A stretch of 64,000 nucleotides of DNA, from contig NZ_JAMYXM010000005.1 of the NCBI RefSeq assembly GCF_024158145.1, positions 1-64,000 on the forward strand, written 5' to 3'. The stretch is from Notoacmeibacter sp. MSK16QG-6 (GTDB taxonomy: Bacteria > Pseudomonadota > Alphaproteobacteria > Rhizobiales > Rhizobiaceae). Numbering within the stretch: position 1 is the first letter of the stretch; every line of letters begins with the position of its first letter. Below, one piece after another: positions 1-64,000 of this stretch. Under the pieces are notes generated by a model. That model saw only the letters and a list, made by a program, of their open reading frames with translations. It was not told the DNA's origin and searched no databases. A program made the translations under genes and the position numbers.

Positions 1-579
1 GCCGTTCCATCCCCGCCATTCGATCTGGCGGATTTCGGTCAGGTTTCGCGCCCGCCGCGCTTTCAGCACCGCCTCCTTGGCGCTCCAGAGCAGCGTCAGT
101 CGGGGATCGTCGGCAGGGCAGGGACCAAGCCGACGCGACTCCGCGGGCGAAACAAATTGCTGGACTACGGCGGGAGTGAAGGTCCGCAGGCGCTCGATGT
201 CGATGCCGATGGGCGTATCCGAAAGGGCCGCCCCCGCCATCGCGCCGGAGTGCGAGATGGTCAGACAGCCATCCAGCGGGGAACGGACCGGCCCGCTGCG
301 CCCACCGTCCGGCAAGACCGGCAGTGACCGAAGCGGTAGCGGCTCCAATCCTCGCTCCAGCCGGTCGGCCTGAAGCGCGGCCTTGGCGGCCATCCGTCCC
401 GCCAGCCATTCATGACGCTTTCGGGCGAGCGGATAGCTCCGCCACAGCGTCAGTTCGTCGTGAGAGAGGATGTCGCAGGCGTGTGTCTCCAGCGCCCTCG
501 CCGTCCCGCCGGCGAAGTTCAGCAGGAAGACGGTTCGGCCGCCGAGCCGAATTTGCGAAAGGACGGGCGCGGTCGGCAT
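1..579 (-). CDS. pigL: 4'-phosphopantetheinyl transferase, PigL-type (3' end beyond window)
   Basis: Read by hand on the minus strand from an ATG at 579; 193 codons are open to the window edge, so the C-terminus is missing. The Sfp-type signature is clear: RKRHEWLAGRMAAKAAL (substrate and CoA side), GIDIERL with the metal-binding acids, and LLWSAKEAVLKA. The enzyme moves the phosphopantetheine arm of CoA to a conserved Ser of carrier proteins, here presumably PigG and the ACP domain of PigH. It begins 2 nt after the pigK stop, so it belongs to the pig operon. The family call is firm; the name pigL rests on operon position. Confidence 0.9.
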   Translation of the reverse strand, partial: MPTAPVLSQIRLGGRTVFLLNFAGGTARALETHACDILSHDELTLWRSYPLARKRHEWLAGRMAAKAALQADRLERGLEPLPLRSLPVLPDGGRSGPVRSPLDGCLTISHSGAMAGAALSDTPIGIDIERLRTFTPAVVQQFVSPAESRRLGPCPADDPRLTLLWSAKEAVLKARRARNLTEIRQIEWRGWNG

Positions 580-581
580 TG

Positions 582-896
582 TCAGGACGACCGTACGTAG
601 CCTTCGCCGAGCCGAGTGCCGATGATCTCCTCCTGGACCTCGGCCATGTCGGAAAAGGCCGCGACGAGGCTGTCGAAAACATCGGTCCGCATGTCTTTCT
701 CGAAGGCTTCGAGCGATGTCACGGTGATCACTTCGAAATAGTCGAAATCGGCACCCGGATCGGCGCGTTGAACGGAGAACGAGACGACGCTCGGCAGCTG
801 TGGACATGCGGCGTAGTCGCTCGTCTGCACCCAGTTTTCGAAGCGCTCGGCATAGGATTGGGCGAGGAGCCGGATCTTGTGGACGATCAGTTGCAT
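582..896 (-). CDS. pigK: Small PigK-like protein of the prodigiosin operon
   Basis: A 104-aa protein starting MQLIVHKIRLLAQSYAERF. Its ATG at 896 overlaps the end of pigJ by 10 nt, the usual sign of translational coupling. No catalytic motif was recognised; length and position between the ketosynthase gene and the phosphopantetheinyl transferase gene match pigK in Serratia. PigK has been linked to the bipyrrole (MBC) branch, perhaps as a helper protein, but its biochemistry is unclear. The FDYFEVITVTSLEAFEKDM stretch resembles small alpha/beta-barrel dimer proteins (RedY-like), an impression only. Confidence 0.75.
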   Translation of the reverse strand: MQLIVHKIRLLAQSYAERFENWVQTSDYAACPQLPSVVSFSVQRADPGADFDYFEVITVTSLEAFEKDMRTDVFDSLVAAFSDMAEVQEEIIGTRLGEGYVRSS

Positions 897-3370
897 TGTG
901 TCTCCGAAAACTGTTGCGCCGGGGGGGCTTCGACGATGGCGTGAAAATTGGTGCCGCCGGTGCCGAGCGTGTTGATTGCGGCGCGGCGCGGGGCGGGACC
1001 GTCCACCCAGGGCTGAGGCTTGTCCGAGAGCCGCCAGGGTCCACGTTCGAGGCCGAGATCGGGGTGGACCGGGCCGCGCAGGATTGTCGGCGGGATCTGG
1101 CCCGTTTCCACCATGCAGAGCGCACGGATCAGCCCCGCCATCCCGGCAGCGGCGAAACTGTGGCCGATCATCGATTTCACCGAGCCGAGGCCGGTGCCGG
1201 CGGCGGTCCCGTTCCGATGATCGCTTGCGCAATGTCTGACCGGCTCTCCATAGACGGCGTTGAGGGCCTCGATCTCGATCCGGTCGCCGCGGACCGTGCC
1301 GGTGCCGTGGGCCTCGACATAGCCGATGGAGGCCGGTTCGATGCCGGCATCCTCCAGCGCCCGGCGCATCGCCGAGATCTGGCCGCGCGGATCGGGCGCA
1401 GTGAAGGAAATGGCGTCCGACGAGCCGCCGATGCCACGGATGACACCGAGAATGTTGGCCTGTCCCGCCTGCGCATCCGAAAGCCGTTGCAACACCACCG
1501 CGCCCGCGCCGTCTCCGGGCGAAAAACCGTCGGCCTCTTCGGTGAAGGGCGAGATACGTTCGCTCGACAACATGCGCTGCGCCGAGCACAGCGTCAGATC
1601 GCGCGGATTGTTGGGAAGTTCAGCCGCCACGACGAGCGCCGCGTCGCAAAGGCCGAGTTGCAATTGCCGCATGGCGATGTCGAGCGCCGCCAGTGACGAG
1701 GCGCAGGCGCTTTCAACGGCAATGCCGGGCGCGTTCAGTCCAAATTCGGCGGAGAGCCGCCTGGCCGTTTCGGCGGGCAGGAGGCCGGCAAGCGGCATTG
1801 TCGGGGAGGGAGTGTCGCTTTCGGCAAGGTGAAGAACGGAGGCGAGTTCCGCCTGATGGCAGATATTGGAATATTGCCGCTCCGCGCCGGTGCATAACTG
1901 CGTCGCCACAACGACAAGCCAGCGTTGCGGGGATGGCGATTTTTGCCCTGCCGCCCTGCCACTTTGATCAAGAGCTTCGCTCGCGACCGCGAAGGCGAGG
2001 CTTTGGCAAGCGTCAGCTGCGGTCCCGGCGCCTTGCCCACCAGACACGCCGCTTTGTTCAGCCGGACGCAACTCGCCGCCGATCTCTGCATAGCTGGAGA
2101 GGGGGATAGCCTTGTTCCGGTCGAAACAGGTTTGGCGCGGCAGCGCATTCTCGCTCAGGGGACCGATGCCGTCGCGGCCGGCCTTGAAGGCATCCAGCAC
2201 CGCTTCACGTCCTATGAACGGGCCGTAGCTGGCGCCCAGCCCGACAATGGCGACGCGCTCCCGAATAGCCGAAGCAGCCAGGTCGGCGCTGACAGGCGCA
2301 CTCTCTTGCCAGGGTGCGGGGCCGCGTAAGCGAAATGCCCAACCTCGCCCGTAAAGGCTGCGGCCGACAATCGTGGCCGACTGGCCGTCAGCGAGGGATG
2401 ACAAGGCGTTTTCCAAAGCCCCGGCGCCGGCATGCGCCAGTCCGAAACCTTCGGGCGATGGCAGGTTCAGCGCTTCGGCGCTGGCGGGGCAGGCGGCTTG
2501 CACCCGGTCGGCGGGAAGCGCTTCGATGAGCGTCTGCAAATCGGCCCCGTCGTTCCCCGCATCCCGGCCAGATGGGTCGGACTGGCGGCTTGCGAAACCA
2601 TCGATCACCGCGAGGATGGGGTCGTTGTCGCGGCGCGCGTTATCGAGCCTCCTCAGGACGAAGACGCTCGCGCCTTCGATCAGAGGGATGCCCGCTCCAA
2701 TCGCATCGGCCAGAGCCAACGCCATATGAGCGCCCTCGAAACGCTGGCCTACAGCAACGAAGACCGTGTCCGACGCACCCGAATGGAGGCCGAGCGCTGC
2801 CGTCTCGAACGAGGCGAATGTCGTTGCCTCGGCGCTTTCCAGCGCGAGGATGCGGCCATGCGCGCCGACCTCCAGCCCGATCCGCGCGGCAATGATGCTG
2901 GCCATCTCGCCGACCTTATCGTGGGTGGTCGATCCAAAATGCGTTTGAAGCAGCCGCTTCTTGCGAACGATGGTTTCGGCGTCGGACCCGCTAAGCGCGG
3001 AGACGCCGGCGACCTTCAGCGCATTTCGCAATGTCGCGTCGAAACCGCCGCATACCCCGACAATGACGTCCGTGCGGTCCGGATCGTACCGGAACGCCGC
3101 TTCCTTGGCGCTCCCGCTCATCGCCTCGCGCGTCAGCGACAGAAGGTTCAAGGTCAGCGCGGAGACCGCCCGTTCGAAGATCGGCGGAATGCGAAAGGCC
3201 GAAGCCGGGACCGGGGCCGGTCCGAGCAGCCGCGCCTGCACATTGGCCGCCCTTCGAGCCACCCCCGGCGCGCATCTGGCCAGCCGGTGCGGCGGAAACG
3301 GCGCCATCTCCGCCGGGCGATAATGAGCGGCCGCGACAATGGCGAGAGGCTCCCGAGGCATGGCGTTCAT
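887..3370 (-). CDS. pigJ: Beta-ketoacyl synthase, PigJ (tandem KS)
   Basis: An 827-aa protein with two ketosynthase halves. The C-terminal half (about 390-820) is a complete KS: Cys in VESACASSLAALDIA, first His in VEAHGTGTVRGD, second His in IGHSFAAAGMAG, and a C-terminal GTGGTNFHAIVE. The N-terminal half (about 60-370) keeps the fold, but its nucleophile region reads ESAEATTFASF, with no Cys, like a chain-length-factor partner. In prodigiosin biosynthesis PigJ condenses the pyrrolyl thioester on PigG with malonyl carried on PigH, making the second pyrrole of MBC. It overlaps pigI by 4 nt (ATGA). Confidence 0.9.
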   Translation of the reverse strand: MNAMPREPLAIVAAAHYRPAEMAPFPPHRLARCAPGVARRAANVQARLLGPAPVPASAFRIPPIFERAVSALTLNLLSLTREAMSGSAKEAAFRYDPDRTDVIVGVCGGFDATLRNALKVAGVSALSGSDAETIVRKKRLLQTHFGSTTHDKVGEMASIIAARIGLEVGAHGRILALESAEATTFASFETAALGLHSGASDTVFVAVGQRFEGAHMALALADAIGAGIPLIEGASVFVLRRLDNARRDNDPILAVIDGFASRQSDPSGRDAGNDGADLQTLIEALPADRVQAACPASAEALNLPSPEGFGLAHAGAGALENALSSLADGQSATIVGRSLYGRGWAFRLRGPAPWQESAPVSADLAASAIRERVAIVGLGASYGPFIGREAVLDAFKAGRDGIGPLSENALPRQTCFDRNKAIPLSSYAEIGGELRPAEQSGVSGGQGAGTAADACQSLAFAVASEALDQSGRAAGQKSPSPQRWLVVVATQLCTGAERQYSNICHQAELASVLHLAESDTPSPTMPLAGLLPAETARRLSAEFGLNAPGIAVESACASSLAALDIAMRQLQLGLCDAALVVAAELPNNPRDLTLCSAQRMLSSERISPFTEEADGFSPGDGAGAVVLQRLSDAQAGQANILGVIRGIGGSSDAISFTAPDPRGQISAMRRALEDAGIEPASIGYVEAHGTGTVRGDRIEIEALNAVYGEPVRHCASDHRNGTAAGTGLGSVKSMIGHSFAAAGMAGLIRALCMVETGQIPPTILRGPVHPDLGLERGPWRLSDKPQPWVDGPAPRRAAINTLGTGGTNFHAIVEAPPAQQFSETQCN

Positions 3371-4977
3371 GCGTCTTCCGCCTCCTCCAACCTGCGCTGC
3401 TCTGGGGCGCGAAGGAACTGGTCCTCGGCGATGCGGGTCAGTTGCCGCATGTCGATCTTGCCATTGGGATTGAGCGGCAGTGTGGACATGATCTTGAAAT
3501 GGCGCGGCAGCATATAGCGGGGCAGAAGCGAGCGGAGGTGGTTGAGGAGTTCGATCGCGCTTGGCGGCGACCTGCCGGCTTCGCAGGAAACGAAAGCGAC
3601 GAGATCGCTGCCGCGCGGCCCGCTTATATGAATGGTGGCAGCCTGGCGGACGGCAGGGTGGCGCACGATTGCCGCCTCGATTTCGCCGAGTTCCACCCGG
3701 TTGCCCTGCATCTTGACGATGCGGTCGATGCGTCCGTGATAGTGCAGAACGCCATCGCGAGACGAGACGATATCGCCGGTGGCGTGCCGCCCGGTGCGGT
3801 GGCTGGTCCTGATGGTTTCGTCGGCTACGTTGAGATAACCGGGCGTGACCAGCGATCCCTCAATGACCAGTTCGCCTTTCGCCCCCTCTGCCACCGGCAG
3901 CCGGGTTTCGGGGTCCAAAATATGGGCGGTCTGGCCCGGTAGCGGCCTGCCGATCGGCACCGATTGATCCCGTGCAAGGTCGGCGTCGGTCACGCGATGG
4001 GCAGTGCAGACATTCGTTTCCGTCGGGCCGTAGAGATTGTAGAGCGCGCAGCTCTCTCGCAGTTGCGCCGCCATGGCCTGCAAATCGAAGATCGGGAACA
4101 CCTCACCGGCGAACAACACCCGGCGGAGGGACGGCGCGACATCCGGCCCGAGCAGTTTCGCGCGGGTCAGCATCGTCAGGATGGACGGAACGGCGTAGAT
4201 TGTCGTTACGCCATATCGGCCGATGCCTTCCGAAATCGCGGCGATGTTGGATTGCTGAGGCGTCGGGATCGGCCAGACGGCGGCGCCCACTCTCGCGGCG
4301 GCGAAAAGGTCGAAGGTCGACAGATCGAAATGGAAGCTGGCGTGATTGGCGATCACGTCATCGGCCTTCAGGTCGAACTCGCCGACGGCCCAGCCGACAA
4401 AGGCATGGAGATTGCGATAGGAGAGCTGAACGCCTTTCGGCACGCCGGTCGAGCCGGAGGTAAAGAGAACCGTCGCCACCGTGTCGGGAAGCGGCGAGAA
4501 CGGCTCGTGCGGCGCATCGGGAAGTGAACCGAGGCGGTCGGAAGACACCGGCAGCCCAGGCGTCGTCTGGGTCGTCTCGCCATCGGCAAACAGCACGAGG
4601 CGAAGGCTGTCCGGCAATGCGCCGGGCAGGTGGGAGAGGAGGTCGGGATGCGCCACCATGACCTCCGGATCGGCCTCCCGGAGGATTTGAGCCGCCCGCG
4701 CGCTCGGTTGGCAAGGGTCGAGCGGGACATAGGCCAGCCCCGCTTCCAGCGCGCCCCAGATCGCCGCGATGAAGTCGTTCCCCTTCAACGTCCAGATCGC
4801 CATGCGGGCGCCGGGTTTGACGCCCGCTTGCTGGATGCGCGCCGCGATCCGGCAAGCCTGCCGATGGAGCGAGCCATAGCTTACCGTGTCCGGGCCGAGG
4901 AGGGCGGGGGCGTCTGGAAAGCGCGAGGCGCTCTCACGCAGGCCGTCGATCACGGCGAAATAAGAGAGGTCAGACAT
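3367..4977 (-). CDS. pigI: L-prolyl-AMP ligase (adenylation enzyme), PigI
   Basis: A 536-aa ANL-superfamily adenylation enzyme. Visible core motifs are LFTSGSTGVPKG (A3, P-loop), NLYGPTETNVC (A5), the TGD motif in RHATGDIV and the late lysine in NPNGKIDMRQL (A10). In the prodigiosin pathway PigI activates L-proline as prolyl-AMP and loads it on the phosphopantetheine of PigG. It overlaps pigH by 8 nt and pigJ by 4 nt. Proline specificity is inferred from operon context, since the specificity residues were not aligned. Confidence 0.9.
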   Translation of the reverse strand: MSDLSYFAVIDGLRESASRFPDAPALLGPDTVSYGSLHRQACRIAARIQQAGVKPGARMAIWTLKGNDFIAAIWGALEAGLAYVPLDPCQPSARAAQILREADPEVMVAHPDLLSHLPGALPDSLRLVLFADGETTQTTPGLPVSSDRLGSLPDAPHEPFSPLPDTVATVLFTSGSTGVPKGVQLSYRNLHAFVGWAVGEFDLKADDVIANHASFHFDLSTFDLFAAARVGAAVWPIPTPQQSNIAAISEGIGRYGVTTIYAVPSILTMLTRAKLLGPDVAPSLRRVLFAGEVFPIFDLQAMAAQLRESCALYNLYGPTETNVCTAHRVTDADLARDQSVPIGRPLPGQTAHILDPETRLPVAEGAKGELVIEGSLVTPGYLNVADETIRTSHRTGRHATGDIVSSRDGVLHYHGRIDRIVKMQGNRVELGEIEAAIVRHPAVRQAATIHISGPRGSDLVAFVSCEAGRSPPSAIELLNHLRSLLPRYMLPRHFKIMSTLPLNPNGKIDMRQLTRIAEDQFLRAPEQRRLEEAEDA

Positions 4978-6625
4978 GGGTTTGCACTCCGACCTCTTCG
5001 GCGCTGTCGACGACGATCTGCGCGGCCAGATCCAGATCCTCCAGCGTATGCTCGGATGTCACGGAAATCCGCAGCCGCGCATCGCCTACCGCCACGCCCG
5101 GAAAGACGACCGTCTGGCAGAACATACCGCGCGCCCGCACCGCGCGGCCCATTTCCAGCGTCTTGCGGTCGTCGCCGATAACGATAGGCAGTATCGCGCT
5201 TTGCGTTTCTCCAAGATCGAAGCCGGCCTTGAGCAGTTTGCTCTTCAGGTGACCGATATTGCGCCACAGCGTCTCGATGCGTTGCGGCTCTGACTTCATG
5301 ATGTCGATGGAAGCGATCAGCCCTGCGGCGACATGGGCGGGAATGGTGGCGGCGAAGACGTAGGAATTGGCGTAGAACCGCAGATATTCGACCACATCGG
5401 CGCGCGCAGCGACAAATCCGCCCACACCGGCGAGGGTTTTGGAGAAGGTGCCGAGTTCCAGATCGATCTGGCCCTTCAGGCCGAAATGCTCGCTGGTGCC
5501 GGAGCCGGTCTTGCCGAGGACGCCGGTCGAATGCGCATCGTCGACAAGCACCTTGGCGTCGTATTTGCGCGCCAGTTCCACCACGCGGGGCAGATCGACG
5601 ATGTCGCCATGCATGGAGAAGACGCCATCGGTGACGATCAGCCGCCCCCCATCGGCGTCGGCGCTGCGCTCCAGCGCCCGTTCGAGCGCGCCGGTGGTGT
5701 GCTGATAGATACGCCGCGACGCGCCGGAAAGCTTGCAGCCATCCTGAATACTCATATGGTTGAGGGCGTCGGTGAAGACGATATCCCGGCTTCCCATCAG
5801 CGCTGAGATCGTTCCGACATTGGCTGAATAGCCGGACGGAAAGACGATCGAATCCTCGGTGCCCTTCAGTTCGGCGAGTTTACGTTCCAACTCCTTGTGC
5901 AGCACGTTCGAGCCGCCGATCAGGCGGCAGCCCGTATTGGTCGCGCCGTAGCGGCTGGCCGCATCGCGGATCGCTTCGATCACGCGCGGGTCGTTCGCCA
6001 GGCCCAGATAGTTGTTGGACGCAAACATCAGAAATTCGGTGCGTAGGCCGCTGACCTCGTCATGGATCACCGCACGGTTCTGGCACGGACCTTCGAGCGG
6101 CATGCCGTACCAGTAGAAACCGACGTCGCGCTGGGTTTTGTAGAATGCATCGAATGCCTCGACCTTATGAAACAGGTCGCGGTGCGGCATGTCGGCGAAG
6201 TCGCGCATGGTGCGCGTTTCGGCCGTCGGCGCAGGAAATGTCGGCGTCTCCTTCGGCGCTTTGTGCGGCGTCTTCAGAAGCATGTCGAGAAGTTCGCCGT
6301 CCGTAGCCGTCTTGCCCTGGCCCTTTGCCGTGGGCGGCGCGGGGACGGGGCGGCCATCGAGCGCGCGGGCGAGCTTGCGCGCCAACTCGTCGATCGAGGC
6401 GGCGCCGGAAAGCTTGCCGCTATCTGCGGGCAATCCGCACCGGGCCAGAAGATCGGCTGTGATTTCCAGTTGGACGATGCTGTCGATGCCAAGATCGGTC
6501 TCGAATTCGGCGTCGGCCGCAAGCTGGTCCAGCGGGTAGCCGGTCTGCTGCTGTACGACGTAAAGCGTCAGGGCCAGGGCGTCGTCGAACTGCGTGTTCT
6601 GGAGCGTCATCTGAGTGTCGGTCAT
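4970..6625 (-). CDS. pigH: ACP-aminotransferase fusion, HBM synthase PigH
   Basis: A 551-aa fusion. Residues about 15-90 form an acyl carrier domain with the phosphopantetheine Ser in LGIDSIVQLEI. Residues about 145-545 are an alpha-oxoamine synthase (ALAS/AONS-type, PLP): SNNYLGLANDPRV, the HxSxxDGCKLS region, DDAHSTGVLGKTG and the PLP lysine in LGTFSKTLAGVGG. PigH decarboxylates serine and condenses it with the KS product to give 4-hydroxy-2,2'-bipyrrole-5-methanol (HBM). Serratia PigH, as I recall, carries two ACP domains; only one is seen here. The gene overlaps pigI and follows pigG by 23 nt. Confidence 0.9.
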   Translation of the reverse strand: MTDTQMTLQNTQFDDALALTLYVVQQQTGYPLDQLAADAEFETDLGIDSIVQLEITADLLARCGLPADSGKLSGAASIDELARKLARALDGRPVPAPPTAKGQGKTATDGELLDMLLKTPHKAPKETPTFPAPTAETRTMRDFADMPHRDLFHKVEAFDAFYKTQRDVGFYWYGMPLEGPCQNRAVIHDEVSGLRTEFLMFASNNYLGLANDPRVIEAIRDAASRYGATNTGCRLIGGSNVLHKELERKLAELKGTEDSIVFPSGYSANVGTISALMGSRDIVFTDALNHMSIQDGCKLSGASRRIYQHTTGALERALERSADADGGRLIVTDGVFSMHGDIVDLPRVVELARKYDAKVLVDDAHSTGVLGKTGSGTSEHFGLKGQIDLELGTFSKTLAGVGGFVAARADVVEYLRFYANSYVFAATIPAHVAAGLIASIDIMKSEPQRIETLWRNIGHLKSKLLKAGFDLGETQSAILPIVIGDDRKTLEMGRAVRARGMFCQTVVFPGVAVGDARLRISVTSEHTLEDLDLAAQIVVDSAEEVGVQTHV

Positions 6626-6648
6626 CTCTTGTCTCCGTGTGCGGTGGT

Positions 6649-6900
6649 TCAGGCAGCGGCGCTGGGGGCCAGAAGATCGTTGGTCATCCGCACGATGGCG
6701 CGGGCACTGGCGAAATTGTCGGGTTTGATCTCGGTCAGCGGCACGGTGACGCCAAACTCGGCCTGAATGATTTCGATGAGGTCGAAAAATGTACTGGAAT
6801 CCAGAATGTTGAGTTCCAGCAGGGGCGTGTCGAGCGAGAGCTGTTCCTCAAGGCCCAGCGCGTAATTCTCGTTGAGAAGCGAAAGAATTTTCTTTTCCAT
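6649..6900 (-). CDS. pigG: Peptidyl carrier protein, PigG
   Basis: An 83-aa stand-alone carrier protein. The phosphopantetheine attachment Ser lies in NILDSSTFFDLIEII, following a typical carrier helix. It should carry prolyl and then pyrrolyl thioesters made by PigI and a PigA-type flavin oxidase, and donate them to PigJ. It starts 18 nt after the pigF stop. The ATG at 6900 is chosen because MEKKILSLL is a normal carrier N-terminus. Confidence 0.9.
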   Translation of the reverse strand: MEKKILSLLNENYALGLEEQLSLDTPLLELNILDSSTFFDLIEIIQAEFGVTVPLTEIKPDNFASARAIVRMTNDLLAPSAAA

Positions 6901-6918
6901 GGCTTGTCGGTCTCCTGG

Positions 6919-7938
6919 TCAGGGTTTCTCGCCAATGAGCAAGGTGCGTGGGCCTTCCAGCGGCATGGCGCGCACATTTGCGAAGCCAGCCTGGCGGAAG
7001 CGTTCCAGATATTCGGCGCAGGTGCTTTCGATGCCGCCGTCGGACGAGACGAGCATGTTCAGAGACAGAAGCGCGACGAAGGCCGGGCCAGCCTGATCGT
7101 CGAGAAGCGGCGTCTCGCTGGCGATGAAGGTGGCGCCGGAAGGCAGGGCGGCGAAGATATTGGAAAGGATGCGCTTTTGGGTCTCGACGCCGTAATCGTG
7201 CAGCATCCAGCCCATATGGACGAGGTCTTCATGAATGTCGGGCAGATCGCCGGCGATCACGTCGCCCTCATAGACGGCGATCCGGTCGAGTTGTCCGGCG
7301 GCGGACAGTTCCTGCCGCATATGACGCGCGGCTTCCGGCAGATCGCAAACGGCGGCGGTCATGTGCGGGTGCGCTGCGATGACCTTGGCCGGCAGCGCGG
7401 CGCGGCCCGATCCAATATCCAGAAAGCCTTTGTGACGGCTGAAATCGTAGCCCTTGACGAAGCTTTCGACGAAAGGATCGGCCAACACACTGAGGAAGGC
7501 GTGAAAGTCAGCTACGTCCTCTGGGTCAGAATAGAGGATGTCGAACCAGTCACGGCTGTCGTTGAACACCGCTGCGCGCTGGTTGCTGTCCTGCCGCACT
7601 GCATCGGCGCAGCGGCTCCAAAGCGGATAGAGGAACTTGTTGGCGTGGCGCGCCAGCGTGCCGAGATATTGCGATCCGTCCCGGCGCAGACAGGCTTCCA
7701 TGCCCGGCGCCAGACGATAGTGCTCGCCGTCACGGATTACGAAGCCGAGTGCGCTGAGAGCGATCAGCATTTGCCGCCCGGAGCTCTCGGCCAGGCCGCA
7801 GCGCTCGCAGATCTCCGCTTCGCTCGCTCCGCCATCGCCAATAGCGTCGAAGATGCCGAGTTCGAAGGCAGCGATGAGCGCCTGGGCGTTGAAGAAGGAC
7901 AGGATGGTCTCGCCAACCCGCGCAAGGTTGTTTTCCAT
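6919..7938 (-). CDS. pigF: S-adenosylmethionine O-methyltransferase, PigF
   Basis: A 339-aa O-methyltransferase of the plant/COMT-like type. An N-terminal winged-helix dimerisation part (GIFDAIGDGGASEAEI, about 30-90) precedes a Rossmann SAM domain with GFLDIGSGRAALPAKV, and a base region HMGWMLHDYG. It methylates HBC to 4-methoxy-2,2'-bipyrrole-5-carbaldehyde (MBC). The open frame extends far upstream, but the ATG at 7938 gives the family N-terminus and lies 8 nt after the pigE stop. Confidence 0.9.
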   Translation of the reverse strand: MENNLARVGETILSFFNAQALIAAFELGIFDAIGDGGASEAEICERCGLAESSGRQMLIALSALGFVIRDGEHYRLAPGMEACLRRDGSQYLGTLARHANKFLYPLWSRCADAVRQDSNQRAAVFNDSRDWFDILYSDPEDVADFHAFLSVLADPFVESFVKGYDFSRHKGFLDIGSGRAALPAKVIAAHPHMTAAVCDLPEAARHMRQELSAAGQLDRIAVYEGDVIAGDLPDIHEDLVHMGWMLHDYGVETQKRILSNIFAALPSGATFIASETPLLDDQAGPAFVALLSLNMLVSSDGGIESTCAEYLERFRQAGFANVRAMPLEGPRTLLIGEKP

Positions 7939-7946
7939 GGGCACTC

Positions 7947-10484
7947 TCAATTCAGGAACGTTGACATATCGCGGCATGTTTCTTCGAAGGCCGTGGCGAA
8001 GCGGCCGGCCTGCTCGTGTGTGAGGATCAGCGGCGGCTGAAGGCGGATGACGGTGGAACTGTTGGCGGTCAGGAAAGTGAGGATCGCGTGATCCTGCGCC
8101 AGCTTCGTTACGAACCGCATGCAGAACATTTCGCCGAGCGTGCCTTCGAACTGGCGCATGGCGTCCAGCAGGTTCTGGCGGATCTGGTCCGGCAGAAATT
8201 TCCACGTCATGTGCCAGTCGCCCGGCAGGCGTGTTGCGAATTCATGCGCGCCGGCAGCCACCGCGCCGCTGAAATCGCTTTCGAACGCCACCGCCAGCAT
8301 CATGCCCTTGCCGCGTATTTCGCCGATGAAGGGAAAATTGGCGGCGACTTCGCCAAGCCGCGTGCGAAGGGATTCGCCGACATCGAGCGCATTGGCGATG
8401 ATCGCGCCGTCCTCGAACGCGTCGAGCGTGGCGAGCGCCGCCGTCGCTGCCATGTTTCCGCCGCCGAATGTGGAGCTGTGGGCCAGAAAGCGGTCGCTTG
8501 TTCCATAGGCGCGATCCCAGATGTCGGCTCGCGTTAGCGTCGCGCCGATCGGCATCAGGCCTCCGGAAAGCGATTTCGAAAGGCACAATATGTCGGCCTG
8601 CACCTCCTCCCATTCGCTGGCGAGGAAGCGGCCTGTCCTGCCCATGCCGGTCTGTATCTCATCGAGAATGAGAAATGCGCCGTAGCGGTCGCAAAGAGTG
8701 CGCGCGCTTTTCAGATAGCCCTCTGGCGGAACGTGAACGCCGCCTTCGCCGAGAATCGGCTCCAGGATCAGCGCGGCGACATCGCCACCCCGTAGTGCAT
8801 CCTCGATGGCATCCAGATCGCCGAAAGGCACAGCCTCCACGCCTGGCACGAGCGGTCGGAAAAAGCGCTGGTGTTTGTCCCGCCCGGTCACGGAGAGCGC
8901 GCCGAGCGTCTTGCCGTGATAGCTGTTATGGACGTGCACGATGCGGTTATGCGGCGAAGCGGCGCGGGCGAGCTTCAGCGCCGCCTCGACGGCTTCGGTG
9001 CCGGAATTGGAGAAGAAGACGCGCTCCAGACCGCCGCCGACCCGCGCGCTTAATCTCTCGGCCAGAAGCGAGGTCTGCTTCGGGAAAGAGACATATTGCA
9101 CGAAATTGGGATTGTCGCCTGACAGGAAGTTTTGGAGCGCGCCGGTGATGGCGGGCGGGTTGTGGCCGAGATTGAGGCAGCCATAGCCGGCCACGAAATC
9201 GAGATAGTCGCGCCCTTCCGTATCGGTCAGCACGGCGCCCTTTGCCTTTTCGAAAACCCGGTCGCAATGGAGCATCTGGAGGAAATCCGCCAGATAGGGA
9301 TTGATATGGCGACGGAAACGGAGCGCCGTATCGTGATGTTCGCGCGAGCGCAGATCGCCAGCCGAAGGGGAGGGGACTGGTGAGCTGCCGTTCAACCGAT
9401 GGCCGTTGCAGTGATAGCGGCGAAGGCTGGCGACGTGGGCCGGCTCGACGCGCCTGCCATAGGAAGCGAGCGGATCGGGCGCAAAGCCGTGGCGCTGTGC
9501 GATCTCGCCGATGGCCAACACCTTCTCGGTTTCGAGCGTGCGACCGATCGAATAGATTTCGGCGCGCTGTTCGAGCGCCAGGATCATCGTCTCGGCAAGG
9601 CAGGCATTGAGCTGCTGCTTGATGGAAAGGTTCAGCGACTCCCCGCCCATCCGCACCTTGTCCGAGGCGGTGACGCAGCCGCCATCGACAATTAGAATGT
9701 CGTCGCGCGTCGCCGCATCGTGTTCCGAAACGTCGCGGGGCAGGGCGACATCGATCACGATAGAACCCGGCAGAAGACGGCTGGGATCGATAATGCCGCC
9801 CGCCGATGTGGCGGCGATGAAGAGCCGGTCCTCGCCGTAGAAATCGCCGATATCGCCGCTGAGCCGTACCCTGTTATGCCAGCGCTCCGGCAGATGCTCG
9901 AGCATGTCCTCAGCGCTGGCTCCGGGGCGGTGGACGAGGTCCAGTTCGAGGCCTTCCTCAAGCAGTAGCCGCGCGATGACCAGAGCGATGGAGCCGGGAT
10001 AGCCTACGATTGCGACGCGGTGGTCGCTCGGCCGAAGCTCCATCCAGTCGAGAACCTGGCAAAGCGCGCGATAGCCGGCATAGGCGGTCAGCGAGTTGCC
10101 GCTCGTCACCGGCACGGGGCTGGCCGCCGCGACATCGGCGCCGCGGCGTCCGACGATGGAGGTGAAGCCGCCGAGCCCGACAATATCGACCCCTTCGCTG
10201 GCATAGGCCTCCGCGCCCTCGATCACCCGACGCAGACTGCCGGACGGGTCTTTCAGCATCTCCTCGGCGGTGAGCGGCAGATAGCGGACTTCGCCCTTCG
10301 CCTCAGAGCCGTTTGCGCTGACGACCCTGTCGAAATTCATGAACGGAACGAGATTGCTGCGTGACCATAGATCGCGCGAATAGCCGGACTGAAAATCGTG
10401 CGAACTGCGCTGCACCAGGTCGAGCATTTTGACGTAGCGTTTAAGAGGCGGCGAGGTGGGATGGGCGATGAAACCGAAGCGCAT
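7947..10484 (-). CDS. pigE: Thioester reductase-aminotransferase fusion, PigE
   Basis: An 845-aa two-domain enzyme. The N-terminal half (about 1-350) resembles acyl-ACP/aldehyde-forming reductases, with MRFGFIAHPTSPPLKRYVKM, a Rossmann motif VAIVGYPGSIALVIA and the TSGNSLTAY region. The C-terminal half (about 395-840) is a class III PLP aminotransferase with NSGTEAVEAALK, ILDEIQTGMGRTG and the PLP lysine in CLSKSLSGGLMP. PigE aminates 3-acetyloctanal, which cyclises to the pyrroline precursor of MAP. The start at 10484 is 1 nt after the pigD stop; longer upstream frame is ignored. Confidence 0.9.
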   Translation of the reverse strand: MRFGFIAHPTSPPLKRYVKMLDLVQRSSHDFQSGYSRDLWSRSNLVPFMNFDRVVSANGSEAKGEVRYLPLTAEEMLKDPSGSLRRVIEGAEAYASEGVDIVGLGGFTSIVGRRGADVAAASPVPVTSGNSLTAYAGYRALCQVLDWMELRPSDHRVAIVGYPGSIALVIARLLLEEGLELDLVHRPGASAEDMLEHLPERWHNRVRLSGDIGDFYGEDRLFIAATSAGGIIDPSRLLPGSIVIDVALPRDVSEHDAATRDDILIVDGGCVTASDKVRMGGESLNLSIKQQLNACLAETMILALEQRAEIYSIGRTLETEKVLAIGEIAQRHGFAPDPLASYGRRVEPAHVASLRRYHCNGHRLNGSSPVPSPSAGDLRSREHHDTALRFRRHINPYLADFLQMLHCDRVFEKAKGAVLTDTEGRDYLDFVAGYGCLNLGHNPPAITGALQNFLSGDNPNFVQYVSFPKQTSLLAERLSARVGGGLERVFFSNSGTEAVEAALKLARAASPHNRIVHVHNSYHGKTLGALSVTGRDKHQRFFRPLVPGVEAVPFGDLDAIEDALRGGDVAALILEPILGEGGVHVPPEGYLKSARTLCDRYGAFLILDEIQTGMGRTGRFLASEWEEVQADILCLSKSLSGGLMPIGATLTRADIWDRAYGTSDRFLAHSSTFGGGNMAATAALATLDAFEDGAIIANALDVGESLRTRLGEVAANFPFIGEIRGKGMMLAVAFESDFSGAVAAGAHEFATRLPGDWHMTWKFLPDQIRQNLLDAMRQFEGTLGEMFCMRFVTKLAQDHAILTFLTANSSTVIRLQPPLILTHEQAGRFATAFEETCRDMSTFLN

Positions 10485-10485
10485 G

Positions 10486-12918
10486 TCAGATGCCCTCCCG
10501 CGCGACGCGCATCGGCTTTGGCCGCGCCTGCTGGTGCTGCTGCCAGCCATTCACGTGGGCGAGCGACATCCCATCGCCTTCATTGTTATGAGCCAGATTG
10601 ACGGTGAACAGATTGATGCGTCCGCGTGTTCGAAGGGCGCGCTGCATGGCTTCGCGGTCGAACAGGTCGATGGTGCGGGTGACGACGCGATAGCCGCACA
10701 TATCCCGGTCCGATTCCGGGGTGGCGATGTTGAGGACGCGCATCTGCCGCGACGTTCGGTTGAAAAGGATGCGCTCCTGATAGGAATTGATCGCCGACAG
10801 GCCGCTATTGGACAGCACGAAAATCGAGATTGTCCGGTCGCGTCGCGGCCCGCTCGACAGGGCGTTCTCCAGAAGGCTCGGAAGGATGTCCGGGACCAGG
10901 GCGCGTGCGCCATCTCCCGCAAAGGTCAGCAGATCGGTCGGGCAGGTCCGTGCCAATGCCAGCGTCGCCATATAGGCATCGCCCATCAGCGCCCGCCCGT
11001 ACCAGCCCGAAAAGCCGGTGCGGGTTTTCGGCAGGTTTCGGATTGCCGAGACGCCGCAGCGTCCGACATCGTAAAGCCCGGTGAAATCGTAACCCTCGCG
11101 CTCGATCATATCGGTCAGCAGACGCCCGAGTGCGCCGAAGAAGTAGTTTGGCGTCATCGGCAGTGAGGGCAGGCAGCTCGAAAGATCTTCATGTCCGTCG
11201 CGTGCGGCGGCGATGGCGGCCAGCCTTTTGGCGCGCAGATCGGGCGGCACGTCGAGACGGCTTTCCAGCGCCAGAAGCGCCTCATGCGGATCGGCGACCA
11301 GCGCGATATCCGCGAAGGGAGCGATCAGGCCCGGCTCGTCGATCACCTGCGCGATCTGAAACTGCCGGTGTAGTTTGGCCTCGGTGAAGGGTGTAACGAC
11401 CTGGGAAATCTTGTCGCCCAGAAAGATCAGCGCCTGGCTGTCGCGGGGTGCGATGCGGCCGTCGCGATGCAGGAAGCGGTACACCGCGTCGCTGAAACCG
11501 TAGACGCTGAGTGTTCCAAGATGGTTGGGGCAGGGCGCGCCATCGAGATGTGTCGGCACCGTGCCGGGATGGATGATGCTATCGACCAGCGCGATACCCG
11601 CCCGGTCTGCGATCGAGACCAGCAGGCGCATCGTCTCCGGCCGCAACCTGCCAGGCTGGAGGAGTAGCCGGGACGGCCCCGAATTGATGAGTTCGACGAG
11701 CGGGACGAGCGTGCTCTCGTCAGGCTTCGACAGGGCAGGCACGGATAAGGAGGGCGCTTCGGCCGTTGTCTTCTCGGCCGCCTTGACGTTCAGCACCTGT
11801 TGCGTCGCCAGAATGAAGACCGGGCCGAGGCTTTCGTCATAGAGGCGCAGCGCGCGTTCGACCCCACGTTGCAGGTCGGCGGGATCGTCGAGATAGACAT
11901 AAGGGATGCGCCGGGCGCGCAACATTTCTCGGCTGTCGTTCTCCGGCGTGATGGTCGACTGAAAGGCGTACCACTGCGCCGGCTTCTGCTCTGCGCAGAT
12001 CACGAAGCCGCGTGCGCGCGCTTCGCACAGATTGGCCAATGTGCCGCGAAACTCATCGATCATGCCCGATGTGATGATGGTGACGGAGGGCATTTCGTAG
12101 AGCTGCCAGTTGGCCATCGCGCCACAGGCCAGAGAATGCTCGCTCGGCCCCCGCAGAACGGGGATGCCGCGCTCTTCCGCCAGTGTCTCGAATGCCGAGA
12201 TCAGGCTGGAGACGAGCGAGCCCGTGTAATATTGCAGCGTCCAGCGCCGGTCCGTCCGTTCATCGAGGAAGTTGCCGATCAGATCGGCCAGCGCGCTTGT
12301 CGGTTTGGCCCGGTCGCCGGCGCGGATGCGACGGTTGACGAGGCTGAGTTCGTAGAAATCCATCCACAGACACAGAAGCTGCGCGCGCAGTATGTCTGGA
12401 TCGCTTGGCAGCACGCACCGGATGAAATTCAACGGATGGACCTGATAGGGCAGGGGCTGCTGCGGCTGGAAGACGGCGGTTGAGGACGGGGTTTCGAATG
12501 CGGTCACGCGGCGTTCGCGCAGCGCGGCGTAAAAATCACGCAAGTCCCGGTCGATCTCCGCCATCGACCGTTCCGCATGATAGGGGCCGGAATAGTCAAC
12601 ATAGGCCATGCCGACATGGTGGACGTCACGGTTCCGCTGCACCGAAGCCAGCCTGTCGACTGCATTGGGAAGGCTCGGAGCCTGCACCACGTGCAGCGAA
12701 ATCCGGTCCTCTCCGCCCTTGATGAAACGCATCGCCCGGTCGCGAACCTTCAGATAGTGCGGACCGGGCTCCGGCATTGCAGCCAGCGGCACATCCCAGT
12801 CGCTATCGATGGTGACTTCGTCAAACAGGGCATCCTGCAAATCGGAAATCACCGACGCGCCCGCCTGGAAGAAGTCGGCGTTGCGCGTGACGACGATAAT
12901 GCTGACGCAGACATCCAT
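10486..12918 (-). CDS. pigD: Thiamine-diphosphate enzyme PigD (3-acetyloctanal synthase)
   Basis: An 810-aa ThDP-dependent enzyme. The N-terminal ~300 residues are poorly conserved (MDVCVSIIVVTRNADFF). The middle and C-terminal parts are acetolactate-synthase-like, with the ThDP/Mg region GDGARALVPDILPSL followed by FVLSNSGLSAIN. PigD joins pyruvate (decarboxylated) to a 2-octenal acceptor by Stetter-like 1,4-addition, starting the MAP branch. ATG 12918 is preceded by a CTGGAG Shine-Dalgarno. The gap to pigC is 31 nt. Confidence 0.88.
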   Translation of the reverse strand: MDVCVSIIVVTRNADFFQAGASVISDLQDALFDEVTIDSDWDVPLAAMPEPGPHYLKVRDRAMRFIKGGEDRISLHVVQAPSLPNAVDRLASVQRNRDVHHVGMAYVDYSGPYHAERSMAEIDRDLRDFYAALRERRVTAFETPSSTAVFQPQQPLPYQVHPLNFIRCVLPSDPDILRAQLLCLWMDFYELSLVNRRIRAGDRAKPTSALADLIGNFLDERTDRRWTLQYYTGSLVSSLISAFETLAEERGIPVLRGPSEHSLACGAMANWQLYEMPSVTIITSGMIDEFRGTLANLCEARARGFVICAEQKPAQWYAFQSTITPENDSREMLRARRIPYVYLDDPADLQRGVERALRLYDESLGPVFILATQQVLNVKAAEKTTAEAPSLSVPALSKPDESTLVPLVELINSGPSRLLLQPGRLRPETMRLLVSIADRAGIALVDSIIHPGTVPTHLDGAPCPNHLGTLSVYGFSDAVYRFLHRDGRIAPRDSQALIFLGDKISQVVTPFTEAKLHRQFQIAQVIDEPGLIAPFADIALVADPHEALLALESRLDVPPDLRAKRLAAIAAARDGHEDLSSCLPSLPMTPNYFFGALGRLLTDMIEREGYDFTGLYDVGRCGVSAIRNLPKTRTGFSGWYGRALMGDAYMATLALARTCPTDLLTFAGDGARALVPDILPSLLENALSSGPRRDRTISIFVLSNSGLSAINSYQERILFNRTSRQMRVLNIATPESDRDMCGYRVVTRTIDLFDREAMQRALRTRGRINLFTVNLAHNNEGDGMSLAHVNGWQQHQQARPKPMRVAREGI

Positions 12919-12949
12919 TTTCCGGACTCCAGACAGGCAGGAAAGCGTT

Positions 12950-15658
12950 TCAGGCCGTGGCGGCCGCAGGTTCGACTTCTTCAGGCATGGCGGCGGGGGC
13001 TTCGTTTTCCTGGCAGGATTCGAAGCTGACGATTCCGCTGTCGCCATCGATGGTGACGATGTCGCCGGTGCGGATGCGGGCCGTTGCGATGCGTGTGTTC
13101 ACCACCGCCGGAATGCCGAATTCGCGCGCCACAATCGAGCTGTGGGACAGGGCGGAGCCGATGTCAGTCACGACGCCCGCAGCCAGTGTGAAAAGCGGCG
13201 TCCAGGAGGCGTCGGTAAAGCGGGCGACAAGGATTTCGCCCTTGCGAAACTTGATCGCCTGCTTGGGCAGATCGGTGATGACGCGGGCGGGGCCGACCAC
13301 GACCCCGGGGCTGGCGCCGAGGCCCTTGACCTGACCGTCATTGTCCATGGCGGGCACGGCCGAGGCTGGCTTCGGCACGTAACCTCCGATCAGGCTCATC
13401 GGCGGCTCTTCGCTACGCAGATTGATGAGGTTTTCGCGCCGGTTTTTGAAGATCAGCTCGCGGCTGAAGGCTTCCTGCTCATCCATGCGGCCCGCCATAT
13501 AGTCGCGGAACCGGTTGAAATCGATGTAGGGAAAGTCGGAGACCTTCAGCACACCGCGCCGTTCCAGCCGTTCCAGCATTTCCACGATGATGCGGCGGTA
13601 GAACCACGTCTCGGCGATGAAGGCAGGGCGGACGCGTTCCCGTAGATCGGCCATCTTGGCGTAGGAACGAATGATGAATTTCAGCCCGAACCGTTCTTTG
13701 GATGGAAGTGTGGCGAGCAGACGCTCGGTTTCGCTGCCGCGCTCGGCCTCGCTGTCGGCCATCTTCTTTTCCAGCTCGACCTCGTTGACGAGATAGAGCC
13801 GGATCACGTCGAAGATGTAGCGTGGGTCATCGGCCCAGCGGGGGATGGTCAGTTCGAATTCCTGACGACCGCGTGCGCCGAACTCCTTCAGGAAAGCGGC
13901 GAAGTCGGTATCGAGAAAAGCGCGACCGTCCTCGCTCTGGCGCAGGGTCTCGACGATCTCGTCGGTCGGGGTCGCTTTTATGATCCGCGCCAGCGCGGGC
14001 TTCTGACGAACCGTCTCAGCCAGGTTCAATATGCCGCGCGTGACCTCGATCGTCCGCAGATTGTTGAGAGATGCCTTGATGCGGTTCTGCAGGCCATTGC
14101 CCTTGCCCTGGAACAGCGTCTCGCATTTTTCGGCCAGCGCATCGTAGAGCGCGAAGCTCTGCAGGAAGAATGGCATATAAGCGGCGCAGGCGTCGCGGAA
14201 GGCGGTGTCGATCCGCTCCAGTTCGCTGTTCAGCTCCTCGCGGGTCATGGCCGAAAGGTCCAGCCCAAGTGCGTGCTCGGTGCGGCGACGGCGCTGTTGC
14301 TCCATCTTTTTGGCGGTCCGCTCGGCCGTCGTCAGATTATAGACCTGACGACCGGTCCAATAGGTCGCGCTCAACCCGTAATCGAGACCCTTGGGCGGCG
14401 TTCCGTAAGGATTGCGATAGGTGTCGAGATCGACCTCGTCGGTCGCGTATCGCGTTGTGAATTTGAGCGGATCGCGCGTCGGCGGGCATTGCGTGAGCAT
14501 ATGCGCCGAGGCCGAGATGTTGAGATAGACGTGGCCGCGCACATAGCCCATGAAGGTATGCGGCGCCATCATCTTGCGCAGGCCCATCGTCTTGACCGCG
14601 GGACCGTGAATTTCGTTCTGGTAGAACCGGCAGAAGGAAAGACCCAGCGGCGACATCAGCCCCGTGACGATCTCGCCGGTATCCATCCGCGAGAAAAGCG
14701 CGTTGTCGCGACGCACCGGATCGGTCTCTTCGGTATCGGCATAGACCTTGTCCGTCTCCGCTCTGGCCGTGGTGATCGGGCGGGCTTGCAGGATCCATAA
14801 TTTGCCGCGATGCATCGCCCACTCGATATCCAGTTCCTGACCCCGATAGGACTCGCTGGCCGACAAGCGCTTTGCCATTTCCGCCAGCGCGTGGACCTGT
14901 GCGGCGGTCAGTGTCGGCGCGTCGATCTTGTCTTCATCGGTCTCGACCAGTGCGATGCCGCCATCCGGCTGGCAAAGTGTGGACATCGCCTTGCCCCGGA
15001 TCACCTTGGACGCAAGGCTTAGATCGTCGCGGCGGACGATGAAGCTGTCGGTGCTGACCTGGCTGGACACCAGCCCTTCGCCGACGCCCCATGCCGCTTC
15101 GATGCGCATGCAGTCATCGTTTTCGCCCATCGGATCGATGGTGAAAAGAACGCCCGCTACATCGGCATCGACCATGCGCTGCACCGCGACCGCGATGGCT
15201 GGCTTTGCGCAGCTTTCCTCGCGCTTCGTTGCATAGCTGAGCGCGTGATTGGCGAAGAGCGAGGCCCAGCATTCCTTGACCGCGGCGATGATCGCATCGG
15301 CCCCGCGCAGGTTCAGACGGGTCAGAAACTGGCCGGCATAGGAACTCTGGTCGGAATCCTCGGCAGCGGCGGAAGAGCGGACCGCAACCGGCGCGTCGCC
15401 CAGTTCGTCGCAGATCGCGCGCAATTGCTGTTCCAGATCCGCCGGCATGACGCCTCTGACAATCGCACTGGCAAGATTATCGAGGCCGGGCTTATCCAGC
15501 CCGTTCTTCTCAAGAAAGTGCGCAAAGGCTTCGGTCGTGATGCAGAACGCTTCCGGGACGGGCATGCCCTCGGCCACCATCCGGTCGAGCGACATCGCCT
15601 TGCCGCCCAGAACTTCGCGTCCCCCCTGTGCATTGCCATCGAGTTTCGTAACGAACAT
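12950..15658 (-). CDS. pigC: Prodigiosin synthetase (PEP-synthase-like ligase), PigC
   Basis: A 902-aa protein built like pyruvate phosphate dikinase/PEP synthase: an ATP-grasp part (about 1-330; LGGKAMSLDRM, VRSSAAAEDSDQSSYAGQF) and a C-terminal swivelling domain with its phospho-acceptor His in ALSHSSIVAREFGIPAVV. PigC is the ATP-dependent condensing enzyme joining MBC and MAP into prodigiosin. The start at 15658 follows AAGGAG at good spacing. Similar enzymes condense MBC with other amines or pyrroles, so the exact product cannot be read from sequence. Confidence 0.9.
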   Translation of the reverse strand: MFVTKLDGNAQGGREVLGGKAMSLDRMVAEGMPVPEAFCITTEAFAHFLEKNGLDKPGLDNLASAIVRGVMPADLEQQLRAICDELGDAPVAVRSSAAAEDSDQSSYAGQFLTRLNLRGADAIIAAVKECWASLFANHALSYATKREESCAKPAIAVAVQRMVDADVAGVLFTIDPMGENDDCMRIEAAWGVGEGLVSSQVSTDSFIVRRDDLSLASKVIRGKAMSTLCQPDGGIALVETDEDKIDAPTLTAAQVHALAEMAKRLSASESYRGQELDIEWAMHRGKLWILQARPITTARAETDKVYADTEETDPVRRDNALFSRMDTGEIVTGLMSPLGLSFCRFYQNEIHGPAVKTMGLRKMMAPHTFMGYVRGHVYLNISASAHMLTQCPPTRDPLKFTTRYATDEVDLDTYRNPYGTPPKGLDYGLSATYWTGRQVYNLTTAERTAKKMEQQRRRRTEHALGLDLSAMTREELNSELERIDTAFRDACAAYMPFFLQSFALYDALAEKCETLFQGKGNGLQNRIKASLNNLRTIEVTRGILNLAETVRQKPALARIIKATPTDEIVETLRQSEDGRAFLDTDFAAFLKEFGARGRQEFELTIPRWADDPRYIFDVIRLYLVNEVELEKKMADSEAERGSETERLLATLPSKERFGLKFIIRSYAKMADLRERVRPAFIAETWFYRRIIVEMLERLERRGVLKVSDFPYIDFNRFRDYMAGRMDEQEAFSRELIFKNRRENLINLRSEEPPMSLIGGYVPKPASAVPAMDNDGQVKGLGASPGVVVGPARVITDLPKQAIKFRKGEILVARFTDASWTPLFTLAAGVVTDIGSALSHSSIVAREFGIPAVVNTRIATARIRTGDIVTIDGDSGIVSFESCQENEAPAAMPEEVEPAAATA

Positions 15659-15677
15659 TCGTCTTCTCCTTGAGGCT

Positions 15678-17300
15678 TCAGCCTGTCTGGCGGGTGAGGT
15701 TCGACGCGGCCATCGGAATGGCCTGCGCGAGTTGGGAGGCGGCGCGCTGGCCGCTTTCGATCGCGGCTTCCAGGCAACCGACGCCGATACTGTCCTGATT
15801 GGCGAAGGCGATTGCCCCAAACGGCGCGCTTGCGCGAACGAAGAGATCGTCCGCGACCTGGCCGGGTCGTGGCGAGACGAGACCGTGCGGCCATAGGTGA
15901 AGCCGCACGTCCTCCAGCACGGACGGATCGGCGCCGATGGCCGCCAGGGTCCGGCGAATTTCGACTTCCGCCTCGGCGCGTAGGGTCGTTTCGTCCGTCC
16001 TTGTCAGCTTGCCCTGATCGGCGCGCTGGGGGACGGGCTTCAGGAAGGAGAGCCCGCCGGCTTCTTTGGTGCCGGGCAGGGCGCGCCAGCCCGCATTGAC
16101 CACGCCGCCAGCGCGGCAAAAGCCTGTTTTGGCCAGCTTGCCGGGTTTGTCGCCGATGAAGTAGCCGCCGAAATTGTCGGTCCAGACGGGTCGTTTGAGC
16201 CGCGCATTCGCAATGGCGTAATCCGAATATTCGATTTCGGCCATCGCTTCGCGCTGGGCGGTTGGCAGATCGGGAAGGAAGGACAGCGCCGCTTCCTTGG
16301 GCGTCGCCACGATCACGCCGTCGCAATTGATGGTCCGGGTCCGGTTGCCGCTCTGGAACGCCACGCGGTAGCCACGGTCCGTTGCGCGGATGCCTGTGAC
16401 ACGCGCTTCGGTCGAGAGGGTGACGTTCGGCTGGCTCTGCAGATGGTCGGCAAGCGCTTTAGACACCGCGCCATTGCCGCCGGGCAGTGCGACCAGATCG
16501 CCGTGAAGATAGCCGACCAGAAAATGCAGACCCACATAGGCCGAGCAGTTGTCGAGCAGCAGTCCCTCGACCTCCAGTGTCGTAGTCACGGCGAGCCTGA
16601 CGAGGCGGCCGAGACGGCGCGGTGGCTGGAGGTCTTCCGACAATTGCCGGGCGGTGGACGGCTCGAACAGGAACTGGCCGATGGTCATCCTGTCGAGCGC
16701 TTCCATCTCGGCGCGGGCAATGCCGCAATCGGGCGTCCATGGCACGGCCGGAAAGCGACCCTTGCCGGGACCTAGACGGTCGAGAAAGCGATAGAGTTCG
16801 GTGAAAATCGGCTCGCCGAGCGCCTTTGCGGCGGGGACGAGAGGGCGACCGGTCAGCGCCGCCGCCAGCAATCCGCCGGTCAGGCCCCAAACCTTCGGCT
16901 TCAGCAGCCATGACGGATGACGCAGAAGAGCCGCGCTCACTTCGTGCAGATTGCCGAGAAGGGCGCCGGTCCGGAACAGGACCTGCATGGCGGAGCCGGT
17001 CGAGCGCCAATCCGTTGCCAGATCGAACCGTTCGAGCAGTCGCTCGACATGGCCGCCGGGCAGCGGCGCGCGGAAACAGGAGCCGGCTGTCGGCTGCCTG
17101 ATATCGCGCCACGTCTCGTACCAAGCGTTTCCACCGGGTTCTTCCGATGCTTCGAGAATATCGATTCTTGCGCCGCGATCGTGCAGGTCGAGCGCCGCGC
17201 TGAGCCCGGCAAGCCCCGCGCCGACCACGACGAGGCGAGGTCGGTCCCCAGCGTCTTGGCGCGGGGCTTCGGTGTGGATCGAATCCGGATCGGCTAGCAT
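15678..17300 (-). CDS. pigB: FAD-dependent oxidoreductase, PigB-type
   Basis: A 540-aa flavin amine-oxidase/phytoene-desaturase-like protein. The dinucleotide motif VVVGAGLAGLSAALDLHDRG lies at about residues 24-43, with EASEEPGGNAW following and a C-terminal FAD contact GVGCLEAAIESGQRAA. PigB oxidises dihydro-MAP to 2-methyl-3-n-amylpyrrole (MAP). Its ATG overlaps the stop of the DoxX-like gene. The name comes from the operon order. Confidence 0.85.
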   Translation of the reverse strand: MLADPDSIHTEAPRQDAGDRPRLVVVGAGLAGLSAALDLHDRGARIDILEASEEPGGNAWYETWRDIRQPTAGSCFRAPLPGGHVERLLERFDLATDWRSTGSAMQVLFRTGALLGNLHEVSAALLRHPSWLLKPKVWGLTGGLLAAALTGRPLVPAAKALGEPIFTELYRFLDRLGPGKGRFPAVPWTPDCGIARAEMEALDRMTIGQFLFEPSTARQLSEDLQPPRRLGRLVRLAVTTTLEVEGLLLDNCSAYVGLHFLVGYLHGDLVALPGGNGAVSKALADHLQSQPNVTLSTEARVTGIRATDRGYRVAFQSGNRTRTINCDGVIVATPKEAALSFLPDLPTAQREAMAEIEYSDYAIANARLKRPVWTDNFGGYFIGDKPGKLAKTGFCRAGGVVNAGWRALPGTKEAGGLSFLKPVPQRADQGKLTRTDETTLRAEAEVEIRRTLAAIGADPSVLEDVRLHLWPHGLVSPRPGQVADDLFVRASAPFGAIAFANQDSIGVGCLEAAIESGQRAASQLAQAIPMAASNLTRQTG

Positions 17301-17725
17301 TTTTGCGCGCTCCCCAAACCGTGGCGGCGTTGAAAGGCGCGCTGCAGCACGAGCAGGTCGACCGCGATGAAGGGCAGGTCGATGGCGATGATGGCCGGCT
17401 GGAACCGGAACAGCAGCGTCATGAAGAGCGAAAACATAACCAGTTGGCCGAGCGCTGCCGGCACGACGAACCGGTTGAACAGGAAGGCGAGACCGGATGC
17501 GGCCAGAGCGATGGCGACAAGCCAGATCGTCGCCGTCAGATTGTCGGCGATAAGATTGCTGAGCGGCGCGAGAGCAGTGCCTTCATTCGCCTGCGCCATC
17601 TGGCGGAGCGTCTCGGCAACGTCCTCGATTTGCGGAAAGGCCTTGGCGATGCCGGCAGCCAGGCACAGCGCGCCGGATGCGAGCCGGGCATAGTCCACCC
17701 AATCATATCGACGACCGGTTGCCAT
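17294..17725 (-). CDS. DoxX-like membrane protein heading the pig operon
   Basis: A 143-aa membrane protein with about four hydrophobic segments (ARLASGALCLAAGIAKAF, ATIWLVAIALAASGLAFLF, VMFSLFMTLLFRF, AIDLPFIAVDLLVL), typical of DoxX/MauE-type four-helix proteins. ATG 17725 is preferred over a TTG 30 nt upstream because GGGGATGACGCG precedes it. It overlaps pigB by 7 nt. Small membrane proteins occur in other prodigiosin clusters (PigN), but I could not establish equivalence. pigA would be expected at this place in Serratia. Confidence 0.6.
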   Translation of the reverse strand: MATGRRYDWVDYARLASGALCLAAGIAKAFPQIEDVAETLRQMAQANEGTALAPLSNLIADNLTATIWLVAIALAASGLAFLFNRFVVPAALGQLVMFSLFMTLLFRFQPAIIAIDLPFIAVDLLVLQRAFQRRHGLGSAQKC

Positions 17726-17830
17726 CGCGTCATCCCCACCCCTGAACTCCCGCAATTCGCAGCGTGAAACCGATACGAATTGGCGGCGTCGAACTCGGCG
17801 CGGAGACTATGGAAAACGCGGCTCGCTCCT

Positions 17831-17847
17831 ACTGCCGAAATCGGTAG
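17831..17847 (+). promoter_or_regulatory. Candidate lux-type operator, copy 1
   Basis: ACTGCCGAAATCGGTAG contains the imperfect dyad CTgCCGAaaTCGGtAG. It lies 106 nt upstream of the DoxX-like start codon, on the pig side of the intergenic region. LuxR-family proteins bind dyads of about 16-20 bp, and a luxI/luxR pair is adjacent. Assignment as the operator is inference. Confidence 0.5.
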
Positions 17848-17934
17848 GTTTCCTGCAAGTCGATGATTGAAAATAAGAAATTCTTTTCTCTAGGCGATTT
17901 TTGTCGGGGAGTGTCTCCCAAGGCGCGGTCAATA

Positions 17935-17949
17935 ACCAATTTCGGCAGT
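17935..17949 (-). promoter_or_regulatory. Candidate lux-type operator, copy 2
   Basis: On the minus strand this reads ACTGCCGAAATTGGT, identical to copy 1 except for one base in 15 and in the opposite orientation, 89 nt away. It lies 114 nt upstream of luxI, so each divergent transcript has one copy. Confidence 0.5.
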
Positions 17950-18063
17950 TGCTGATGATGGGGGCGAATGTTGAGGGTCGGTCACATACGCGTCTTACCC
18001 AAGGGAACGCGCCGCGACAGCTCAATTCGATCTGCAAATGCCCATGCAGAAGAGGACCCCGAA

Positions 18064-18678
18064 ATGCGAACGCTCATCATTGACGCCTACAATCTGGGGC
18101 GCAATCACGGATACTGGCTGGATCATCTGCGCCTGCGCCGCGAGATATTCGTCGACCGTCTCGGCTGGGAGCTGCCATGCACGGATGAGCTGGAATTCGA
18201 CTGTTTCGACACGCCCGCCGCCCATTACGTGCTGACCATCGATGACGACGACCGGGTCTGTGCCGTGTCGCGGCTTCTGCCGACCACCGTCCGTTACATG
18301 ATCGAGGAACTATGGCCGGACTGGCCTTACGACGGTTGCCCGCACAGCATGAAGGTGTGGGAGGCCAGCCGGTTCGGGTGTTCCGCTCACCTGACCCATG
18401 CCCAGCGGCAGGAAGCCATTCGGGTGCTTTTTCGCGAAATCTACACTTTCGGCCAGGACCACGGCATCGATCACTATATGATGGTGATGCCGAAATTCAT
18501 CTTCGAGCGCCTGATCCGCCCGAACGGCTATTGCGTCGAATATATCGGCGACAGTCGCAAGATCGACGGGGTTCTGACCTGTCTCGGCAAGGTTTCCATC
18601 AAAGCTGACAGAGCTGCCGATCCCGGATTGCTGCTGCCGGAGATGCGGCAATTCGATACGCCGGCGCGATCGGCGTAA
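18064..18678 (+). CDS. luxI: LuxI-family acyl-homoserine-lactone synthase
   Basis: A 204-aa autoinducer synthase. Conserved family residues are visible: the Arg/Phe pair in LRLRREIFVDRLGW, the following Trp, acidic residues in ELEFDCFD, Arg in VSRLLPTT, and the Glu-Arg pair in KVWEASRFG. It makes an N-acyl-homoserine lactone from SAM and an acyl-ACP. ATG 18064 follows AGAGGACCCCGAA. It faces luxR convergently and is divergent from the pig operon, suggesting a quorum-controlled pigment. Confidence 0.9.
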   Translation: MRTLIIDAYNLGRNHGYWLDHLRLRREIFVDRLGWELPCTDELEFDCFDTPAAHYVLTIDDDDRVCAVSRLLPTTVRYMIEELWPDWPYDGCPHSMKVWEASRFGCSAHLTHAQRQEAIRVLFREIYTFGQDHGIDHYMMVMPKFIFERLIRPNGYCVEYIGDSRKIDGVLTCLGKVSIKADRAADPGLLLPEMRQFDTPARSA

Positions 18679-18679
18679 T

Positions 18680-18691
18680 GGCCGCTCGGCC
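18680..18691. terminator. Short hairpin between convergent luxI and luxR
   Basis: GGCCGCTCGGCC is self-complementary and fills part of the 30-nt gap between two converging stop codons. No T-run follows, so a terminator role is only suggested by place. Confidence 0.25.
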
Positions 18692-18708
18692 TTCGTATTG
18701 AGGGCGCT

Positions 18709-19407
18709 TTACAGCGGTATGATGCCGTTACGCATGGCCTTGACGATGGCGAAGGTCCGGCTGCTGGCAGAGAGCTTTCGCATGGCGCTTTTCAGATGAA
18801 AATCGACGGTGTTGCTGCTGATTTCGAGGATCGCCGAAATGTCGTTGGAGGTCTTTCCGAGAGCGCACCAGCTAAGGCACTCGACTTCGCGCTGCGTGAG
18901 GTCGAAGCAGCCGCTTTCGATGGCGGCGGGGGAGGGGCCGAGCGTGGAGAGCGCCTGCACGGAATTGGCCGCTTCCTTGATGACCATATTGTTCAGCGTC
19001 CGCTCGCCGGATGACGCCAGCGAGACGATCATCAAACTGCCATCGAGATTGTGGATGCTCATGCAGATGCCGGAACGCAATCCGAAATCTCTGGCGCAAT
19101 TGAGAACCGAGCGATGGTCCTTGCTGAAACCGGAGGCCAGTTCGAGCTTTTCCCAGGACACCGGATAGGAGACCATTCGCCCGAAATACATGACGGGATC
19201 GAAATTATGCAGTTGATTTGATATATAGTGATTTAGCCATTCATTCGGATAGTTGGTCGTATGGGCAATTGGCAGGGAATTACACAACCCAAAATCGTTG
19301 GCATTGATGGAACACACCGCATAATAGTCGAAATCGAGTTTCGATAGAACGCTTTCGACAATTGTCTGCAGCGATTCGACATATTCCTCGGTCGTGACAT
19401 TTGCCAA
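18709..19407 (-). CDS. luxR: LuxR-family quorum-sensing regulator
   Basis: A 232-aa regulator. The N-terminal autoinducer-binding domain keeps the usual Trp, Tyr, Asp-Pro and Trp positions (NEWLNHYISNQ, FDPVMYFG, SWEKL). The C-terminal LuxR HTH is LTQREVECLSWCALGKTSND...NTVDFHLKSAMRKL. The start is a TTG at 19407 with GGAGG nine bases upstream, and no in-frame ATG exists before residue 74. Likely ligand source is the neighbouring LuxI, likely targets the two inverted motifs upstream of luxI and the pig operon. Confidence 0.88.
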   Translation of the reverse strand: MANVTTEEYVESLQTIVESVLSKLDFDYYAVCSINANDFGLCNSLPIAHTTNYPNEWLNHYISNQLHNFDPVMYFGRMVSYPVSWEKLELASGFSKDHRSVLNCARDFGLRSGICMSIHNLDGSLMIVSLASSGERTLNNMVIKEAANSVQALSTLGPSPAAIESGCFDLTQREVECLSWCALGKTSNDISAILEISSNTVDFHLKSAMRKLSASSRTFAIVKAMRNGIIPL

Positions 19408-19709
19408 CTTCAGTATCCCTCCAGCAGCGGCTTGTTTCCCGACTGTATTATATCACGCCGATGCTCCCAAATGGCATCTGCGCGTCACCCAACTCTATTC
19501 CGGTGACAGTGGAATGACGAAACAATGTATGATTTCTGCTGGCTTTACATCATGTCTAAAAGATTAACAAAGCGATAGCGAGATCGTTTCAATCCCGTCC
19601 AGTGCGACAAAAGTTGTGGGCGGTGCCCCTGCCGGCATGGGGGTCGGACGACGATATTCCCATCATGGCGTAGGCCGACTATATTCGGAGATGCAAACGG
19701 AGAGGTGAA
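19408..19709. other. Intergenic, upstream of luxR and of the 110-aa membrane gene
   Basis: About 300 nt without a supported gene. It must hold the luxR promoter and that of the rightward small-gene pair. No copy of the ACTGCCGAAAT motif and no clear operator was found in it. Confidence 0.5.
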
Positions 19710-20042
19710 ATGGCTGTCGAGGCCGTGGACGAAGCTCTGCTAAAACGTCGCAAGCTGGTGTCATTCGACTGGCGCGAACTGTCTGCGCTCGGCACGTCTC
19801 TTGTCGGCGGGACAGCTATCGTCGTTAGCGCGCTGCTTCGCGGCGACTTCTTTTGGGGGAAGAGCGGCTTTGGCGCGATCCTTCTCGCGTTCATTTTGTT
19901 TGCAGCGCTTTACGCCATCGTCCTCGCTTGGGAGAGAGCTCGCACGCTTTCGGCGCTGAGATCCGAATATCGGCTTATTCGCGAGTCGCTTGAAGAAGCG
20001 CAGGCCACGATTGCCAAGATCGACGAACGTTCGGGAGGCTAG
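19710..20042 (+). CDS. Small two-helix membrane protein with C-terminal coiled coil
   Basis: A 110-aa protein, family not recognised. Two hydrophobic helices (ALGTSLVGGTAIVVSALL, about 28-45; AILLAFILFAALYAIVLAW, about 55-73) are followed by a charged helix with heptad character (LRSEYRLIRESLEEAQATI). GGAGAGGTGAA precedes the ATG. It is followed after 2 nt by another small membrane gene, so the two likely act together. Confidence 0.6.
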   Translation: MAVEAVDEALLKRRKLVSFDWRELSALGTSLVGGTAIVVSALLRGDFFWGKSGFGAILLAFILFAALYAIVLAWERARTLSALRSEYRLIRESLEEAQATIAKIDERSGG

Positions 20043-20044
20043 CG

Positions 20045-20491
20045 TTGCCGCCTCCCGATCCCATCGCTCAACGGGAGGCCTTTTTTCATTACATCACGCT
20101 AAATCCCGCCTGGCGCTTAAGTTTTGACGAGCTGAAGGAAGAGTGTAGTCACTGGGTCGGGTGGCTCGCAGTGAATGAATTGGTGGGCGACAGGCCCAGT
20201 CCCGGAAAAGCACTTTCCTTACTCGGCGGGGTGAGCAACATTGTCGGCGTCGTGCTGACATTCCTTGGCATTTTCGGCGATCTGTCTCCGGTTGTCGGCG
20301 AAGTTTCGACGACAGGCGGGGTCATCACGGTTGTCGTCTCCCTCGGTATTCTGGTTATAGCCAAATCCGTTGTTTCCGATAAATTTGAAGCTGCGCGACT
20401 TGTTGGAGACCGGATCAAGGAATTGAAGGCGCAGTTGACGCTCATCGATGATGGAAAGCGGGCGGAAGAGCCGCCTGCCAAGCCACTCTAG
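20045..20491 (+). CDS. Small membrane protein, paired with preceding gene
   Basis: A 148-aa protein starting with TTG, supported by GGGAGG 7 nt upstream. A soluble N-terminal part (about 1-50) precedes two membrane segments (LSLLGGVSNIVGVVLTFLGI and GGVITVVVSLGILVIAKSVV), then a charged amphipathic tail (FEAARLVGDRIKELKAQL). No known family was recognised. Membrane helices plus coil match the preceding gene. Confidence 0.55.
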   Translation: MPPPDPIAQREAFFHYITLNPAWRLSFDELKEECSHWVGWLAVNELVGDRPSPGKALSLLGGVSNIVGVVLTFLGIFGDLSPVVGEVSTTGGVITVVVSLGILVIAKSVVSDKFEAARLVGDRIKELKAQLTLIDDGKRAEEPPAKPL

Positions 20492-20507
20492 GCGTCTGGT
20501 CCGCATT

Positions 20508-20673
20508 TTATTGCTTTGACGGTTCGCCTTCCGGGATCAGCTTGACGATCTCTTTCTTCAGCTCGGCAGCGAATTGCTTGGCAAGACGCGATGGTGGGCG
20601 ATTGGCGGGCGTCAGTAGCGACATTGTTGACGGTGAGCCCGCCGGTCGAGGTTTCTTTGTATTTGTCGCTCAT
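20508..20673 (-). pseudogene. Small ORF, apparently frameshifted
   Basis: An ATG at 20673 with AGGGAT upstream opens MSDKYKETSTGGLTVNNVAT. A second frame ends in RLAKQFAAELKKEIVKLIP followed by EGEPSKQ and TAA at 20508; its own first ATG is at 20624. The first frame loses protein-like character near 20585, while the second looks like a normal helical tail. A one-base frameshift in a gene of about 56 codons would explain both. Alternatively only the 38-codon ORF (20508-20624) is real. Confidence 0.3.
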
Positions 20674-20755
20674 ATCCCTGCCGGTCTGACATGTCTTGAT
20701 TGCTGCTTGCTGGGGCGAACGACAATCTGTTGTGACAAATTGGTACGAAAAACGG

Positions 20756-20780
20756 TGGCAGGATATATTCGGGTGTCGTC
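20756..20780 (+). repeat. T-DNA left-border-like repeat
   Basis: The first 15 bases, TGGCAGGATATATTC, match the conserved start of Agrobacterium left borders as I remember them (TGGCAGGATATATT in nopaline plasmids, GGCAGGATATATTC in octopine TL). The remaining ten bases (GGGTGTCGTC) share the GGTGT element of the nopaline left border. A relaxase nick would fall after base 20758. Confidence 0.6.
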
Positions 20781-20812
20781 GCTCCTCCCCTCCTTAGCTC
20801 GCAAGCTCGCAC

Positions 20813-20917
20813 GGAGGGGCCCCTCCGCGCCGCCACCCTCATATCCTGTTTTATTTTTTGAGAATTTATTGCGCTTGGCGCTTATTAAGCGCGTAGCGCG
20901 CGGCTACTTGCGCCAAG
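20813..20917. repeat. Palindrome cluster beside the left border
   Basis: Several nested dyads: GGAGGGGCCCCTCC (20813-20826, perfect); an inverted border core CATATCCTG (20840-20848) that pairs with CAGGATAT of the left border across a GC-rich loop; GCGCTTATTAAGCGC (20878-20892); and CTTGGCGC (20874-20881) pairing with GCGCCAAG (20910-20917), enclosing GTAGC/GGCTAC. Two AATAAA signals read on the minus strand at 20850-20855 and 20865-20870, downstream of the HAD gene. Role unknown: transfer origin structure, transcription end, or both. Confidence 0.45.
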
Positions 20918-21139
20918 GGCGATTACGATCACGTCATCTCATGCACAAGAACGGGTTTGAGCAACTTCTATTCGATTGGTTGCTATCTGATGGAGAGCCT
21001 AAAGCTCTGAACTAAACTAAAAGAGTGTGGTGCCCACGCTACGTGCCGTGAGCCAAACAAAAACAGAATTCAAAACAAAGACAGACCATTCGTTCTTCGC
21101 ACCCTGTCGCCATACATCCGGGTCAAGAGGCGGAGAGAC

Positions 21140-21956
21140 CTACTCGTCGGCGATGCAGACATCGCGGAACCAGTCGAGAATATCGACCATGTCGTCAGGG
21201 GTCCGAACGACGCGGTACTGCTTGTAGGCGTTCTTGACCATGATGCCGAGATCAGCGGCATCGAGCATCGGACCATCGGTATTGGCGCTGTCGCCGGCAG
21301 CCACGGTGTACATGCCCTTATATTCCTCGGTGTTGAGAACCTGTCGAAGAGAGGTCGCCTTGCTGAGGCTCTTCAGAGTGATGTCGACAAAACCGGCCGT
21401 GTGCTCGACGATGAATTTGGCGTTGCGAGCCTGACGATCCATGAGATCAACCACCTGCTGCTTCTGAACAGCCGGAACATCGTTCTCGAAACCGACCGCA
21501 TAGCCAGCGGTCTTTTTGTTGAACACGAAGCGGTAGCTCAGCGTGCCGAGGAGCTGCTGCATCTCCGCCTGGAAGCCAGCTGCCTCAGCGGGAGCCGGAA
21601 GGCGGGTTTCCTTGCCGTAGATGCGCATGGACATGCCCTTCTCCGTGACGAGGTTTTGATAGTTGCCGCCACCAATCCTGTTCACATAGTCGCCAGCCTG
21701 AGCGGTGATGAGGACAATGTGGTTGGGAATGTCGCGCATGATGGAAAGGATCTTGGGGCCGAGATTGCCACCGGGGGCGGTCAGAGTGCCATCGATGTCG
21801 AGAGCCCAGATCAACTGCTATCGTCAGAACACATCATCGATTTATTTTGGCTCGACTTACCTTGCGGCGCTGGGAGACGATAGTCTCGGCGATCTGGCTG
21901 CCGACGCGGCCGACCGCACGCGGGTCAACGCGAAGCTCAGCCAAGGTCTTAGGCAT
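21140..21956 (-). CDS. HAD-superfamily phosphatase, eukaryote-style gene with one intron
   Basis: Exon 1 is 21956-21861 (32 codons, from MPKTLAELRV to SQRRK), the intron is 21860-21815, and exon 2 is 21814-21140; spliced product 256 aa. HAD motifs are clear: LDIDGTLTAPGG (motif I), VLITAQAGD (II), a lysine in SLSKATSLRQVL (III) and AAGDSANTDGPMLDAA (IV), as in Cof/sucrose-phosphatase-like type IIB enzymes. Read as bacterial DNA, it would need a TTG right after a stop with no Shine-Dalgarno. Exon 1 starts in an ACATCATGCC context after a CT-rich leader, as in fungal genes. Substrate unknown. Confidence 0.65.
21815..21860 (-). other. Putative 46-nt spliceosomal intron in the HAD gene
   Basis: On the minus strand it opens with GTAAGT, has the branch-site match TTCTGAC, and ends GATAGCAG. 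It carries in-frame stops (TGA, TAG), so unspliced mRNA cannot encode the enzyme. The phase-0 junction AAG|TTG joins exon 1 to the HAD frame exactly. Confidence 0.65.
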
Positions 21957-22654
21957 GATGTCGGTGTCGGGGTTGGTTGAGTTGGGAGAAGTTTGAAGTC
22001 CAATTTCGAATGAAGATTGTGAGAAGTGAGAAGAGTGATGATGGTGAGGAATGGAAGACGAAAAGGACGAGGGGAGGCGGGCCTTTTATCTTCGAACGAG
22101 GGCGGACAACGGAGCAATTATCTCTCCGAGGCTCGGACAGCGCCGGCCAATCAGCTTGCGCCGATCTGAGCAGATTTTTCGTGCAGGATGGCGTGGGGCA
22201 GAAAGCTCGTATTCGCTTCGCCAAGTCCGGAAGGATCGGCATCCGGTTTCAGCTGAGGCGTCATTTGCGCAGGTTTTCGGCGAGGCCGAAATGATGATCG
22301 CCGATCCTCAGACAATCACACCACTCTTTCAGGCCGCGCCTTCCTTGGCGGGCGGGGTCGTGACACATCGCCTCGCAAGCGAGATAAGGACTGTCTCACA
22401 TTCGCAGAAATGGCCTGATTTCGTGTCCGAGATGACGTGGTCAGACACATCATGTGCCCAGACATCCGCGTAAGCCGGAGAGCTGTTCCTCCGCCTTGGT
22501 CCTCTCTCCCCGACGACGGCTCAGACTGAAATATTTACACCGTTCCAACCTAGTCCTCTCGGCTCTAGTCGACTTCGGCTACAAAAATTCTCATCGCCAA
22601 TCATCCCAGACTTTGCAAAATCGTCCTGCAACACCGACAAGCAAATTCATCGTC
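21957..22654. promoter_or_regulatory. Shared divergent promoter region, eukaryotic in character
   Basis: About 700 nt with no supported gene between the two start codons. It contains a CCAAT element in GGCCAATCAG (22145-22154), a TATA-like GATAAAAG on the minus strand (22083-22090) about 130 nt before the HAD start, and pyrimidine-rich leaders before both ATGs (CTTCTCACTTCTCACAATC on the HAD side, CCTCTCTCCCC on the other). No Shine-Dalgarno stands before either ATG. Confidence 0.5.
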
Positions 22655-23198
22655 ATGGCCGAGTACGTTTCCAACACGCTCGACACCGACTTCGGTTTGG
22701 CCCCGGAGCAAGTGAGGGCCATCAGGGAGCATGTCGCCCGCAAGAAAGTAAGTGCCTTCACTTATCGAGAGAAGAAATGTGCTGACGGCAAAGCTCGTTG
22801 TTCACATCGCTCACTTCGACCGTTATTCCGGTAAGGCCGACCGGGTCAGCGACTTCAAGCCGGATCATGGCAAAGCCGCGACCCTTCGTCAGGCTTGCGC
22901 TCTTTACGCCTATCCATGGATCGCTACGGCCTGGTGCGGCCCTAAGATGCTCGAAGAGGACAAGCTCTTTCGCGCCATCGAGGGCTCCATCGGCATTGGC
23001 GATACGTCTCCCAGGTTTACGAAGCTTCACGCGGCTTTTCTTGTTCAGATCGTTCCGTCTGACGCTTCCAACGATGATAATATCGAGGGACCCAAGACGG
23101 CGGACATCAAGATCAACTGGTCGGTTGCGGAGGGTGACAAGAAGATCAAGGATTTTCTAGCGGCGCTCGCCACGGAGTATCAGACGCCTGTCCATTAG
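22655..23198 (+). CDS. Unknown 165-aa protein, eukaryote-style gene with one intron
   Basis: Exon 1 is 22655-22747 (31 codons, MAEYVSNTLDTDFGL to ARKK), the intron is 22748-22793, and exon 2 is 22794-23198. The spliced protein has a helical N-terminus, then LVVHIAHFDRYSG and IKINWSVAEGDKKIKDFL near the end. No family was recognised and no signal peptide or membrane segment is seen. Without splicing the frame stops soon after the intron. It is divergent from the HAD gene, and its intron matches that gene's in length and position. Confidence 0.55.
22748..22793 (+). other. Putative 46-nt spliceosomal intron in the 165-aa gene
   Basis: It begins GTAAGTGCC, has the branch-site match GCTGAC, and ends GGCAAAG. 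The 3' end is AAG rather than CAG/TAG, a less common but accepted acceptor. Removal joins AAA|CTC in phase 0 and fuses two frames that otherwise do not meet. Length and phase equal those of the HAD-gene intron. Confidence 0.55.
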
Positions 23199-23348
23199 GA
23201 GGAAGGAGATGCCCAGATCGACGATTGTTCGGCTAGATGGATGGAGGCAGTCAGTCATTACCGCAGATAGTTTGAATACGATCCTTACCTGATTTTCGAA
23301 TATGACTGTCCCACGATCCCGTGATTTTCCGTGCAGGCCAAGCGCCGA

Positions 23349-23446
23349 TCATGTGACCTTTGCCAAGCTGCCCCGCTACATCATGTGACCTTCGATTTTT
23401 CGATCCTCGATGCCAAGAAAATGGGTCATGTGACCTCTCACGTGAG
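23349..23446 (+). repeat. Three TCATGTGACCT repeats plus a CTCACGTGAG palindrome
   Basis: TCATGTGACCT occurs at 23349-23359, 23381-23391 and 23426-23436, followed directly by CTCACGTGAG (23437-23446), an E-box palindrome (CACGTG). The spacing is 32 and 45 nt. They lie just inside the right border-like repeat and downstream of the 165-aa gene. They resemble binding sites for a dimeric factor, but which one, and in which cell, is unknown. Confidence 0.5.
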
Positions 23447-23454
23447 TACCCCCA

Positions 23455-23479
23455 GCTCAGGATATATAATGGCGTCACC
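23455..23479 (+). repeat. T-DNA right-border-like repeat
   Basis: GCTCAGGATATATAATGG followed by CGTCACC carries the same CAGGATATAT core as the left copy, in the same orientation. TGGCG follows, as in nopaline right borders (CAGGATATATTGGCGGG, from memory), with two extra A residues. It is a weaker match than the left copy, and the core also resembles a TATA box, so alone it would not be convincing. Confidence 0.45.
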
Positions 23480-23843
23480 TTCATTCCTGTATTCGTTCGT
23501 CAGACTGTAAGAGTCTTTTCGTCTATCGTTTGAATGTATGATCACACGTCTGATCGTTTGTTTGTGCGGTTGATGGTTTGGTTATGCGTTGGTGCAGCCA
23601 TAAATCCCTTCCTGCGAAAGTTCGTTCGTACCTATCTTTGTCCGTGCGGCATCCGGTATCGTCCGGATTTCAGCGAAAAATATCGACAAAGCATGTAGCG
23701 GCTGAGGTGCGGCGCGAAAATAATATCGGAATTTCTGCATCTGATTAACGATCATTTAAGCCTGCTGGCGAATTCTTGCAGCTGAAAATTGGCATGACGG
23801 CCAGGGTTCGCGCCATGACGGCGTCGTTTTTAGCAGGTGAATT
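23480..23843. other. Intergenic between the right border and the chemoreceptor
   Basis: No gene is supported here. The first part is T/G rich (overdrive-like motif). The part after about 23640 has the base character of the neighbouring bacterial DNA and holds the leader of the chemoreceptor gene, ending in an AGGTGA Shine-Dalgarno. Confidence 0.5.
23556..23564 (+). promoter_or_regulatory. Overdrive-like motif outside the right border
   Basis: GTTTGTTTG equals the core of the octopine-plasmid overdrive (TATGTTTGTTTG, from memory), the VirC1-binding enhancer of T-strand formation found outside right borders. It sits 77 nt beyond the border-like repeat, in a T/G-rich stretch. Chance occurrence of nine bases is quite possible. 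Confidence 0.35.
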
Positions 23844-26276
23844 ATGCTCTCGCGCTTTCGCTTCGGTCCGCGCATCGCTGTCGCGGCGACCCTTCTCATC
23901 ATCGCTGCGGTCGGGGCGACAGGCATTGCGGCGATCACGATCTCCTCATCGGCGCTGAAGGCAAAATCCTTCGACCGGTTGAGCGCGATAGCGGATGGCC
24001 GGCGCAATCAGCTGCAGAGTTATCTGGATAGTATCCGCCTCGATCTGGAAGGGCTGGCGTCCAGCCGGGACACCATCAACGCCACAATGTATTTTTCCGG
24101 CAGCTATGCCGGGACGGGCGACGATCCGACCGCCACACTGCAGGACCGCTATATTCATTCCAACCCAAACGAGACCGGCAAGAAGGACGAACTCGTCACA
24201 GCCGATAGCGGCGATCAGTACGATTCACTGCACAAGAAATACCATCCGGGTTTCCGCGAGCACCTGATCGATCGCGGCTATTACGATATCTTCCTTTTCA
24301 ACACCGAAGGCGATCTCGTCTACACCGTGTTCAAGGAAACGGACTACGCCACGAACCTGATCGACGGCAAATGGGCCGATAGCGGTCTCGGCCGGGTCTA
24401 TCGCGCCGCGATGGAACTGGAGACCAACGACGAATTCGTCTTCGACGATTTTGCGCCCTACGCCCCCTCGAACGGCGCGCCAGCCTCGTTCATCGCGACG
24501 CCCGTGATCGATTACAAGGGCAACAAGATCGGCGTTCTGGCCTATCAGATGCCTGTCAGCGCGATCGCATCGATCATGTATAACACGACCGGCCTCGGCC
24601 AGTCCGGTGAAACCGTGCTGCTGAACCAGAACGGCGTCATGATCACGGATTCGCAGAAGACCGATGCGGTGGAGACGCTGGCCGTCAAGCTGAATATTCC
24701 TCAGGCCGCCGAACTGACGCCCGACAATCTCATCACGGCGGAATTCGATGGCTATCGCGACATGCACTCCGATATCGCGCTGGCCGAGGTTCCCTTTTCC
24801 GGCGCGCACTGGGCCGTCGGCGCCCTGATGGACGATGCTGAAATTCTGAAGGGCGTCGCCTCTCTTCGAAATTTCATCGCACTCATTGCTCTGGCCGTTC
24901 TAATCGCCGGCATCGCTGCCGCCGTGCTTTTCGCGCGCAGCCTGTCAAAGCCGATCCAGAAACTCGTCGATCAGATGGAGACGTTGGCCGATGGCGACAC
25001 CGACATCGAACTGGAGAACGAGCGCGCGGACGAAATCGGCGACATGGCCCGCTCGGTCGCCGTCTTCCGCGATGCGGCAATCGACAAGGCGCGACTGGAA
25101 ATGGAAGCCGAAGAGAACCGTAGTCTGAGCGAACGCGAGCGCGCCGAACGCGATGCGGCCAAGGCCGAAGAACGCGCCCGGATGCAGGAGGCGGTCGACG
25201 CCCTCGGCGGCGGGCTGACGGCGCTTGCCCATGGCGATCTGACGGTCCGCCTGGACGATCCGTTCATGGAGAGCCTCGATGCGCTGCGCATCAACTTCAA
25301 CTCCTCAGTCGAGAAGCTGAACGAGACGCTCGGTGAAATTCAGCAGATTTCGTCAACGCTCGATTCCAATGCCCAGGAGGTCCGCTCGGCCACTGGCGAT
25401 CTGTCTCGCCGCACAGAGCAGCAGGCCGCCTCACTGGAAGAGACATCGGCTGCGCTGGAAGAGATCACCGCAACTATCAAGGAAAGCTCGCAAGGCGCTT
25501 CAGAGATGGCATCGATTGCCAATCTGGCCAAGTCCGACGCCGACGAATCCGCCGATGTCGTCCAGCGCGCCGCCACGGCGATGGAGGATATCGAAAGCGC
25601 AAGCAAGGAGATCGCTTCCATCACCGATGTGATCGAGGACATCGCCTTCCAGACCAACCTGCTGGCGCTGAATGCCGGGGTCGAAGCTGCGCGCGCCGGA
25701 GAGGCGGGGCAGGGCTTTGCCGTCGTCGCGCAGGAAGTTCGCGAACTGGCGCAGCGCACAACGGTCGCGGCCAAGGAGATTCAGGATCTGATCAGCAAAT
25801 CCGGCGAGCGCGTGGCCAATGGCGGCGAACTGGTGCGGGCGGCTCGCGATGCCCTCGGCAAGATTGCCGGCCACGTCACCGAGATCAACACACGCATCAC
25901 GGCTATCGCCACGGCGAGCAGCGAACAGCTGACAGGTGCCCAGGAAATCAACAGCGCCATCAGTCAGATCGACGAGGTCACACAGCAGAATGCCGCCATG
26001 GTGGAAGAGACCACGGCCGTGTCGCATAGTCTCGCCGCCGATGCGGAGCGCCTGACGGGCGTCGTCGGCGAGTTCAGCCTGACGGGCGTCGCAGCGGCCC
26101 CGGTGGCCGCGCCGAGGCAGCAGGCCAAGCCATCGCCCCGCGCGATTACGCCCGCCAATGAGGAGGCGGCGCCCCCGTCACCGGCGCGCAAGCTGGTCAA
26201 TACGCTGACCAGTGCGTTCTCCTCCAAGGGATCGGCCGCCATTGCAGTGGATCAGGAGGAATGGGCCGAGTTCTGA
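23844..26276 (+). CDS. Methyl-accepting chemotaxis protein with Cache-type sensor
   Basis: An 810-aa chemoreceptor. TM1 is about 10-33 ([20 protein letters not shown]); a large periplasmic sensor of dCache type spans about 40-330; TM2 is about 341-365; HAMP ([20 protein letters not shown]) and a second HAMP-like unit follow to about 490. The signalling domain has the hairpin tip [34 protein letters not shown]. The C-terminal WAEF may serve as a CheR/CheB tether. The ligand is not predictable. AGGTGA precedes the ATG. Its end is followed within 65 nt by an IS3 remnant. Confidence 0.93.
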
Positions 26277-26337
26277 TCGTTTCAAACTTTTGGGCGGCGA
26301 CCGCCATCTTCCGGTGTCGTTAGGAGAGAAGAGCGGT

Positions 26338-26721
26338 CGCCGAGGTTCAGCCATCGGGGAGAAGATGTCGTCGCAACGCTGGAACGGACATGCCGGTTGG
26401 TCGGCTATCCCAAGACGATCCGGGTCGACCAGGGCTCGGAGTTCATCTCCCGTGACCTTCATCTGTAGGCCTACGCCGATGACGTCACACTCGACTTCTC
26501 GCGGCCGGGAAAGCCCACGGATAACGCGTTCATTGAGTCTTTCAACGGCAAGTTCAGGACGGAATGCCTCAATGCGCACTGGTTCCTGACGCTTGACGAC
26601 GCCCGTTTGAAAATGGAGGAATGGCGTAGGGACTACAACAATGTCCGCCCGCACAGCGCCATCGGCAACAAGCCGCCGATATCGCTCATGAAAGGCTCAT
26701 CGTCGGCTTCCGCTGCATGAG
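26338..26721 (+). pseudogene. IS3-family transposase remnant (OrfB C-terminus)
   Basis: Conceptual translation gives the rve integrase core of an IS3-type OrfB from GEDVVATLERTCRLVGYPK to PHSAIGNKPPISLM, with the catalytic Asp in IRVDQGSEF and Glu in NAFIESFNGKF. An in-frame TAG interrupts it after SRDLHL (26466-26468). The N-terminal two thirds, including the first Asp, is missing, so it is dead. The element's outer end is probably in GGGGCGGTCCAAAGAGGGG near 26740-26765. Confidence 0.85.
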
Positions 26722-27006
26722 CCATCACCCCTGGAAGTTCCGGTTCGGGGCGGTCCAAAGAGGGGTAGCACCTCACAAAGTGAACAGGGCTAGCCTATGA
26801 ATGGGTACAGTCAGGGGAGCAGGTTATATTGTTTCAATATGCCTATTGCGACCTGCGGCCGTCTTCGGCCACCCCGTTCGAAATATGCTTTGGATCGAGC
26901 GCGGTTCTTGGGCCGGATGTCGTTGAGGCGGCGCCAAGCGTGACAGAAGCTCTGATTTGAGCGATATTTGTAGTGCATCGAAAGGGAGGAATTCGATCAC
27001 GCCGAT
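26722..27006. other. Intergenic upstream of the cox cluster
   Basis: It holds the presumed terminal sequence of the IS3 remnant and then the leader of coxC. GGGAGG lies about 22 nt before the coxC ATG. No other feature is supported. Confidence 0.5.
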
Positions 27007-28167
27007 ATGATTACGCCGACCTATGACTACCTTCTGGTGGCAGCATCTATCCTCGTGTCGCTGATGGCGTCATTTACTGGCCTGACGCTGACCAAGGGTA
27101 TTTCAGCACTGCCGAGAGGTCGACGCAAGATACAGATCGTCATGGCGTCGCTGGCGCTTGGCGGCGGCATCTGGTCGATGCATTTCGTCGCCATCCTGGC
27201 GATGCGCTTTCCGCTGCCGATAGACTATGATGCATTCTACACGCTGGGATCCGCGCTGATCGCCATCCTGATGGCGGGCATCGCGCTCCTGATCATGCAT
27301 TTTGCGCCAAGGACATGGTTAGGCCTGATCACCGCCGGCGTCGTACTCGGCAACGGCATCGTCGTCATGCACTATGTCGGCATGTCGGCGATCCGCGGTT
27401 GCCTGCCGCTTTACGAACCGACGGGCATAGCGTTCGCCGTCGGTGGGGCGTCGATCATGGGCGTTACCGCTGTCGGCGTCGCCTATGCGAAACGCGATAC
27501 GGCCCATATTCTGGCGGGCACGATGATCTTCGGCTCTTCGGTCGTCGTCGTGCATTTCCTGGCGATTTTCTGGACCAGCTTTCGGATCTCTGGCTCAGTC
27601 GTGACCGACATAAACCCGCTAATCGAGAACGGCACGCTGGCGCTTCTGGTGATGTTTTCCGCATTTGTGATCTGCGGCACCTTCCTTCTCGCGTCGACCA
27701 ACTACGTGTTTGCCGATTTCGAAGAAGCGGCAATCGCTGACGGGACCATCGAGATGTCAGGGGATGCGCGACCGGAAATCGACCCATCGCTAGCCGAAAA
27801 GGCTCTGAGCGAGGCGTTCGTGCCGAGCGGCGGCGCACCGCGCATTCCGTATGAGCGCGACAAGCGCACGTCCTTCATCCCGGCGGATCAGGCGATCGCC
27901 CTACGTGCGGAAGGACACTACACGGTGGTCTACACGCATGATGAAGAGCTGTTCTGCCCGTGGTCGATCTCACAAGCGGAAAAACGATTGCCGGATGCGC
28001 TCTTCCTGCGCACGCACCGGAGCTATCTCGTCAACATCAGCCAGGTGACAGGTTTCGAGCGCCACAAGGACAGCGGTTCCTGCCATTTCGACGGCGTCCA
28101 GTCGCTAAAACTCGCGCCCGTCAGTCGTGGCAACGTCGCAGGCGTGCGCGAAGCCCTCGGGCTCTGA
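27007..28167 (+). CDS. coxC: MHYT sensor-LytTR regulator, CoxC/CoxH-type
   Basis: A 386-aa protein. The N-terminal ~235 residues are a seven-helix MHYT domain with the repeated Met/His motifs IWSMHFVAIL, VVMHYVGMSA and VVVHFLAIFW, proposed to bind copper and sense O2, CO or NO. The C-terminal ~100 residues form a LytTR DNA-binding domain (AEGHYTVVYT, LFLRTHRSYLVNI). This architecture is that of CoxC and CoxH of Oligotropha. It precedes coxM by about 190 nt and probably regulates the cluster or acts as its membrane sensor. Confidence 0.88.
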   Translation: MITPTYDYLLVAASILVSLMASFTGLTLTKGISALPRGRRKIQIVMASLALGGGIWSMHFVAILAMRFPLPIDYDAFYTLGSALIAILMAGIALLIMHFAPRTWLGLITAGVVLGNGIVVMHYVGMSAIRGCLPLYEPTGIAFAVGGASIMGVTAVGVAYAKRDTAHILAGTMIFGSSVVVVHFLAIFWTSFRISGSVVTDINPLIENGTLALLVMFSAFVICGTFLLASTNYVFADFEEAAIADGTIEMSGDARPEIDPSLAEKALSEAFVPSGGAPRIPYERDKRTSFIPADQAIALRAEGHYTVVYTHDEELFCPWSISQAEKRLPDALFLRTHRSYLVNISQVTGFERHKDSGSCHFDGVQSLKLAPVSRGNVAGVREALGL

Positions 28168-28356
28168 TCTGCACCCGGTTTTGGAGCCAGTCAACAAGCT
28201 TTCGCGGTTCGTGCAGCCAGATCGCGTTTCGTGAAATCGGCCTCGCCCGCCATGGATTAGCGGTCGCCAGCTTCGGTCCGGCCCATATTCTTCCGATCGT
28301 GCGGACATGCAACTCAATCCGGCCAAACCGGTGTGTCCGACATGCGGGAGGAAGGC
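28168..28356. promoter_or_regulatory. Leader upstream of coxM
   Basis: A 189-nt gap inside an otherwise tight cluster, so a cox structural-gene promoter is likely here. No operator was recognised. GGGAGGAAGGC immediately precedes the coxM ATG. Confidence 0.35.
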
Positions 28357-29211
28357 ATGATACCTGGAAATTTCGAATATTATCGCCCGGAATCCGTCAG
28401 CGATGCGGTCAAACTGCTCGCCCAGCACGGCGACGAGGCGCGCGCGATCGCCGGCGGTCACAGCCTGATTCCGATGATGAAGCTGCGCATGGCGGAGGTC
28501 GGCCACCTCGTCGACCTGCAGGCCATCGGCGATCTCAAGGGCATTTCGGTCGATGGCGGCATGATCACCGTCGGCGCCATGACGACGCAGCACGAGCTGA
28601 TCGCGTCCGAGGCGCTTGCCAAAGCGGCGCCGATCATCCGCGAGGCATCGCTGCAAATCGCCGACCCGCAGGTGCGTTATGTCGGCACCATCGGTGGCAA
28701 TGTCGCCAATGGCGATCCCGGCAACGACATGCCCGGCCTGATGCAGTGTCTCGACGCAACCTTTGTACTGGCCGGTCCCAATGGCACCCGTGAGGTTGCG
28801 GCACGCGACTTTTACGAGGCGGCATATTTCACTGCGCGCGAAGACGACGAGTTGCTCGTATCGATCCGCTTCGCCACGCCGAAGGGCGGCTACGCCTACG
28901 AAAAGCAGAAGCGCAAGATCGGCGACTATGCGACCGCCGCGGCTGCCGTTCTGATCGAGAAGAATGCTGGCAAGGTCAGCGCGGCTTCGATCGCCATGAC
29001 CAATCTGTCCGATACGCCGGTATATTGCCAGGAGGCCGCGGAGGCACTTCTTGGAACCGCGACGGGCAACCCCGACATCGAAGCAGCCGTAACCGCCATG
29101 AAGGCAGCCATCGATCCGCAGGAGGACAATCGCGGGCCGGTGGAATTCAAGCAACATGTGGCTGGCGTAATCCTGCGCCGGGCGATCGAGCGCGCGGTGT
29201 CGCGCGCCTGA
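28357..29211 (+). CDS. coxM: Carbon monoxide dehydrogenase, FAD-binding medium subunit
   Basis: A 284-aa flavoprotein subunit of the molybdenum hydroxylase family. FAD contacts are visible in AGGHSLIPMMKLRM (about 33-46) and TIGGNVANGDPGND. It accepts electrons from CoxS iron-sulphur clusters and passes them to the quinone pool. The internal ATG at 28357 is chosen for its strong Shine-Dalgarno and the family start MIPGNFEYYRP. coxS follows after 27 nt. Confidence 0.95.
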   Translation: MIPGNFEYYRPESVSDAVKLLAQHGDEARAIAGGHSLIPMMKLRMAEVGHLVDLQAIGDLKGISVDGGMITVGAMTTQHELIASEALAKAAPIIREASLQIADPQVRYVGTIGGNVANGDPGNDMPGLMQCLDATFVLAGPNGTREVAARDFYEAAYFTAREDDELLVSIRFATPKGGYAYEKQKRKIGDYATAAAAVLIEKNAGKVSAASIAMTNLSDTPVYCQEAAEALLGTATGNPDIEAAVTAMKAAIDPQEDNRGPVEFKQHVAGVILRRAIERAVSRA

Positions 29212-29238
29212 ACCGGCCAGGACCGGGAGGAGATATTC

Positions 29239-29730
29239 ATGAGCAAGACGCACATCAAGCTGACGGTCAACGGCAAACAGCACGAACTGCTCGCCGAGCC
29301 GCGCCAGTTGCTGATCCACGTATTGCGCGAGGAACTCGGGCTCACCGGCCCGCATATCGGTTGCGAGACAACGCATTGCGGCGCCTGCACGGTCGATCTG
29401 GACGGCAAGTCGGTCAAATCCTGCACTGTGTTCGCAGCGCAGGCGAACGGTGCCGAGGTCACGACGATCGAGGGCCTCGGCGGTCCCGACGGTCTGCATG
29501 TCCTGCAGCAAATGTTCAAGGAGCATCACGGCCTGCAATGCGGCTTCTGCACGCCGGGCATGATCACCCGGGCGCATCGTCTCCTCCAGGAAAACCCTGA
29601 CCCGAGCGAAGAGGAGGTCCGCTTCGGCATGGCCGGCAATCTGTGCCGTTGCACCGGCTACCAGAACATCGTCAAGGCAATCCTCGCCGCCGCGGCCGAG
29701 ATGAACGCCGCAAAGGAGGCAGCACAATGA
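29239..29730 (+). CDS. coxS: Carbon monoxide dehydrogenase, [2Fe-2S] small subunit
   Basis: A 163-aa iron-sulphur subunit with both expected clusters: the plant-ferredoxin type site [14 protein letters not shown] with a later Cys (KSVKSC), and the second site QCGFCTPGM with [11 protein letters not shown]. It relays electrons from the Mo-Cu centre of CoxL to FAD in CoxM. Its stop overlaps the coxL ATG (ATGA). Confidence 0.96.
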
Positions 29731-32147
29731 ACGAGATGTCACCCCCGAAGGCAGAACGCGCCGCCGCCCTCAAAGGTCTTGGCTCTGCCCGCAAGCGCGT
29801 CGAGGACGCCCGCTTCACCCAGGGCAAGGGCAACTATGTGGATGACCTGAAACTGCCGGGCATGCTGTTCGGCGATTTCGTCCGCTCGCCCTATGCGCAC
29901 GCACGCGTCAAGTCGATCAATGCCGACAAGGCGAAAGAACTCCCCGGCGTTGTCGCGGTGCTGACGGCAGAGGATTTGGCCCCGCTCAACCTGCACTGGA
30001 TGCCGACGCTCGCCGGCGACAAGCAGATGGTGCTTGCCGATGGCAAGGTGCTGTTCCAGGGCCAGGAGGTCGCCTTCGTCGTCGCCGAGGATCGCTACAT
30101 CGCCGCCGACGCGGTGGAACTGGTCGAAGTCGACTACGAGGAGCTTCCCGTTGTCACCGATCCTTTTAAGGCCGAGGCCGAAGACGCGCCGGTGCTGCGC
30201 GAGGACCTCGAGGGCAAGATGGAGGGTGCACACGGGCCGCGCCGCCATCACAACCACATTTTTACCTGGGAACAGGGTGACAAGGCGTCCACGGAATCCG
30301 TGCTCGGTTCGGCCGAGGTCGTCGCCGAAGAGATGGTCTACTACCATCGCACGCATCCGTGTCCTCTGGAGACCTGCGGCTGCGTTGCCTCCATGGACAA
30401 GGTGAACGGCAAGCTGACCCTGCACGGCACCTTCCAGGCGCCGCACGCGGTCCGCACGGTCGCCTCACTCATTTCCGGCATCGCCGAGCACAATATCCGC
30501 GTCATCTCGCCCGATATCGGCGGCGGCTTCGGCAATAAGGTCGGTGTCTATTCCGGTTATATCTGCGCCATCGTCGCCTCGATCGTCACCGGCGTGCCGG
30601 TCAAGTGGATCGAGGACAGGATGGAAAACCTGATGTCGACCGCCTTTGCCCGCGACTACTGGATGAAGGGCAAAATCGCCGCGACCAAGGATGGAAAGAT
30701 CACCGGCCTGTGGTGTCATGTCACTGCCGATCACGGCGCCTTCGACGCCTGCGCCGACCCGACCAAGTTTCCGGCCGGCTTCTTCAACATCTGCACCGGT
30801 TCCTATGATATCCCGGTCGCCTATCTCGCCGTCGATGGCGTCTACACCAACAAGGCGCCCGGCGGCGTTGCCTATCGCTGTTCATTCCGGGTGACCGAGG
30901 CGGCCTACTTCATCGAGCGGATGATCGAGGTCCTCGCCATCAAGCTCGACATGGATGCGGCCGAACTACGAGCCAAGAATTTCATCAAGAAGGATCAGTT
31001 CCCGTACAACTCTGCGCTCGGCTGGGAATACGATTCCGGCGATTACCACACCGCATGGGACAAGGCGCTGAAGGCCGTCGATTACGAAGGCCTGCGCAAG
31101 GAACAGGCACAGCGGATCGAGGACTTCAAGGCCGGCAAGACCCGGAAGCTGATCGGGATTGGTCTCACGCACTTCACAGAGATCGTCGGCGCGGGTCCGG
31201 TGAAGAATTGTGACATCCTCGGGCTCGGCATGTTCGACTCATGCGAAATCCGCATTCACCCCACCGGATCTGCGATCGCGCGGCTCGGTACGATCAGCCA
31301 GGGCCAGGGTCATGCAACGACCTTCGCCCAGATCCTCGCCTCCGAAATCGGCATTCCGGCCGACGACATCACCGTCGAGGAAGGCGATACCGACACCGCT
31401 CCCTACGGCCTTGGGACCTATGGCTCGCGCTCCACGCCTGTCGCCGGCGCGGCCACCGCCATGGCCGGCCGCAAGATCCGCGCCAAGGCGCAGATGATCG
31501 CCGCCTACCTTCTCGAAGTCCACGATGACGATGTCGAATGGGATGTCGACCGGTTCGTGGTCAAGGGCGCGCCCGAGCGCTTCAAGACGATGAAAGAAGT
31601 GGCCTTTGCCTCCTACAACCAGCCGATCCCGGGTGTGGAACCCGGTCTGGAGGCGGTCAGCTATTACGATCCGCCGAACATGACCTACCCCTTTGGTGCT
31701 TACATCTGCGTGATGGAGATCGACGTCGATACGGGCGAGCACAAGATCCGCCAGTTCTATGCACTCGACGATTGCGGCACGCGCATCAACCCGATGATCA
31801 TCGAAGGCCAGGTCCATGGGGGCCTGACGGAGGCTCTTGCGATTACCATGGGCCAGGAGATCGCCTATGACGACATGGGCAACGTCAAGACCGGCACATT
31901 GATGGATTTCTTCGTGCCGACGTCCTGGGAGACGCCCCACTACACCACCGACTTTACCGTGACGCCCAGCCCGCATCATCCGATCGGCGCCAAGGGCGTG
32001 GGCGAGAGCCCGAATGTCGGTGGCGTGCCGGCATTTTCCAACGCCGTGCATGACGCGTTCCGGCCATTCGGTCTGGTCCAGTCGCACATGCCGCACGATC
32101 ACTGGCGTATCTGGAAGATTGCCCACGATTTCGGCCTGCACGGCTGA
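29727..32147 (+). CDS. coxL: Form I aerobic carbon monoxide dehydrogenase, large subunit
   Basis: An 806-aa molybdenum-copper subunit. The form I signature AYRCSFR is present ([15 protein letters not shown]), with the copper-ligand Cys at about residue 385, against C388 in Oligotropha as recalled. The catalytic Glu region [13 protein letters not shown] is near the C-terminus. It oxidises CO to CO2 and feeds electrons into respiration. The ATG at 29727 is coupled to the coxS stop. The signature separates it from form II (CO-unrelated) homologues. Confidence 0.96.
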
Positions 32148-32204
32148 GCGCGGGCCTGAACCAGCGGCATCCGGAATAAACCGGATGTCTTCGGAGCTTT
32201 GAAA

Positions 32205-33080
32205 ATGGCCTGGCAAAAACTGCAGGGCGACTTGGCCGATACCGGCTACGTCGCTTCCGACGATTTGGCAATGGCGCTTTACCTGGCGGTGACGCTGGGC
32301 AAGCCGCTTTTGCTCGAAGGGCCGGCGGGTGTCGGCAAAACGCAGATCGCCAAGACGCTGGCGGAGTTTCACGATACGCGCCTGATCCGTCTGCAATGCT
32401 ACGAGGGGCTCGACGCCTCTCACGCCATCTATGAGTGGAACTACCAGCGCCAATTGCTGTCGATCCGGGCGGCCGCCGAAGAGCACCGGCGGTCCGACGA
32501 GATCGAGGATCACATCTTTTCCGAAAAGTTCCTTCTGAAGCGGCCGCTGCTGGAGGCAATCCGCCAGGAAAGGCCGGCCGTGCTGCTGATCGATGAGATC
32601 GACCGGGCGGACGAGGAGTTCGAGGCCTACCTCCTGGAGATCCTGTCGGACTTCCAGATCACCATTCCCGAAATCGGCACCATCGAGGCGAAGACGCGCC
32701 CGCATGTTATCCTGACGGCCAATGGGGCGCGCGACCTGTCCGACGCGCTGCGCCGCCGCTGCCTTTACAGCTATGTCGACTATCCCGACCGCAAGACGGA
32801 GTTGGCAATCCTCGCCAGGCGCCGCCCCGATCTCGAAGACCGGCTTGCCGAACAGATCGTCGGTTTCGTGCAGGCGCTGCGCAAGGAGGAATTGGAGAAA
32901 AATCCGGGCATCGCCGAAGTGCTGGACTGGGCGGCCGCGCTCGCCGGTCTCGGCGTCAACGATCTCGCCGACAATCCCGAACAGACCCAGGCAACGCTTG
33001 TGTGCCTTCTGAAAACCGAGCGCGACCGCGCTGCGGTGCCAAAGGAGGTGCAGCAGCGCCTGGCCGGGAAGGCGGCGTGA
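32205..33080 (+). CDS. coxD: MoxR-type AAA+ ATPase for CODH maturation, CoxD
   Basis: A 291-aa AAA+ ATPase. Walker A is EGPAGVGKTQ (about 38-47) and Walker B is AVLLIDEIDRADEEFE. CoxD is needed to build the Cu-S-Mo active site, likely as a chaperone acting with CoxE. The ATG at 32205 is preferred over an in-frame TTG 6 nt upstream. The stop overlaps coxE (TGATG). Confidence 0.93.
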   Translation: MAWQKLQGDLADTGYVASDDLAMALYLAVTLGKPLLLEGPAGVGKTQIAKTLAEFHDTRLIRLQCYEGLDASHAIYEWNYQRQLLSIRAAAEEHRRSDEIEDHIFSEKFLLKRPLLEAIRQERPAVLLIDEIDRADEEFEAYLLEILSDFQITIPEIGTIEAKTRPHVILTANGARDLSDALRRRCLYSYVDYPDRKTELAILARRRPDLEDRLAEQIVGFVQALRKEELEKNPGIAEVLDWAAALAGLGVNDLADNPEQTQATLVCLLKTERDRAAVPKEVQQRLAGKAA

Positions 33081-34264
33081 TGGCAGTGACGCGCTTTCCC
33101 GAACGCGCCGCCGGTCCCGCTGAGCGGCTGGCCGGCTTCATGGCGCATCTGAGAATGAACAGTATTCCGGCCGGTCTCGGAGAGGCCGAGACCGCCATTG
33201 CCGCGCTCGGCGTTGTCGATGCGGGGCGGATCAGCGAGGTTCGTTCCGCACTGAGAACGATCTGCGTCGGCGATGCCGAGCAGGAACAGCGATTCGATGA
33301 TTTGTTCGACGCCTATTGGCTGAACCGGGGCCGCAAGCGCGATGGCGCCTCTGTCGCGCATCCGGCGCACAATATGCGCGCACAGAGCGGCAGCAATTAC
33401 CGCATGGCGCCTGGAACCAGCAACGCGGAAGGCGAGGCCGATACGCCGGACGAGGACCCATCGAATAATGCGAGCCGTTCCGGTACCGGACGCCTCGTCG
33501 CCTCCAGGATCGCCACGATTGAAAAAACCGACCTGCGCAAGCTGATGACGCCCGAGGATCTGGAAACGGCCGAGCGGGTCGCGCGGCGCATTGCTGCAAG
33601 CATCCGCGACCGCCGGTCGCGTCGGCGCAGGATGGCGGTGCGTGGAGACCTCCTCGATATGCGCCGCATCCTGCGCCGGAGCATCAGCCGGGGCGGCGAG
33701 CCGATCGACCTGTTCTTCAAGGTCCGGCCGCTCCGCCGGGTTCGTATCGTGGCGCTCCTCGACGTGTCGGGGTCAATGGCTGTCTATGCCCGTGTTTTCC
33801 TGGCCTTCCTGAAGGGACTGGTTTCCGCCGACCAGACGACCGACGCCTATCTGTTTAATACCCAACTGGTGCGAATCTCGGATGCGATGCGCGACGGCGA
33901 TACGATGCGGGCGGTCAACCGCCTGTCGATCATGGCGCAGGGCTTCGGTGGCGGCACGAAGATCGCGGCCAATCTTAAGCTGTTCAATGCACAATATGCA
34001 GCCCAGTCGGTCAACGGACGTTCGGTCGTGATCATCCTGTCGGATGGATACGACACCGATCGCCCGGAGATGCTGGCGGCGGAACTGGCGCGTCTGAAGC
34101 GGCGCGGGGCGCGCATCGTCTGGCTCAACCCGCTCAAGGGCTGGAAAGACTATCAACCTGTGGCGTCCGGCATGGCCGCGGCGCTGCCATATCTCGACCT
34201 TTTCGCCGCAGCGAACACGCTCGCCGATCTGGCCGCACTCGAGCCTTGGCTCGAAACGATCTGA
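33080..34264 (+). CDS. coxE: VWA-domain maturation protein CoxE
   Basis: A 394-aa protein with a C-terminal von Willebrand A domain (about 230-385) bearing the MIDAS motif LLDVSGSMAVYAR. The middle part is basic and arginine rich (RDRRSRRRRMAVRGD). MoxR ATPase and VWA protein pairs work together, so it should partner CoxD in metal-centre assembly. It is coupled to coxD by overlap, and its stop TGA is 11 nt before the coxF ATG. Confidence 0.92.
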   Translation: MAVTRFPERAAGPAERLAGFMAHLRMNSIPAGLGEAETAIAALGVVDAGRISEVRSALRTICVGDAEQEQRFDDLFDAYWLNRGRKRDGASVAHPAHNMRAQSGSNYRMAPGTSNAEGEADTPDEDPSNNASRSGTGRLVASRIATIEKTDLRKLMTPEDLETAERVARRIAASIRDRRSRRRRMAVRGDLLDMRRILRRSISRGGEPIDLFFKVRPLRRVRIVALLDVSGSMAVYARVFLAFLKGLVSADQTTDAYLFNTQLVRISDAMRDGDTMRAVNRLSIMAQGFGGGTKIAANLKLFNAQYAAQSVNGRSVVIILSDGYDTDRPEMLAAELARLKRRGARIVWLNPLKGWKDYQPVASGMAAALPYLDLFAAANTLADLAALEPWLETI

Positions 34265-34275
34265 TGGAGGTCGTC

Positions 34276-35109
34276 ATGAGACAGCAGTCCGACATAATCA
34301 AACACGCGGCCGACCTGCGCGGCACCGGCGAAGCCTTCGTTCTGGCGACGGTTGTGCGAACGGTGGCCGCGACAGCCGCGAAAGCCGGCGCAAAGGCGAT
34401 CATCAGGGCTGACGGAACGATCGTCGAGGGTTGGATCGGCGGCGGCTGCGCGCGCGGGGCCGTTCTGAAGGCTGCGAAGGAAGCCATCGCCGACGGCCAG
34501 TCGCGTTTTATCTCCGTACAGCCCGAGGAGGCTCTCGCCGAACACGGCGTCGCCGCCGGTACAGAAAAGGAAGGCGTGCGCTTCGCCCGCAACATGTGCC
34601 CCTCCAAGGGCACGATGGACGTTTTCGTCGAGCCAGTTCTGCCGGCGCCGGATGTGGTCATCCTCGGATCGAGCCCCGTTGCTGTGGCGCTTGCGAACAT
34701 CGCGCCGCGCTTCGGGTTCCATGTCACCGTTTGCGCCCCAGTCGACGAGCAGGATGCCTTCGCAGCGGCCGATGCGCGTGTCGACGGCTTCATGATCGAC
34801 ACTGCGGAGCCACGCGAGCGTTATGTCGTCGTCTCAACCCAGGGACGCGGCGACGAGGCAGCGCTCAGCGCAGCTCTTTCCGTGCCGGCCGCCCACTTGG
34901 CTTTCGTCGGCAGCAAGGCCAAGGCAGCCTCGATCGGCGCCAAACTGCGCGACAAGGATGTCGATAAGGAGCGCTTGGCTGCACTCAAGGCGCCTGCCGG
35001 TCTCGATATCGGCGCCATTACCCCGGATGAAATCGCGTTGTCGATCCTAACAGAAATCGTGCAGGTGCGCCGACGCCGCCAGCGCAAAACCGCGGAGGCA
35101 GCATCATGA
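34276..35109 (+). CDS. coxF: XdhC/CoxF-family maturation factor
   Basis: A 277-aa member of the XdhC/CoxI family, which handles the molybdenum cofactor of hydroxylases. The conserved start region GEAFVLATVVRTV, the EGWIGGGCARGAVLK motif and a Rossmann-like part (DVVILGSSPVAVALANI) are visible. GGAGG precedes the ATG at 34276; an alternative ATG at 34264 overlaps the coxE stop. The gene end overlaps a small downstream ORF. Confidence 0.9.
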   Translation: MRQQSDIIKHAADLRGTGEAFVLATVVRTVAATAAKAGAKAIIRADGTIVEGWIGGGCARGAVLKAAKEAIADGQSRFISVQPEEALAEHGVAAGTEKEGVRFARNMCPSKGTMDVFVEPVLPAPDVVILGSSPVAVALANIAPRFGFHVTVCAPVDEQDAFAAADARVDGFMIDTAEPRERYVVVSTQGRGDEAALSAALSVPAAHLAFVGSKAKAASIGAKLRDKDVDKERLAALKAPAGLDIGAITPDEIALSILTEIVQVRRRRQRKTAEAAS

Positions 35110-35246
35110 GGAAGAGGCTTCGTCGTTTGCGGGCATTTTTCGCAAACATTTTTGCGTCGCCTCCTGGCGTCGATGAACAATCCGAAGATGAAAAGAGGAA
35201 GCTGATAGTTGAGGCCATGCTGCATGGCCGATCCTGTTGCGGATAG
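35106..35246 (+). CDS. Small 46-aa ORF between coxF and coxG
   Basis: The ATG overlaps the coxF stop (ATGA), and the ORF fills the gap before coxG, ending 12 nt before that start. The product begins MRKRLRRLRAFFANIFASPP, an arginine-rich amphipathic head, continues through an acidic helix (DEQSEDEKRKLIVEAML), and ends HGRSCCG with two adjacent Cys near the C-terminus. No family was recognised. Translational coupling and operon position argue that it is expressed. Membrane attachment or metal handling is only a guess from composition. Confidence 0.55.
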   Translation: MRKRLRRLRAFFANIFASPPGVDEQSEDEKRKLIVEAMLHGRSCCG

Positions 35247-35258
35247 AAAGGAAGTCCC

Positions 35259-35726
35259 ATGGAGATGAATGACGAAATACGGATCGAAGCGCCTCGTTCG
35301 CGTGTTTACGAGGCGTTGAACGATCCGGCGATACTGAAGGAGTGCATTCCCGGCTGCGAAGAGCTGACTCAACATTCCGACACTGAGCTCGAAGCCAAGG
35401 TTGTCCTGAAAATCGGGCCGGTGAAGGCGAGATTTGGCGGGAACGTCACCCTCGACAAAACCAATGCCCCGGAACGCTATTCACTGGCCGGCGAGGGCAG
35501 CGGCGGGGTCGCAGGGTTCGCCAAGGGCGGAGCGGATGTCGATCTCGAGGAGGACGGCGACGCGACGGTCCTCCGCTATACGGCCACGGCGGATATCGGC
35601 GGCAAGATCGCCCAGCTCGGCAGCAGACTGATCAATTCCACCGCGAACCGCCTGGCAGGTCAGTTCTTCAAGAGGTTCAAGGACGAGGTCGAGAGGGAGA
35701 GCGTTTCCGTCGATAGTTCGGCGTGA
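35259..35726 (+). CDS. coxG: CoxG-type SRPBCC protein (CODH membrane recruitment)
   Basis: A 155-aa START/SRPBCC-fold protein: IRIEAPRSRVYEALNDPAILKECIPGCEEL and KIGPVKARFGGNVTL are characteristic of the CoxG family, reported to anchor CODH to the membrane and to bind quinone. The usual long C-terminal tail is absent, so this is the short form. AAGGAAG precedes the ATG. It closes the cox cluster; an IS remnant follows immediately. Confidence 0.9.
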   Translation: MEMNDEIRIEAPRSRVYEALNDPAILKECIPGCEELTQHSDTELEAKVVLKIGPVKARFGGNVTLDKTNAPERYSLAGEGSGGVAGFAKGGADVDLEEDGDATVLRYTATADIGGKIAQLGSRLINSTANRLAGQFFKRFKDEVERESVSVDSSA

Positions 35727-35921
35727 ATGCCATCGGCTTGTGCTGCCAGGACAGTCTCTCGGTTGCCACAAGGCTTCGCACACGCATCCAATTTCAAACG
35801 GGCAGGGAGGGCTCCGATGTGGGGCAAGGCCAAGATCGCACCGCTTTTGAAGCAGGGCGGCTTCGATGTCTCTGTTTCGACCGTTGGCCGGGTCTGGCCA
35901 GCCGACAAGGGTGCTGCTTAA
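35727..35921 (+). pseudogene. Transposase remnant (IS481-like helix-turn-helix piece)
   Basis: A short open stretch contains MWGKAKIAPLLKQGGFDVS followed by STVGRV, the HTH region of IS481/IS3-like transposases (WGxxKIAxLLxxxGxxVSxSTVGR). Nothing upstream or downstream restores an intact gene. It lies directly behind coxG, so the cox cluster is framed by IS debris on both sides. Confidence 0.6.
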
Positions 35922-35928
35922 GAAGACT

Positions 35929-36615
35929 CTAGAAATGAGATTTGATGCTGAAGACTCTCTGCTCGGCCAGATAAGCACGCAGCAACGTGATTTCACTCTC
36001 CTTCACATCATCAGCAGGCAGGTCCAGCGCCTTACTCTGTTTAGATGTCATGCGCGGCAGGGTGTGAGCGATGCCTTTGTGGCATTCAATGCATGTCGCT
36101 TCGCCGGCGCCGAGGATGCGTTCATGAGCATCCGCCGCGCGCGGACTTTGCTGTGAAAAATCCATCGCTGTGAAGGAATGGCAATTGCGGCATTCCAGGC
36201 TGTCATTGGCCTCGAACCGCGCCCATTCGCGCTGCGCCATTTCCAGCCGGTGTTCCTCGAATTTTTCTCGAGTGTCGATGGTGCCGAAGATCTTGCCCCA
36301 GACTTCCTTGGAGGCTGCAATTTTTCGGGCGATCTTGTCGGTCCACTCATGGGGAACATGGCAGTCGGAGCATTTGGCGCGGACGCCCGAGGCATTGGTG
36401 AAGTGCACGGTTTGCTGCAGGTCGGCATAAACGTTGGTGCGCATCTCGTGGCAGCCGGTGCAGAACGCCTCGGTATTGGTGAGTTCCAAGGCGGTGTTGA
36501 ACCCGCCCCAGAAGAGGATGCCGCAAATGAACCCGCCAAGCGTCAGGAAGCCCAGTGAATAGTGTACGCTGGGCTTCAGCATCGCGGCCCATAGTCGCTT
36601 GATCAGTCCCCACAT
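35929..36615 (-). CDS. napC: NapC/NirT tetrahaem cytochrome c
   Basis: A 228-aa membrane-anchored cytochrome. One N-terminal helix ([18 protein letters not shown]) anchors a periplasmic domain with four CxxCH haem sites: CTGCH, CSDCH, CRNCH and CIECH. NapC oxidises quinol and passes electrons to NapB/NapA. It ends with an unusual hydrophilic tail of about 35 residues ([20 protein letters not shown]) beyond the last haem. It is the last gene of napEFDABC, 6 nt after napB. Confidence 0.95.
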
Positions 36616-36621
36616 CCCAGA

Positions 36622-37077
36622 TCACTCCTTCGGCATTGACAGCAGCGTGTCGATGTCGATGAACGTATTCGTGACCAGCGGCTCGTCCGGTCGTTGCGGG
36701 ATGTGGCACTGATTGCAGAAATAGCGGCGCGGCGAGACCGACGCGAGCACCTGTCCGTGCCGGTCGATATAATGCGTGACCGAAACCATCGGCGCCTGGC
36801 TGCGGCCGGTGGCAGCGCGGGCATGACAGCTCAGGCATTTGTTGAAGTTGGCGCTGAGTTCATAGCCTTCGATATCGTGGGGAATCAGCGGCGGTTGCTC
36901 CGGATAGTTTCGTGGCTCGCGGACGTTGGTATCCTCGACGGGTCGCATCGGCGGCGGCAGATCGTCGACTGTGGGATCGGTCTGTCGCAGGGTCGAGATG
37001 TTGGCGGTCTGCGCAGCGGCGAGACCCGTGGCGGCGAGGAAGACGACGATCAGCAGTTTGAAACTCAAATTTCTCAT
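36622..37077 (-). CDS. napB: Periplasmic nitrate reductase, dihaem cytochrome subunit
   Basis: A 151-aa exported cytochrome. The signal peptide [20 protein letters not shown] is followed by two haem sites, CLSCH and CNQCH. It transfers electrons from NapC to NapA. ATG 37077 overlaps the napA stop by one nucleotide; the open frame continues nine codons upstream but without a better start. Confidence 0.95.
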   Translation of the reverse strand: MRNLSFKLLIVVFLAATGLAAAQTANISTLRQTDPTVDDLPPPMRPVEDTNVREPRNYPEQPPLIPHDIEGYELSANFNKCLSCHARAATGRSQAPMVSVTHYIDRHGQVLASVSPRRYFCNQCHIPQRPDEPLVTNTFIDIDTLLSMPKE

Positions 37078-39569
37078 CAGGCAGCCTCCACCTTGCAGGC
37101 GCACTTCTTGAAGTCGGTCTGCTTCGAAATCGGGTCGGTAGCGTCGAGCGTCAGCTTGTTGACGAGCTGGTTGGCATCGAACCAGGGGATGAAGATGAGT
37201 CCGCGAGGCACCCTGTTGCGTCCACGCGTTTCGACCCGGCTCAGCATGTCGCCACGGCGCGAACTGATCTTGATCGCGCTGCCGCGATGCAGGCCCAGCT
37301 CTGCCGCGTCCTCGGGATGCATGTAGACCACCGCATTGGGGTAGGCCTTATGCAGTTCCGGCACGCGGTCCGTCATCGAGCCGGAGTGCCAATGTTCCAA
37401 GACGCGGCCGGTCACCAGCCAGAACGGGAACTCGTCGTTCGGGCTTTCGGCGGGCGGCTCGTATGGCAGGGCGAAGATGAAGGCCTTGCCGTCCGGCTTG
37501 CCGTAGAATTCGATGCCCGCGCCGGGGGTCACATAGGGGTCATGACCCTCGCGATAACGCCATTTGGTCTCTTTGCCGTCAACCACCGGCCATCGTAGGC
37601 CACGTGCCTCGTGATAAGCATCGAAGGGCGCCAGATCGTGGCCATGGCCGCGGCCGAAGCGTGCATATTCCTCAAACAGGCCCTTTTGGGCATAAAAGCC
37701 GAAATGGCCGGACTCATGGTTCGGGTGATCCTTCGTTTCCGAAATGGGAAAAGCGTCCACCTGGCCGTTGGCGAATAGCACATCGAAAAGCGTCTTGCCG
37801 CGGTAATCGGGTGCGGCGGCGAGGATCTCCTCCGGCCAGACCTCGTCAGTGGTGAAGCGCTTGGAGAACTCCATCAGTTGCCAGAGGTCCGATTTTGCCT
37901 CACCCGGCGCCGGCACCAATTCGTGCCAGAACTGGGTTCTTCGCTCGGCATTGCCGTAAGCGCCTTCCTTCTCTACCCACATCGCGGTGGGCAGGACAAG
38001 ATCGGCGGCCTGTGCCGTCACCGTCGGATAGGCGTCTGAGACGACGATGAAGTTCTCGGGATTGCGATAGCCGGGATAGGTCTCCTGCAGCATGTTCGGC
38101 GCCGCCTGCAGGTTGTTGTTGACCTGAATCCAGTAGGCATTGATCTCGCCGTCCTTCAGCTTGCGGTTCTGCAGGACGGCATGCGCGCCGACCCAGTCCG
38201 GCACCGTGCCTTCGGGCAGCTTCCATATGCCCTCGGCGGTCTTGCGGTGCTCTGGATTGGCGACGACAAGATCCGCCGGCAGACGGTGTGCGAAAGTGCC
38301 GACCTCGCGCGCCGTGCCGCAGGCAGAAGGCTGGCCGGTCAGCGAGAAGGGTGAATTGCCGGGCTCGGAAATTTTTCCGGTCAAGAGGTGAGCATTATAG
38401 ATCATGTTGTTCACCCAGACCCCGCGGGTGTGCTGGTTCACGCCCATGGTCCAGAGCGACATCACCTTGATCTTGGGATCGGCGTAGATTTCCGCCAGTT
38501 CCTCCAGCCGCGAGACCGGCACGCCGGAAAGCTCACTGGCATATTCGAAAGTGTAGTCCTCCAGAAAAACTTCGTATTCCTCGAAGGTCATGTCCTCGGC
38601 ACCGCCGGCCTTCGCGGCGTTGGCGGCGGACTGCTCCAATGGGTGCTCGGGGCGAAGGCCGTAGCCGATATTCGGATTGCCACGCTTGAAGGTCGTGTGC
38701 TTGTCGACGAAGTCTGTGTTGACCTTGCCGGACTTGATGATGTGCCGCTGGATGGCATTAAGGATCGCCAAATCCGTCTGCGGGGTGAAGGTCAGTTCCA
38801 GATCGGCCAGATCGTAGCAGCGATTGCGGTAGGTGGAGAGGACCGCCACCTTCACGTGAGGAGCCGACAGACGCCGGTCGGTCAGCCGGGTCCAGAGGAT
38901 CGGGTGCATCTCGGCCATGTTCGAACCCCACAGGACGAAAGCGTCCGCGTGCTCGAAATCGTCATAACAGCCCATCGGTTCGTCGATGCCGAAGGTGCGG
39001 ATGAAGCCGGCGACGGCGCTCGCCATGCAGTGACGCGCGTTGGGATCAATATTGTTGGAGCGGAAGCCGGCCTTGTAGAGCTTGGACGCCGCATAGCCTT
39101 CCCAGACCGTCCACTGGCCGGAGCCGAACATGCCAACGGCTTTCGGACCCTTCTCGCGCAGCGTTGTCTTGAACTTCTCGGCCATCACATCGAAGGCCTC
39201 GTCCCAGCTTACCTCCTCGAACTCGCCCTCCTTGTGGAAGACGCCGTCGCGTTTTCTCAGAAGCGGCTTGGTCAGGCGGTCGGCGCCGTACATGATCTTG
39301 GAGAGGAAGTAGCCCTTCACGCAGTTCAGGCCCTTGTTCACCTCCGCCTCGGCATCGCCGTGGGTCGCCACGACCCGATCGTCCTTCGTCGCGACCATGA
39401 CCGAGCAGCCGGTTCCACAGAAGCGGCAGGGGGCTTTCGACCACGTCAGTTCGGTTTTCTCGCGCTCGGTGATGATGCTTTGCGCCGCAGCCGGCGCGGT
39501 AATGCCCGCGGCTGCGCTTGCGGCGACGATCGCCTGCGCTTTCAGAACCTCTCTACGGCTCAGTGTCAT
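37077..39569 (-). CDS. napA: Periplasmic nitrate reductase, catalytic subunit
   Basis: An 830-aa bis-MGD molybdoenzyme. It begins with a Tat signal ([19 protein letters not shown]), followed by the [4Fe-4S] motif [15 protein letters not shown] and [12 protein letters not shown]. The Mo-ligand Cys lies in [13 protein letters not shown]. It reduces nitrate to nitrite in the periplasm and is the first step of the denitrification set in this window. It overlaps napD by 4 nt. Confidence 0.97.
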
Positions 39570-39832
39570 GCGGACATCTCCTCCTCAAGAGCGTTTTCCT
39601 CGACGTGATGGAAAACCAGTGTGGCGGCGATCACGCCGGGTAAAAGTTGAATACGGGTGAGGGCATCGTTGAGGGTGCGCTGGCCGTCTGCCTCAAGGGT
39701 TACGACCAGCTTGCCGAGCTCGATTCGGGCGTGAACCTCGCAGCCTTCCTGCTCCAGCCGCCGCACAACCTGGTCAAGGGTTTCAGGGCGAGCATGGATC
39801 ACGAGGCTCGACAGATGATGTTCTTCACGCAT
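39566..39832 (-). CDS. napD: NapD chaperone for NapA maturation
   Basis: An 88-aa ferredoxin-fold chaperone starting [19 protein letters not shown], the standard NapD N-terminus that binds the NapA Tat signal. ATG 39832 is internal to a longer open frame and overlaps the end of napF by 8 nt; it also overlaps the napA start (ATGA). Confidence 0.92.
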
Positions 39833-40307
39833 GGGCGATGACCTCCACCGCCTGGGCAGGGCAGGCCGAAACGCAGGCGCCGCAACCGGTGCAGGCTTCG
39901 GCATTCACCTCGATGCGGGTGGTGCCGCCGCGTTGCGGCCGCGCACGAAGCGCCAGTTCGGGGCAGGCGTCCTCGCAGGCGCGGCAGTTGATGCCCCTCG
40001 GCTCGAAACAGCTGTCGTCGATGTGCGCGCGAGCGTTCACCGGAGAGTTGCGCTGCAGGTCGAAGACATCTTCGTCACACGATCGCGCGCAGGCGCCGCA
40101 GAATGTGCAGGCCGAGGTGAAGACAATGAAGGGGTGGCCGCCGCGCCCGGTCGCCACAATGCCTTCGGGGCACGCTTTGGAACAGGCGCCACATCCGGTG
40201 CAGCGTTCGAAGATTCGCTCCGGATCGGTCCACGGCATGATTTCGTTTGGGCGGCCAGGCCCAAACAGCGCGTGCCGGGGCAGGTTTGAGGCGGGCAGGG
40301 CTCCCAT
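39825..40307 (-). CDS. napF: NapF ferredoxin-type protein
   Basis: A 160-aa protein with [4Fe-4S] motifs: CTGCGACSKACP, CTFCGACARSC, CRACEDACP and CTGCGACVSACP. NapF interacts with NapA in the cytoplasm and is thought to help load or reduce its iron-sulphur centre. The start MGALPASNLPRHALFGPG is family-like and lies 1 nt after the napE stop. Confidence 0.93.
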   Translation of the reverse strand: MGALPASNLPRHALFGPGRPNEIMPWTDPERIFERCTGCGACSKACPEGIVATGRGGHPFIVFTSACTFCGACARSCDEDVFDLQRNSPVNARAHIDDSCFEPRGINCRACEDACPELALRARPQRGGTTRIEVNAEACTGCGACVSACPAQAVEVIAHA

Positions 40308-40308
40308 C

Positions 40309-40482
40309 TCAGACACCGGGCGGACCGAAGACAAGCTGTTGCATCCAGACGATAAACCCGAAACCGCCGACAAAAACGATGGCCAGAACCGGAAACAGCA
40401 CGAGTGTGAGAAATATGAAGGCAACTGTCTCGAAACGCTTGGACTGGGGCTGGGAGGTTACAGCTTCATAGTCGGATGCCAT
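40309..40482 (-). CDS. napE: NapE small membrane protein
   Basis: A 57-aa protein with one or two membrane segments (VAFIFLTLVLFPVLAIVFVGG) and the typical NapE ending FIVWMQQLVFGPPG. Role in nitrate reduction is unknown. GGAGAG precedes the ATG at 40482. It is the first gene of the nap operon. Confidence 0.88.
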   Translation of the reverse strand: MASDYEAVTSQPQSKRFETVAFIFLTLVLFPVLAIVFVGGFGFIVWMQQLVFGPPGV

Positions 40483-40540
40483 CTTGCTCTCCGCGTTTCT
40501 TTCTGCCGTCCCCACGATTGCACAGAGCCTGCTGGCCGTT

Positions 40541-40554
40541 TTGACCTATGTCAG
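40541..40554 (-). promoter_or_regulatory. Fnr/NnrR-type box upstream of napE
   Basis: TTGACCTATGTCAG fits the Crp/Fnr half-site layout (TTGAC-N4-GTCAR), close to the Fnr consensus TTGAT-N4-ATCAA. It lies 59-72 nt upstream of the napE start and also upstream of the divergent Crp/Fnr gene. Oxygen- or NO-responsive control of nap is the natural reading. Confidence 0.5.
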
Positions 40555-40618
40555 TTTCAGCGAAGAGATTTGCGGCTACTGACAGAACGGAGCCTGCACT
40601 CTTGCGCCATTGAATACG

Positions 40619-41320
40619 ATGACACTGATAGACCGTCCGCTCTGCAAAGGTTGCCCGCTGCGCCGGCTGGGACTGGCCTTTCATGGCGAGATAGGCGCTC
40701 CTAACGGCTATGCCTGCTCCTATCGATACGAGCGGGGCCGGTCTGTGCCGCCGCACGATGCTTCAGCCGTCTTTCTTATGGTAAGGGATGGCGCGTTGAA
40801 GATTGAGATTCCCGACAGGTCGGGCGAACCGGGCTTGGCCGGCTTTCTATATCCAGGCGAGCCGCTCGTCGGGAACGTTCTTGATTCTCCCGCCGTCGTC
40901 ACCGCGCTTGGACCGACGACATTGTGCGCTCTCGATCTGAAGCAGATTGGTCAGATGCGTGAACGTGACGGAGACATGCTTCGCGCGATCACAGCGGGGC
41001 TTTGCAAGCAGGCGACCGAGGATCAACGGAGGCTTGTCCAGGCGCGTGGCGGCACGGTTAAACAACGTGTGATGCGGTTTCTCGCAGATGTCGCTGAGCG
41101 AACGGAATCGCAAACTGTTTCGTTGAACATGTCGCGCACCGATATTGCGCATTATCTCAACATAAGTGCGGAATCGGTAAGCCGAGCGATCTCGCAATTG
41201 GCCAATGAAGGCGCGATCAAGCGCCATGGTCCGCGAAGGTTGTCTGTCGTTGCATCGGGTGTCCAGGGGTTATGCCGTACCCGGCTCGCTGGAAACAAGA
41301 TTGAATCACGATCGGCGTGA
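40619..41320 (+). CDS. Crp/Fnr-family regulator
   Basis: A 233-aa regulator. The N-terminus carries RPLCKGCPLRRLG and a later YACSYR, so three cysteines could bind iron-sulphur as in Fnr, although the spacing is not canonical. A cyclic-nucleotide-binding-like barrel (about 35-140) and an HTH with the Fnr-type recognition helix NISAESVSRAISQLANEG follow. It is divergent from nap, with an Fnr-type box between them. A TTG at 40610 is an alternative start. Confidence 0.85.
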   Translation: MTLIDRPLCKGCPLRRLGLAFHGEIGAPNGYACSYRYERGRSVPPHDASAVFLMVRDGALKIEIPDRSGEPGLAGFLYPGEPLVGNVLDSPAVVTALGPTTLCALDLKQIGQMRERDGDMLRAITAGLCKQATEDQRRLVQARGGTVKQRVMRFLADVAERTESQTVSLNMSRTDIAHYLNISAESVSRAISQLANEGAIKRHGPRRLSVVASGVQGLCRTRLAGNKIESRSA

Positions 41321-41483
41321 GGCTGTAGTCAAGCCTGCTGTCACACGCCTGATGCTGATGAGATAATCATCCCATATGTTGCGGAGTGCGCCGGTCCAGC
41401 TTCATTCGTGCTTGAGCGCGATGTCTGGTGATCTGGCAGAAGCGTGCCGAAACCGTGCGCTCCGGCACATGTTCCGAGGCCTG

Positions 41484-42440
41484 CTAGGCGCCCAAAGCGA
41501 TGCGCGCGCCGTCCCTGCTCACAGCGATCATGCGTCCACCGGTTTTCGTGAGAGTTTCGGCGACGGCATCGGCTGGCATGAGCGCTAGTCCGGTCGAAAG
41601 ACCGTCGGCAATGGCGGCGGATGCGTGTATCACGCTGATCCGCTGCCAGCGCGCCGCGACTGGACCGCGTTTCGGATCGAGAATGTGACCGACCATCCCT
41701 CTCTCGTCCAGCACCGTGCCTTGCGGGGCCGAGGTCGCGACCGACATATCGCTGAGCGATAGGGTTTCGTCTGTTTCTCCTTCATCCGAGCCTTCAATAC
41801 CGACACGCCATGGTTCTCCCGGCGACCGTTCCCCTATCGCCGCGATCTCGCCAATCGAAACGAGAACGTTTGCAAGCCCGGCATCCTTGAGCAGGGCGGC
41901 AACGCGATCGGTCGCGTAACCCTGGGCGATACCGTTCAGTGTCAGGGCCATTCCGGCGCGCGTCAGACGGATCTCGTCATGGTCGACCCGCACCGACCGC
42001 CAGCCGACCTTTGCAAGCGCTACATCGAGCGCCGCGCGGTCAGGCCGCCCGCCGGTCTTGGCCAGAAGCGACCAGACCGGCTGAACCGTCGGGTCGAACA
42101 GGCCGTTCGTGGCGTCGTGGATATGATCTACCGTAGAGAGGAGCCTGAGCATATCTGCCGCTGGGCTTCGCAGGCGCCCATCGCGGTTGAGCGTGGCAAG
42201 CGCGCTGTCAGGTCTGTAGAGGCTGAAAAGCTGCTCCATTCGTTCGATCTCGGCGCGAGCGGCGGCGATCAACGCTTCCGCCTCTTTCCGGGAGCGGCCC
42301 GCAACGGTGAGGGAAGCGGATGCTCCCATGGCGTATCCCGACCAGCGGACATGCTCATCGCCAGAGGCGAAACCCGGAACGAGCAACCCCGCCGATGAGC
42401 CTGCGGCAATCTGAATGAAACGGCGGCGGTTCAGCCTCAT
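41484..42440 (-). CDS. ApbE/NosX-type FMN transferase
   Basis: A 318-aa exported ApbE-family protein. The Tat-like signal RLNRRRFIQIAAGSSAG is followed by MGASASLTVAGRS, the FMN-binding NGIAQGYATDRVA and the metal/FAD region TSAPQ. ApbE attaches FMN to threonines of partners such as NosR. NosX-like Tat-exported forms belong to N2O-reductase gene sets, yet no nosRZ is in the window. GGGAGGAG precedes the ATG at 42440. It is divergent from nnrS. Confidence 0.85.
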   Translation of the reverse strand: MRLNRRRFIQIAAGSSAGLLVPGFASGDEHVRWSGYAMGASASLTVAGRSRKEAEALIAAARAEIERMEQLFSLYRPDSALATLNRDGRLRSPAADMLRLLSTVDHIHDATNGLFDPTVQPVWSLLAKTGGRPDRAALDVALAKVGWRSVRVDHDEIRLTRAGMALTLNGIAQGYATDRVAALLKDAGLANVLVSIGEIAAIGERSPGEPWRVGIEGSDEGETDETLSLSDMSVATSAPQGTVLDERGMVGHILDPKRGPVAARWQRISVIHASAAIADGLSTGLALMPADAVAETLTKTGGRMIAVSRDGARIALGA

Positions 42441-42534
42441 GGTTTCTCCTCCCAACCGGAATTTATGGCGCCGTTTGTCTCTTGCCTATCGGTCACTAGT
42501 ACAGGGCGTATCGACCAGAACGAGCATGCGGGCG

Positions 42535-42556
42535 TTGTTTGTCCGGTCGGAAACAA
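42535..42556. repeat. Inverted repeat TTGTTT-N10-AAACAA
   Basis: TTGTTT and AAACAA flank ten bases (GTCCGGTCGG) in the apbE-nnrS divergent region. It could be a second regulator site or a small hairpin. The spacing differs from the Fnr/NnrR type. Confidence 0.3.
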
Positions 42557-42626
42557 AGCCGGCTATGCTTTGGCGGTAGAGGCTATCTCGGCTGCGTTTC
42601 CTCAAAAAACGGGGTCGGATGATGGC

Positions 42627-42646
42627 AGTTTGACGAAAGGCAAACT
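42627..42646 (+). promoter_or_regulatory. NnrR-type box upstream of nnrS
   Basis: AGTTTGACGAAAGGCAAACT has perfect 6-bp arms with an 8-nt spacer and contains TTG-N8-CAA, the layout of Fnr/NnrR sites. It lies 112 nt upstream of nnrS and between it and the divergent apbE gene. nnrR itself is 4 kb away in this window. Confidence 0.6.
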
Positions 42647-42757
42647 CGACCGCCCTGAACCGTGTCAAACTGCCGTCGATCATCGGCCTGTCGCCCCTGG
42701 ACATGCGGTTACGCCGAGCCAGTGCGAGCGCGCTTCTGAACATTCAACGAGCGACAC

Positions 42758-43963
42758 ATGACTCTTTCATCTGCGGAACAGATACGACGTTGGCGAGGCC
42801 CGGCACTCCTGTCCTACGGTTTCAGACCGTTTTTCCTGTTCGGAGCGCTATGGGCCGGCTTCGCCATGATTGTCTGGATCGCGATACTGGCCAGCGCGAT
42901 GTCGCTGCCTTCGCGGTTCGATCCCGTTTCCTGGCACGCCCATGCCTTCCTGTTCGGCTATCTCAGCGTCATTATCGCCGGGTTTCTGCTGACAGCCGTA
43001 CCGAACTGGACCGGGCGGCTGCCAGTGGTCGGATGGCCTCTTGGCCTTCTGACGATCCTATGGCTTGCCGGACGTGTCGCGATTTTATTCTCCGCCCATC
43101 TTCTGCCGTGGCTGGTCGCCGTTGCGGATCTGTCGTTCACCATCCTGCTCGGCGCGATGATCCTGCGTGAGATCGTCGCGGGGAAGAACTGGCGCAACCT
43201 GACCGTCCTGGCGCTGCTGGCGGTCTTCACGCTCGCCAATCTGCTCTATCATCTCGAGGCCGCGTGGGGAGGCTACGCCGCCAGCGGCATGGGCATCCGG
43301 CTCGGCCTCGGCGCGGCTCTGACGATGGTCGCGCTGGTCGGCGGCAGAATCATACCGTCCTTCACACGCAACTGGCTCGTTCAACAGAAGAGCGTCAGGC
43401 TTCCCGTGCCGCCGATGCAACGTTTCGACAAGGTGCTGGTCATGTTCAGCGCCGCCACCCTTTCGCTATGGGTGCTGCTGCCGCATCACCCGCTGACCGG
43501 TCTCGCGCTCATTCTCATCGGTGTCGGCCATCTGCTCCGGCTTGTCCGCTGGCAAGGCATCCTCACCCATGCCGAAGCGCTGGTTGCAATCCTCCACATC
43601 GCCTATCTGTTCGTGCCACTCGGGGCGGTGGCTGTCGGCGCCGCAATCCTCTGGCCGGACCTTGTTTCGCCTCAGGCGGCCCAGCATCTGTGGATGGCCG
43701 GCGCTATCGGCACGATGACCCTGGCCGTCATGACCCGTGCAACGCTTGGACACACGGGCCATCCGCTTCACGCCGATCGATGGACGATCGCTATCTATCT
43801 CGCCATTGTCGGCGCGACGGCGTTGCGGTTTCTGGCTTCCTTCGTCACGTGGCCTCTTCTGGTCGAGGCGTCCGGTGTCCTCTGGTGCATCGCCTTCTTC
43901 GGATTTGTCGCGCTATACGGTCCACTTCTCCTGCGGCAACGCAGGCGAAGCACAGCGGGCTGA
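42758..43963 (+). CDS. nnrS: NnrS family multi-helix haem-copper membrane protein
   Basis: A 401-aa protein with about twelve membrane segments. FRPFFLFGALWAGFAMIVW, SWHAHAFLFGYLSVIIAGFLLTAV and MTRATLGHTGHPL are hallmark NnrS sequences, including the His residues thought to bind haem and copper. NnrS proteins are induced by NO through NnrR and relieve nitrosative stress. It converges on nirV. Confidence 0.93.
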   Translation: MTLSSAEQIRRWRGPALLSYGFRPFFLFGALWAGFAMIVWIAILASAMSLPSRFDPVSWHAHAFLFGYLSVIIAGFLLTAVPNWTGRLPVVGWPLGLLTILWLAGRVAILFSAHLLPWLVAVADLSFTILLGAMILREIVAGKNWRNLTVLALLAVFTLANLLYHLEAAWGGYAASGMGIRLGLGAALTMVALVGGRIIPSFTRNWLVQQKSVRLPVPPMQRFDKVLVMFSAATLSLWVLLPHHPLTGLALILIGVGHLLRLVRWQGILTHAEALVAILHIAYLFVPLGAVAVGAAILWPDLVSPQAAQHLWMAGAIGTMTLAVMTRATLGHTGHPLHADRWTIAIYLAIVGATALRFLASFVTWPLLVEASGVLWCIAFFGFVALYGPLLLRQRRRSTAG

Positions 43964-44000
43964 CTTCGCCCAACTACGTTTCTATGAGTGTAGACGGAGT

Positions 44001-44750
44001 TCAAGACGCGGGCGGTTGCTCGTCGGAAACGAGCCGCAGACCGAGATGGGCGGGCGGCGAACCGACGGCGCAACCTCCACGGGCCGGATCTCTCTCCAGA
44101 AAGGGAATGGTCGTGACATGCTCGCCAGCGACCAGAAAGGCCGGGCATCGTTCAGGATCGATGTCGCCGGAGTAGCAATCCTGCGTCCACTCCCAAACCG
44201 GGCCGTCCAGATCCCCGACGCCATCCGGTGATGTCGAATGGGCGCCGATCAGTTTGAGTGTGCGGCTCTTTTGCTCGTCCACAATATAGGCCGACGCCCA
44301 GCTCAGTTCGGGCGCGTTGAAGATCGGATCGGCCTTTTCCGGCATGACGGCTTTCGCCATCTCGGTCCATTCGGCGGCGGTCGGAAGGCGAAAGGTATGG
44401 CCGGTCCTTTTGCTGACCCATCGCACATATTGGATGGCGTCATCGTGATTGAGGCCGGTCGCCGGCAGACGCGCCGGATCGGCCCCGTTTCTGGACCGCA
44501 ATTGCAGGTCGCAGCCGCCATCCTCGTGGCAGACATTCCATTCTGCAACGGACAGTTCGTAAGGCTGGACCCAGAGCGTTTTTGGTTGGCCTTTGACGGT
44601 AAGCCTGACCGGAACGGTCTCCGGCAGGACCGACAGATCGCCGGACCGGCCAGAGAAGCCATAATTGGTGAAAGCCCCCGCCGCCATGGCAATCCCAGCC
44701 AGACCGATAGCGGTCAGAACCAGGGATTGTCGGATGATGGGGACTTTCAT
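44001..44750 (-). CDS. nirV: NirV, formylglycine-generating-enzyme-like protein
   Basis: A 249-aa protein with an N-terminal signal anchor (VLTAIGLAGIAMAAGAF) and an FGE-sulfatase domain: WVQPYELSVAEWNVCHEDGG, FRLPTAAEWTEMAKAV, DGPVWEWTQDC and HLGLRLV. nirV regularly follows nirK; its exact role is unsettled. It starts 17 nt after the nirK stop, so it is in the same operon. Confidence 0.9.
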   Translation of the reverse strand: MKVPIIRQSLVLTAIGLAGIAMAAGAFTNYGFSGRSGDLSVLPETVPVRLTVKGQPKTLWVQPYELSVAEWNVCHEDGGCDLQLRSRNGADPARLPATGLNHDDAIQYVRWVSKRTGHTFRLPTAAEWTEMAKAVMPEKADPIFNAPELSWASAYIVDEQKSRTLKLIGAHSTSPDGVGDLDGPVWEWTQDCYSGDIDPERCPAFLVAGEHVTTIPFLERDPARGGCAVGSPPAHLGLRLVSDEQPPAS

Positions 44751-44767
44751 TTCACCGCACCTTCAAT

Positions 44768-45979
44768 TCAGGTCGCCGAAGTGCGGGGTGCGACGACCTG
44801 TTCCATCAGAGCGTTGTTCCATTCGCCATCGACGACGAAATGCGCCGTTGCGCCAAGAAGCGCAGCCTCGATCAGATTGTGATTGACGTAGGCGTAGACG
44901 CCCGGCTGCTTGAAGGTGTACATCGCCGCGCCGGCGCTGCCGCCACGGATGAACCATGTTTCCAGACCGGTTTGAGGCGCATCGGTGAACGATCCGCTCT
45001 CCCAGACATAATCGCCATGGCCACCGATCAGGTGGGGCCGCGTGTCACGATTGGCCTGGTTGTGGATCATCAGCACGGTCTTGCCGACCTCCGACTTCAA
45101 TGCCTTTGCGCCGGTCAACGCTCCGACCGCTCCGTTGAAAACGGAATGCGTAGGCGTCAGTGTTCGCATGGCTTCCAGTGATTCCGCATAGTCGTCGCCG
45201 GCGTTGGCGTAGGTCTTGTAGGTGCCGTCGGCATTCTTCGGCAGATAGTAATCCTGCTCGCCAATATAGGCGATGTCGTCATAGCGTAGCGGGTTACCGG
45301 CGGCGTCCTTCAGACCGTCACGGGGCAACACCATGACCGCTCCGTTCATGCCGTGGCATACATGGTAGGGGATCATCGCACCGCCCGGCGCGCAGTGATA
45401 GGTGAAGAGCCCGGCCTTGGTCGCCTTCCAGCGCAGAACGGTTTCCTCGCCCGGATAGATGTGGGTAAGCCCGCCGCCGCCAAGCGCGCCGGTCGAAGCA
45501 TGAAAGTCGATATTGTGCTCCAACTGGTTTCGGGGAGAACTGCGCAGCGTCAGCTCCACGTAGTCGTCCTGGTGAACGATGATCAGCGGACCCGGAACGG
45601 TGCCATGATAGGTCATCGCCCAGATCGATGCGCCGGAGTCATCGTCGATGACCATCAGTTTCTCTTCGACGTTCATCGTGATTTCCACGATTTTTGGATC
45701 GCCGCTCGCGACCTGCTCGTGCTTGGGCGCGAAGGGCGGCTTCACCAGGTCCAGCTTGACGCGTTCATGGCCACTGAGGTCTGCCGGAGCGGCCTTCTGC
45801 TGCTGGGCGCGAAGGATAGCCGGGTTTGGCATTTTCGGCGTGGCTGGGAGGGCTGGGCGCGTCACTGGAGCTGCAGTCGCGGTTGCCCCTGTCAGGGTTG
45901 CTGCACCAGCGAGCGCGGTTCCCAGTAGAACGGTACGGCGGGTGGCGGAAATCGATCCGCTGTCAGTCGGTTTGGTCAT
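44768..45979 (-). CDS. nirK: Copper-containing nitrite reductase
   Basis: A 403-aa two-cupredoxin enzyme. A Tat-type signal ([18 protein letters not shown]) is followed by an unusually long Pro/Ala-rich linker. Copper ligands are visible in [38 protein letters not shown] and the late His of [11 protein letters not shown], covering type 1 and type 2 sites. It reduces nitrite to NO in the periplasm. It is preceded by the pseudoazurin gene, the likely electron donor. Confidence 0.96.
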
Positions 45980-46026
45980 GTCATTTGCCTTTTTCTGCGG
46001 GTCGGAGCCCGATGCCGGAAATCGGA

Positions 46027-46458
46027 TCAAAGGTTTGAGAGAGCTTCCTCCAGCCTGTCCCTGGCTTTGGGGGGCAGGCGGCGCTCCAGATAGTCGGCAG
46101 GCACATCGACATCCTCACCGACGGCAATGGTCATCACCATTCCCATGGCGAAGTGAGGCTTGCACTTGACGCCGTATATGCCGGGCACTTCCGGGGTGAT
46201 TTCGATCTCTTCGTTGATCTTGCCGGCAAACGGTTCCGCCCCTTCCGGGATCAAGCCCTCAATGGCTTCGGCGTTATGCCCCTTATCGGCTGCGATGAAT
46301 TTGACCGTATCGCCGGGCTGGATGTGAACGAAGGAGGGTTTGAACACCATCGTGCCCTCCTTGCCCTTGTTCAGCATCTCCACTTCGACGGTGGCTGCCG
46401 ATGCTGCGCCCGAGAGAGCGGTCGCGATCACAAGGGCGGCGCTGATCTTGGCAAACAT
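46027..46458 (-). CDS. paz: Pseudoazurin (blue copper electron donor)
   Basis: A 143-aa periplasmic cupredoxin. The signal peptide [21 protein letters not shown] is followed by [16 protein letters not shown] and [17 protein letters not shown] (first His ligand), then [13 protein letters not shown] with the Cys, His and Met ligands. The second ATG is chosen because AAGGAA has correct spacing to it. It lies 47 nt upstream of nirK, arguing for electron delivery to NirK. Confidence 0.95.
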
Positions 46459-46523
46459 TGCCATTTCCTTTCTGTCTTGGAATGTCGGACAACTCCTTTT
46501 AGGAAGGATGGCGGGCAGTCATA

Positions 46524-46537
46524 TTGCGCAAAATCAA
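46524..46537 (-). promoter_or_regulatory. NnrR box between paz-nirK and nnrR
   Basis: TTGCGCAAAATCAA fits TTG-N8-CAA, with TTGCG being the left arm seen in rhizobial NnrR boxes. It is 66 nt upstream of paz and 70 nt upstream of the divergent nnrR, so it can control both. Confidence 0.6.
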
Positions 46538-46606
46538 ACTTCGGACCATTCTCGGCGTGACCTGCCGAGATCCTTGCAGGCCCGATTGAATCGCTAGGAC
46601 GAAACA

Positions 46607-47305
46607 GTGGCCAAGCTGGACGAAAGCCTTCTCAATCGCCTGCCGCCTTTCTCTCTGCTCGATCGAAAGCAAATCCGCGAAATCCTCGATCTGGCCACGT
46701 CACAACGGTTTGCTGAAGGCGCGACCGTCTATCATGAAGAAGAGGAGGCGACGCGGTTTTACCTTCTGCTGGACGGGACGGTCCGCGCCCTGCACATCAC
46801 ATCGGAAGGAGAGCACGTCACTGCGCTTCATGTTCCGGCTGGCCAGCTCTTCGGAATAGCGCGGGCGTTCGGCCGGTCGACCTATCCGGCGACCGTCGAG
46901 GCCGCGGCTGAAGTGATTGCTCTCTGGTGGCCGATGGACCTCTGGCCGCAATTTGTCACCCGATATGAAGGCTTTGCGACCGAAACCTACCGCACGGTCG
47001 GTCAGCGACTTGGAGAGATGCAGACGCGCATTGTGGAATTGTCTGTGCTGCATGTCGAACAGCGTGTGGCCAATACGCTTTTGCGGCTGATCGACCAGAC
47101 CGGACGCCAGGCCGAAGGTGGCACGGTCATAGACTTTCCCATCACCCGTCAGGATCTGTCCGACATGACCGGCACAACGCTACACACGGTGAGCCGACTT
47201 CTCAGCGCCTGGGAGCGGCAGGGAATAGTGGAAAGCCGCCGCAAACAGATCATGGTTCGCCAGCCGAACCGGCTGACGGCTCTAAGCGGCCCACGTCCGG
47301 CCTGA
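46607..47305 (+). CDS. nnrR: NnrR-type Crp/Fnr regulator of denitrification
   Basis: A 232-aa Crp/Fnr protein without the Fnr cysteine cluster, as expected for the NO-responsive NnrR group. The HTH is ITRQDLSDMTGTTLHTVSRLLSAW. It starts with GTG (AGGA 9-10 nt upstream). The last nine codons (TALSGPRPA) fall inside an about 100-bp repeat that recurs at 51005, so the native C-terminus may have been replaced by an insertion. It is divergent from paz-nirK-nirV. Confidence 0.9.
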   Translation: MAKLDESLLNRLPPFSLLDRKQIREILDLATSQRFAEGATVYHEEEEATRFYLLLDGTVRALHITSEGEHVTALHVPAGQLFGIARAFGRSTYPATVEAAAEVIALWWPMDLWPQFVTRYEGFATETYRTVGQRLGEMQTRIVELSVLHVEQRVANTLLRLIDQTGRQAEGGTVIDFPITRQDLSDMTGTTLHTVSRLLSAWERQGIVESRRKQIMVRQPNRLTALSGPRPA

Positions 47306-47378
47306 ATCCGCATCGGGCAAAAGCGATCTTGTTGCAGAGCGTTTGATCCAACATACTGTTTGCAAAAGACTAAAAATA
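47277..47378 (+). repeat. Direct repeat copy A (about 100 bp)
   Basis: Copy A shares a perfect 32-nt block beginning CGGCTCTAAGCGGCCCACGT with copy B, then a diverged block containing CAGAGCGTTTG and TCCAACATA. It starts within the 3' end of nnrR. On the minus strand it encodes a tail ending DSGRTWAA and TAG, like the end of a transposase gene. Confidence 0.8.
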
Positions 47379-47581
47379 AGTGTCCGGAGCTTGCCGAGGC
47401 CGACGAGGCGCCCTCGCTGACCTAATGGCTGGTCGATAGCGATGTGTGCCTCAAGAAAAGGGGTCGTGAGCCGGGCGTCAGTGTCGGTGAGCTCGCCATT
47501 CGTGATCCCGACGGCACGAAGATGGATGGGATCGGGCTCGCGTAGGGACATGTAAGGAGTTTCGCCGACACGGATTCCCAT
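47282..47581 (-). CDS. Hypothetical 99-aa ORF ending in the repeat
   Basis: An ATG-started ORF (MGIRVGETPYMSLREPDPIH) whose last third lies inside repeat copy A. No family was recognised. It may be the residue of a mobile-element gene whose 3' end is what repeats at 51 kb. Confidence 0.25.
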   Translation of the reverse strand: MGIRVGETPYMSLREPDPIHLRAVGITNGELTDTDARLTTPFLEAHIAIDQPLGQRGRLVGLGKLRTLIFSLLQTVCWIKRSATRSLLPDADSGRTWAA

Positions 47582-47912
47582 GTCTAATAAGTTCTATGAA
47601 TCGATTGCCGCCGACTGATTCATGGATTTGATCTTCAAACACACTCCGCATCGACGGCTGCTATGAGTTCGAATTGACAGTTGCCGCTGCGGGAACCAAA
47701 GTCGCGAACATGCATGTGGAACGGAGTGAACGATCTTATTCTCTCTCCACCCTTTTTGGTCCGTTCCATCAGCCAAAGGTTCGCCTCCTGCGGACCAGTC
47801 TTTTGGTTTTCGTGCCGACTGAACGATCCGGGTGGCCCCGCTCCGTCAAGAAGGCCAATGGCCGCGGCCCTTCGACGCCGCAAAATACAAGCCTAAGGAC
47901 AAAGAAAAAAAC
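47582..47912. other. Intergenic upstream of the DUF3500-like gene
   Basis: About 330 nt with only short unconvincing frames. It should hold the promoter of the rightward secreted-protein pair. AAGGA lies 17 nt before the chosen ATG, which is too far to be decisive. Confidence 0.4.
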
Positions 47913-49127
47913 ATGATCAGCATTCCTCCCGTCTTCGCCGCTGCGACGCTTATTTTTGCCGGCCTGAGTTCCATCGCCTTCGCACAGAGTTCGGGAGCGG
48001 CCATCTCTATGAGCGACGACGGCGCGATCGAGGTCACCGGACTTGTTCAGCCCGGAGCCGGACTGGCCCTGCCCGAAACTTGCACTGATCTGGACACACC
48101 AGCGCATACTGTCGTGTGCATGGCCGACCGCTTCTTGGATACTTTAAGCGACGACCAAAGGGGGAAGGTACAGCTTCCAATGACCGCCGAGAACGCGACC
48201 GCCTGGTCCAACCTTCCGTGTGGCGCGAACTGCCGGGTCGGTCTGGCCTTGGCCGATCTGAACGAGACTCAGCAAAAGGCAGCGTTGGGCCTCATCCGAG
48301 CGGCTTCCAGTGCCGGCGGATTTGACGAGCTGACGCAGATCATGATGGCGGATGATATCCTTACGCTGGCACAGGAAGCGGGGATCGCCACCGAAATGGC
48401 GCCGCCCCCTGACGCTGGCGACCAGCCGGAGGGGATGCAGCCTCCCGAGGGTATGGGTGGGCCAGGCGGCGGACTGGCCTATTCGAGCGAGGCCTACTTC
48501 ATCGCCATTCTGGGCGCCCCCAGCACAAGTGAAGCCTGGCACCTGCAATTCGGCGGCCATCACCTCGGCACGCTGCATACCTATTCGGGCGGGCAAGAGA
48601 CAAGTGCCACGCCCAACTTCATCGGCGTCGAGCCAAAGGTCTGGACCAATGATGGCGTGACCTATTCGCCCTTGACCGACGACCGCGACGCCTTGGTCGC
48701 CATGCTGGCAAGTCTCACCGCCGATCATCAGGCGGAGGCCAAGCTGGATGCCGCCTTCTCCGATGTCCTGCTCGGCCCGGGCAAGGATGGCCAGTTTCCG
48801 GCCGAAAAGCAGGGACTGCGCGTGGGCGATTTGAGCGCGGACCAGAAAGCCCTGGTGATGGAAGCGATTCGGGCCTGGGTCGGCGATACCGCCGATACTT
48901 CTGCCGAGCGCATCATGGCCGACTATGAGGTAGAGCTTGACGAGACCTATATCGCCTTTTCCGGAGGCACCTCTCTGGACCAGCACGCCGACTATGTGCG
49001 CATCGACGGCCCACGTGTCTGGATCGAATTCGTCTGCCAGGATGGCGTGATCTTTGGCGACCAGATTCACTACCACACCATCTGGCGCGATCACGAAACC
49101 GATTATGGTGCGATCTATGATTTCTGA
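47913..49127 (+). CDS. Secreted DUF3500-like protein
   Basis: A 404-aa exported protein. The signal peptide IPPVFAAATLIFAGLSSIAF is cleaved near AQSSG. The C-terminal two thirds has DUF3500-type features: LDTLSDDQRGKVQLP, WHLQFGGHHLG, GVEPKVWTN and VWIEFVCQDG...HYHTIWRDHETDYG. The function of the family is unknown. The His-rich ending and GGHH motif suggest metal binding. It overlaps the next gene by 11 nt. Confidence 0.75.
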   Translation: MISIPPVFAAATLIFAGLSSIAFAQSSGAAISMSDDGAIEVTGLVQPGAGLALPETCTDLDTPAHTVVCMADRFLDTLSDDQRGKVQLPMTAENATAWSNLPCGANCRVGLALADLNETQQKAALGLIRAASSAGGFDELTQIMMADDILTLAQEAGIATEMAPPPDAGDQPEGMQPPEGMGGPGGGLAYSSEAYFIAILGAPSTSEAWHLQFGGHHLGTLHTYSGGQETSATPNFIGVEPKVWTNDGVTYSPLTDDRDALVAMLASLTADHQAEAKLDAAFSDVLLGPGKDGQFPAEKQGLRVGDLSADQKALVMEAIRAWVGDTADTSAERIMADYEVELDETYIAFSGGTSLDQHADYVRIDGPRVWIEFVCQDGVIFGDQIHYHTIWRDHETDYGAIYDF

Positions 49128-49665
49128 TCGCCTGGGCGTGTTGATTCGGGGCGCTGCTCTAGCCTTGGCGTTCAGTTCTGTTGTCGCGCAAGCGCATCCG
49201 GTGCCCGAAACGGCGGTCATACTTCACCGGGCGGCCGACCTCGTCGCAGCTGAGGTATCGATCCCGGTCTCGGAGTTGGCGCTGGTGGTTCCGCTGGGGC
49301 GGCCTGTGAACGCACAAACCATAAAGGAGCGTTACGACGAAATCCGCGCCTATCTGCAAGCCCACACCCGCGCTTCATCTGCTGATGGTATCGTCTGGCG
49401 TGCAGAAGTCACTCGACTTGAACTCGGCAAGAGCGACGGTCCCCATGGCCGCTATGCCGTCCTGAACGCACAAATTGCCCTGTCGCCACCAAATGGAATG
49501 GTGACACCCTTCACCCTGAATTATGACGCCGTAATGGAGCGCGTCGTCACCCACCGGACTGAGGTCTTTCTTGTCGATTCACATAATCAACCGCAACGGA
49601 TCGGCATTATCGCGCCCGATCCGCAGACATTGCGGACCGCGCCACTAAACGTACCGACGGAATGA
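49117..49665 (+). CDS. Exported protein resembling the N-terminal domain of HupE/UreJ-like proteins
   Basis: A 182-aa protein with a signal peptide (LGVLIRGAALALAFSSVVAQ) and a mature start AHPVPETAVILHR. The beta-rich domain resembles the extracytoplasmic part that precedes the membrane helices of HupE/UreJ-like proteins, but no helices follow. The frame ends at PLNVPTE, only about 70 nt before the decayed IS5 transposase, so it may be truncated. It overlaps the DUF3500-like gene, implying a joint role. Confidence 0.5.
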   Translation: MISDRLGVLIRGAALALAFSSVVAQAHPVPETAVILHRAADLVAAEVSIPVSELALVVPLGRPVNAQTIKERYDEIRAYLQAHTRASSADGIVWRAEVTRLELGKSDGPHGRYAVLNAQIALSPPNGMVTPFTLNYDAVMERVVTHRTEVFLVDSHNQPQRIGIIAPDPQTLRTAPLNVPTE

Positions 49666-49732
49666 GGTCACGACGAGGTTAGGGTCAAAACTCATTGATG
49701 ATATTGATTTGATGCGGCAAATCAGATTTAAG

Positions 49733-50293
49733 ATGGGGTGCCTGTTTTGGCTGTCAGATGACCAATGGCGGTGATCGAGCCGCTTTTGCCGAGGAACAAT
49801 GGCGGCGCACGCCGTATCGACGACCGCCGAGTGATTTCCGGCATCATTCATGTTCTCAAGGTTGGGTGCCGCCGGTGCGATTGCCTGTCAGACTATGGCC
49901 CTTCGACAACGATCTACAACCGCTTCAACCGCTGGTCTCGCAAACGGTTCTGGACCGGTCTGGTCGAGGCGCTTGCGACTTCCAGCGCAGTGACCAAGAG
50001 CACGTCCATCGACAGCACCTACATCAATGCGCATCGCTCGGCACATGGCGGCAAAGGGGGGCGAAAAATCAGGCTATTGGCCCGGCGCGGGGCGGGCAAA
50101 CCACAAAAATCCATGCCCTTACCGACGTGATCGGACGCTCGTTTGCCTTCGTGCTCACCGGCGGCAACGCGGCAGACAGCCCGGTTGCGCCCAATCTTAT
50201 GGCTGGACTGAGGGGCGCGAGATACCTGCTCGGGGACAAAGGATACGACGCCAACAGCCTGCGAAAGCGAGTGCGTCAGTCTGCCATCGTCCC
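49733..50293 (+). pseudogene. Decayed IS5-family (IS427-like) transposase
   Basis: The start MGCLFWLSDDQW at 49733 loses frame near 49768 (one base missing before AVIEPLLP). It continues as VISGIIHVLKVGCRRCDC, NRFNRWS and IDSTYINAHRSA, then shifts again near the GGGGGGCGAAAAA run at 50056 to GGQTTKIHALTDVIGRSFAF and LLGDKGYDAN. The second shift could be the programmed one of IS427-type elements; the first is a lesion. The catalytic Glu end is missing and the frame runs into an RpiR fragment. Confidence 0.8.
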
Positions 50294-50650
50294 ATGGACA
50301 TGCATCTGGCGACGATGCTGGCGACCAGTTTCGGGCCGAAGGATCTGTTGATCGTCTTTTCCGCTTCAGGCGCCACGCGCGACATTGTCGATATCTGCCA
50401 GCTGGCGGTGAAATCGAAGACCCCGATAGTAGGAATCACCAGTCGGCGAAAGAACCCTGTCGAAGAGCATTCAACATTTCACCTCGTCGCCGTCGCATCC
50501 GATTCTCCAGTCACAAGCGGCTCCGGCGCGAGCGTGACTAGCCAGATCGCGTTGGCGGACAGCATTTATATCGACATCTACGGCCGCGACGAAGCCATCC
50601 GTAAGCACGTGGAATTGACCACGGACACCATCATTTCGAAACACCTATAG
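50294..50650 (+). pseudogene. RpiR-type regulator fragment (SIS domain)
   Basis: A 118-codon stretch starting at DMHLATMLATSFGPKDLL encodes the second half of a SIS sugar-phosphate-binding domain (VFSASGATRDIVDICQLAV, TPIVGITSRRKNP). The N-terminal HTH of RpiR-family regulators is absent; the IS5 remnant occupies its place in the same reading frame. Disruption by the IS is the simple reading. Confidence 0.75.
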
Positions 50651-51004
50651 TGCTTTCGGCTCGCTGGCGGTGTCTCAGCTTTCGGACAACCGCTACTTTG
50701 TAACGCAAGCTGAAGATGAATGCCCGTGGCAAGGAACTGAAACGGCAGGGGTTATACAGAAGCGGATCAACACCGCGGGCCAAGTGACGAGCGTCGGTCA
50801 ACGGTATTTTGGGAAGGCGCCGCCGGCGCTTCAGGCGATTGAGAGCACGAAATCAGTCGAGCCTAGGCAGCAGGAATCGTCACGTGTCCGTCACTTGCAG
50901 TTTCTCGTTCAGCATACATTCGACTTAGTTAAGCACTAATCGGATGAGAAGTTCGGTTCGCCGGGTGTCGGAAGGACGGAAGACTTTCGTAGGTGACTGA
51001 AATA

Positions 51005-51104
51005 CGGCTCTAAGCGGCCCACGTCCGGCCTGAATCTGCCTCGGGTGACGCGATCCCACCACAGAGCGTTTGGTCCAACATATTGTTTATAAATAGTAAA
51101 ATCA
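51005..51104 (+). repeat. Direct repeat copy B (about 100 bp)
   Basis: Identical to copy A over the first 32 nt (51005-51036) and about four fifths alike over the rest. Same orientation as copy A, 3.7 kb away. The pair brackets the DUF3500, HupE-like, IS5 and RpiR segment. Confidence 0.8.
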
Positions 51105-51263
51105 AGATAAGTTCCATAAGATAAATTATGTCAACTATATTGTAGAGGCTATTTAGTAATCCGGCAGTTGGGCCCGTAAAGATTCCTCCATGCAGTACGC
51201 TGCCGGCGACTTCAACTCGGCGAAAGCGGCGGTCGGTTTCTCGCACCAAACGGAAAAATCACC

Positions 51264-51302
51264 AAGATAACGGCAAGATAACGGCAAGATAACGGCAAGA
51301 TA
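51264..51302 (+). repeat. 11-bp tandem repeat, about 3.5 copies
   Basis: AAGATAACGGC is repeated exactly three times (51264-51296) and followed by AAGATA. Such short arrays can be iterons or slippage products. No rep gene is near, so no origin role is claimed. Confidence 0.85.
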
Positions 51303-51346
51303 GAGGGTGATGTAACTGTCGCAAGAGGTCTCGACTGTACCCGCGA

Positions 51347-52687
51347 TCAAGAGAGGCCGCGTAAGAATGAGAAGAAGCGGCTGTCGTTCACACGGCTCCA
51401 ATTGAGACGGAGCGCCGGAGTCTGCGGCGCTTCGCTCGTTCTGAAGAGTGTGCCCGGCGCAAGGAATATGCCACGCTTCGCCGCCTGCCTTGCAACATCG
51501 AGATCGTTGAAACCGTCAGGCAGAGCAAGCCAGCCATAAAGCCCGCCAGCCGGCAGCGGTTCCGGCATCATGCCAACGGTCGCGAGACGTTCGAGGCCGG
51601 CATCGCGTTCTCTTGCCAGACGTTTTGCGAGTTGATTTCGTTGTTTTTCGAAACGGCGCGAGCGTATCACCTCGGCAATGAGACGCTCGGTGAAACTCGA
51701 ACTGCTGACCGTCAAAACCATCTTCAACTCTGCCAGGGAGGTCGCGATCTGTGGCGCGGTAATGAGATATCCCGAGCGCAGCGATGGCGAGAGAATTTTG
51801 GAGAACGTGCCGATCTGAATGACACGCTCGAATTGATCGAGGGAAGCGAGCCGAACACCATCTACACCGGGTAAGTCGATAAATGGGTCGTCATCGACCA
51901 CAAACATTCCCAGTCGTTCGGCAATTTTTAGCACCGCGTGAGCCGTTGGCAGATCGTACGACCAGCCCGTCGGATTTTGCGCCAGCGACTGCGTAAAGAA
52001 CAGCCGGGGCCGATGCGCTGTCGCCGCTTGCGATAACGCGTCGGGGTCAGGTCCGGCGGGACCGCGCGGAATACCGATAAAATTCACGCCAGCAAGCTTG
52101 AGCTTTGCAAAAAGTGGGTAATATCCGGGGTCGTCGACCAAGACCGTGTCGCCGCGCGATGCGAAGCGCCGTATGACGAGATCCAGCGCATGGTTCGCGC
52201 CGAACGTTGTCACGACTTGCGCGGGCGCCACTCTGATCCCGGCCGAAACATGCGACGCGGCGATATATTCGCGCAGCGCCAGAAGACCATGAAGTCCGCC
52301 ATACCCTCTCTCGCCGGTGCCCAATGTGATCGCCGGGGCCGCGTTGAGAAGCCAGCTTTCCGGTGGCCGACCATCACCCACAAGCACCTCAAACGATCTC
52401 TCCAGCTGAGCATGGAGAAGCGACACGCTGTCACGCGCTTCCCGGAAGTTGACCGATTCCACGGTCGCAGCAGCAGGACGACTGACGAAAAATCCCGCGC
52501 CCTGGCGTGATCTGGCCCACCCTTGAGCCACCAACCTGTCATAGGCCGCCACGATGATGTTCTTCGACACGCCGAAACTCTCTGCGGCATGTCGCAGTGA
52601 CATCAGTTTGGCGCCTTCCTGGAGTTCACCGCTTTCGATCCTCTGGCGCAGTGACTGGAAGATCCGCTCCGTTTTCGTAACCGACAT
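51347..52687 (-). CDS. MocR-type (GntR-aminotransferase) regulator
   Basis: A 446-aa regulator. The N-terminal GntR winged helix (TERIFQSLRQRIESGELQEG, SLRHAAESFGVSKNIIVAAY; about 1-75) is fused to a fold-type I aminotransferase domain with the PLP lysine in IGTFSKILSPSLRSGY and VDDPGYYPLF. It is divergent from mvaA with a GTAC-containing repeat between, so it most likely controls the mevalonate genes. The long open frame upstream of ATG 52687 is antisense to mvaA and not coding. Confidence 0.9.
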   Translation of the reverse strand: MSVTKTERIFQSLRQRIESGELQEGAKLMSLRHAAESFGVSKNIIVAAYDRLVAQGWARSRQGAGFFVSRPAAATVESVNFREARDSVSLLHAQLERSFEVLVGDGRPPESWLLNAAPAITLGTGERGYGGLHGLLALREYIAASHVSAGIRVAPAQVVTTFGANHALDLVIRRFASRGDTVLVDDPGYYPLFAKLKLAGVNFIGIPRGPAGPDPDALSQAATAHRPRLFFTQSLAQNPTGWSYDLPTAHAVLKIAERLGMFVVDDDPFIDLPGVDGVRLASLDQFERVIQIGTFSKILSPSLRSGYLITAPQIATSLAELKMVLTVSSSSFTERLIAEVIRSRRFEKQRNQLAKRLARERDAGLERLATVGMMPEPLPAGGLYGWLALPDGFNDLDVARQAAKRGIFLAPGTLFRTSEAPQTPALRLNWSRVNDSRFFSFLRGLS

Positions 52688-52696
52688 GCGAACACC

Positions 52697-52746
52697 GTAC
52701 CTTAAATAATGCAGGTACAGATAATGGTATTTTATCAGACTGTACC
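52697..52746. promoter_or_regulatory. Candidate MocR operator
   Basis: GTACC (52697-52701), GGTACAG (52714-52720) and CTGTACC (52740-52746). The last two form a perfect 7-bp inverted pair with a 19-nt spacer, and the first two an inverted pair with 12 nt between. Repeated GTAC half-sites between a MocR gene and its divergent target fit this regulator class. Confidence 0.5.
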
Positions 52747-52801
52747 AATACAAGCGCGTCAAATCCGGTGATCCTCCGCTCAGTTCGAGGAGGAGCCGAA
52801 C

Positions 52802-54106
52802 ATGACTGACAGCGCACCCAGAAGCGCTCGGACCGAAAGTTCGCGGATCGAAGGCATGCGGGACATGGAGCCTGCCGCGCGTCGCGATGCAGTGGCTGTC
52901 GCAGCCGGGATCGACGAGACGGCCAAGGCAGCATTGTCCGAAGCCTCGAGCCTGCCCATCGATGTCGCCAACGGCATGATCGAAAATGTCATCGGCACGT
53001 TTGAACTGCCACTCGGCATTGCGACGAATTTTGTCGTCAACGGCCGCGATTATCTGGTGCCGATGGTGGTCGAAGAACCATCGGTCGTCGCTGCTGCATC
53101 CTATATGGCAAAGCTCGCACGCGCCGGCGGCGGCTTCACGGCGAGTTCTACCGCGCCGATCATGCGTGCACAGATCCAGATTGTCGGCCTCGCCGATCCG
53201 TTCGGCGCACGGGCGGCGCTTCTGAGGCATAGGGACGAACTGGTCGAGAAGGCCAATACGAAGGATACCGTGCTCGTCGATCTTGGCGGCGGCTGCAAGG
53301 ACATTGAAATCGAAGTTTTCGAGGCAAGTCCTATCGGTCCCATGGTCGTTATGCATCTGCTTGTCGATGTACGCGATGCGATGGGAGCCAACACCGTCAA
53401 CTCCATGGCAGAACTGCTGGCGCCGGACGTCGAGCAGATTACGGGCGGCAAGGTGCGGCTTCGTATTCTGTCGAACCTCGCCGACAAGCGTGTGGTGACC
53501 GCGAGCGTTCGCGTGCCGGTCAGCGCCCTTGCCAACAAATCGTTTGACGGCGCAGAGGTCGCGCAGGGCATAATAGAAGCGTGTGCTCTTGCTCTCATCG
53601 ATCCTTATCGTGCTGCAACCCATAACAAAGGGATCATGAACGGCGTCGATCCGGTGGTGGTCGCGACGGGAAACGACTGGCGCGCAATCGAAGCCGGCGC
53701 TCACGCTTTCGCTGCGCGCAACGGTCGATATACATCGCTCACGACATGGGAGATCGGGGCCGACGGGGCGTTGGTCGGCACGTTGGAGATGCCAATGGCT
53801 CTTGGCCTGGTGGGAGGAGCGACACGCACCCATCCGGCCGCTCAGGCGGCCCTCAAGCTGATGGGCGTCACATCTGCGAAAGAACTGGCGGAAGTCACGG
53901 CAGCCGTCGGCTTGGCCCAGAACATGGCAGCGCTGCGGGCATTGGCCACCGAAGGTATTCAGCGCGGCCATATGACCTTGCACGCCCGAAATATCGCCAT
54001 CACGGCGGGTGCGACCGGTAGCGACATCGACCGCGTAGCGAAAGCCATTGTTGCAGAAGGCGACGTCAGTGTCGCGTGTGCAAAACGGGTGCTTGAAGGC
54101 GCCTGA
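52802..54106 (+). CDS. mvaA: Class II HMG-CoA reductase
   Basis: A 434-aa enzyme of the bacterial class II type. [17 protein letters not shown] at the N-terminus, the catalytic Glu region [18 protein letters not shown] ([17 protein letters not shown] before it), the Asp region [12 protein letters not shown] and [12 protein letters not shown] are all present. In organisms without a mevalonate biosynthesis pathway, the class II enzyme works in reverse, oxidising mevalonate to HMG-CoA. The TRAP transporter directly downstream supports a catabolic role. GAGGAGGAG precedes the ATG. Confidence 0.93.
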
Positions 54107-54131
54107 ACGTTTCAAAATGGGAGGACGATCA

Positions 54132-55166
54132 ATGACAAATACAACCCGACGCCAAATGCTGCGCTTCGGCACGGTAGCCCTCGCTGCTCCGGCAATTCTC
54201 ACCAGTGGCGTTGCCCGCGCGCAAGGCGCAACCAAATGGCGGATGCAAGCGCTCTGGGGCGGCGGCACCACACCGATGCTCTTCGAGGAAAAATTTTGTG
54301 CGCGCGTCGCAGAACTGACCGACGGCTCGCTTGAGATTACACCTTTCGCAGGCGGCCAGATTGTACCCGCCGCGCAAGCTTTCGATGCGGTGCGCGGCGG
54401 CGCTTTTGAGATGATGAAGACGTTTGACGGTTATACGGCTGGGAAAATACCGGCTCACGGTTTCTCGTCGACCGTTCCGTTCGGATTTCCGGAGCCCGAC
54501 CAGTACGAAGCGTGGTTCTACGAGCGTGGCGGCCTCGATCTGGTCTGGGAAAGCTATGCCTCCGCCGGTCTCTCCTATATCGCGCCGACGGTCTACGGCG
54601 AAGAGCCGATCCATTCCAAGGTCGAGATTCGCAAAATTTCGGATATGCAAGGGCTCAAGGGCCGCTTCGTCGGCCTTGCGGCGGCCGTCATGAGCGATTT
54701 CGGTGTTTCGGTCTCACCGCTGCCGACGTCGGAAGTCTATTCCGCACTCGATAAGGGGCTGATCGATTTCGCCGACCGTGGAGACATCAAAGCCAACTAC
54801 GAAGAGGGCTTGCATGAGGTGGCGCCTTACCTGATCCTGCCCGGTGTCCATCAGCCGACGACGGCGACGTCCTATGTCGCGAATACCCGTGCCTACGATG
54901 CGCTGGACGACCGACAAAAAGCGGCGCTGGCCGTCGCAGCCCGGGAAATTTCCGGTACACTCCGGCAGAATATCCTCGTCGCCAATGGCGAATATCTGAA
55001 GAAGTTCGAGGATGCAGGCGTGGAGGTCATCGATTTCGACCCGGCCGATGTCGCGGAGGCGCGCAACAAGGCTATCGATTCCTGGAAGAAGGCTGCGACG
55101 GATGATCTTTCCAAGCGCATGATGGAAAGTCAGATCACCCTGATGCAGGAATTGCGCCTCATCTGA
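54132..55166 (+). CDS. dctP: TRAP transporter substrate-binding protein (DctP-type)
   Basis: A 344-aa periplasmic binding protein. A Tat-like or Sec signal (RRQMLRFGTVALAAPAIL) ends near ARAQG. The DctP fold is seen in FAGGQIVPAAQAFDAVRGGAF, the carboxylate-binding Arg region LKGRFVGLAAAV and DKGLIDFADRGDI. GGGAGG precedes the ATG. Lying 25 nt after mvaA, it probably binds mevalonate; related TRAP binding proteins for mevalonate are known from Roseovarius. Confidence 0.9.
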   Translation: MTNTTRRQMLRFGTVALAAPAILTSGVARAQGATKWRMQALWGGGTTPMLFEEKFCARVAELTDGSLEITPFAGGQIVPAAQAFDAVRGGAFEMMKTFDGYTAGKIPAHGFSSTVPFGFPEPDQYEAWFYERGGLDLVWESYASAGLSYIAPTVYGEEPIHSKVEIRKISDMQGLKGRFVGLAAAVMSDFGVSVSPLPTSEVYSALDKGLIDFADRGDIKANYEEGLHEVAPYLILPGVHQPTTATSYVANTRAYDALDDRQKAALAVAAREISGTLRQNILVANGEYLKKFEDAGVEVIDFDPADVAEARNKAIDSWKKAATDDLSKRMMESQITLMQELRLI

Positions 55167-55236
55167 TCGTCGGCACCGCATCGGTCTTGCCGTCGCCTCG
55201 ACGCGCATGGCCGGTGCCGCACTTGCGGAGCATTCA

Positions 55237-55728
55237 ATGTCGAAATTGGCACGGTTCATCACCGCGCTTAACCGGGCCCTGTTTCATATGATGAAATGGC
55301 TCGTCTACATCATCGTTCTGCTGATGCTGTGGGAGGTTATCTCGCGTTACTTTCTCGCTCATCCGACGTCATGGGCGCCGGAACTCGCGACGTTGATCTT
55401 CGGGCCATTCTTCCTGTTGGGCGGGCCTTACCTCCTTCATCTCGGCGGACATGTTGCCGTCGACATCGTTTCTGCAAAAGCGACCGGCCTGTTTGCAAGG
55501 CTGCTTCAGATCGTCGGTCTCGTTCTGGCTGCGGCGTTCGGCCTCATCCTCCTCTGGTTCAGCCTGCCCCTGTTCCTGCAATCCTTCTCCTACGGCGAGA
55601 CCAGCTACTCGGCATGGAACCCCGTCCTCTGGCCGGCGAAGGCATTCCTGCCGCTCGCGGCCCTCCTGCTCGCTCTTCAGGCGCTTGCGGATGCTGTCCA
55701 AATCTTTGCCAGACCCAAGCCCGCATAA
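55237..55728 (+). CDS. dctQ: TRAP transporter small membrane subunit (DctQ-type)
   Basis: A 163-aa protein with four membrane helices (WLVYIIVLLMLWEVISRYF, FGPFFLLGGPYLLHLGGHVAV, IVGLVLAAAFGLILLW, AFLPLAALLLALQALA), the usual DctQ layout. The ATG at 55237 is chosen because GCGGAGCATTCA precedes it. It couples with dctM by a TAATG overlap. Confidence 0.9.
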   Translation: MSKLARFITALNRALFHMMKWLVYIIVLLMLWEVISRYFLAHPTSWAPELATLIFGPFFLLGGPYLLHLGGHVAVDIVSAKATGLFARLLQIVGLVLAAAFGLILLWFSLPLFLQSFSYGETSYSAWNPVLWPAKAFLPLAALLLALQALADAVQIFARPKPA

Positions 55729-57050
55729 TGGAAAGTTCGCTCATTCTCCTCTTCATGTTCACCGCACTCATCGTCTTCATGCTGAGTGGTGCGGGACTGG
55801 CGTTCGTGCTGGGAGCGATCGCCTTCATATCCACGATCCTGCTCTGGGGGCCGTCTGCACTCATCGTCGCCGTGCTCAACACATTCGAGACGATGACATC
55901 GGAATCGCTCATGGCGATACCGCTTTACGTTCTGATGGCTTCGATCCTTCAGAAGTCTGCGATCATCGACGCGCTCTACGAAGCGATGGAGACTTGGTTC
56001 GCGCGGCTGAACGGTGGGCTGGCGGTCGGCACGATCGTGATCTGCACCATCATGGCGGCGATGACCGGCGTCGTTGGCGCGGCGGTGGCGGCGATGGGAA
56101 TTCTCGCCCTGCCCTCGATGCTTTCGCGTGGCTATCACCCGCCGCTTGCTCTGGGCGCGATCTGTGCCGGCGGCACGCTTGGCATCCTCATTCCGCCCTC
56201 GGTCGTCACCATCGTCTATGCCATCACAGCGCAGATTTCGATCGGGCAGATGTTCGCCGCCGGTATCGTACCGGGCCTCATTCTCGCGGGATCTTATATC
56301 GCCTACATCGTGATCCGCACCTGGCTCAATCCCGGCCTCGCGCCGCGGCCCGAGCATGTCGACGATATTCCCCTGAGTGCCAAGCTGGGTAAGCTGAAGA
56401 GCCTGATCCTGCCGGCGGTCGTTGTGTTGGGTGTACTGGGATCGATCTATACGGGGATTGCGACGCCGACAGAGGCCGCCGCGGTCGGCGTGCTCGGCGC
56501 CGCGCTTTCTGCCATCGTCACGCGACGCCTGACCATTCCGATGCTCTCTGAAGCGGCGACCGATACGTTGCGCGTCACGGCGATGATTCTTTGGATCACG
56601 ATAGGAGCGCGGGCCTTCATCTCCGTTTTCGTCGCAACCGGCGGGGCCGATTCCGTTCTGAGCTTTGTCGAGAACCTCGAGGCCTCCAGATGGATCGTCC
56701 TCGGCGCCATGATGCTTGTCTTGATCTTCCTTGGATTGTTCCTCGACGAGATCGGCATCATCCTTCTTTGCGTGCCGGTCTTCCTACCCATTATCGCCGC
56801 GCTCGATTTCGATCCGCTCTGGTTCGGCGTGCTTTTCATGATCACGGCCCAGATGGCCTATATCACCCCGCCTTTCGGATACACGCTGTTCTATCTCAAA
56901 GGTGTCCTGCCGGATGGGATCGGGATCGGTCAGGTCTATCGCGGGGTGGTGCCCTTCTTTCTTATTCAGGTCGGTGTTCTGATCCTGTTCGCGCTCTTTC
57001 CCTCCATCGTCACATCGCTGCCGGAGATGCTGACTCAAAACACCAGGTGA
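55728..57050 (+). CDS. dctM: TRAP transporter large membrane subunit (DctM-type)
   Basis: A 440-aa permease with about 12 helices. DctM signatures include AMTGVVGAAVAAMGILALP, ICAGGTLGILIPPSVVTIVY and the C-terminal MITAQMAYITPPFGYTLFYL. It uses a sodium gradient to import the acid captured by DctP. Its ATG overlaps the dctQ stop. Confidence 0.93.
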   Translation: MESSLILLFMFTALIVFMLSGAGLAFVLGAIAFISTILLWGPSALIVAVLNTFETMTSESLMAIPLYVLMASILQKSAIIDALYEAMETWFARLNGGLAVGTIVICTIMAAMTGVVGAAVAAMGILALPSMLSRGYHPPLALGAICAGGTLGILIPPSVVTIVYAITAQISIGQMFAAGIVPGLILAGSYIAYIVIRTWLNPGLAPRPEHVDDIPLSAKLGKLKSLILPAVVVLGVLGSIYTGIATPTEAAAVGVLGAALSAIVTRRLTIPMLSEAATDTLRVTAMILWITIGARAFISVFVATGGADSVLSFVENLEASRWIVLGAMMLVLIFLGLFLDEIGIILLCVPVFLPIIAALDFDPLWFGVLFMITAQMAYITPPFGYTLFYLKGVLPDGIGIGQVYRGVVPFFLIQVGVLILFALFPSIVTSLPEMLTQNTR

Positions 57051-57070
57051 GACATGACCGAACCTGGGTA

Positions 57071-57083
57071 GGCTTTTGAAGCC
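57071..57083 (+). terminator. Small hairpin after dctM
   Basis: GGCTTTTGAAGCC forms a 5-bp stem with a 3-nt loop 20 nt after the dctM stop, between convergent dctM and hutU. It has no following T-run, so it is weak. Confidence 0.25.
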
Positions 57084-57162
57084 GGCCCGAGTTGGCGCCG
57101 CAGATGACAGATGCGCCCGAAATCATGGCGCGGATCACCCGGACATTCCGCGTCATGCGATA

Positions 57163-58836
57163 CTAAACGTCAGAAAGACCCGGCAGCTTGAGACCCTGCG
57201 CCTTTGCCCAGTTTTTCGCAGTATCATAACCTGCATCGGCATGGCGCATGACACCGGTAGCCGGATCGTTCCACAGCACCCGCTTTAACCGCCGGGCGGC
57301 TTCTTCAGTGCCATCGGCACAGATCACCATGCCGGCATGTTGCGAGAAGCCCATGCCGACACCGCCGCCATGATGTAGCGATACCCAGGTGGCCCCCGAT
57401 GCCGTGTTCAGCAGCGCGTTTAGCAGTGGCCAGTCGGAGACCGCGTCCGAGCCATCCTTCATCGCCTCTGTCTCGCGATTCGGCGAGGCGACGGAGCCGG
57501 AATCGAGATGGTCACGGCCGATCACGACCGGCGCCTTCAGCTCGCCCTTTCGCACCATTTCGTTGAAGGCCAGACCAGCGCGGTGCCGGTCGCCCAGCCC
57601 GATCCAGCAAATCCTCGCAGGTAGGCCCTGAAAGGCGATTCGCTCGCGGGCCATGTCCAGCCAGTTGTGAAGATGGCTATTCTCGGGAAAGAGCTCCTTC
57701 ATTTTGGCGTCGGTCTTGTAGATATCCTCTGGATCGCCCGAGAGGGCACACCAGCGAAACGGGCCAATCCCCTTGCAGAAAAGCGGGCGGATATAGGCTG
57801 GCACGAAACCGGGGAAGGCAAATGCGTTATCGAGCCCCTCCTCTCGTGCGACCTGACGGATATTGTTGCCGTAATCGAGCGTCGGCACGCCTGCATTCCA
57901 GAAATCCACCATCGCGGCGACATGCACCTTCATTGAGGCGCGTGCCGCCTTCTCGACAGCCTTGGGATCGCTCTCGCGCTTGTTGCGCCAATCGGCCATT
58001 GTCCAGCCCTGCGGAAGATAGCCGTTGACCGGATCGTGAGCAGACGTCTGATCGGTCACGATATCAGGTCGTACACCGCGCCGGACGAGCTCTGGGAAAA
58101 TGTCGGCGGCGTTGCCAAGAAGGCCAATGGATTTTGCTTCGCCAGCTTGGGTCCAAGTCTCGATCATCGACAGCGCTTCATCGAGTGTATCGGCCTTTTC
58201 GTCGAGATAACGGGTGCGCAACCGGAAATCGATCCGTGTCGGGTCGCATTCGACAGCCAGACAGCAGGCACCGGCCATCACAGCGGCAAGAGGCTGGGCA
58301 CCGCCCATCCCGCCAAGGCCGCCGGTGAGAATCCACTTGCCGGTCAGATCACCGTCATAATGCTGGCGGCCCGCCTCTGCGAAGGTCTCGTAAGTGCCCT
58401 GAACGATACCTTGAGTGCCGATGTAGATCCAGGATCCGGCAGTCATCTGCCCGTACATCATCAGCCCTTTTTTATCGAGCTCGTTGAAATGGTCCCAGTT
58501 GGCCCAATGCGGCACGATATTCGAATTGGCAATCAATACGCGTGGCGCGTCGGCATGTGTGCGGAAAATGCCGACTGGCTTGCCCGACTGGATCAGCAGG
58601 GTCTCATCGTCCTCCAACGTCTTGAGATTGGCGACGATGTTGTCGAAATCCTCCCAACTGCGGGCGGCGCGGCCGATCCCGCCATAGACGACCAACTCAT
58701 GCGGGTTTTCGGCCACATCGGGATGGAGATTGTTCATCAGCATCCGCATCGGCGCTTCGGTCAGCCAGCTTTTCGCAGTGATCTCCGTTCCGGTGGGTGG
58801 AAAGATATCACGGATGTTGCGGCGGGTCTGAGTCAT
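57163..58836 (-). CDS. hutU: Urocanate hydratase
   Basis: A 557-aa enzyme with an NAD-dependent urocanase fold: [15 protein letters not shown] at the N-terminus, [21 protein letters not shown], the NAD-binding [13 protein letters not shown] and the conserved Cys region [20 protein letters not shown]. It converts urocanate to imidazolonepropionate, step two of histidine degradation. It is last in the leftward hutI-H-G-U unit. Confidence 0.97.
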
Positions 58837-58860
58837 CGGATCGGCTCTTTCACTGTCGCC

Positions 58861-59655
58861 TTACGCCTTGGCCAAGGCGATAAGCGTTTCGAGAATGGTT
58901 GTGAGATGCGGGCGTAGCCGGTCGGCTTTCGCCGGGTCGTAGGCGAATGGCGCTGCCTCGCTTTGCAGATAGGCGGACTGGGCCAGTTCCATCTGGATCG
59001 CGTGGATGCCCTGATCGGGACAACCATAGTGGCGCGTGGTCCAGCCGCCTCTGAAACGGCCGTTGAGAGCATGGGTATACCCTTCGGCTGCGGCGCAGAG
59101 ATCAACCGTCGCCGCTTCCATCACTGGCGCGCAGGTCACACCGCCATTGGTGCCGATATTGAAATCGGGCAGCTTGCCTTCAAAAAGAAACGGGATATTC
59201 GAGCGGATGGAGTGGCAATCATAAAGCACGACCACGCCGTGGAGCTTGCGCAATCGGTCGAGCTCGGCGGCAAGCGCTGTATGATAGGATGCGTGATAAG
59301 CCGCGAGTCGGGCCTGAAGCTTTTCCGGATTTGGGAACCGATCCTCTTCATATAGCGGCAGGCCGTCGAAATCGGTCTCCGGGCAAAGGCCCGTAGTGTT
59401 CTGGCCAGGGTATAGGCTTTGTCCGCCGGGATCCCGATTGGCGTCGATAAGGTAGCGATGGAAGTTGGCGCGAACGATGGTCGCCTGCGGGATCAGACCG
59501 GCGTAGAGCCGGTCAATATGCCAGTCGGTATCAGCAAGAGCGCGGCCGGTTTCGTTTAGCGCGGCTCGCGCCCCGGCGGGAAGCCAAGTGCCGGCATGCG
59601 GCATGGCGAGTACGAGGCAGCTATCCCCACGAGAGACGGTGACCGGCTCCATCAT
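58861..59655 (-). CDS. hutG: N-formylglutamate deformylase
   Basis: A 264-aa metal-dependent amidohydrolase of the FGase family: [11 protein letters not shown] (metal His), [22 protein letters not shown] and [19 protein letters not shown]. It releases formate and glutamate from N-formylglutamate, the last step of the five-step pathway that uses HutF. Its start overlaps the hutH stop. Confidence 0.95.
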
Positions 59656-61187
59656 GCAGCCTCGAGGCGGAGCTGGTCACTAATGCCCGCGACCTCGGCG
59701 ATCTCGCCGGTACGTATCAGATTGGCCGCAAGGGTAAGATCGCAGGCTAAATATCTGTCCTGTTCCAGCCGTTTACAATCGCGGCGCAGCCGGGCGATGA
59801 CCGCTTCCAGAACCTCACTAGACCGGAATCCGGTGCGGCACTCGATCCCTTGGGCAGCACATAGCAGTTCGATGCCGAGGATCTGCATCAGGTTTGTCGT
59901 CATCCGCATCAGTCGTCGCGCACCGTGGGCGGCCATGGAGACATGGTCTTCCTGATTGGCGCTGGTCGGTGTGGAATCCGTTGAACAAGGGTTCGCCAAA
60001 TGCTTGTTTTCGCTCATCAGCGCGGCCGAAGTGACCTCGGCGATCATATAGCCGGAATTCAGGCCGGGGTCGGACGCAAGAAACGGAGGCAGGTCGAAGG
60101 AAAGGGTGGGATCGACCATCAATGCGACACGGCGCTGCGATATCGCCCCGATCTCTGCCACCGCCAAGGCGATCTGGTCGGCGGCAAAGGCGACCGGCTC
60201 CGCATGGAAGTTACCGCCCGAAACGATTCCTCCTTTCGCGGTCAGAACCAGTGGGTTGTCGGTAACCGCATTGGCCTCGACCTCCAAAGTTCGGGCCGCC
60301 TGTCGCAGGAGATCGACCGCCGCACCCGTGACTTGTGGCTGGCAACGGATGCAATAGGGGTCCTGGACCCGTTTATCGCCCTCCAAGTGGCTTTCGCGGA
60401 TCGACGATCCCTTCATGAGTAACCACAGGATGGCCGCCACGTCGATCTGTCCGCGATGGCCACGCAGGGTGTGAATTTCGGCTTCAAATGGTGCGGTCGA
60501 TCCCATTATCGCGTCGGTCGACAACGCACCGGTTACGATGGAGGATCTGGCGGCGGTCCAGGCCTCAAACAATCCGGCCAATGCATAGGCGGTGGAGAAC
60601 TGGGTGCCGTTGATCAGCGCCAAGCCCTCTTTCGGGCCGAGCACGATAGGCGCCAGTCCGGCAGCGGCCAGTGCCTCCGACGCGGCGATGATTTTGCCTC
60701 CGTGGACGACCTCCCCTTCCCCGATCATCGCGGCCGCCATATGCGCCAAAGGGGCAAGATCGCCGGATGCGCCGACTGAGCCTTGAGCGGGCACTACTGG
60801 CAGAATATCCGCCGCCAGCATTGCCTCGATCCGCGCGAGGGTCTCCCAGCGTGTGCCTGATGCGCCACGGCCGAGCGACAGCAGTTTCAACGCCATCATC
60901 AGTCGAACGACCGGTGCAGGCGTCGCCTCTCCCACGCCGCAGCAATGAGACAGTATCAAGTTACGCTGCAAGCGGGCGGTGTCCTTTGATCCTATGCGGA
61001 TGCTGGCCAGCTTGCCGAAACCGGTATTGACGCCATAGATTGCCGCGTCGCCATCAGCGGCCTCGGCCACCCGTTCCGCTGCTTTATCAACGGCGGAGCG
61101 GCATGCGGGGTCAATCTCCACAGATGCATTGGCAAGGTAGATCGCGGCAAGTTGGTTCAGCGTCGCCGCGCCCGGGGTCAGCATCAT
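59652..61187 (-). CDS. hutH: Histidine ammonia-lyase
   Basis: A 511-aa lyase. The MIO cofactor triad Ala-Ser-Gly is in [27 protein letters not shown] and the [15 protein letters not shown] motif are also present. It deaminates histidine to urocanate. ATG 61187 (a second ATG follows directly) overlaps the hutI stop, and a longer upstream frame lies inside hutI. Confidence 0.97.
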
Positions 61188-62383
61188 GAAAAATCTCCGC
61201 CAAAGATGCGCCGGTGCAGCGCGTTGAAGCCGATGCGGTAGGAAAGTTCTGCCGGATCTGCGACGTTCCAGATCGCCAGATCGGCCCGTTTGCCCGGCGC
61301 GATCACGCCGCAATCTTCAAGGCCGAGCGCCCGCGCAGCATTGCGAGTAGTACCAGCCAGCGTCTCTTGTGGGGTCAGCCGAAACAGGGTCGCGCCCATA
61401 TTCATTGCCAGCAGGATAGAGGCGAGCGGCGAGGAGCCAGGATTGCAATCGGTGGCTAAGGCAATCGGCACTTTTTCATTGCGCAGTAGATTGACCGGCG
61501 GAAGCTGCGTCTCTCGCAGAGTGTAGAACGCGCCGGGCAGAAGCACCGCGACCGTGCCGGACTGCGCCATGACGGTCACGCCGGCGGCGTCGAGATATTC
61601 GAGATGATCCGCCGAAAGCGCTCCATGTCGTGCGGCCAGTGCCGCGCCGCCAAGGCTGGACAACTGTTCGGCATGCAGCTTGACTGGCAGACCTAGACCT
61701 TGCGCCTTATCGAAGACCTGCTCGATTTCATGGGGTGCAAAGGCGATGCTTTCGCAAAATCCGTCGACCGCGTCGACCAGCCCCTCGGTATGCGCCTGTT
61801 CAAGCCCCGGTAGCACGACGCGTTCGAGATAGGCATTGGGGGACCCTTTGAACTCCGGCGGAATGGCATGCGCGGCAAGGTAGCTGGTGCGAATGCGCAC
61901 CGGCCGTTCGTCAGCGATCCGCCTGGCAACGCGCAGCATCTTGAGTTCATCGGCGACAGTAAGGCCATAGCCGGACTTCACTTCGATCGTGGCCACTCCT
62001 TCCGCAATCAGCGCATCAACCCGGGTGAGTGCATCTGCCAGAAGGCTGTCTTCATCTGCCTCGCGCGTGGCCATTACGGTGGAAAGGATACCGCCGCCGT
62101 TACGCGCAACGTCCTCGTAGCTGGCACCATTCAGCCTCAGTTCGAATTCCTGCGCACGGTTACCACCGAAGACCAGATGCGTGTGGCAGTCGATCAAAGC
62201 TGGGGTGACGAGCCCCCCGCCAAGGTCCTGTCGTGCATCCCTGCCGAAGGTGGTAGGAAGCTCTGCTTCGCGGCCACACCAGAGGATTTTACCGTCTTCG
62301 ATTGCAATCGCAGCTCTGTCGATGAGGCCGTAAGGGATACTGCCCCGCACCATCGTCGCTAATCGCGCGTTGACCAGCAGCAT
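61184..62383 (-). CDS. hutI: Imidazolonepropionase
   Basis: A 399-aa amidohydrolase-fold enzyme. Metal ligands are in [12 protein letters not shown] and [12 protein letters not shown], with the catalytic region [11 protein letters not shown] and the late Asp in [11 protein letters not shown]. It opens imidazolonepropionate to formiminoglutamate. GAGGAGGGTC precedes the ATG at 62383, which is preferred over an upstream start in the operator region. Confidence 0.96.
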
Positions 62384-62424
62384 ATGACCCTCCTCGACTC
62401 TTGATAAATTACCGTTATTGATAT

Positions 62425-62438
62425 TATGTATGCACATA
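62425..62438. promoter_or_regulatory. Candidate HutC operator
   Basis: TATGTATGCACATA is a near-palindrome in the 78-nt gap between divergent hutI and hutF. HutC regulators recognise TGTATATACA-like dyads. A hutC gene starts downstream of hutF, so autoregulated repression relieved by urocanate is likely. Confidence 0.6.
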
Positions 62439-62461
62439 TTATCTTGTCAATGGTGTTAATC

Positions 62462-63826
62462 ATGCAGCATATCTGGGCAAATCAGGCTCTGGTCGGGGGG
62501 CAATGGCGGCAGTCGGTCGCTGTCGAGATTGACGAAGACGGTCGGATTTCCGCCGTTACGTCTGATGCTCCACGCCTCGATACGCGGGTTGATGTGCTTT
62601 TGCCTGCGCCGGCCAATTTACATTCCCATGCCTTTCAGCGGGCGATGGCCGGGCTGACCGAACGACGAGGCCCTGAAGGCCGCGACACCTTCTGGACCTG
62701 GCGTCAGCTGATGTTCCGCTTCCTCGAAGAACTGACGCCAGAGGATATTGAGGCCATCGCCGCCTACGTGCAGATGGAGATGATGGAGGCAGGCTATGCC
62801 TCGGTTGGAGAGTTTCACTACCTGCATCACCAGCCCGATGGCACACCCTACGATGATATCGGCGAGCTGTCGGCCCGGATCGCCGCCGCGGCCGAGCAAA
62901 GCGGAATCGGTCTCACCTTGCTGCCGGTGCTTTACGGCCAGGGCGGATGTGACGGGGCACCGCTGAGACGAGGTCAGGCCCGGTTTGGGAACCGGTTGGA
63001 ACGCTTTGCCAAGCTATATTCTCGGGCCGAAAAGATCGTCGACACGCTCTCTTCCGATAGCGGGATCGGCGTCGCCCCACATTCTCTCCGGGCCGTGAAC
63101 CGAGAGGAATTGGCTGATGTAATTTCACTGGCGACCGAGGGGCCGCTGCACATGCATCTTGCCGAGCAAGTCGCCGAGGTGGATGAGGTGCAGGCAGCCT
63201 ATGGTCAGCGCCCGGTGCACTGGCTGCTCGATCACCATGAGGTAAGCTCGCGCTGGTGCCTCATTCATTGCACGCAGATGACGGAAACTGAAACCGTCCG
63301 CCTGGCTCGAACGGGGGCCGTTGCGGGTCTCTGCCCGATAACGGAATCGAGCCTCGGTGACGGAATATTCAATGCCGCCGGGTTTCTTGCCGAGGGCGGG
63401 CGCTTTGGCATCGGGTCGGACTCTAACATCCGCATCGCTTTATCGGAGGAACTCAGGACGCTGGAATATTCCCAGCGATTGCGCGACCGACACCGGGCGA
63501 TACTCAGCAGTGCTGACCGGTCCACCGGCCGGCTGCTCTTTGATGAAGCGGTACGCGGCGGAGCGCAGGCGCTGGGGCGCCGATCAGGCGAAATTGCCGT
63601 TGGGCACTGGGCCGATCTCCTGGCGCTGAATACCGAGGCGGTTGACCTGGAGGGCAAGGCGGGGGATACGCTGCTTGACGCTTATGTTTTCGCAGGCGAC
63701 GACCGGATGGTGAGCGATCTTTGGACGGCAGGGCGCCACATGGTTCGCGAAGGCCGCCACGTAGCGCGCGCTCGGATCGAAGCGACTTATCGAAAGGTCG
63801 CGACCTCCCTCCTGGAGAGGATATGA
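62462..63826 (+). CDS. hutF: Formimidoylglutamate deiminase
   Basis: A 454-aa amidohydrolase. Metal and active-site motifs are visible: PANLHSHAFQRAMAGLTERR, VGEFHYLHHQPDGTPYDD, HMHLAEQVAEVDE, LIHCTQMTETE and GIGSDSNIRIALSEEL. It converts formiminoglutamate to N-formylglutamate and ammonia, showing the five-step rather than the formamide-releasing route. Its stop overlaps the hutC ATG. Confidence 0.96.
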   Translation: MQHIWANQALVGGQWRQSVAVEIDEDGRISAVTSDAPRLDTRVDVLLPAPANLHSHAFQRAMAGLTERRGPEGRDTFWTWRQLMFRFLEELTPEDIEAIAAYVQMEMMEAGYASVGEFHYLHHQPDGTPYDDIGELSARIAAAAEQSGIGLTLLPVLYGQGGCDGAPLRRGQARFGNRLERFAKLYSRAEKIVDTLSSDSGIGVAPHSLRAVNREELADVISLATEGPLHMHLAEQVAEVDEVQAAYGQRPVHWLLDHHEVSSRWCLIHCTQMTETETVRLARTGAVAGLCPITESSLGDGIFNAAGFLAEGGRFGIGSDSNIRIALSEELRTLEYSQRLRDRHRAILSSADRSTGRLLFDEAVRGGAQALGRRSGEIAVGHWADLLALNTEAVDLEGKAGDTLLDAYVFAGDDRMVSDLWTAGRHMVREGRHVARARIEATYRKVATSLLERI

Positions 63827-64000
63827 CGGAAAACAGTACGAATTCCTGGCGCGGTGTTCAGGCGGAACTTCTGCGCCGGATCAACGAACGGGAGTGGCTG
63901 CCTGGAAGTGCCGTGCCAAACGAGGCCGATCTGGCTGAAGAATTTGGCTGCGCACGGACGACCGTAAACCGGGCCATGCGCGAATTGGCCGAGGCCGGTC
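63823..64000 (+). CDS. hutC: GntR-type histidine-utilisation repressor HutC (cut by window end)
   Basis: Read by hand: 59 complete codons of an N-terminal GntR winged helix, including QAELLRRINEREWLPGSAVP and NEADLAEEFGCARTTVNRAM. The C-terminal effector domain lies outside the window. The ATG overlaps the hutF stop (ATATGA). The name follows from position and from the operator-like dyad upstream of hutF. Confidence 0.85.
   Translation, partial: MTENSTNSWRGVQAELLRRINEREWLPGSAVPNEADLAEEFGCARTTVNRAMRELAEAG

What the first reader, a model, noticed from the sequence alone, without database searches (positions are those of the whole stretch)
21815..21860. Spliceosomal-type intron in a gene within a bacterial contig (HAD phosphatase)
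The HAD frame begins at a TTG directly after an in-frame TAG and has no Shine-Dalgarno. Removing the 46 nt from GTAAGT to TAGCAG joins it in phase to a 32-codon exon with an ATG in a good eukaryotic context. The branch motif CTGAC sits near the acceptor, as in fungal introns. Bacteria have no spliceosome, so the gene is either meant for a eukaryote or came from one.
Basis: partly seen in the sequence, partly recalled or inferred. Interest (0 to 1): 0.85.

Follow-up and report, generated by a model that had tools for sequence, protein, structure and literature searches.

The report
Intron-bearing genes in a natural T-DNA
A bacterium carries a small stretch of DNA, bounded by sequences like the cutting sites that Agrobacterium uses to send genes into other organisms, whose genes contain introns that only a eukaryotic cell could remove, so it looks like a natural gene parcel addressed to a eukaryote, perhaps a fungus.

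Summary
The 46-nt intron is there (minus strand, 21860-21815), and a divergent second gene has its own 46-nt GTAAGT...CTGAC...AG intron (22748-22793). The HAD intron has the same position and phase in homologues (42-50% identical) on three Ti plasmids and an Agrobacterium vitis pRv plasmid. Both genes lie between two same-strand T-DNA border repeats (20756, 23455), the only exact matches to a class border pattern in the 3.54-Mb genome. The window's 214.5-kb contig has repABC, relatives of most VirB proteins, VirC, VirD1, VirD2, VirD4, VirD5 and VirE3, and, elsewhere on it, the LacI/ABC/DhaK sugar operon that adjoins the HAD gene on pTi and pRv. The border pattern then found a T-DNA in a congener: same borders and promoter, but cargo NeuC (makes ManNAc); of three congeneric genomes only that one has NanE, on that plasmid, with NagA and a NanK-like kinase. 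Best reading: a natural T-DNA whose enzyme makes an opine-like sugar in a eukaryotic host, where the introns are spliced; the bacterium eats the sugar. Intron length, branch site and codon use lean to fungi (inferred). Transfer, splicing and enzyme activity are not shown; gene 2 has no shown homologue.

The parts
20756..20780 (+). left T-DNA border TGGCAGGATATATTCGGGTGTCGTC
   Evidence: class pattern CAGGATATATNNNNRYGTCR; one of only two matches in 3.54 Mb; homology to the G001 T-DNA starts at 20753
20757..20850 (.). possible hairpin that takes in the left border (weak here)
   Evidence: single-strand DNA fold z -1.95, 7 of 200 shuffles as good; no inverted repeat of 14 nt reported here
21140..21814 (-). 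HAD phosphatase gene, exon 2 with stop
   Evidence: Pfam Hydrolase_3 43 bits, cut-off 20.9; DIDGT, LSKA and TDGPML invariant in the 3 aligned homologues
21815..21860 (-). spliceosomal-type intron, 46 nt, GTAAGT..CTGAC..CAG
   Evidence: same position in pTi and pRv homologues
21861..21956 (-). HAD gene exon 1, 32 codons from ATG
21957..22440 (-). T-DNA promoter and leader region upstream of HAD (GATAAAA at about 22090)
   Evidence: 80% identical to the region upstream of NeuC in the congener's T-DNA; leader read
22655..22747 (+). gene 2, exon 1
22748..22793 (+). gene 2 intron, 46 nt, GTAAGT..CTGAC..AAG (other in-frame acceptors exist)
22794..23198 (+). gene 2, exon 2 with stop (165 aa spliced; no known family)
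   Evidence: no Pfam hit to E 1, no PDB hit to E 1, only chance-level plasmid hits, E 2-7
23455..23479 (+). right T-DNA border GCTCAGGATATATAATGGCGTCACC
   Evidence: class pattern, second of two genome matches, same strand as the left border; homologous right-border end in G001
23555..23564 (+). overdrive-like CGTTTGTTTG outside the right border (weak)
   Evidence: 1 mismatch to a recalled motif; not above chance (48 of 100 shuffles reach the count)
17968..19407 (.). plasmid flank: LuxI (+) and LuxR (-)
   Evidence: Pfam Autoind_synth, Autoind_bind and GerE
23844..26276 (+). plasmid flank: 810-aa ORF read by eye as a chemoreceptor
   Evidence: ORF; name by eye, not searched

Best explanation
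VirD1/VirD2 would nick the two borders and the VirB/VirD4 system would deliver the strand, with VirE2-like, VirE3 and VirD5 effectors, into a eukaryotic cell, probably a fungus. There the two divergent genes are transcribed from eukaryotic promoters and their introns removed, so that the HAD phosphatase is made only in the transformed cell. It would dephosphorylate a host sugar phosphate to a sugar that serves as an opine; the plasmid's LacI-regulated ABC transporter and DhaK-type kinase would take it up and re-phosphorylate it. Shown by sequence: borders, intron structures and the conserved HAD intron position, Vir relatives, the recurrent operon, the cargo swap in a congener. Inferred: nicking, transfer, splicing, host, substrate, role of gene 2.
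For: Intron at one position and phase in three divergent HAD lineages, and a second intron gene beside it. Border pattern: exactly 2 matches in 3.54 Mb, same strand, flanking the unit, 0 in the reversed control (pattern partly derived from these two). The bare 10-mer is expected 0.08 times on C11 by a dinucleotide model and occurs twice. On the same contig: relatives of pRv VirB1-B6 and VirB8-B11 (VirB4 80%, VirB11 83%; VirB7 was not a query), VirD4 76%, VirC1 71%, VirD1 47%, VirD2 44% to pTi over residues 6-203; VirE3, VirD5 and relaxase over Pfam cut-offs. The sugar operon that adjoins HAD on pRv and pTi is on C11 at 73-85% to pRv (LacI 56%), though about 142 kb from the T-DNA. Test of the border pattern: of 10 genomes, exact matches only in G000 and congener G001, two each, same strand, 2.7 and 2.3 kb apart; 0 controls. 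G001 shares only the border ends and promoter (75-80%) and carries NeuC instead; NanE is in G001 but not in G000 or G002 and lies on that plasmid with NagA and a NanK-like kinase. CTC/(CTC+CTG) is 0.80, 1.0 and 0.82 in HAD, gene 2 and NeuC against 0.17-0.57 in 22 bacterial genes of C11 that I picked. HAD relatives: 1 of 201 and 1 of 394 genomes, the window's own each time; 6 of 72,556 plasmid records, 3 pTi and 3 A. vitis.
Against: No RNA, transfer or enzyme data. VirB4 is about 80% to pRv and to ordinary rhizobial plasmids but only 31% to Ti VirB4, so the channel could be mainly conjugative. VirE2 is below its Pfam cut-off (25.2 vs 27) and VirD2 below its NCBIfam cut-off (199 vs 623). VirA/VirG queries gave only generic hits (25-32%), and a recalled vir-box pattern had no match on C11. 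VirD5 was found in 1 of 10 genomes searched, not in G001. The right border matches a recalled classical 25-mer at only 15 positions. NeuC in G001 has no intron. Other codon measures separate the T-DNA genes only partly: A-ending codons 3-4% in HAD and gene 2 (bacterial 7-15%) but 14% in NeuC; NCG share 0.37 in gene 2, inside the bacterial range. The DhaK operon also occurs on other plasmids, of Shinella, Ensifer and others. The NanK-like kinase is below its cut-off (260 vs 283). Gene 2's acceptor is not unique. Both structure predictions were unusable, pLDDT 39.
Confidence: 0.88

Rival explanations
1. The unit is eukaryotic DNA captured by horizontal transfer and now a passenger or relic on the plasmid.
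For: Eukaryote-like introns, leader and leucine codon use. Origin of the cargo genes from a eukaryote is not excluded; no eukaryote database was available.
Against: Reading frame, splice signals and motifs of HAD are kept in three lineages at 42-50% identity, border repeats bound the unit, and a congener has the same frame with other cargo.
Confidence: 0.06
2. Assembly chimera or contamination: a eukaryotic read joined into a bacterial contig.
For: Eukaryotic features inside a bacterial contig.
Against: Bacterial flanks on both sides, homologous HAD genes on complete plasmid records of other strains, and a congener plasmid with homologous borders and promoter.
Confidence: 0.02
3. Real T-DNA, but addressed to plants rather than fungi.
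For: The HAD cassette also sits on plant-tumour Ti plasmids, with AT-rich introns of 68 and 71 nt, and A. vitis comes from grapevine.
Against: The window introns are 46 nt and 41-46% GC with CTGAC; Fusarium introns run 42-529 nt, median 57, 91% with CTRAY (PMC5677156, passages). That plant introns are seldom so short is recalled. The second T-DNA-like unit of pRv carries a TTAGGG-type repeat next to one border; that fungi use TTAGGG and plants TTTAGGG is recalled.
Confidence: 0.25
4. An intron-less bacterial HAD gene starting at TTG 21814; the splice signals are chance.
For: The TTG frame keeps the DxDGT motif in the window.
Against: Two intron structures in one unit, same position in homologues, no Shine-Dalgarno by eye; on pTi and pRv the annotated bacterial starts lose the motif.
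Confidence: 0.02

Closest known systems
T-DNA of Agrobacterium Ti/Ri plasmids
   Same: two direct border repeats with a CAGGATATAT core, Vir relatives and a catabolic operon on the same plasmid
   Different: intron-bearing genes, no oncogene family among its two genes, borders ending RYGTCR, VirB4 only 31% to pTi VirB4
HAD/hp cassette on pTi6.2, pTiL51/94 and pTiB230/85 (type VIII Ti plasmids)
   Same: HAD gene with an intron at the same codon; border - HAD - divergent partner - border order; same sugar operon beside it; on pTiB230/85 the partner also has an intron-like 71 nt
   Different: HAD 47-50% identical; introns AT-rich and longer; the partner is not a shown homologue (BLASTP E 0.18). 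PMC10410297 (section 11 and passages seen) reports a single T-DNA on pTi6.2, a potential left border at 170,901-170,925 upstream of iaaM, and does not use words beginning intron or splic
A. vitis pRvVAR0630c (and two 98-kb records)
   Same: HAD gene with a 52-nt intron between border-like repeats, same sugar operon, VirB set close to C11's
   Different: HAD 42% identical, no gene 2 recognised; has a second T-DNA-like unit with an ornithine-decarboxylase-like gene
Opine synthesis and catabolism
   Same: a transferred enzyme paired with uptake and catabolic genes on the same plasmid
   Different: single-step sugar-making enzymes (HAD phosphatase, NeuC); the products are inferred

Membership tests
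T-DNA | direct 25-bp border repeats at both ends | tested here: met
   left border 20 of 25 and right border 15 of 25 to recalled classical borders, both with CAGGATATAT
T-DNA | VirD1/VirD2 and VirB/VirD4 in the same cell | tested here: met
   on the same contig; VirD2 below the NCBIfam equivalog cut-off
T-DNA | eukaryote-directed effectors (VirE2, VirE3, VirD5) | tested here: met
   VirE3 35 bits (cut-off 20.3), VirD5 140 (25); VirE2 25.2, below 27
T-DNA | genes read in the eukaryotic host | tested here: inconclusive
   introns, leader and leucine codons fit, other codon measures partly; no expression data
T-DNA | transfer into a eukaryotic cell | not testable with these tools
   needs co-culture
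Ti/Ri tumour plasmid | oncogenes in the T-DNA | tested here: not met
   the unit holds HAD and gene 2; Pfam found no oncogene family in either
Ti/Ri tumour plasmid | VirA/VirG and vir boxes | tested here: inconclusive
   only generic two-component hits, 25-32%; recalled vir-box pattern 0 matches on C11
Spliceosomal intron | GT-AG ends with branch site, frame restored | tested here: met
   two genes; the acceptor of gene 2 is not unique
Spliceosomal intron | position conserved in homologues | tested here: met
   for HAD; gene 2 has no shown homologue
Spliceosomal intron | removed in vivo | not testable with these tools
   needs RT-PCR
Opine system | cognate catabolic operon on the plasmid | tested here: met
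   operon recurs with HAD on C11, pRv and pTi, but is also on other plasmids; NeuC with NanE, NagA and NanK-like in G001
Opine system | product made in transformed cells and used by the bacterium | not testable with these tools
   needs chemistry

The most novel reading that the evidence does not exclude
A family of natural T-DNAs addressed to fungi: small units with fungal-style, partly intron-bearing genes and swappable single-step sugar-making enzymes (HAD phosphatase, NeuC), each matched by a sugar-uptake operon on the same plasmid; that is, bacteria that genetically colonise fungi for sugar opines, and Ti plasmids that borrowed one such unit for plants.
Probability: 0.5. Interest if true: 0.97.

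Novelty: new variant of a known kind. Interest (0 to 1): 0.9.

Why it matters
Known natural T-DNA genes are, to my recollection, intron-less and aimed at plants. Spliceosomal introns in genes kept by bacteria would mean that bacteria maintain genes which they cannot themselves express correctly, strong evidence of selection in a eukaryotic recipient. If the recipient is a fungus, Agrobacterium-style transformation of fungi would be a natural lifestyle and not only a laboratory method. The NeuC/NanE pairing turns the opine idea into a simple chemical test.

Tried and rejected
Chimera or contamination was considered and rejected (HAD genes on complete plasmid records; congener plasmid). The two viral-contig hits L003/L004 (43% over 47 residues) were set aside as a short match; their surroundings were only glanced at. 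The archaeal hit L025 (26%) is distant and was not used. Homology of gene 2 to the pTi partner was tested and not shown (E 0.18; an alignment forced on the two gave 27%). My first border pattern had a wrong spacing and found nothing. I then derived CAGGATATATNNNNRYGTCR from the two window borders and the right borders of pTiB230/85 and pTi6.2, so one search is not independent of it, whereas G001 is. With one mismatch allowed, one search also matched once in G000 on another contig, three times in G049 and twice in G242; these were not read. The overdrive motif is not above chance. The vir-box pattern had no match. Inverted repeats at the left border were reported in 4 of 6 left-border regions (not in the window, not in L008) and in 0 of 5 right-border regions; the single-strand fold is weak in the window (z -1.95) and strong in three others. 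Structure predictions were unusable and no fold search was run. No eukaryote database was available, so the origin of HAD and gene 2 is open. Paper searches listed nothing that, by title and start of abstract, describes introns in natural T-DNA or natural T-DNA for fungi; three papers were opened: PMC10410297 (section 11 and passages), PMC5677156 (passages) and PMC10811719 (passages, on the A. vitis strain, nothing on this plasmid's T-DNA in them). sought intron statistics.

Full report
Check of the observation. The stretch 21860-21815 (minus strand) begins GTAAGT, holds CTGAC 8 nt from its end and ends TAGCAG. Its removal joins a 32-codon ATG exon to the HAD frame in phase 0 and gives 256 aa. 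One CAG codon stands between the in-frame TAG and the TTG, and ending the intron at that TAG (43 nt) would also keep the frame. A second gene, divergent, at 22655-23198, has a 46-nt intron at 22748-22793 with GTAAGT and CTGAC. Five of nine AG acceptors listed keep its frame; I took the first of these, 7 nt after CTGAC, which gives 165 aa. Its acceptor, AAG before C, is of a rarer type (RAG|Y, 2.18% in Fusarium; PMC5677156, passages).

The unit. Both genes lie in a 2.7-kb segment of 55.1% GC in a contig of 60.6% GC. The flanks are bacterial: LuxI and LuxR to the left and a long ORF read by eye as a chemoreceptor to the right. At each end stands a repeat with the T-DNA border core CAGGATATAT, on the same strand, at 20759 and 23458. 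These are the only exact copies on the 214.5-kb contig, where a dinucleotide model expects 0.08. A pattern that I derived from these two and two pTi right borders, CAGGATATATNNNNRYGTCR, has exactly these two matches in the 3.54-Mb genome and none in the reversed control.

Homologues. tblastn of the HAD protein against 72,556 plasmid records gave 6: three Ti plasmids of Rhizobium (48.6-49.5%) and three A. vitis plasmids (42%). I read the HAD gene in four of the six. The intron is 68 nt in pTiB230/85, pTi6.2 and pTiL51/94 and 52 nt in pRvVAR0630c; the other two A. vitis records, not read, align in two pieces at the same 97.7% as pRvVAR0630c does to its own spliced protein. In the three aligned proteins the intron is phase 0 after a Lys codon, just before the DxDGT motif. 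The annotated bacterial starts in the four read lie downstream of that motif. On pTiB230/85 a divergent partner gene also has an intron-like 71 nt; its homology to window gene 2 was not shown. The pTi cassette is itself bounded by same-strand border repeats, 2.7 kb apart in pTiB230/85 (one of them with one mismatch in the 10-mer), 2.6 kb in pTiL51/94 and 4.7 kb in pTi6.2, where two transposase genes lie between them. The paper on these plasmids (PMC10410297; section 11 and passages) reports a single T-DNA on pTi6.2 and a 'potential left border' at 170,901-170,925 upstream of iaaM; by my coordinates (L007 6411-6435) that is the right border of this cassette. Words beginning 'intron' or 'splic' do not occur in its main text.

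The plasmid. I took the whole contig. tblastn of pRv and pTiB230/85 proteins found RepABC, VirB1-B6, VirB8-B11 (VirB7 was not a query), VirC1, VirC2, VirD1, VirD2 and VirD4 relatives. Pfam found VirD5, VirE3 and the relaxase domain above cut-off and VirE2 below it. The contig also carries, at 165.6-174.5 kb and so about 142 kb from the T-DNA, the LacI, substrate-binding, two permease, two ATPase and DhaK genes that adjoin the HAD gene on pRv and pTi; identity to pRv is 73-85%, LacI 56%. Similar operons also lie on plasmids of Shinella, Ensifer and others. VirB4 is 80% identical to pRv but 31% to pTiB230/85; it is also about 80% to plasmids of Rhizobium and Sinorhizobium, so the channel is of another branch than the Ti VirB and may serve conjugation too.

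An independent test. Nine of 394 family genomes, the window's own included, hold a VirB4 relative at E 1e-200. I searched the border pattern in ten genomes (those nine and congener G002), one mismatch allowed. Exact matches occurred only in G000 and congener G001, two each, on one strand; one-mismatch matches occurred in G000 (1), G049 (3) and G242 (2), and controls gave none. In G001 the two lie 2.3 kb apart on a 154-kb contig with the same Vir and Rep backbone. Window and G001 units share three pieces only: the left-border end starting at 20753 (75%), the promoter side of HAD (80%) and the right-border end (76%); the promoter piece was found in 2 of 394 genomes, these two. Between them G001 has, in place of HAD, a 384-aa gene that passes the NeuC equivalog cut-off (276 vs 235.9) and has no intron. 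NeuC makes ManNAc from UDP-GlcNAc (recalled). NanE was found in G001 but not in G000 or G002, and lies on that contig, with NagA above cut-off, a NanK-like kinase below cut-off (260 vs 283) and sugar ABC genes within about 13 kb. The cargo and the matching sugar genes thus seem to change together. VirD5 was found in 1 of these 10 genomes, G000, so the effector set differs.

Host. The window introns (46 nt, 41-46% GC, CTGAC) fit Fusarium statistics (42-529 nt, median 57, CTRAY 91%). CTC/(CTC+CTG) in HAD, gene 2 and NeuC is 0.80-1.0 against 0.17-0.57 in 22 bacterial genes that I picked; other codon measures separate them only partly, NeuC having 14% A-ending codons and gene 2 a bacterial NCG share. 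The leader before the HAD ATG is rich in C and T or A, without a Shine-Dalgarno by eye. A second T-DNA-like unit on pRv has an ornithine-decarboxylase-like gene and a TTAGGG-type repeat beside one border; no such repeat is on C11. These favour fungi over plants, but other eukaryotes are not excluded and no eukaryotic genome was searched. The pTi copies, with AT-rich introns, may be adapted to plants (inference).

Mechanism. Shown by sequence: intron structures, conserved HAD intron position, borders, transfer-gene relatives, operon, cargo swap. Inferred: nicking at the borders, transfer, splicing, a HAD product sugar consumed through the DhaK operon (triose or tetrose sugars are my guess from the kinase family), and the role of gene 2. 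The left border lies in or beside a hairpin in the five units folded, weakly in the window (z -1.95) and G001 (-2.8), strongly in pRv (-11.7 and -5.0) and pTiB230/85 (-14.8), against -1.6 and -0.9 at the two right borders folded; its role is unknown.

Noticed in passing
L014 about 23100-28256 (pRvVAR0630c 71.1-76.3 kb): Second T-DNA-like unit between border-like repeats, with an 857-aa ornithine-decarboxylase-like gene, a 380-aa gene and three CCCTAA repeats next to a border.
   Followed up: partly
L048 2328-2402, L005 10969-11082, L006 10943-11061, L014 28135-28254: The left border is in or beside one arm of an inverted repeat reaching into the T-DNA; reported in 4 of 6 left-border regions (not window, not L008) and 0 of 5 right-border regions.
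   Followed up: partly
L007 6411-6435 (pTi6.2 170,901-170,925): The published 'potential left border' upstream of iaaM appears to be the right border of an undescribed HAD cassette.
   Followed up: partly
G001:C2:129-143 kb: ManNAc-type catabolic genes (NanE, NagA, NanK-like, sugar ABC) on the contig whose T-DNA carries NeuC.
   Followed up: yes
window 887-17300: Cluster of large minus-strand ORFs read by eye as ketosynthase, AMP-ligase, amino-oxononanoate-synthase-like, methyltransferase and PEP-synthase-like genes, next to LuxI/LuxR.
   Followed up: no
G049:C61:33447, 54106, 58081: Three border-like repeats on one strand of one contig in another genome of the family, one mismatch to the class pattern.
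   Followed up: no
C11:156109-157689: 526-aa unknown ORF among the vir genes with KRGRRD near its start, possibly a further effector.
   Followed up: no
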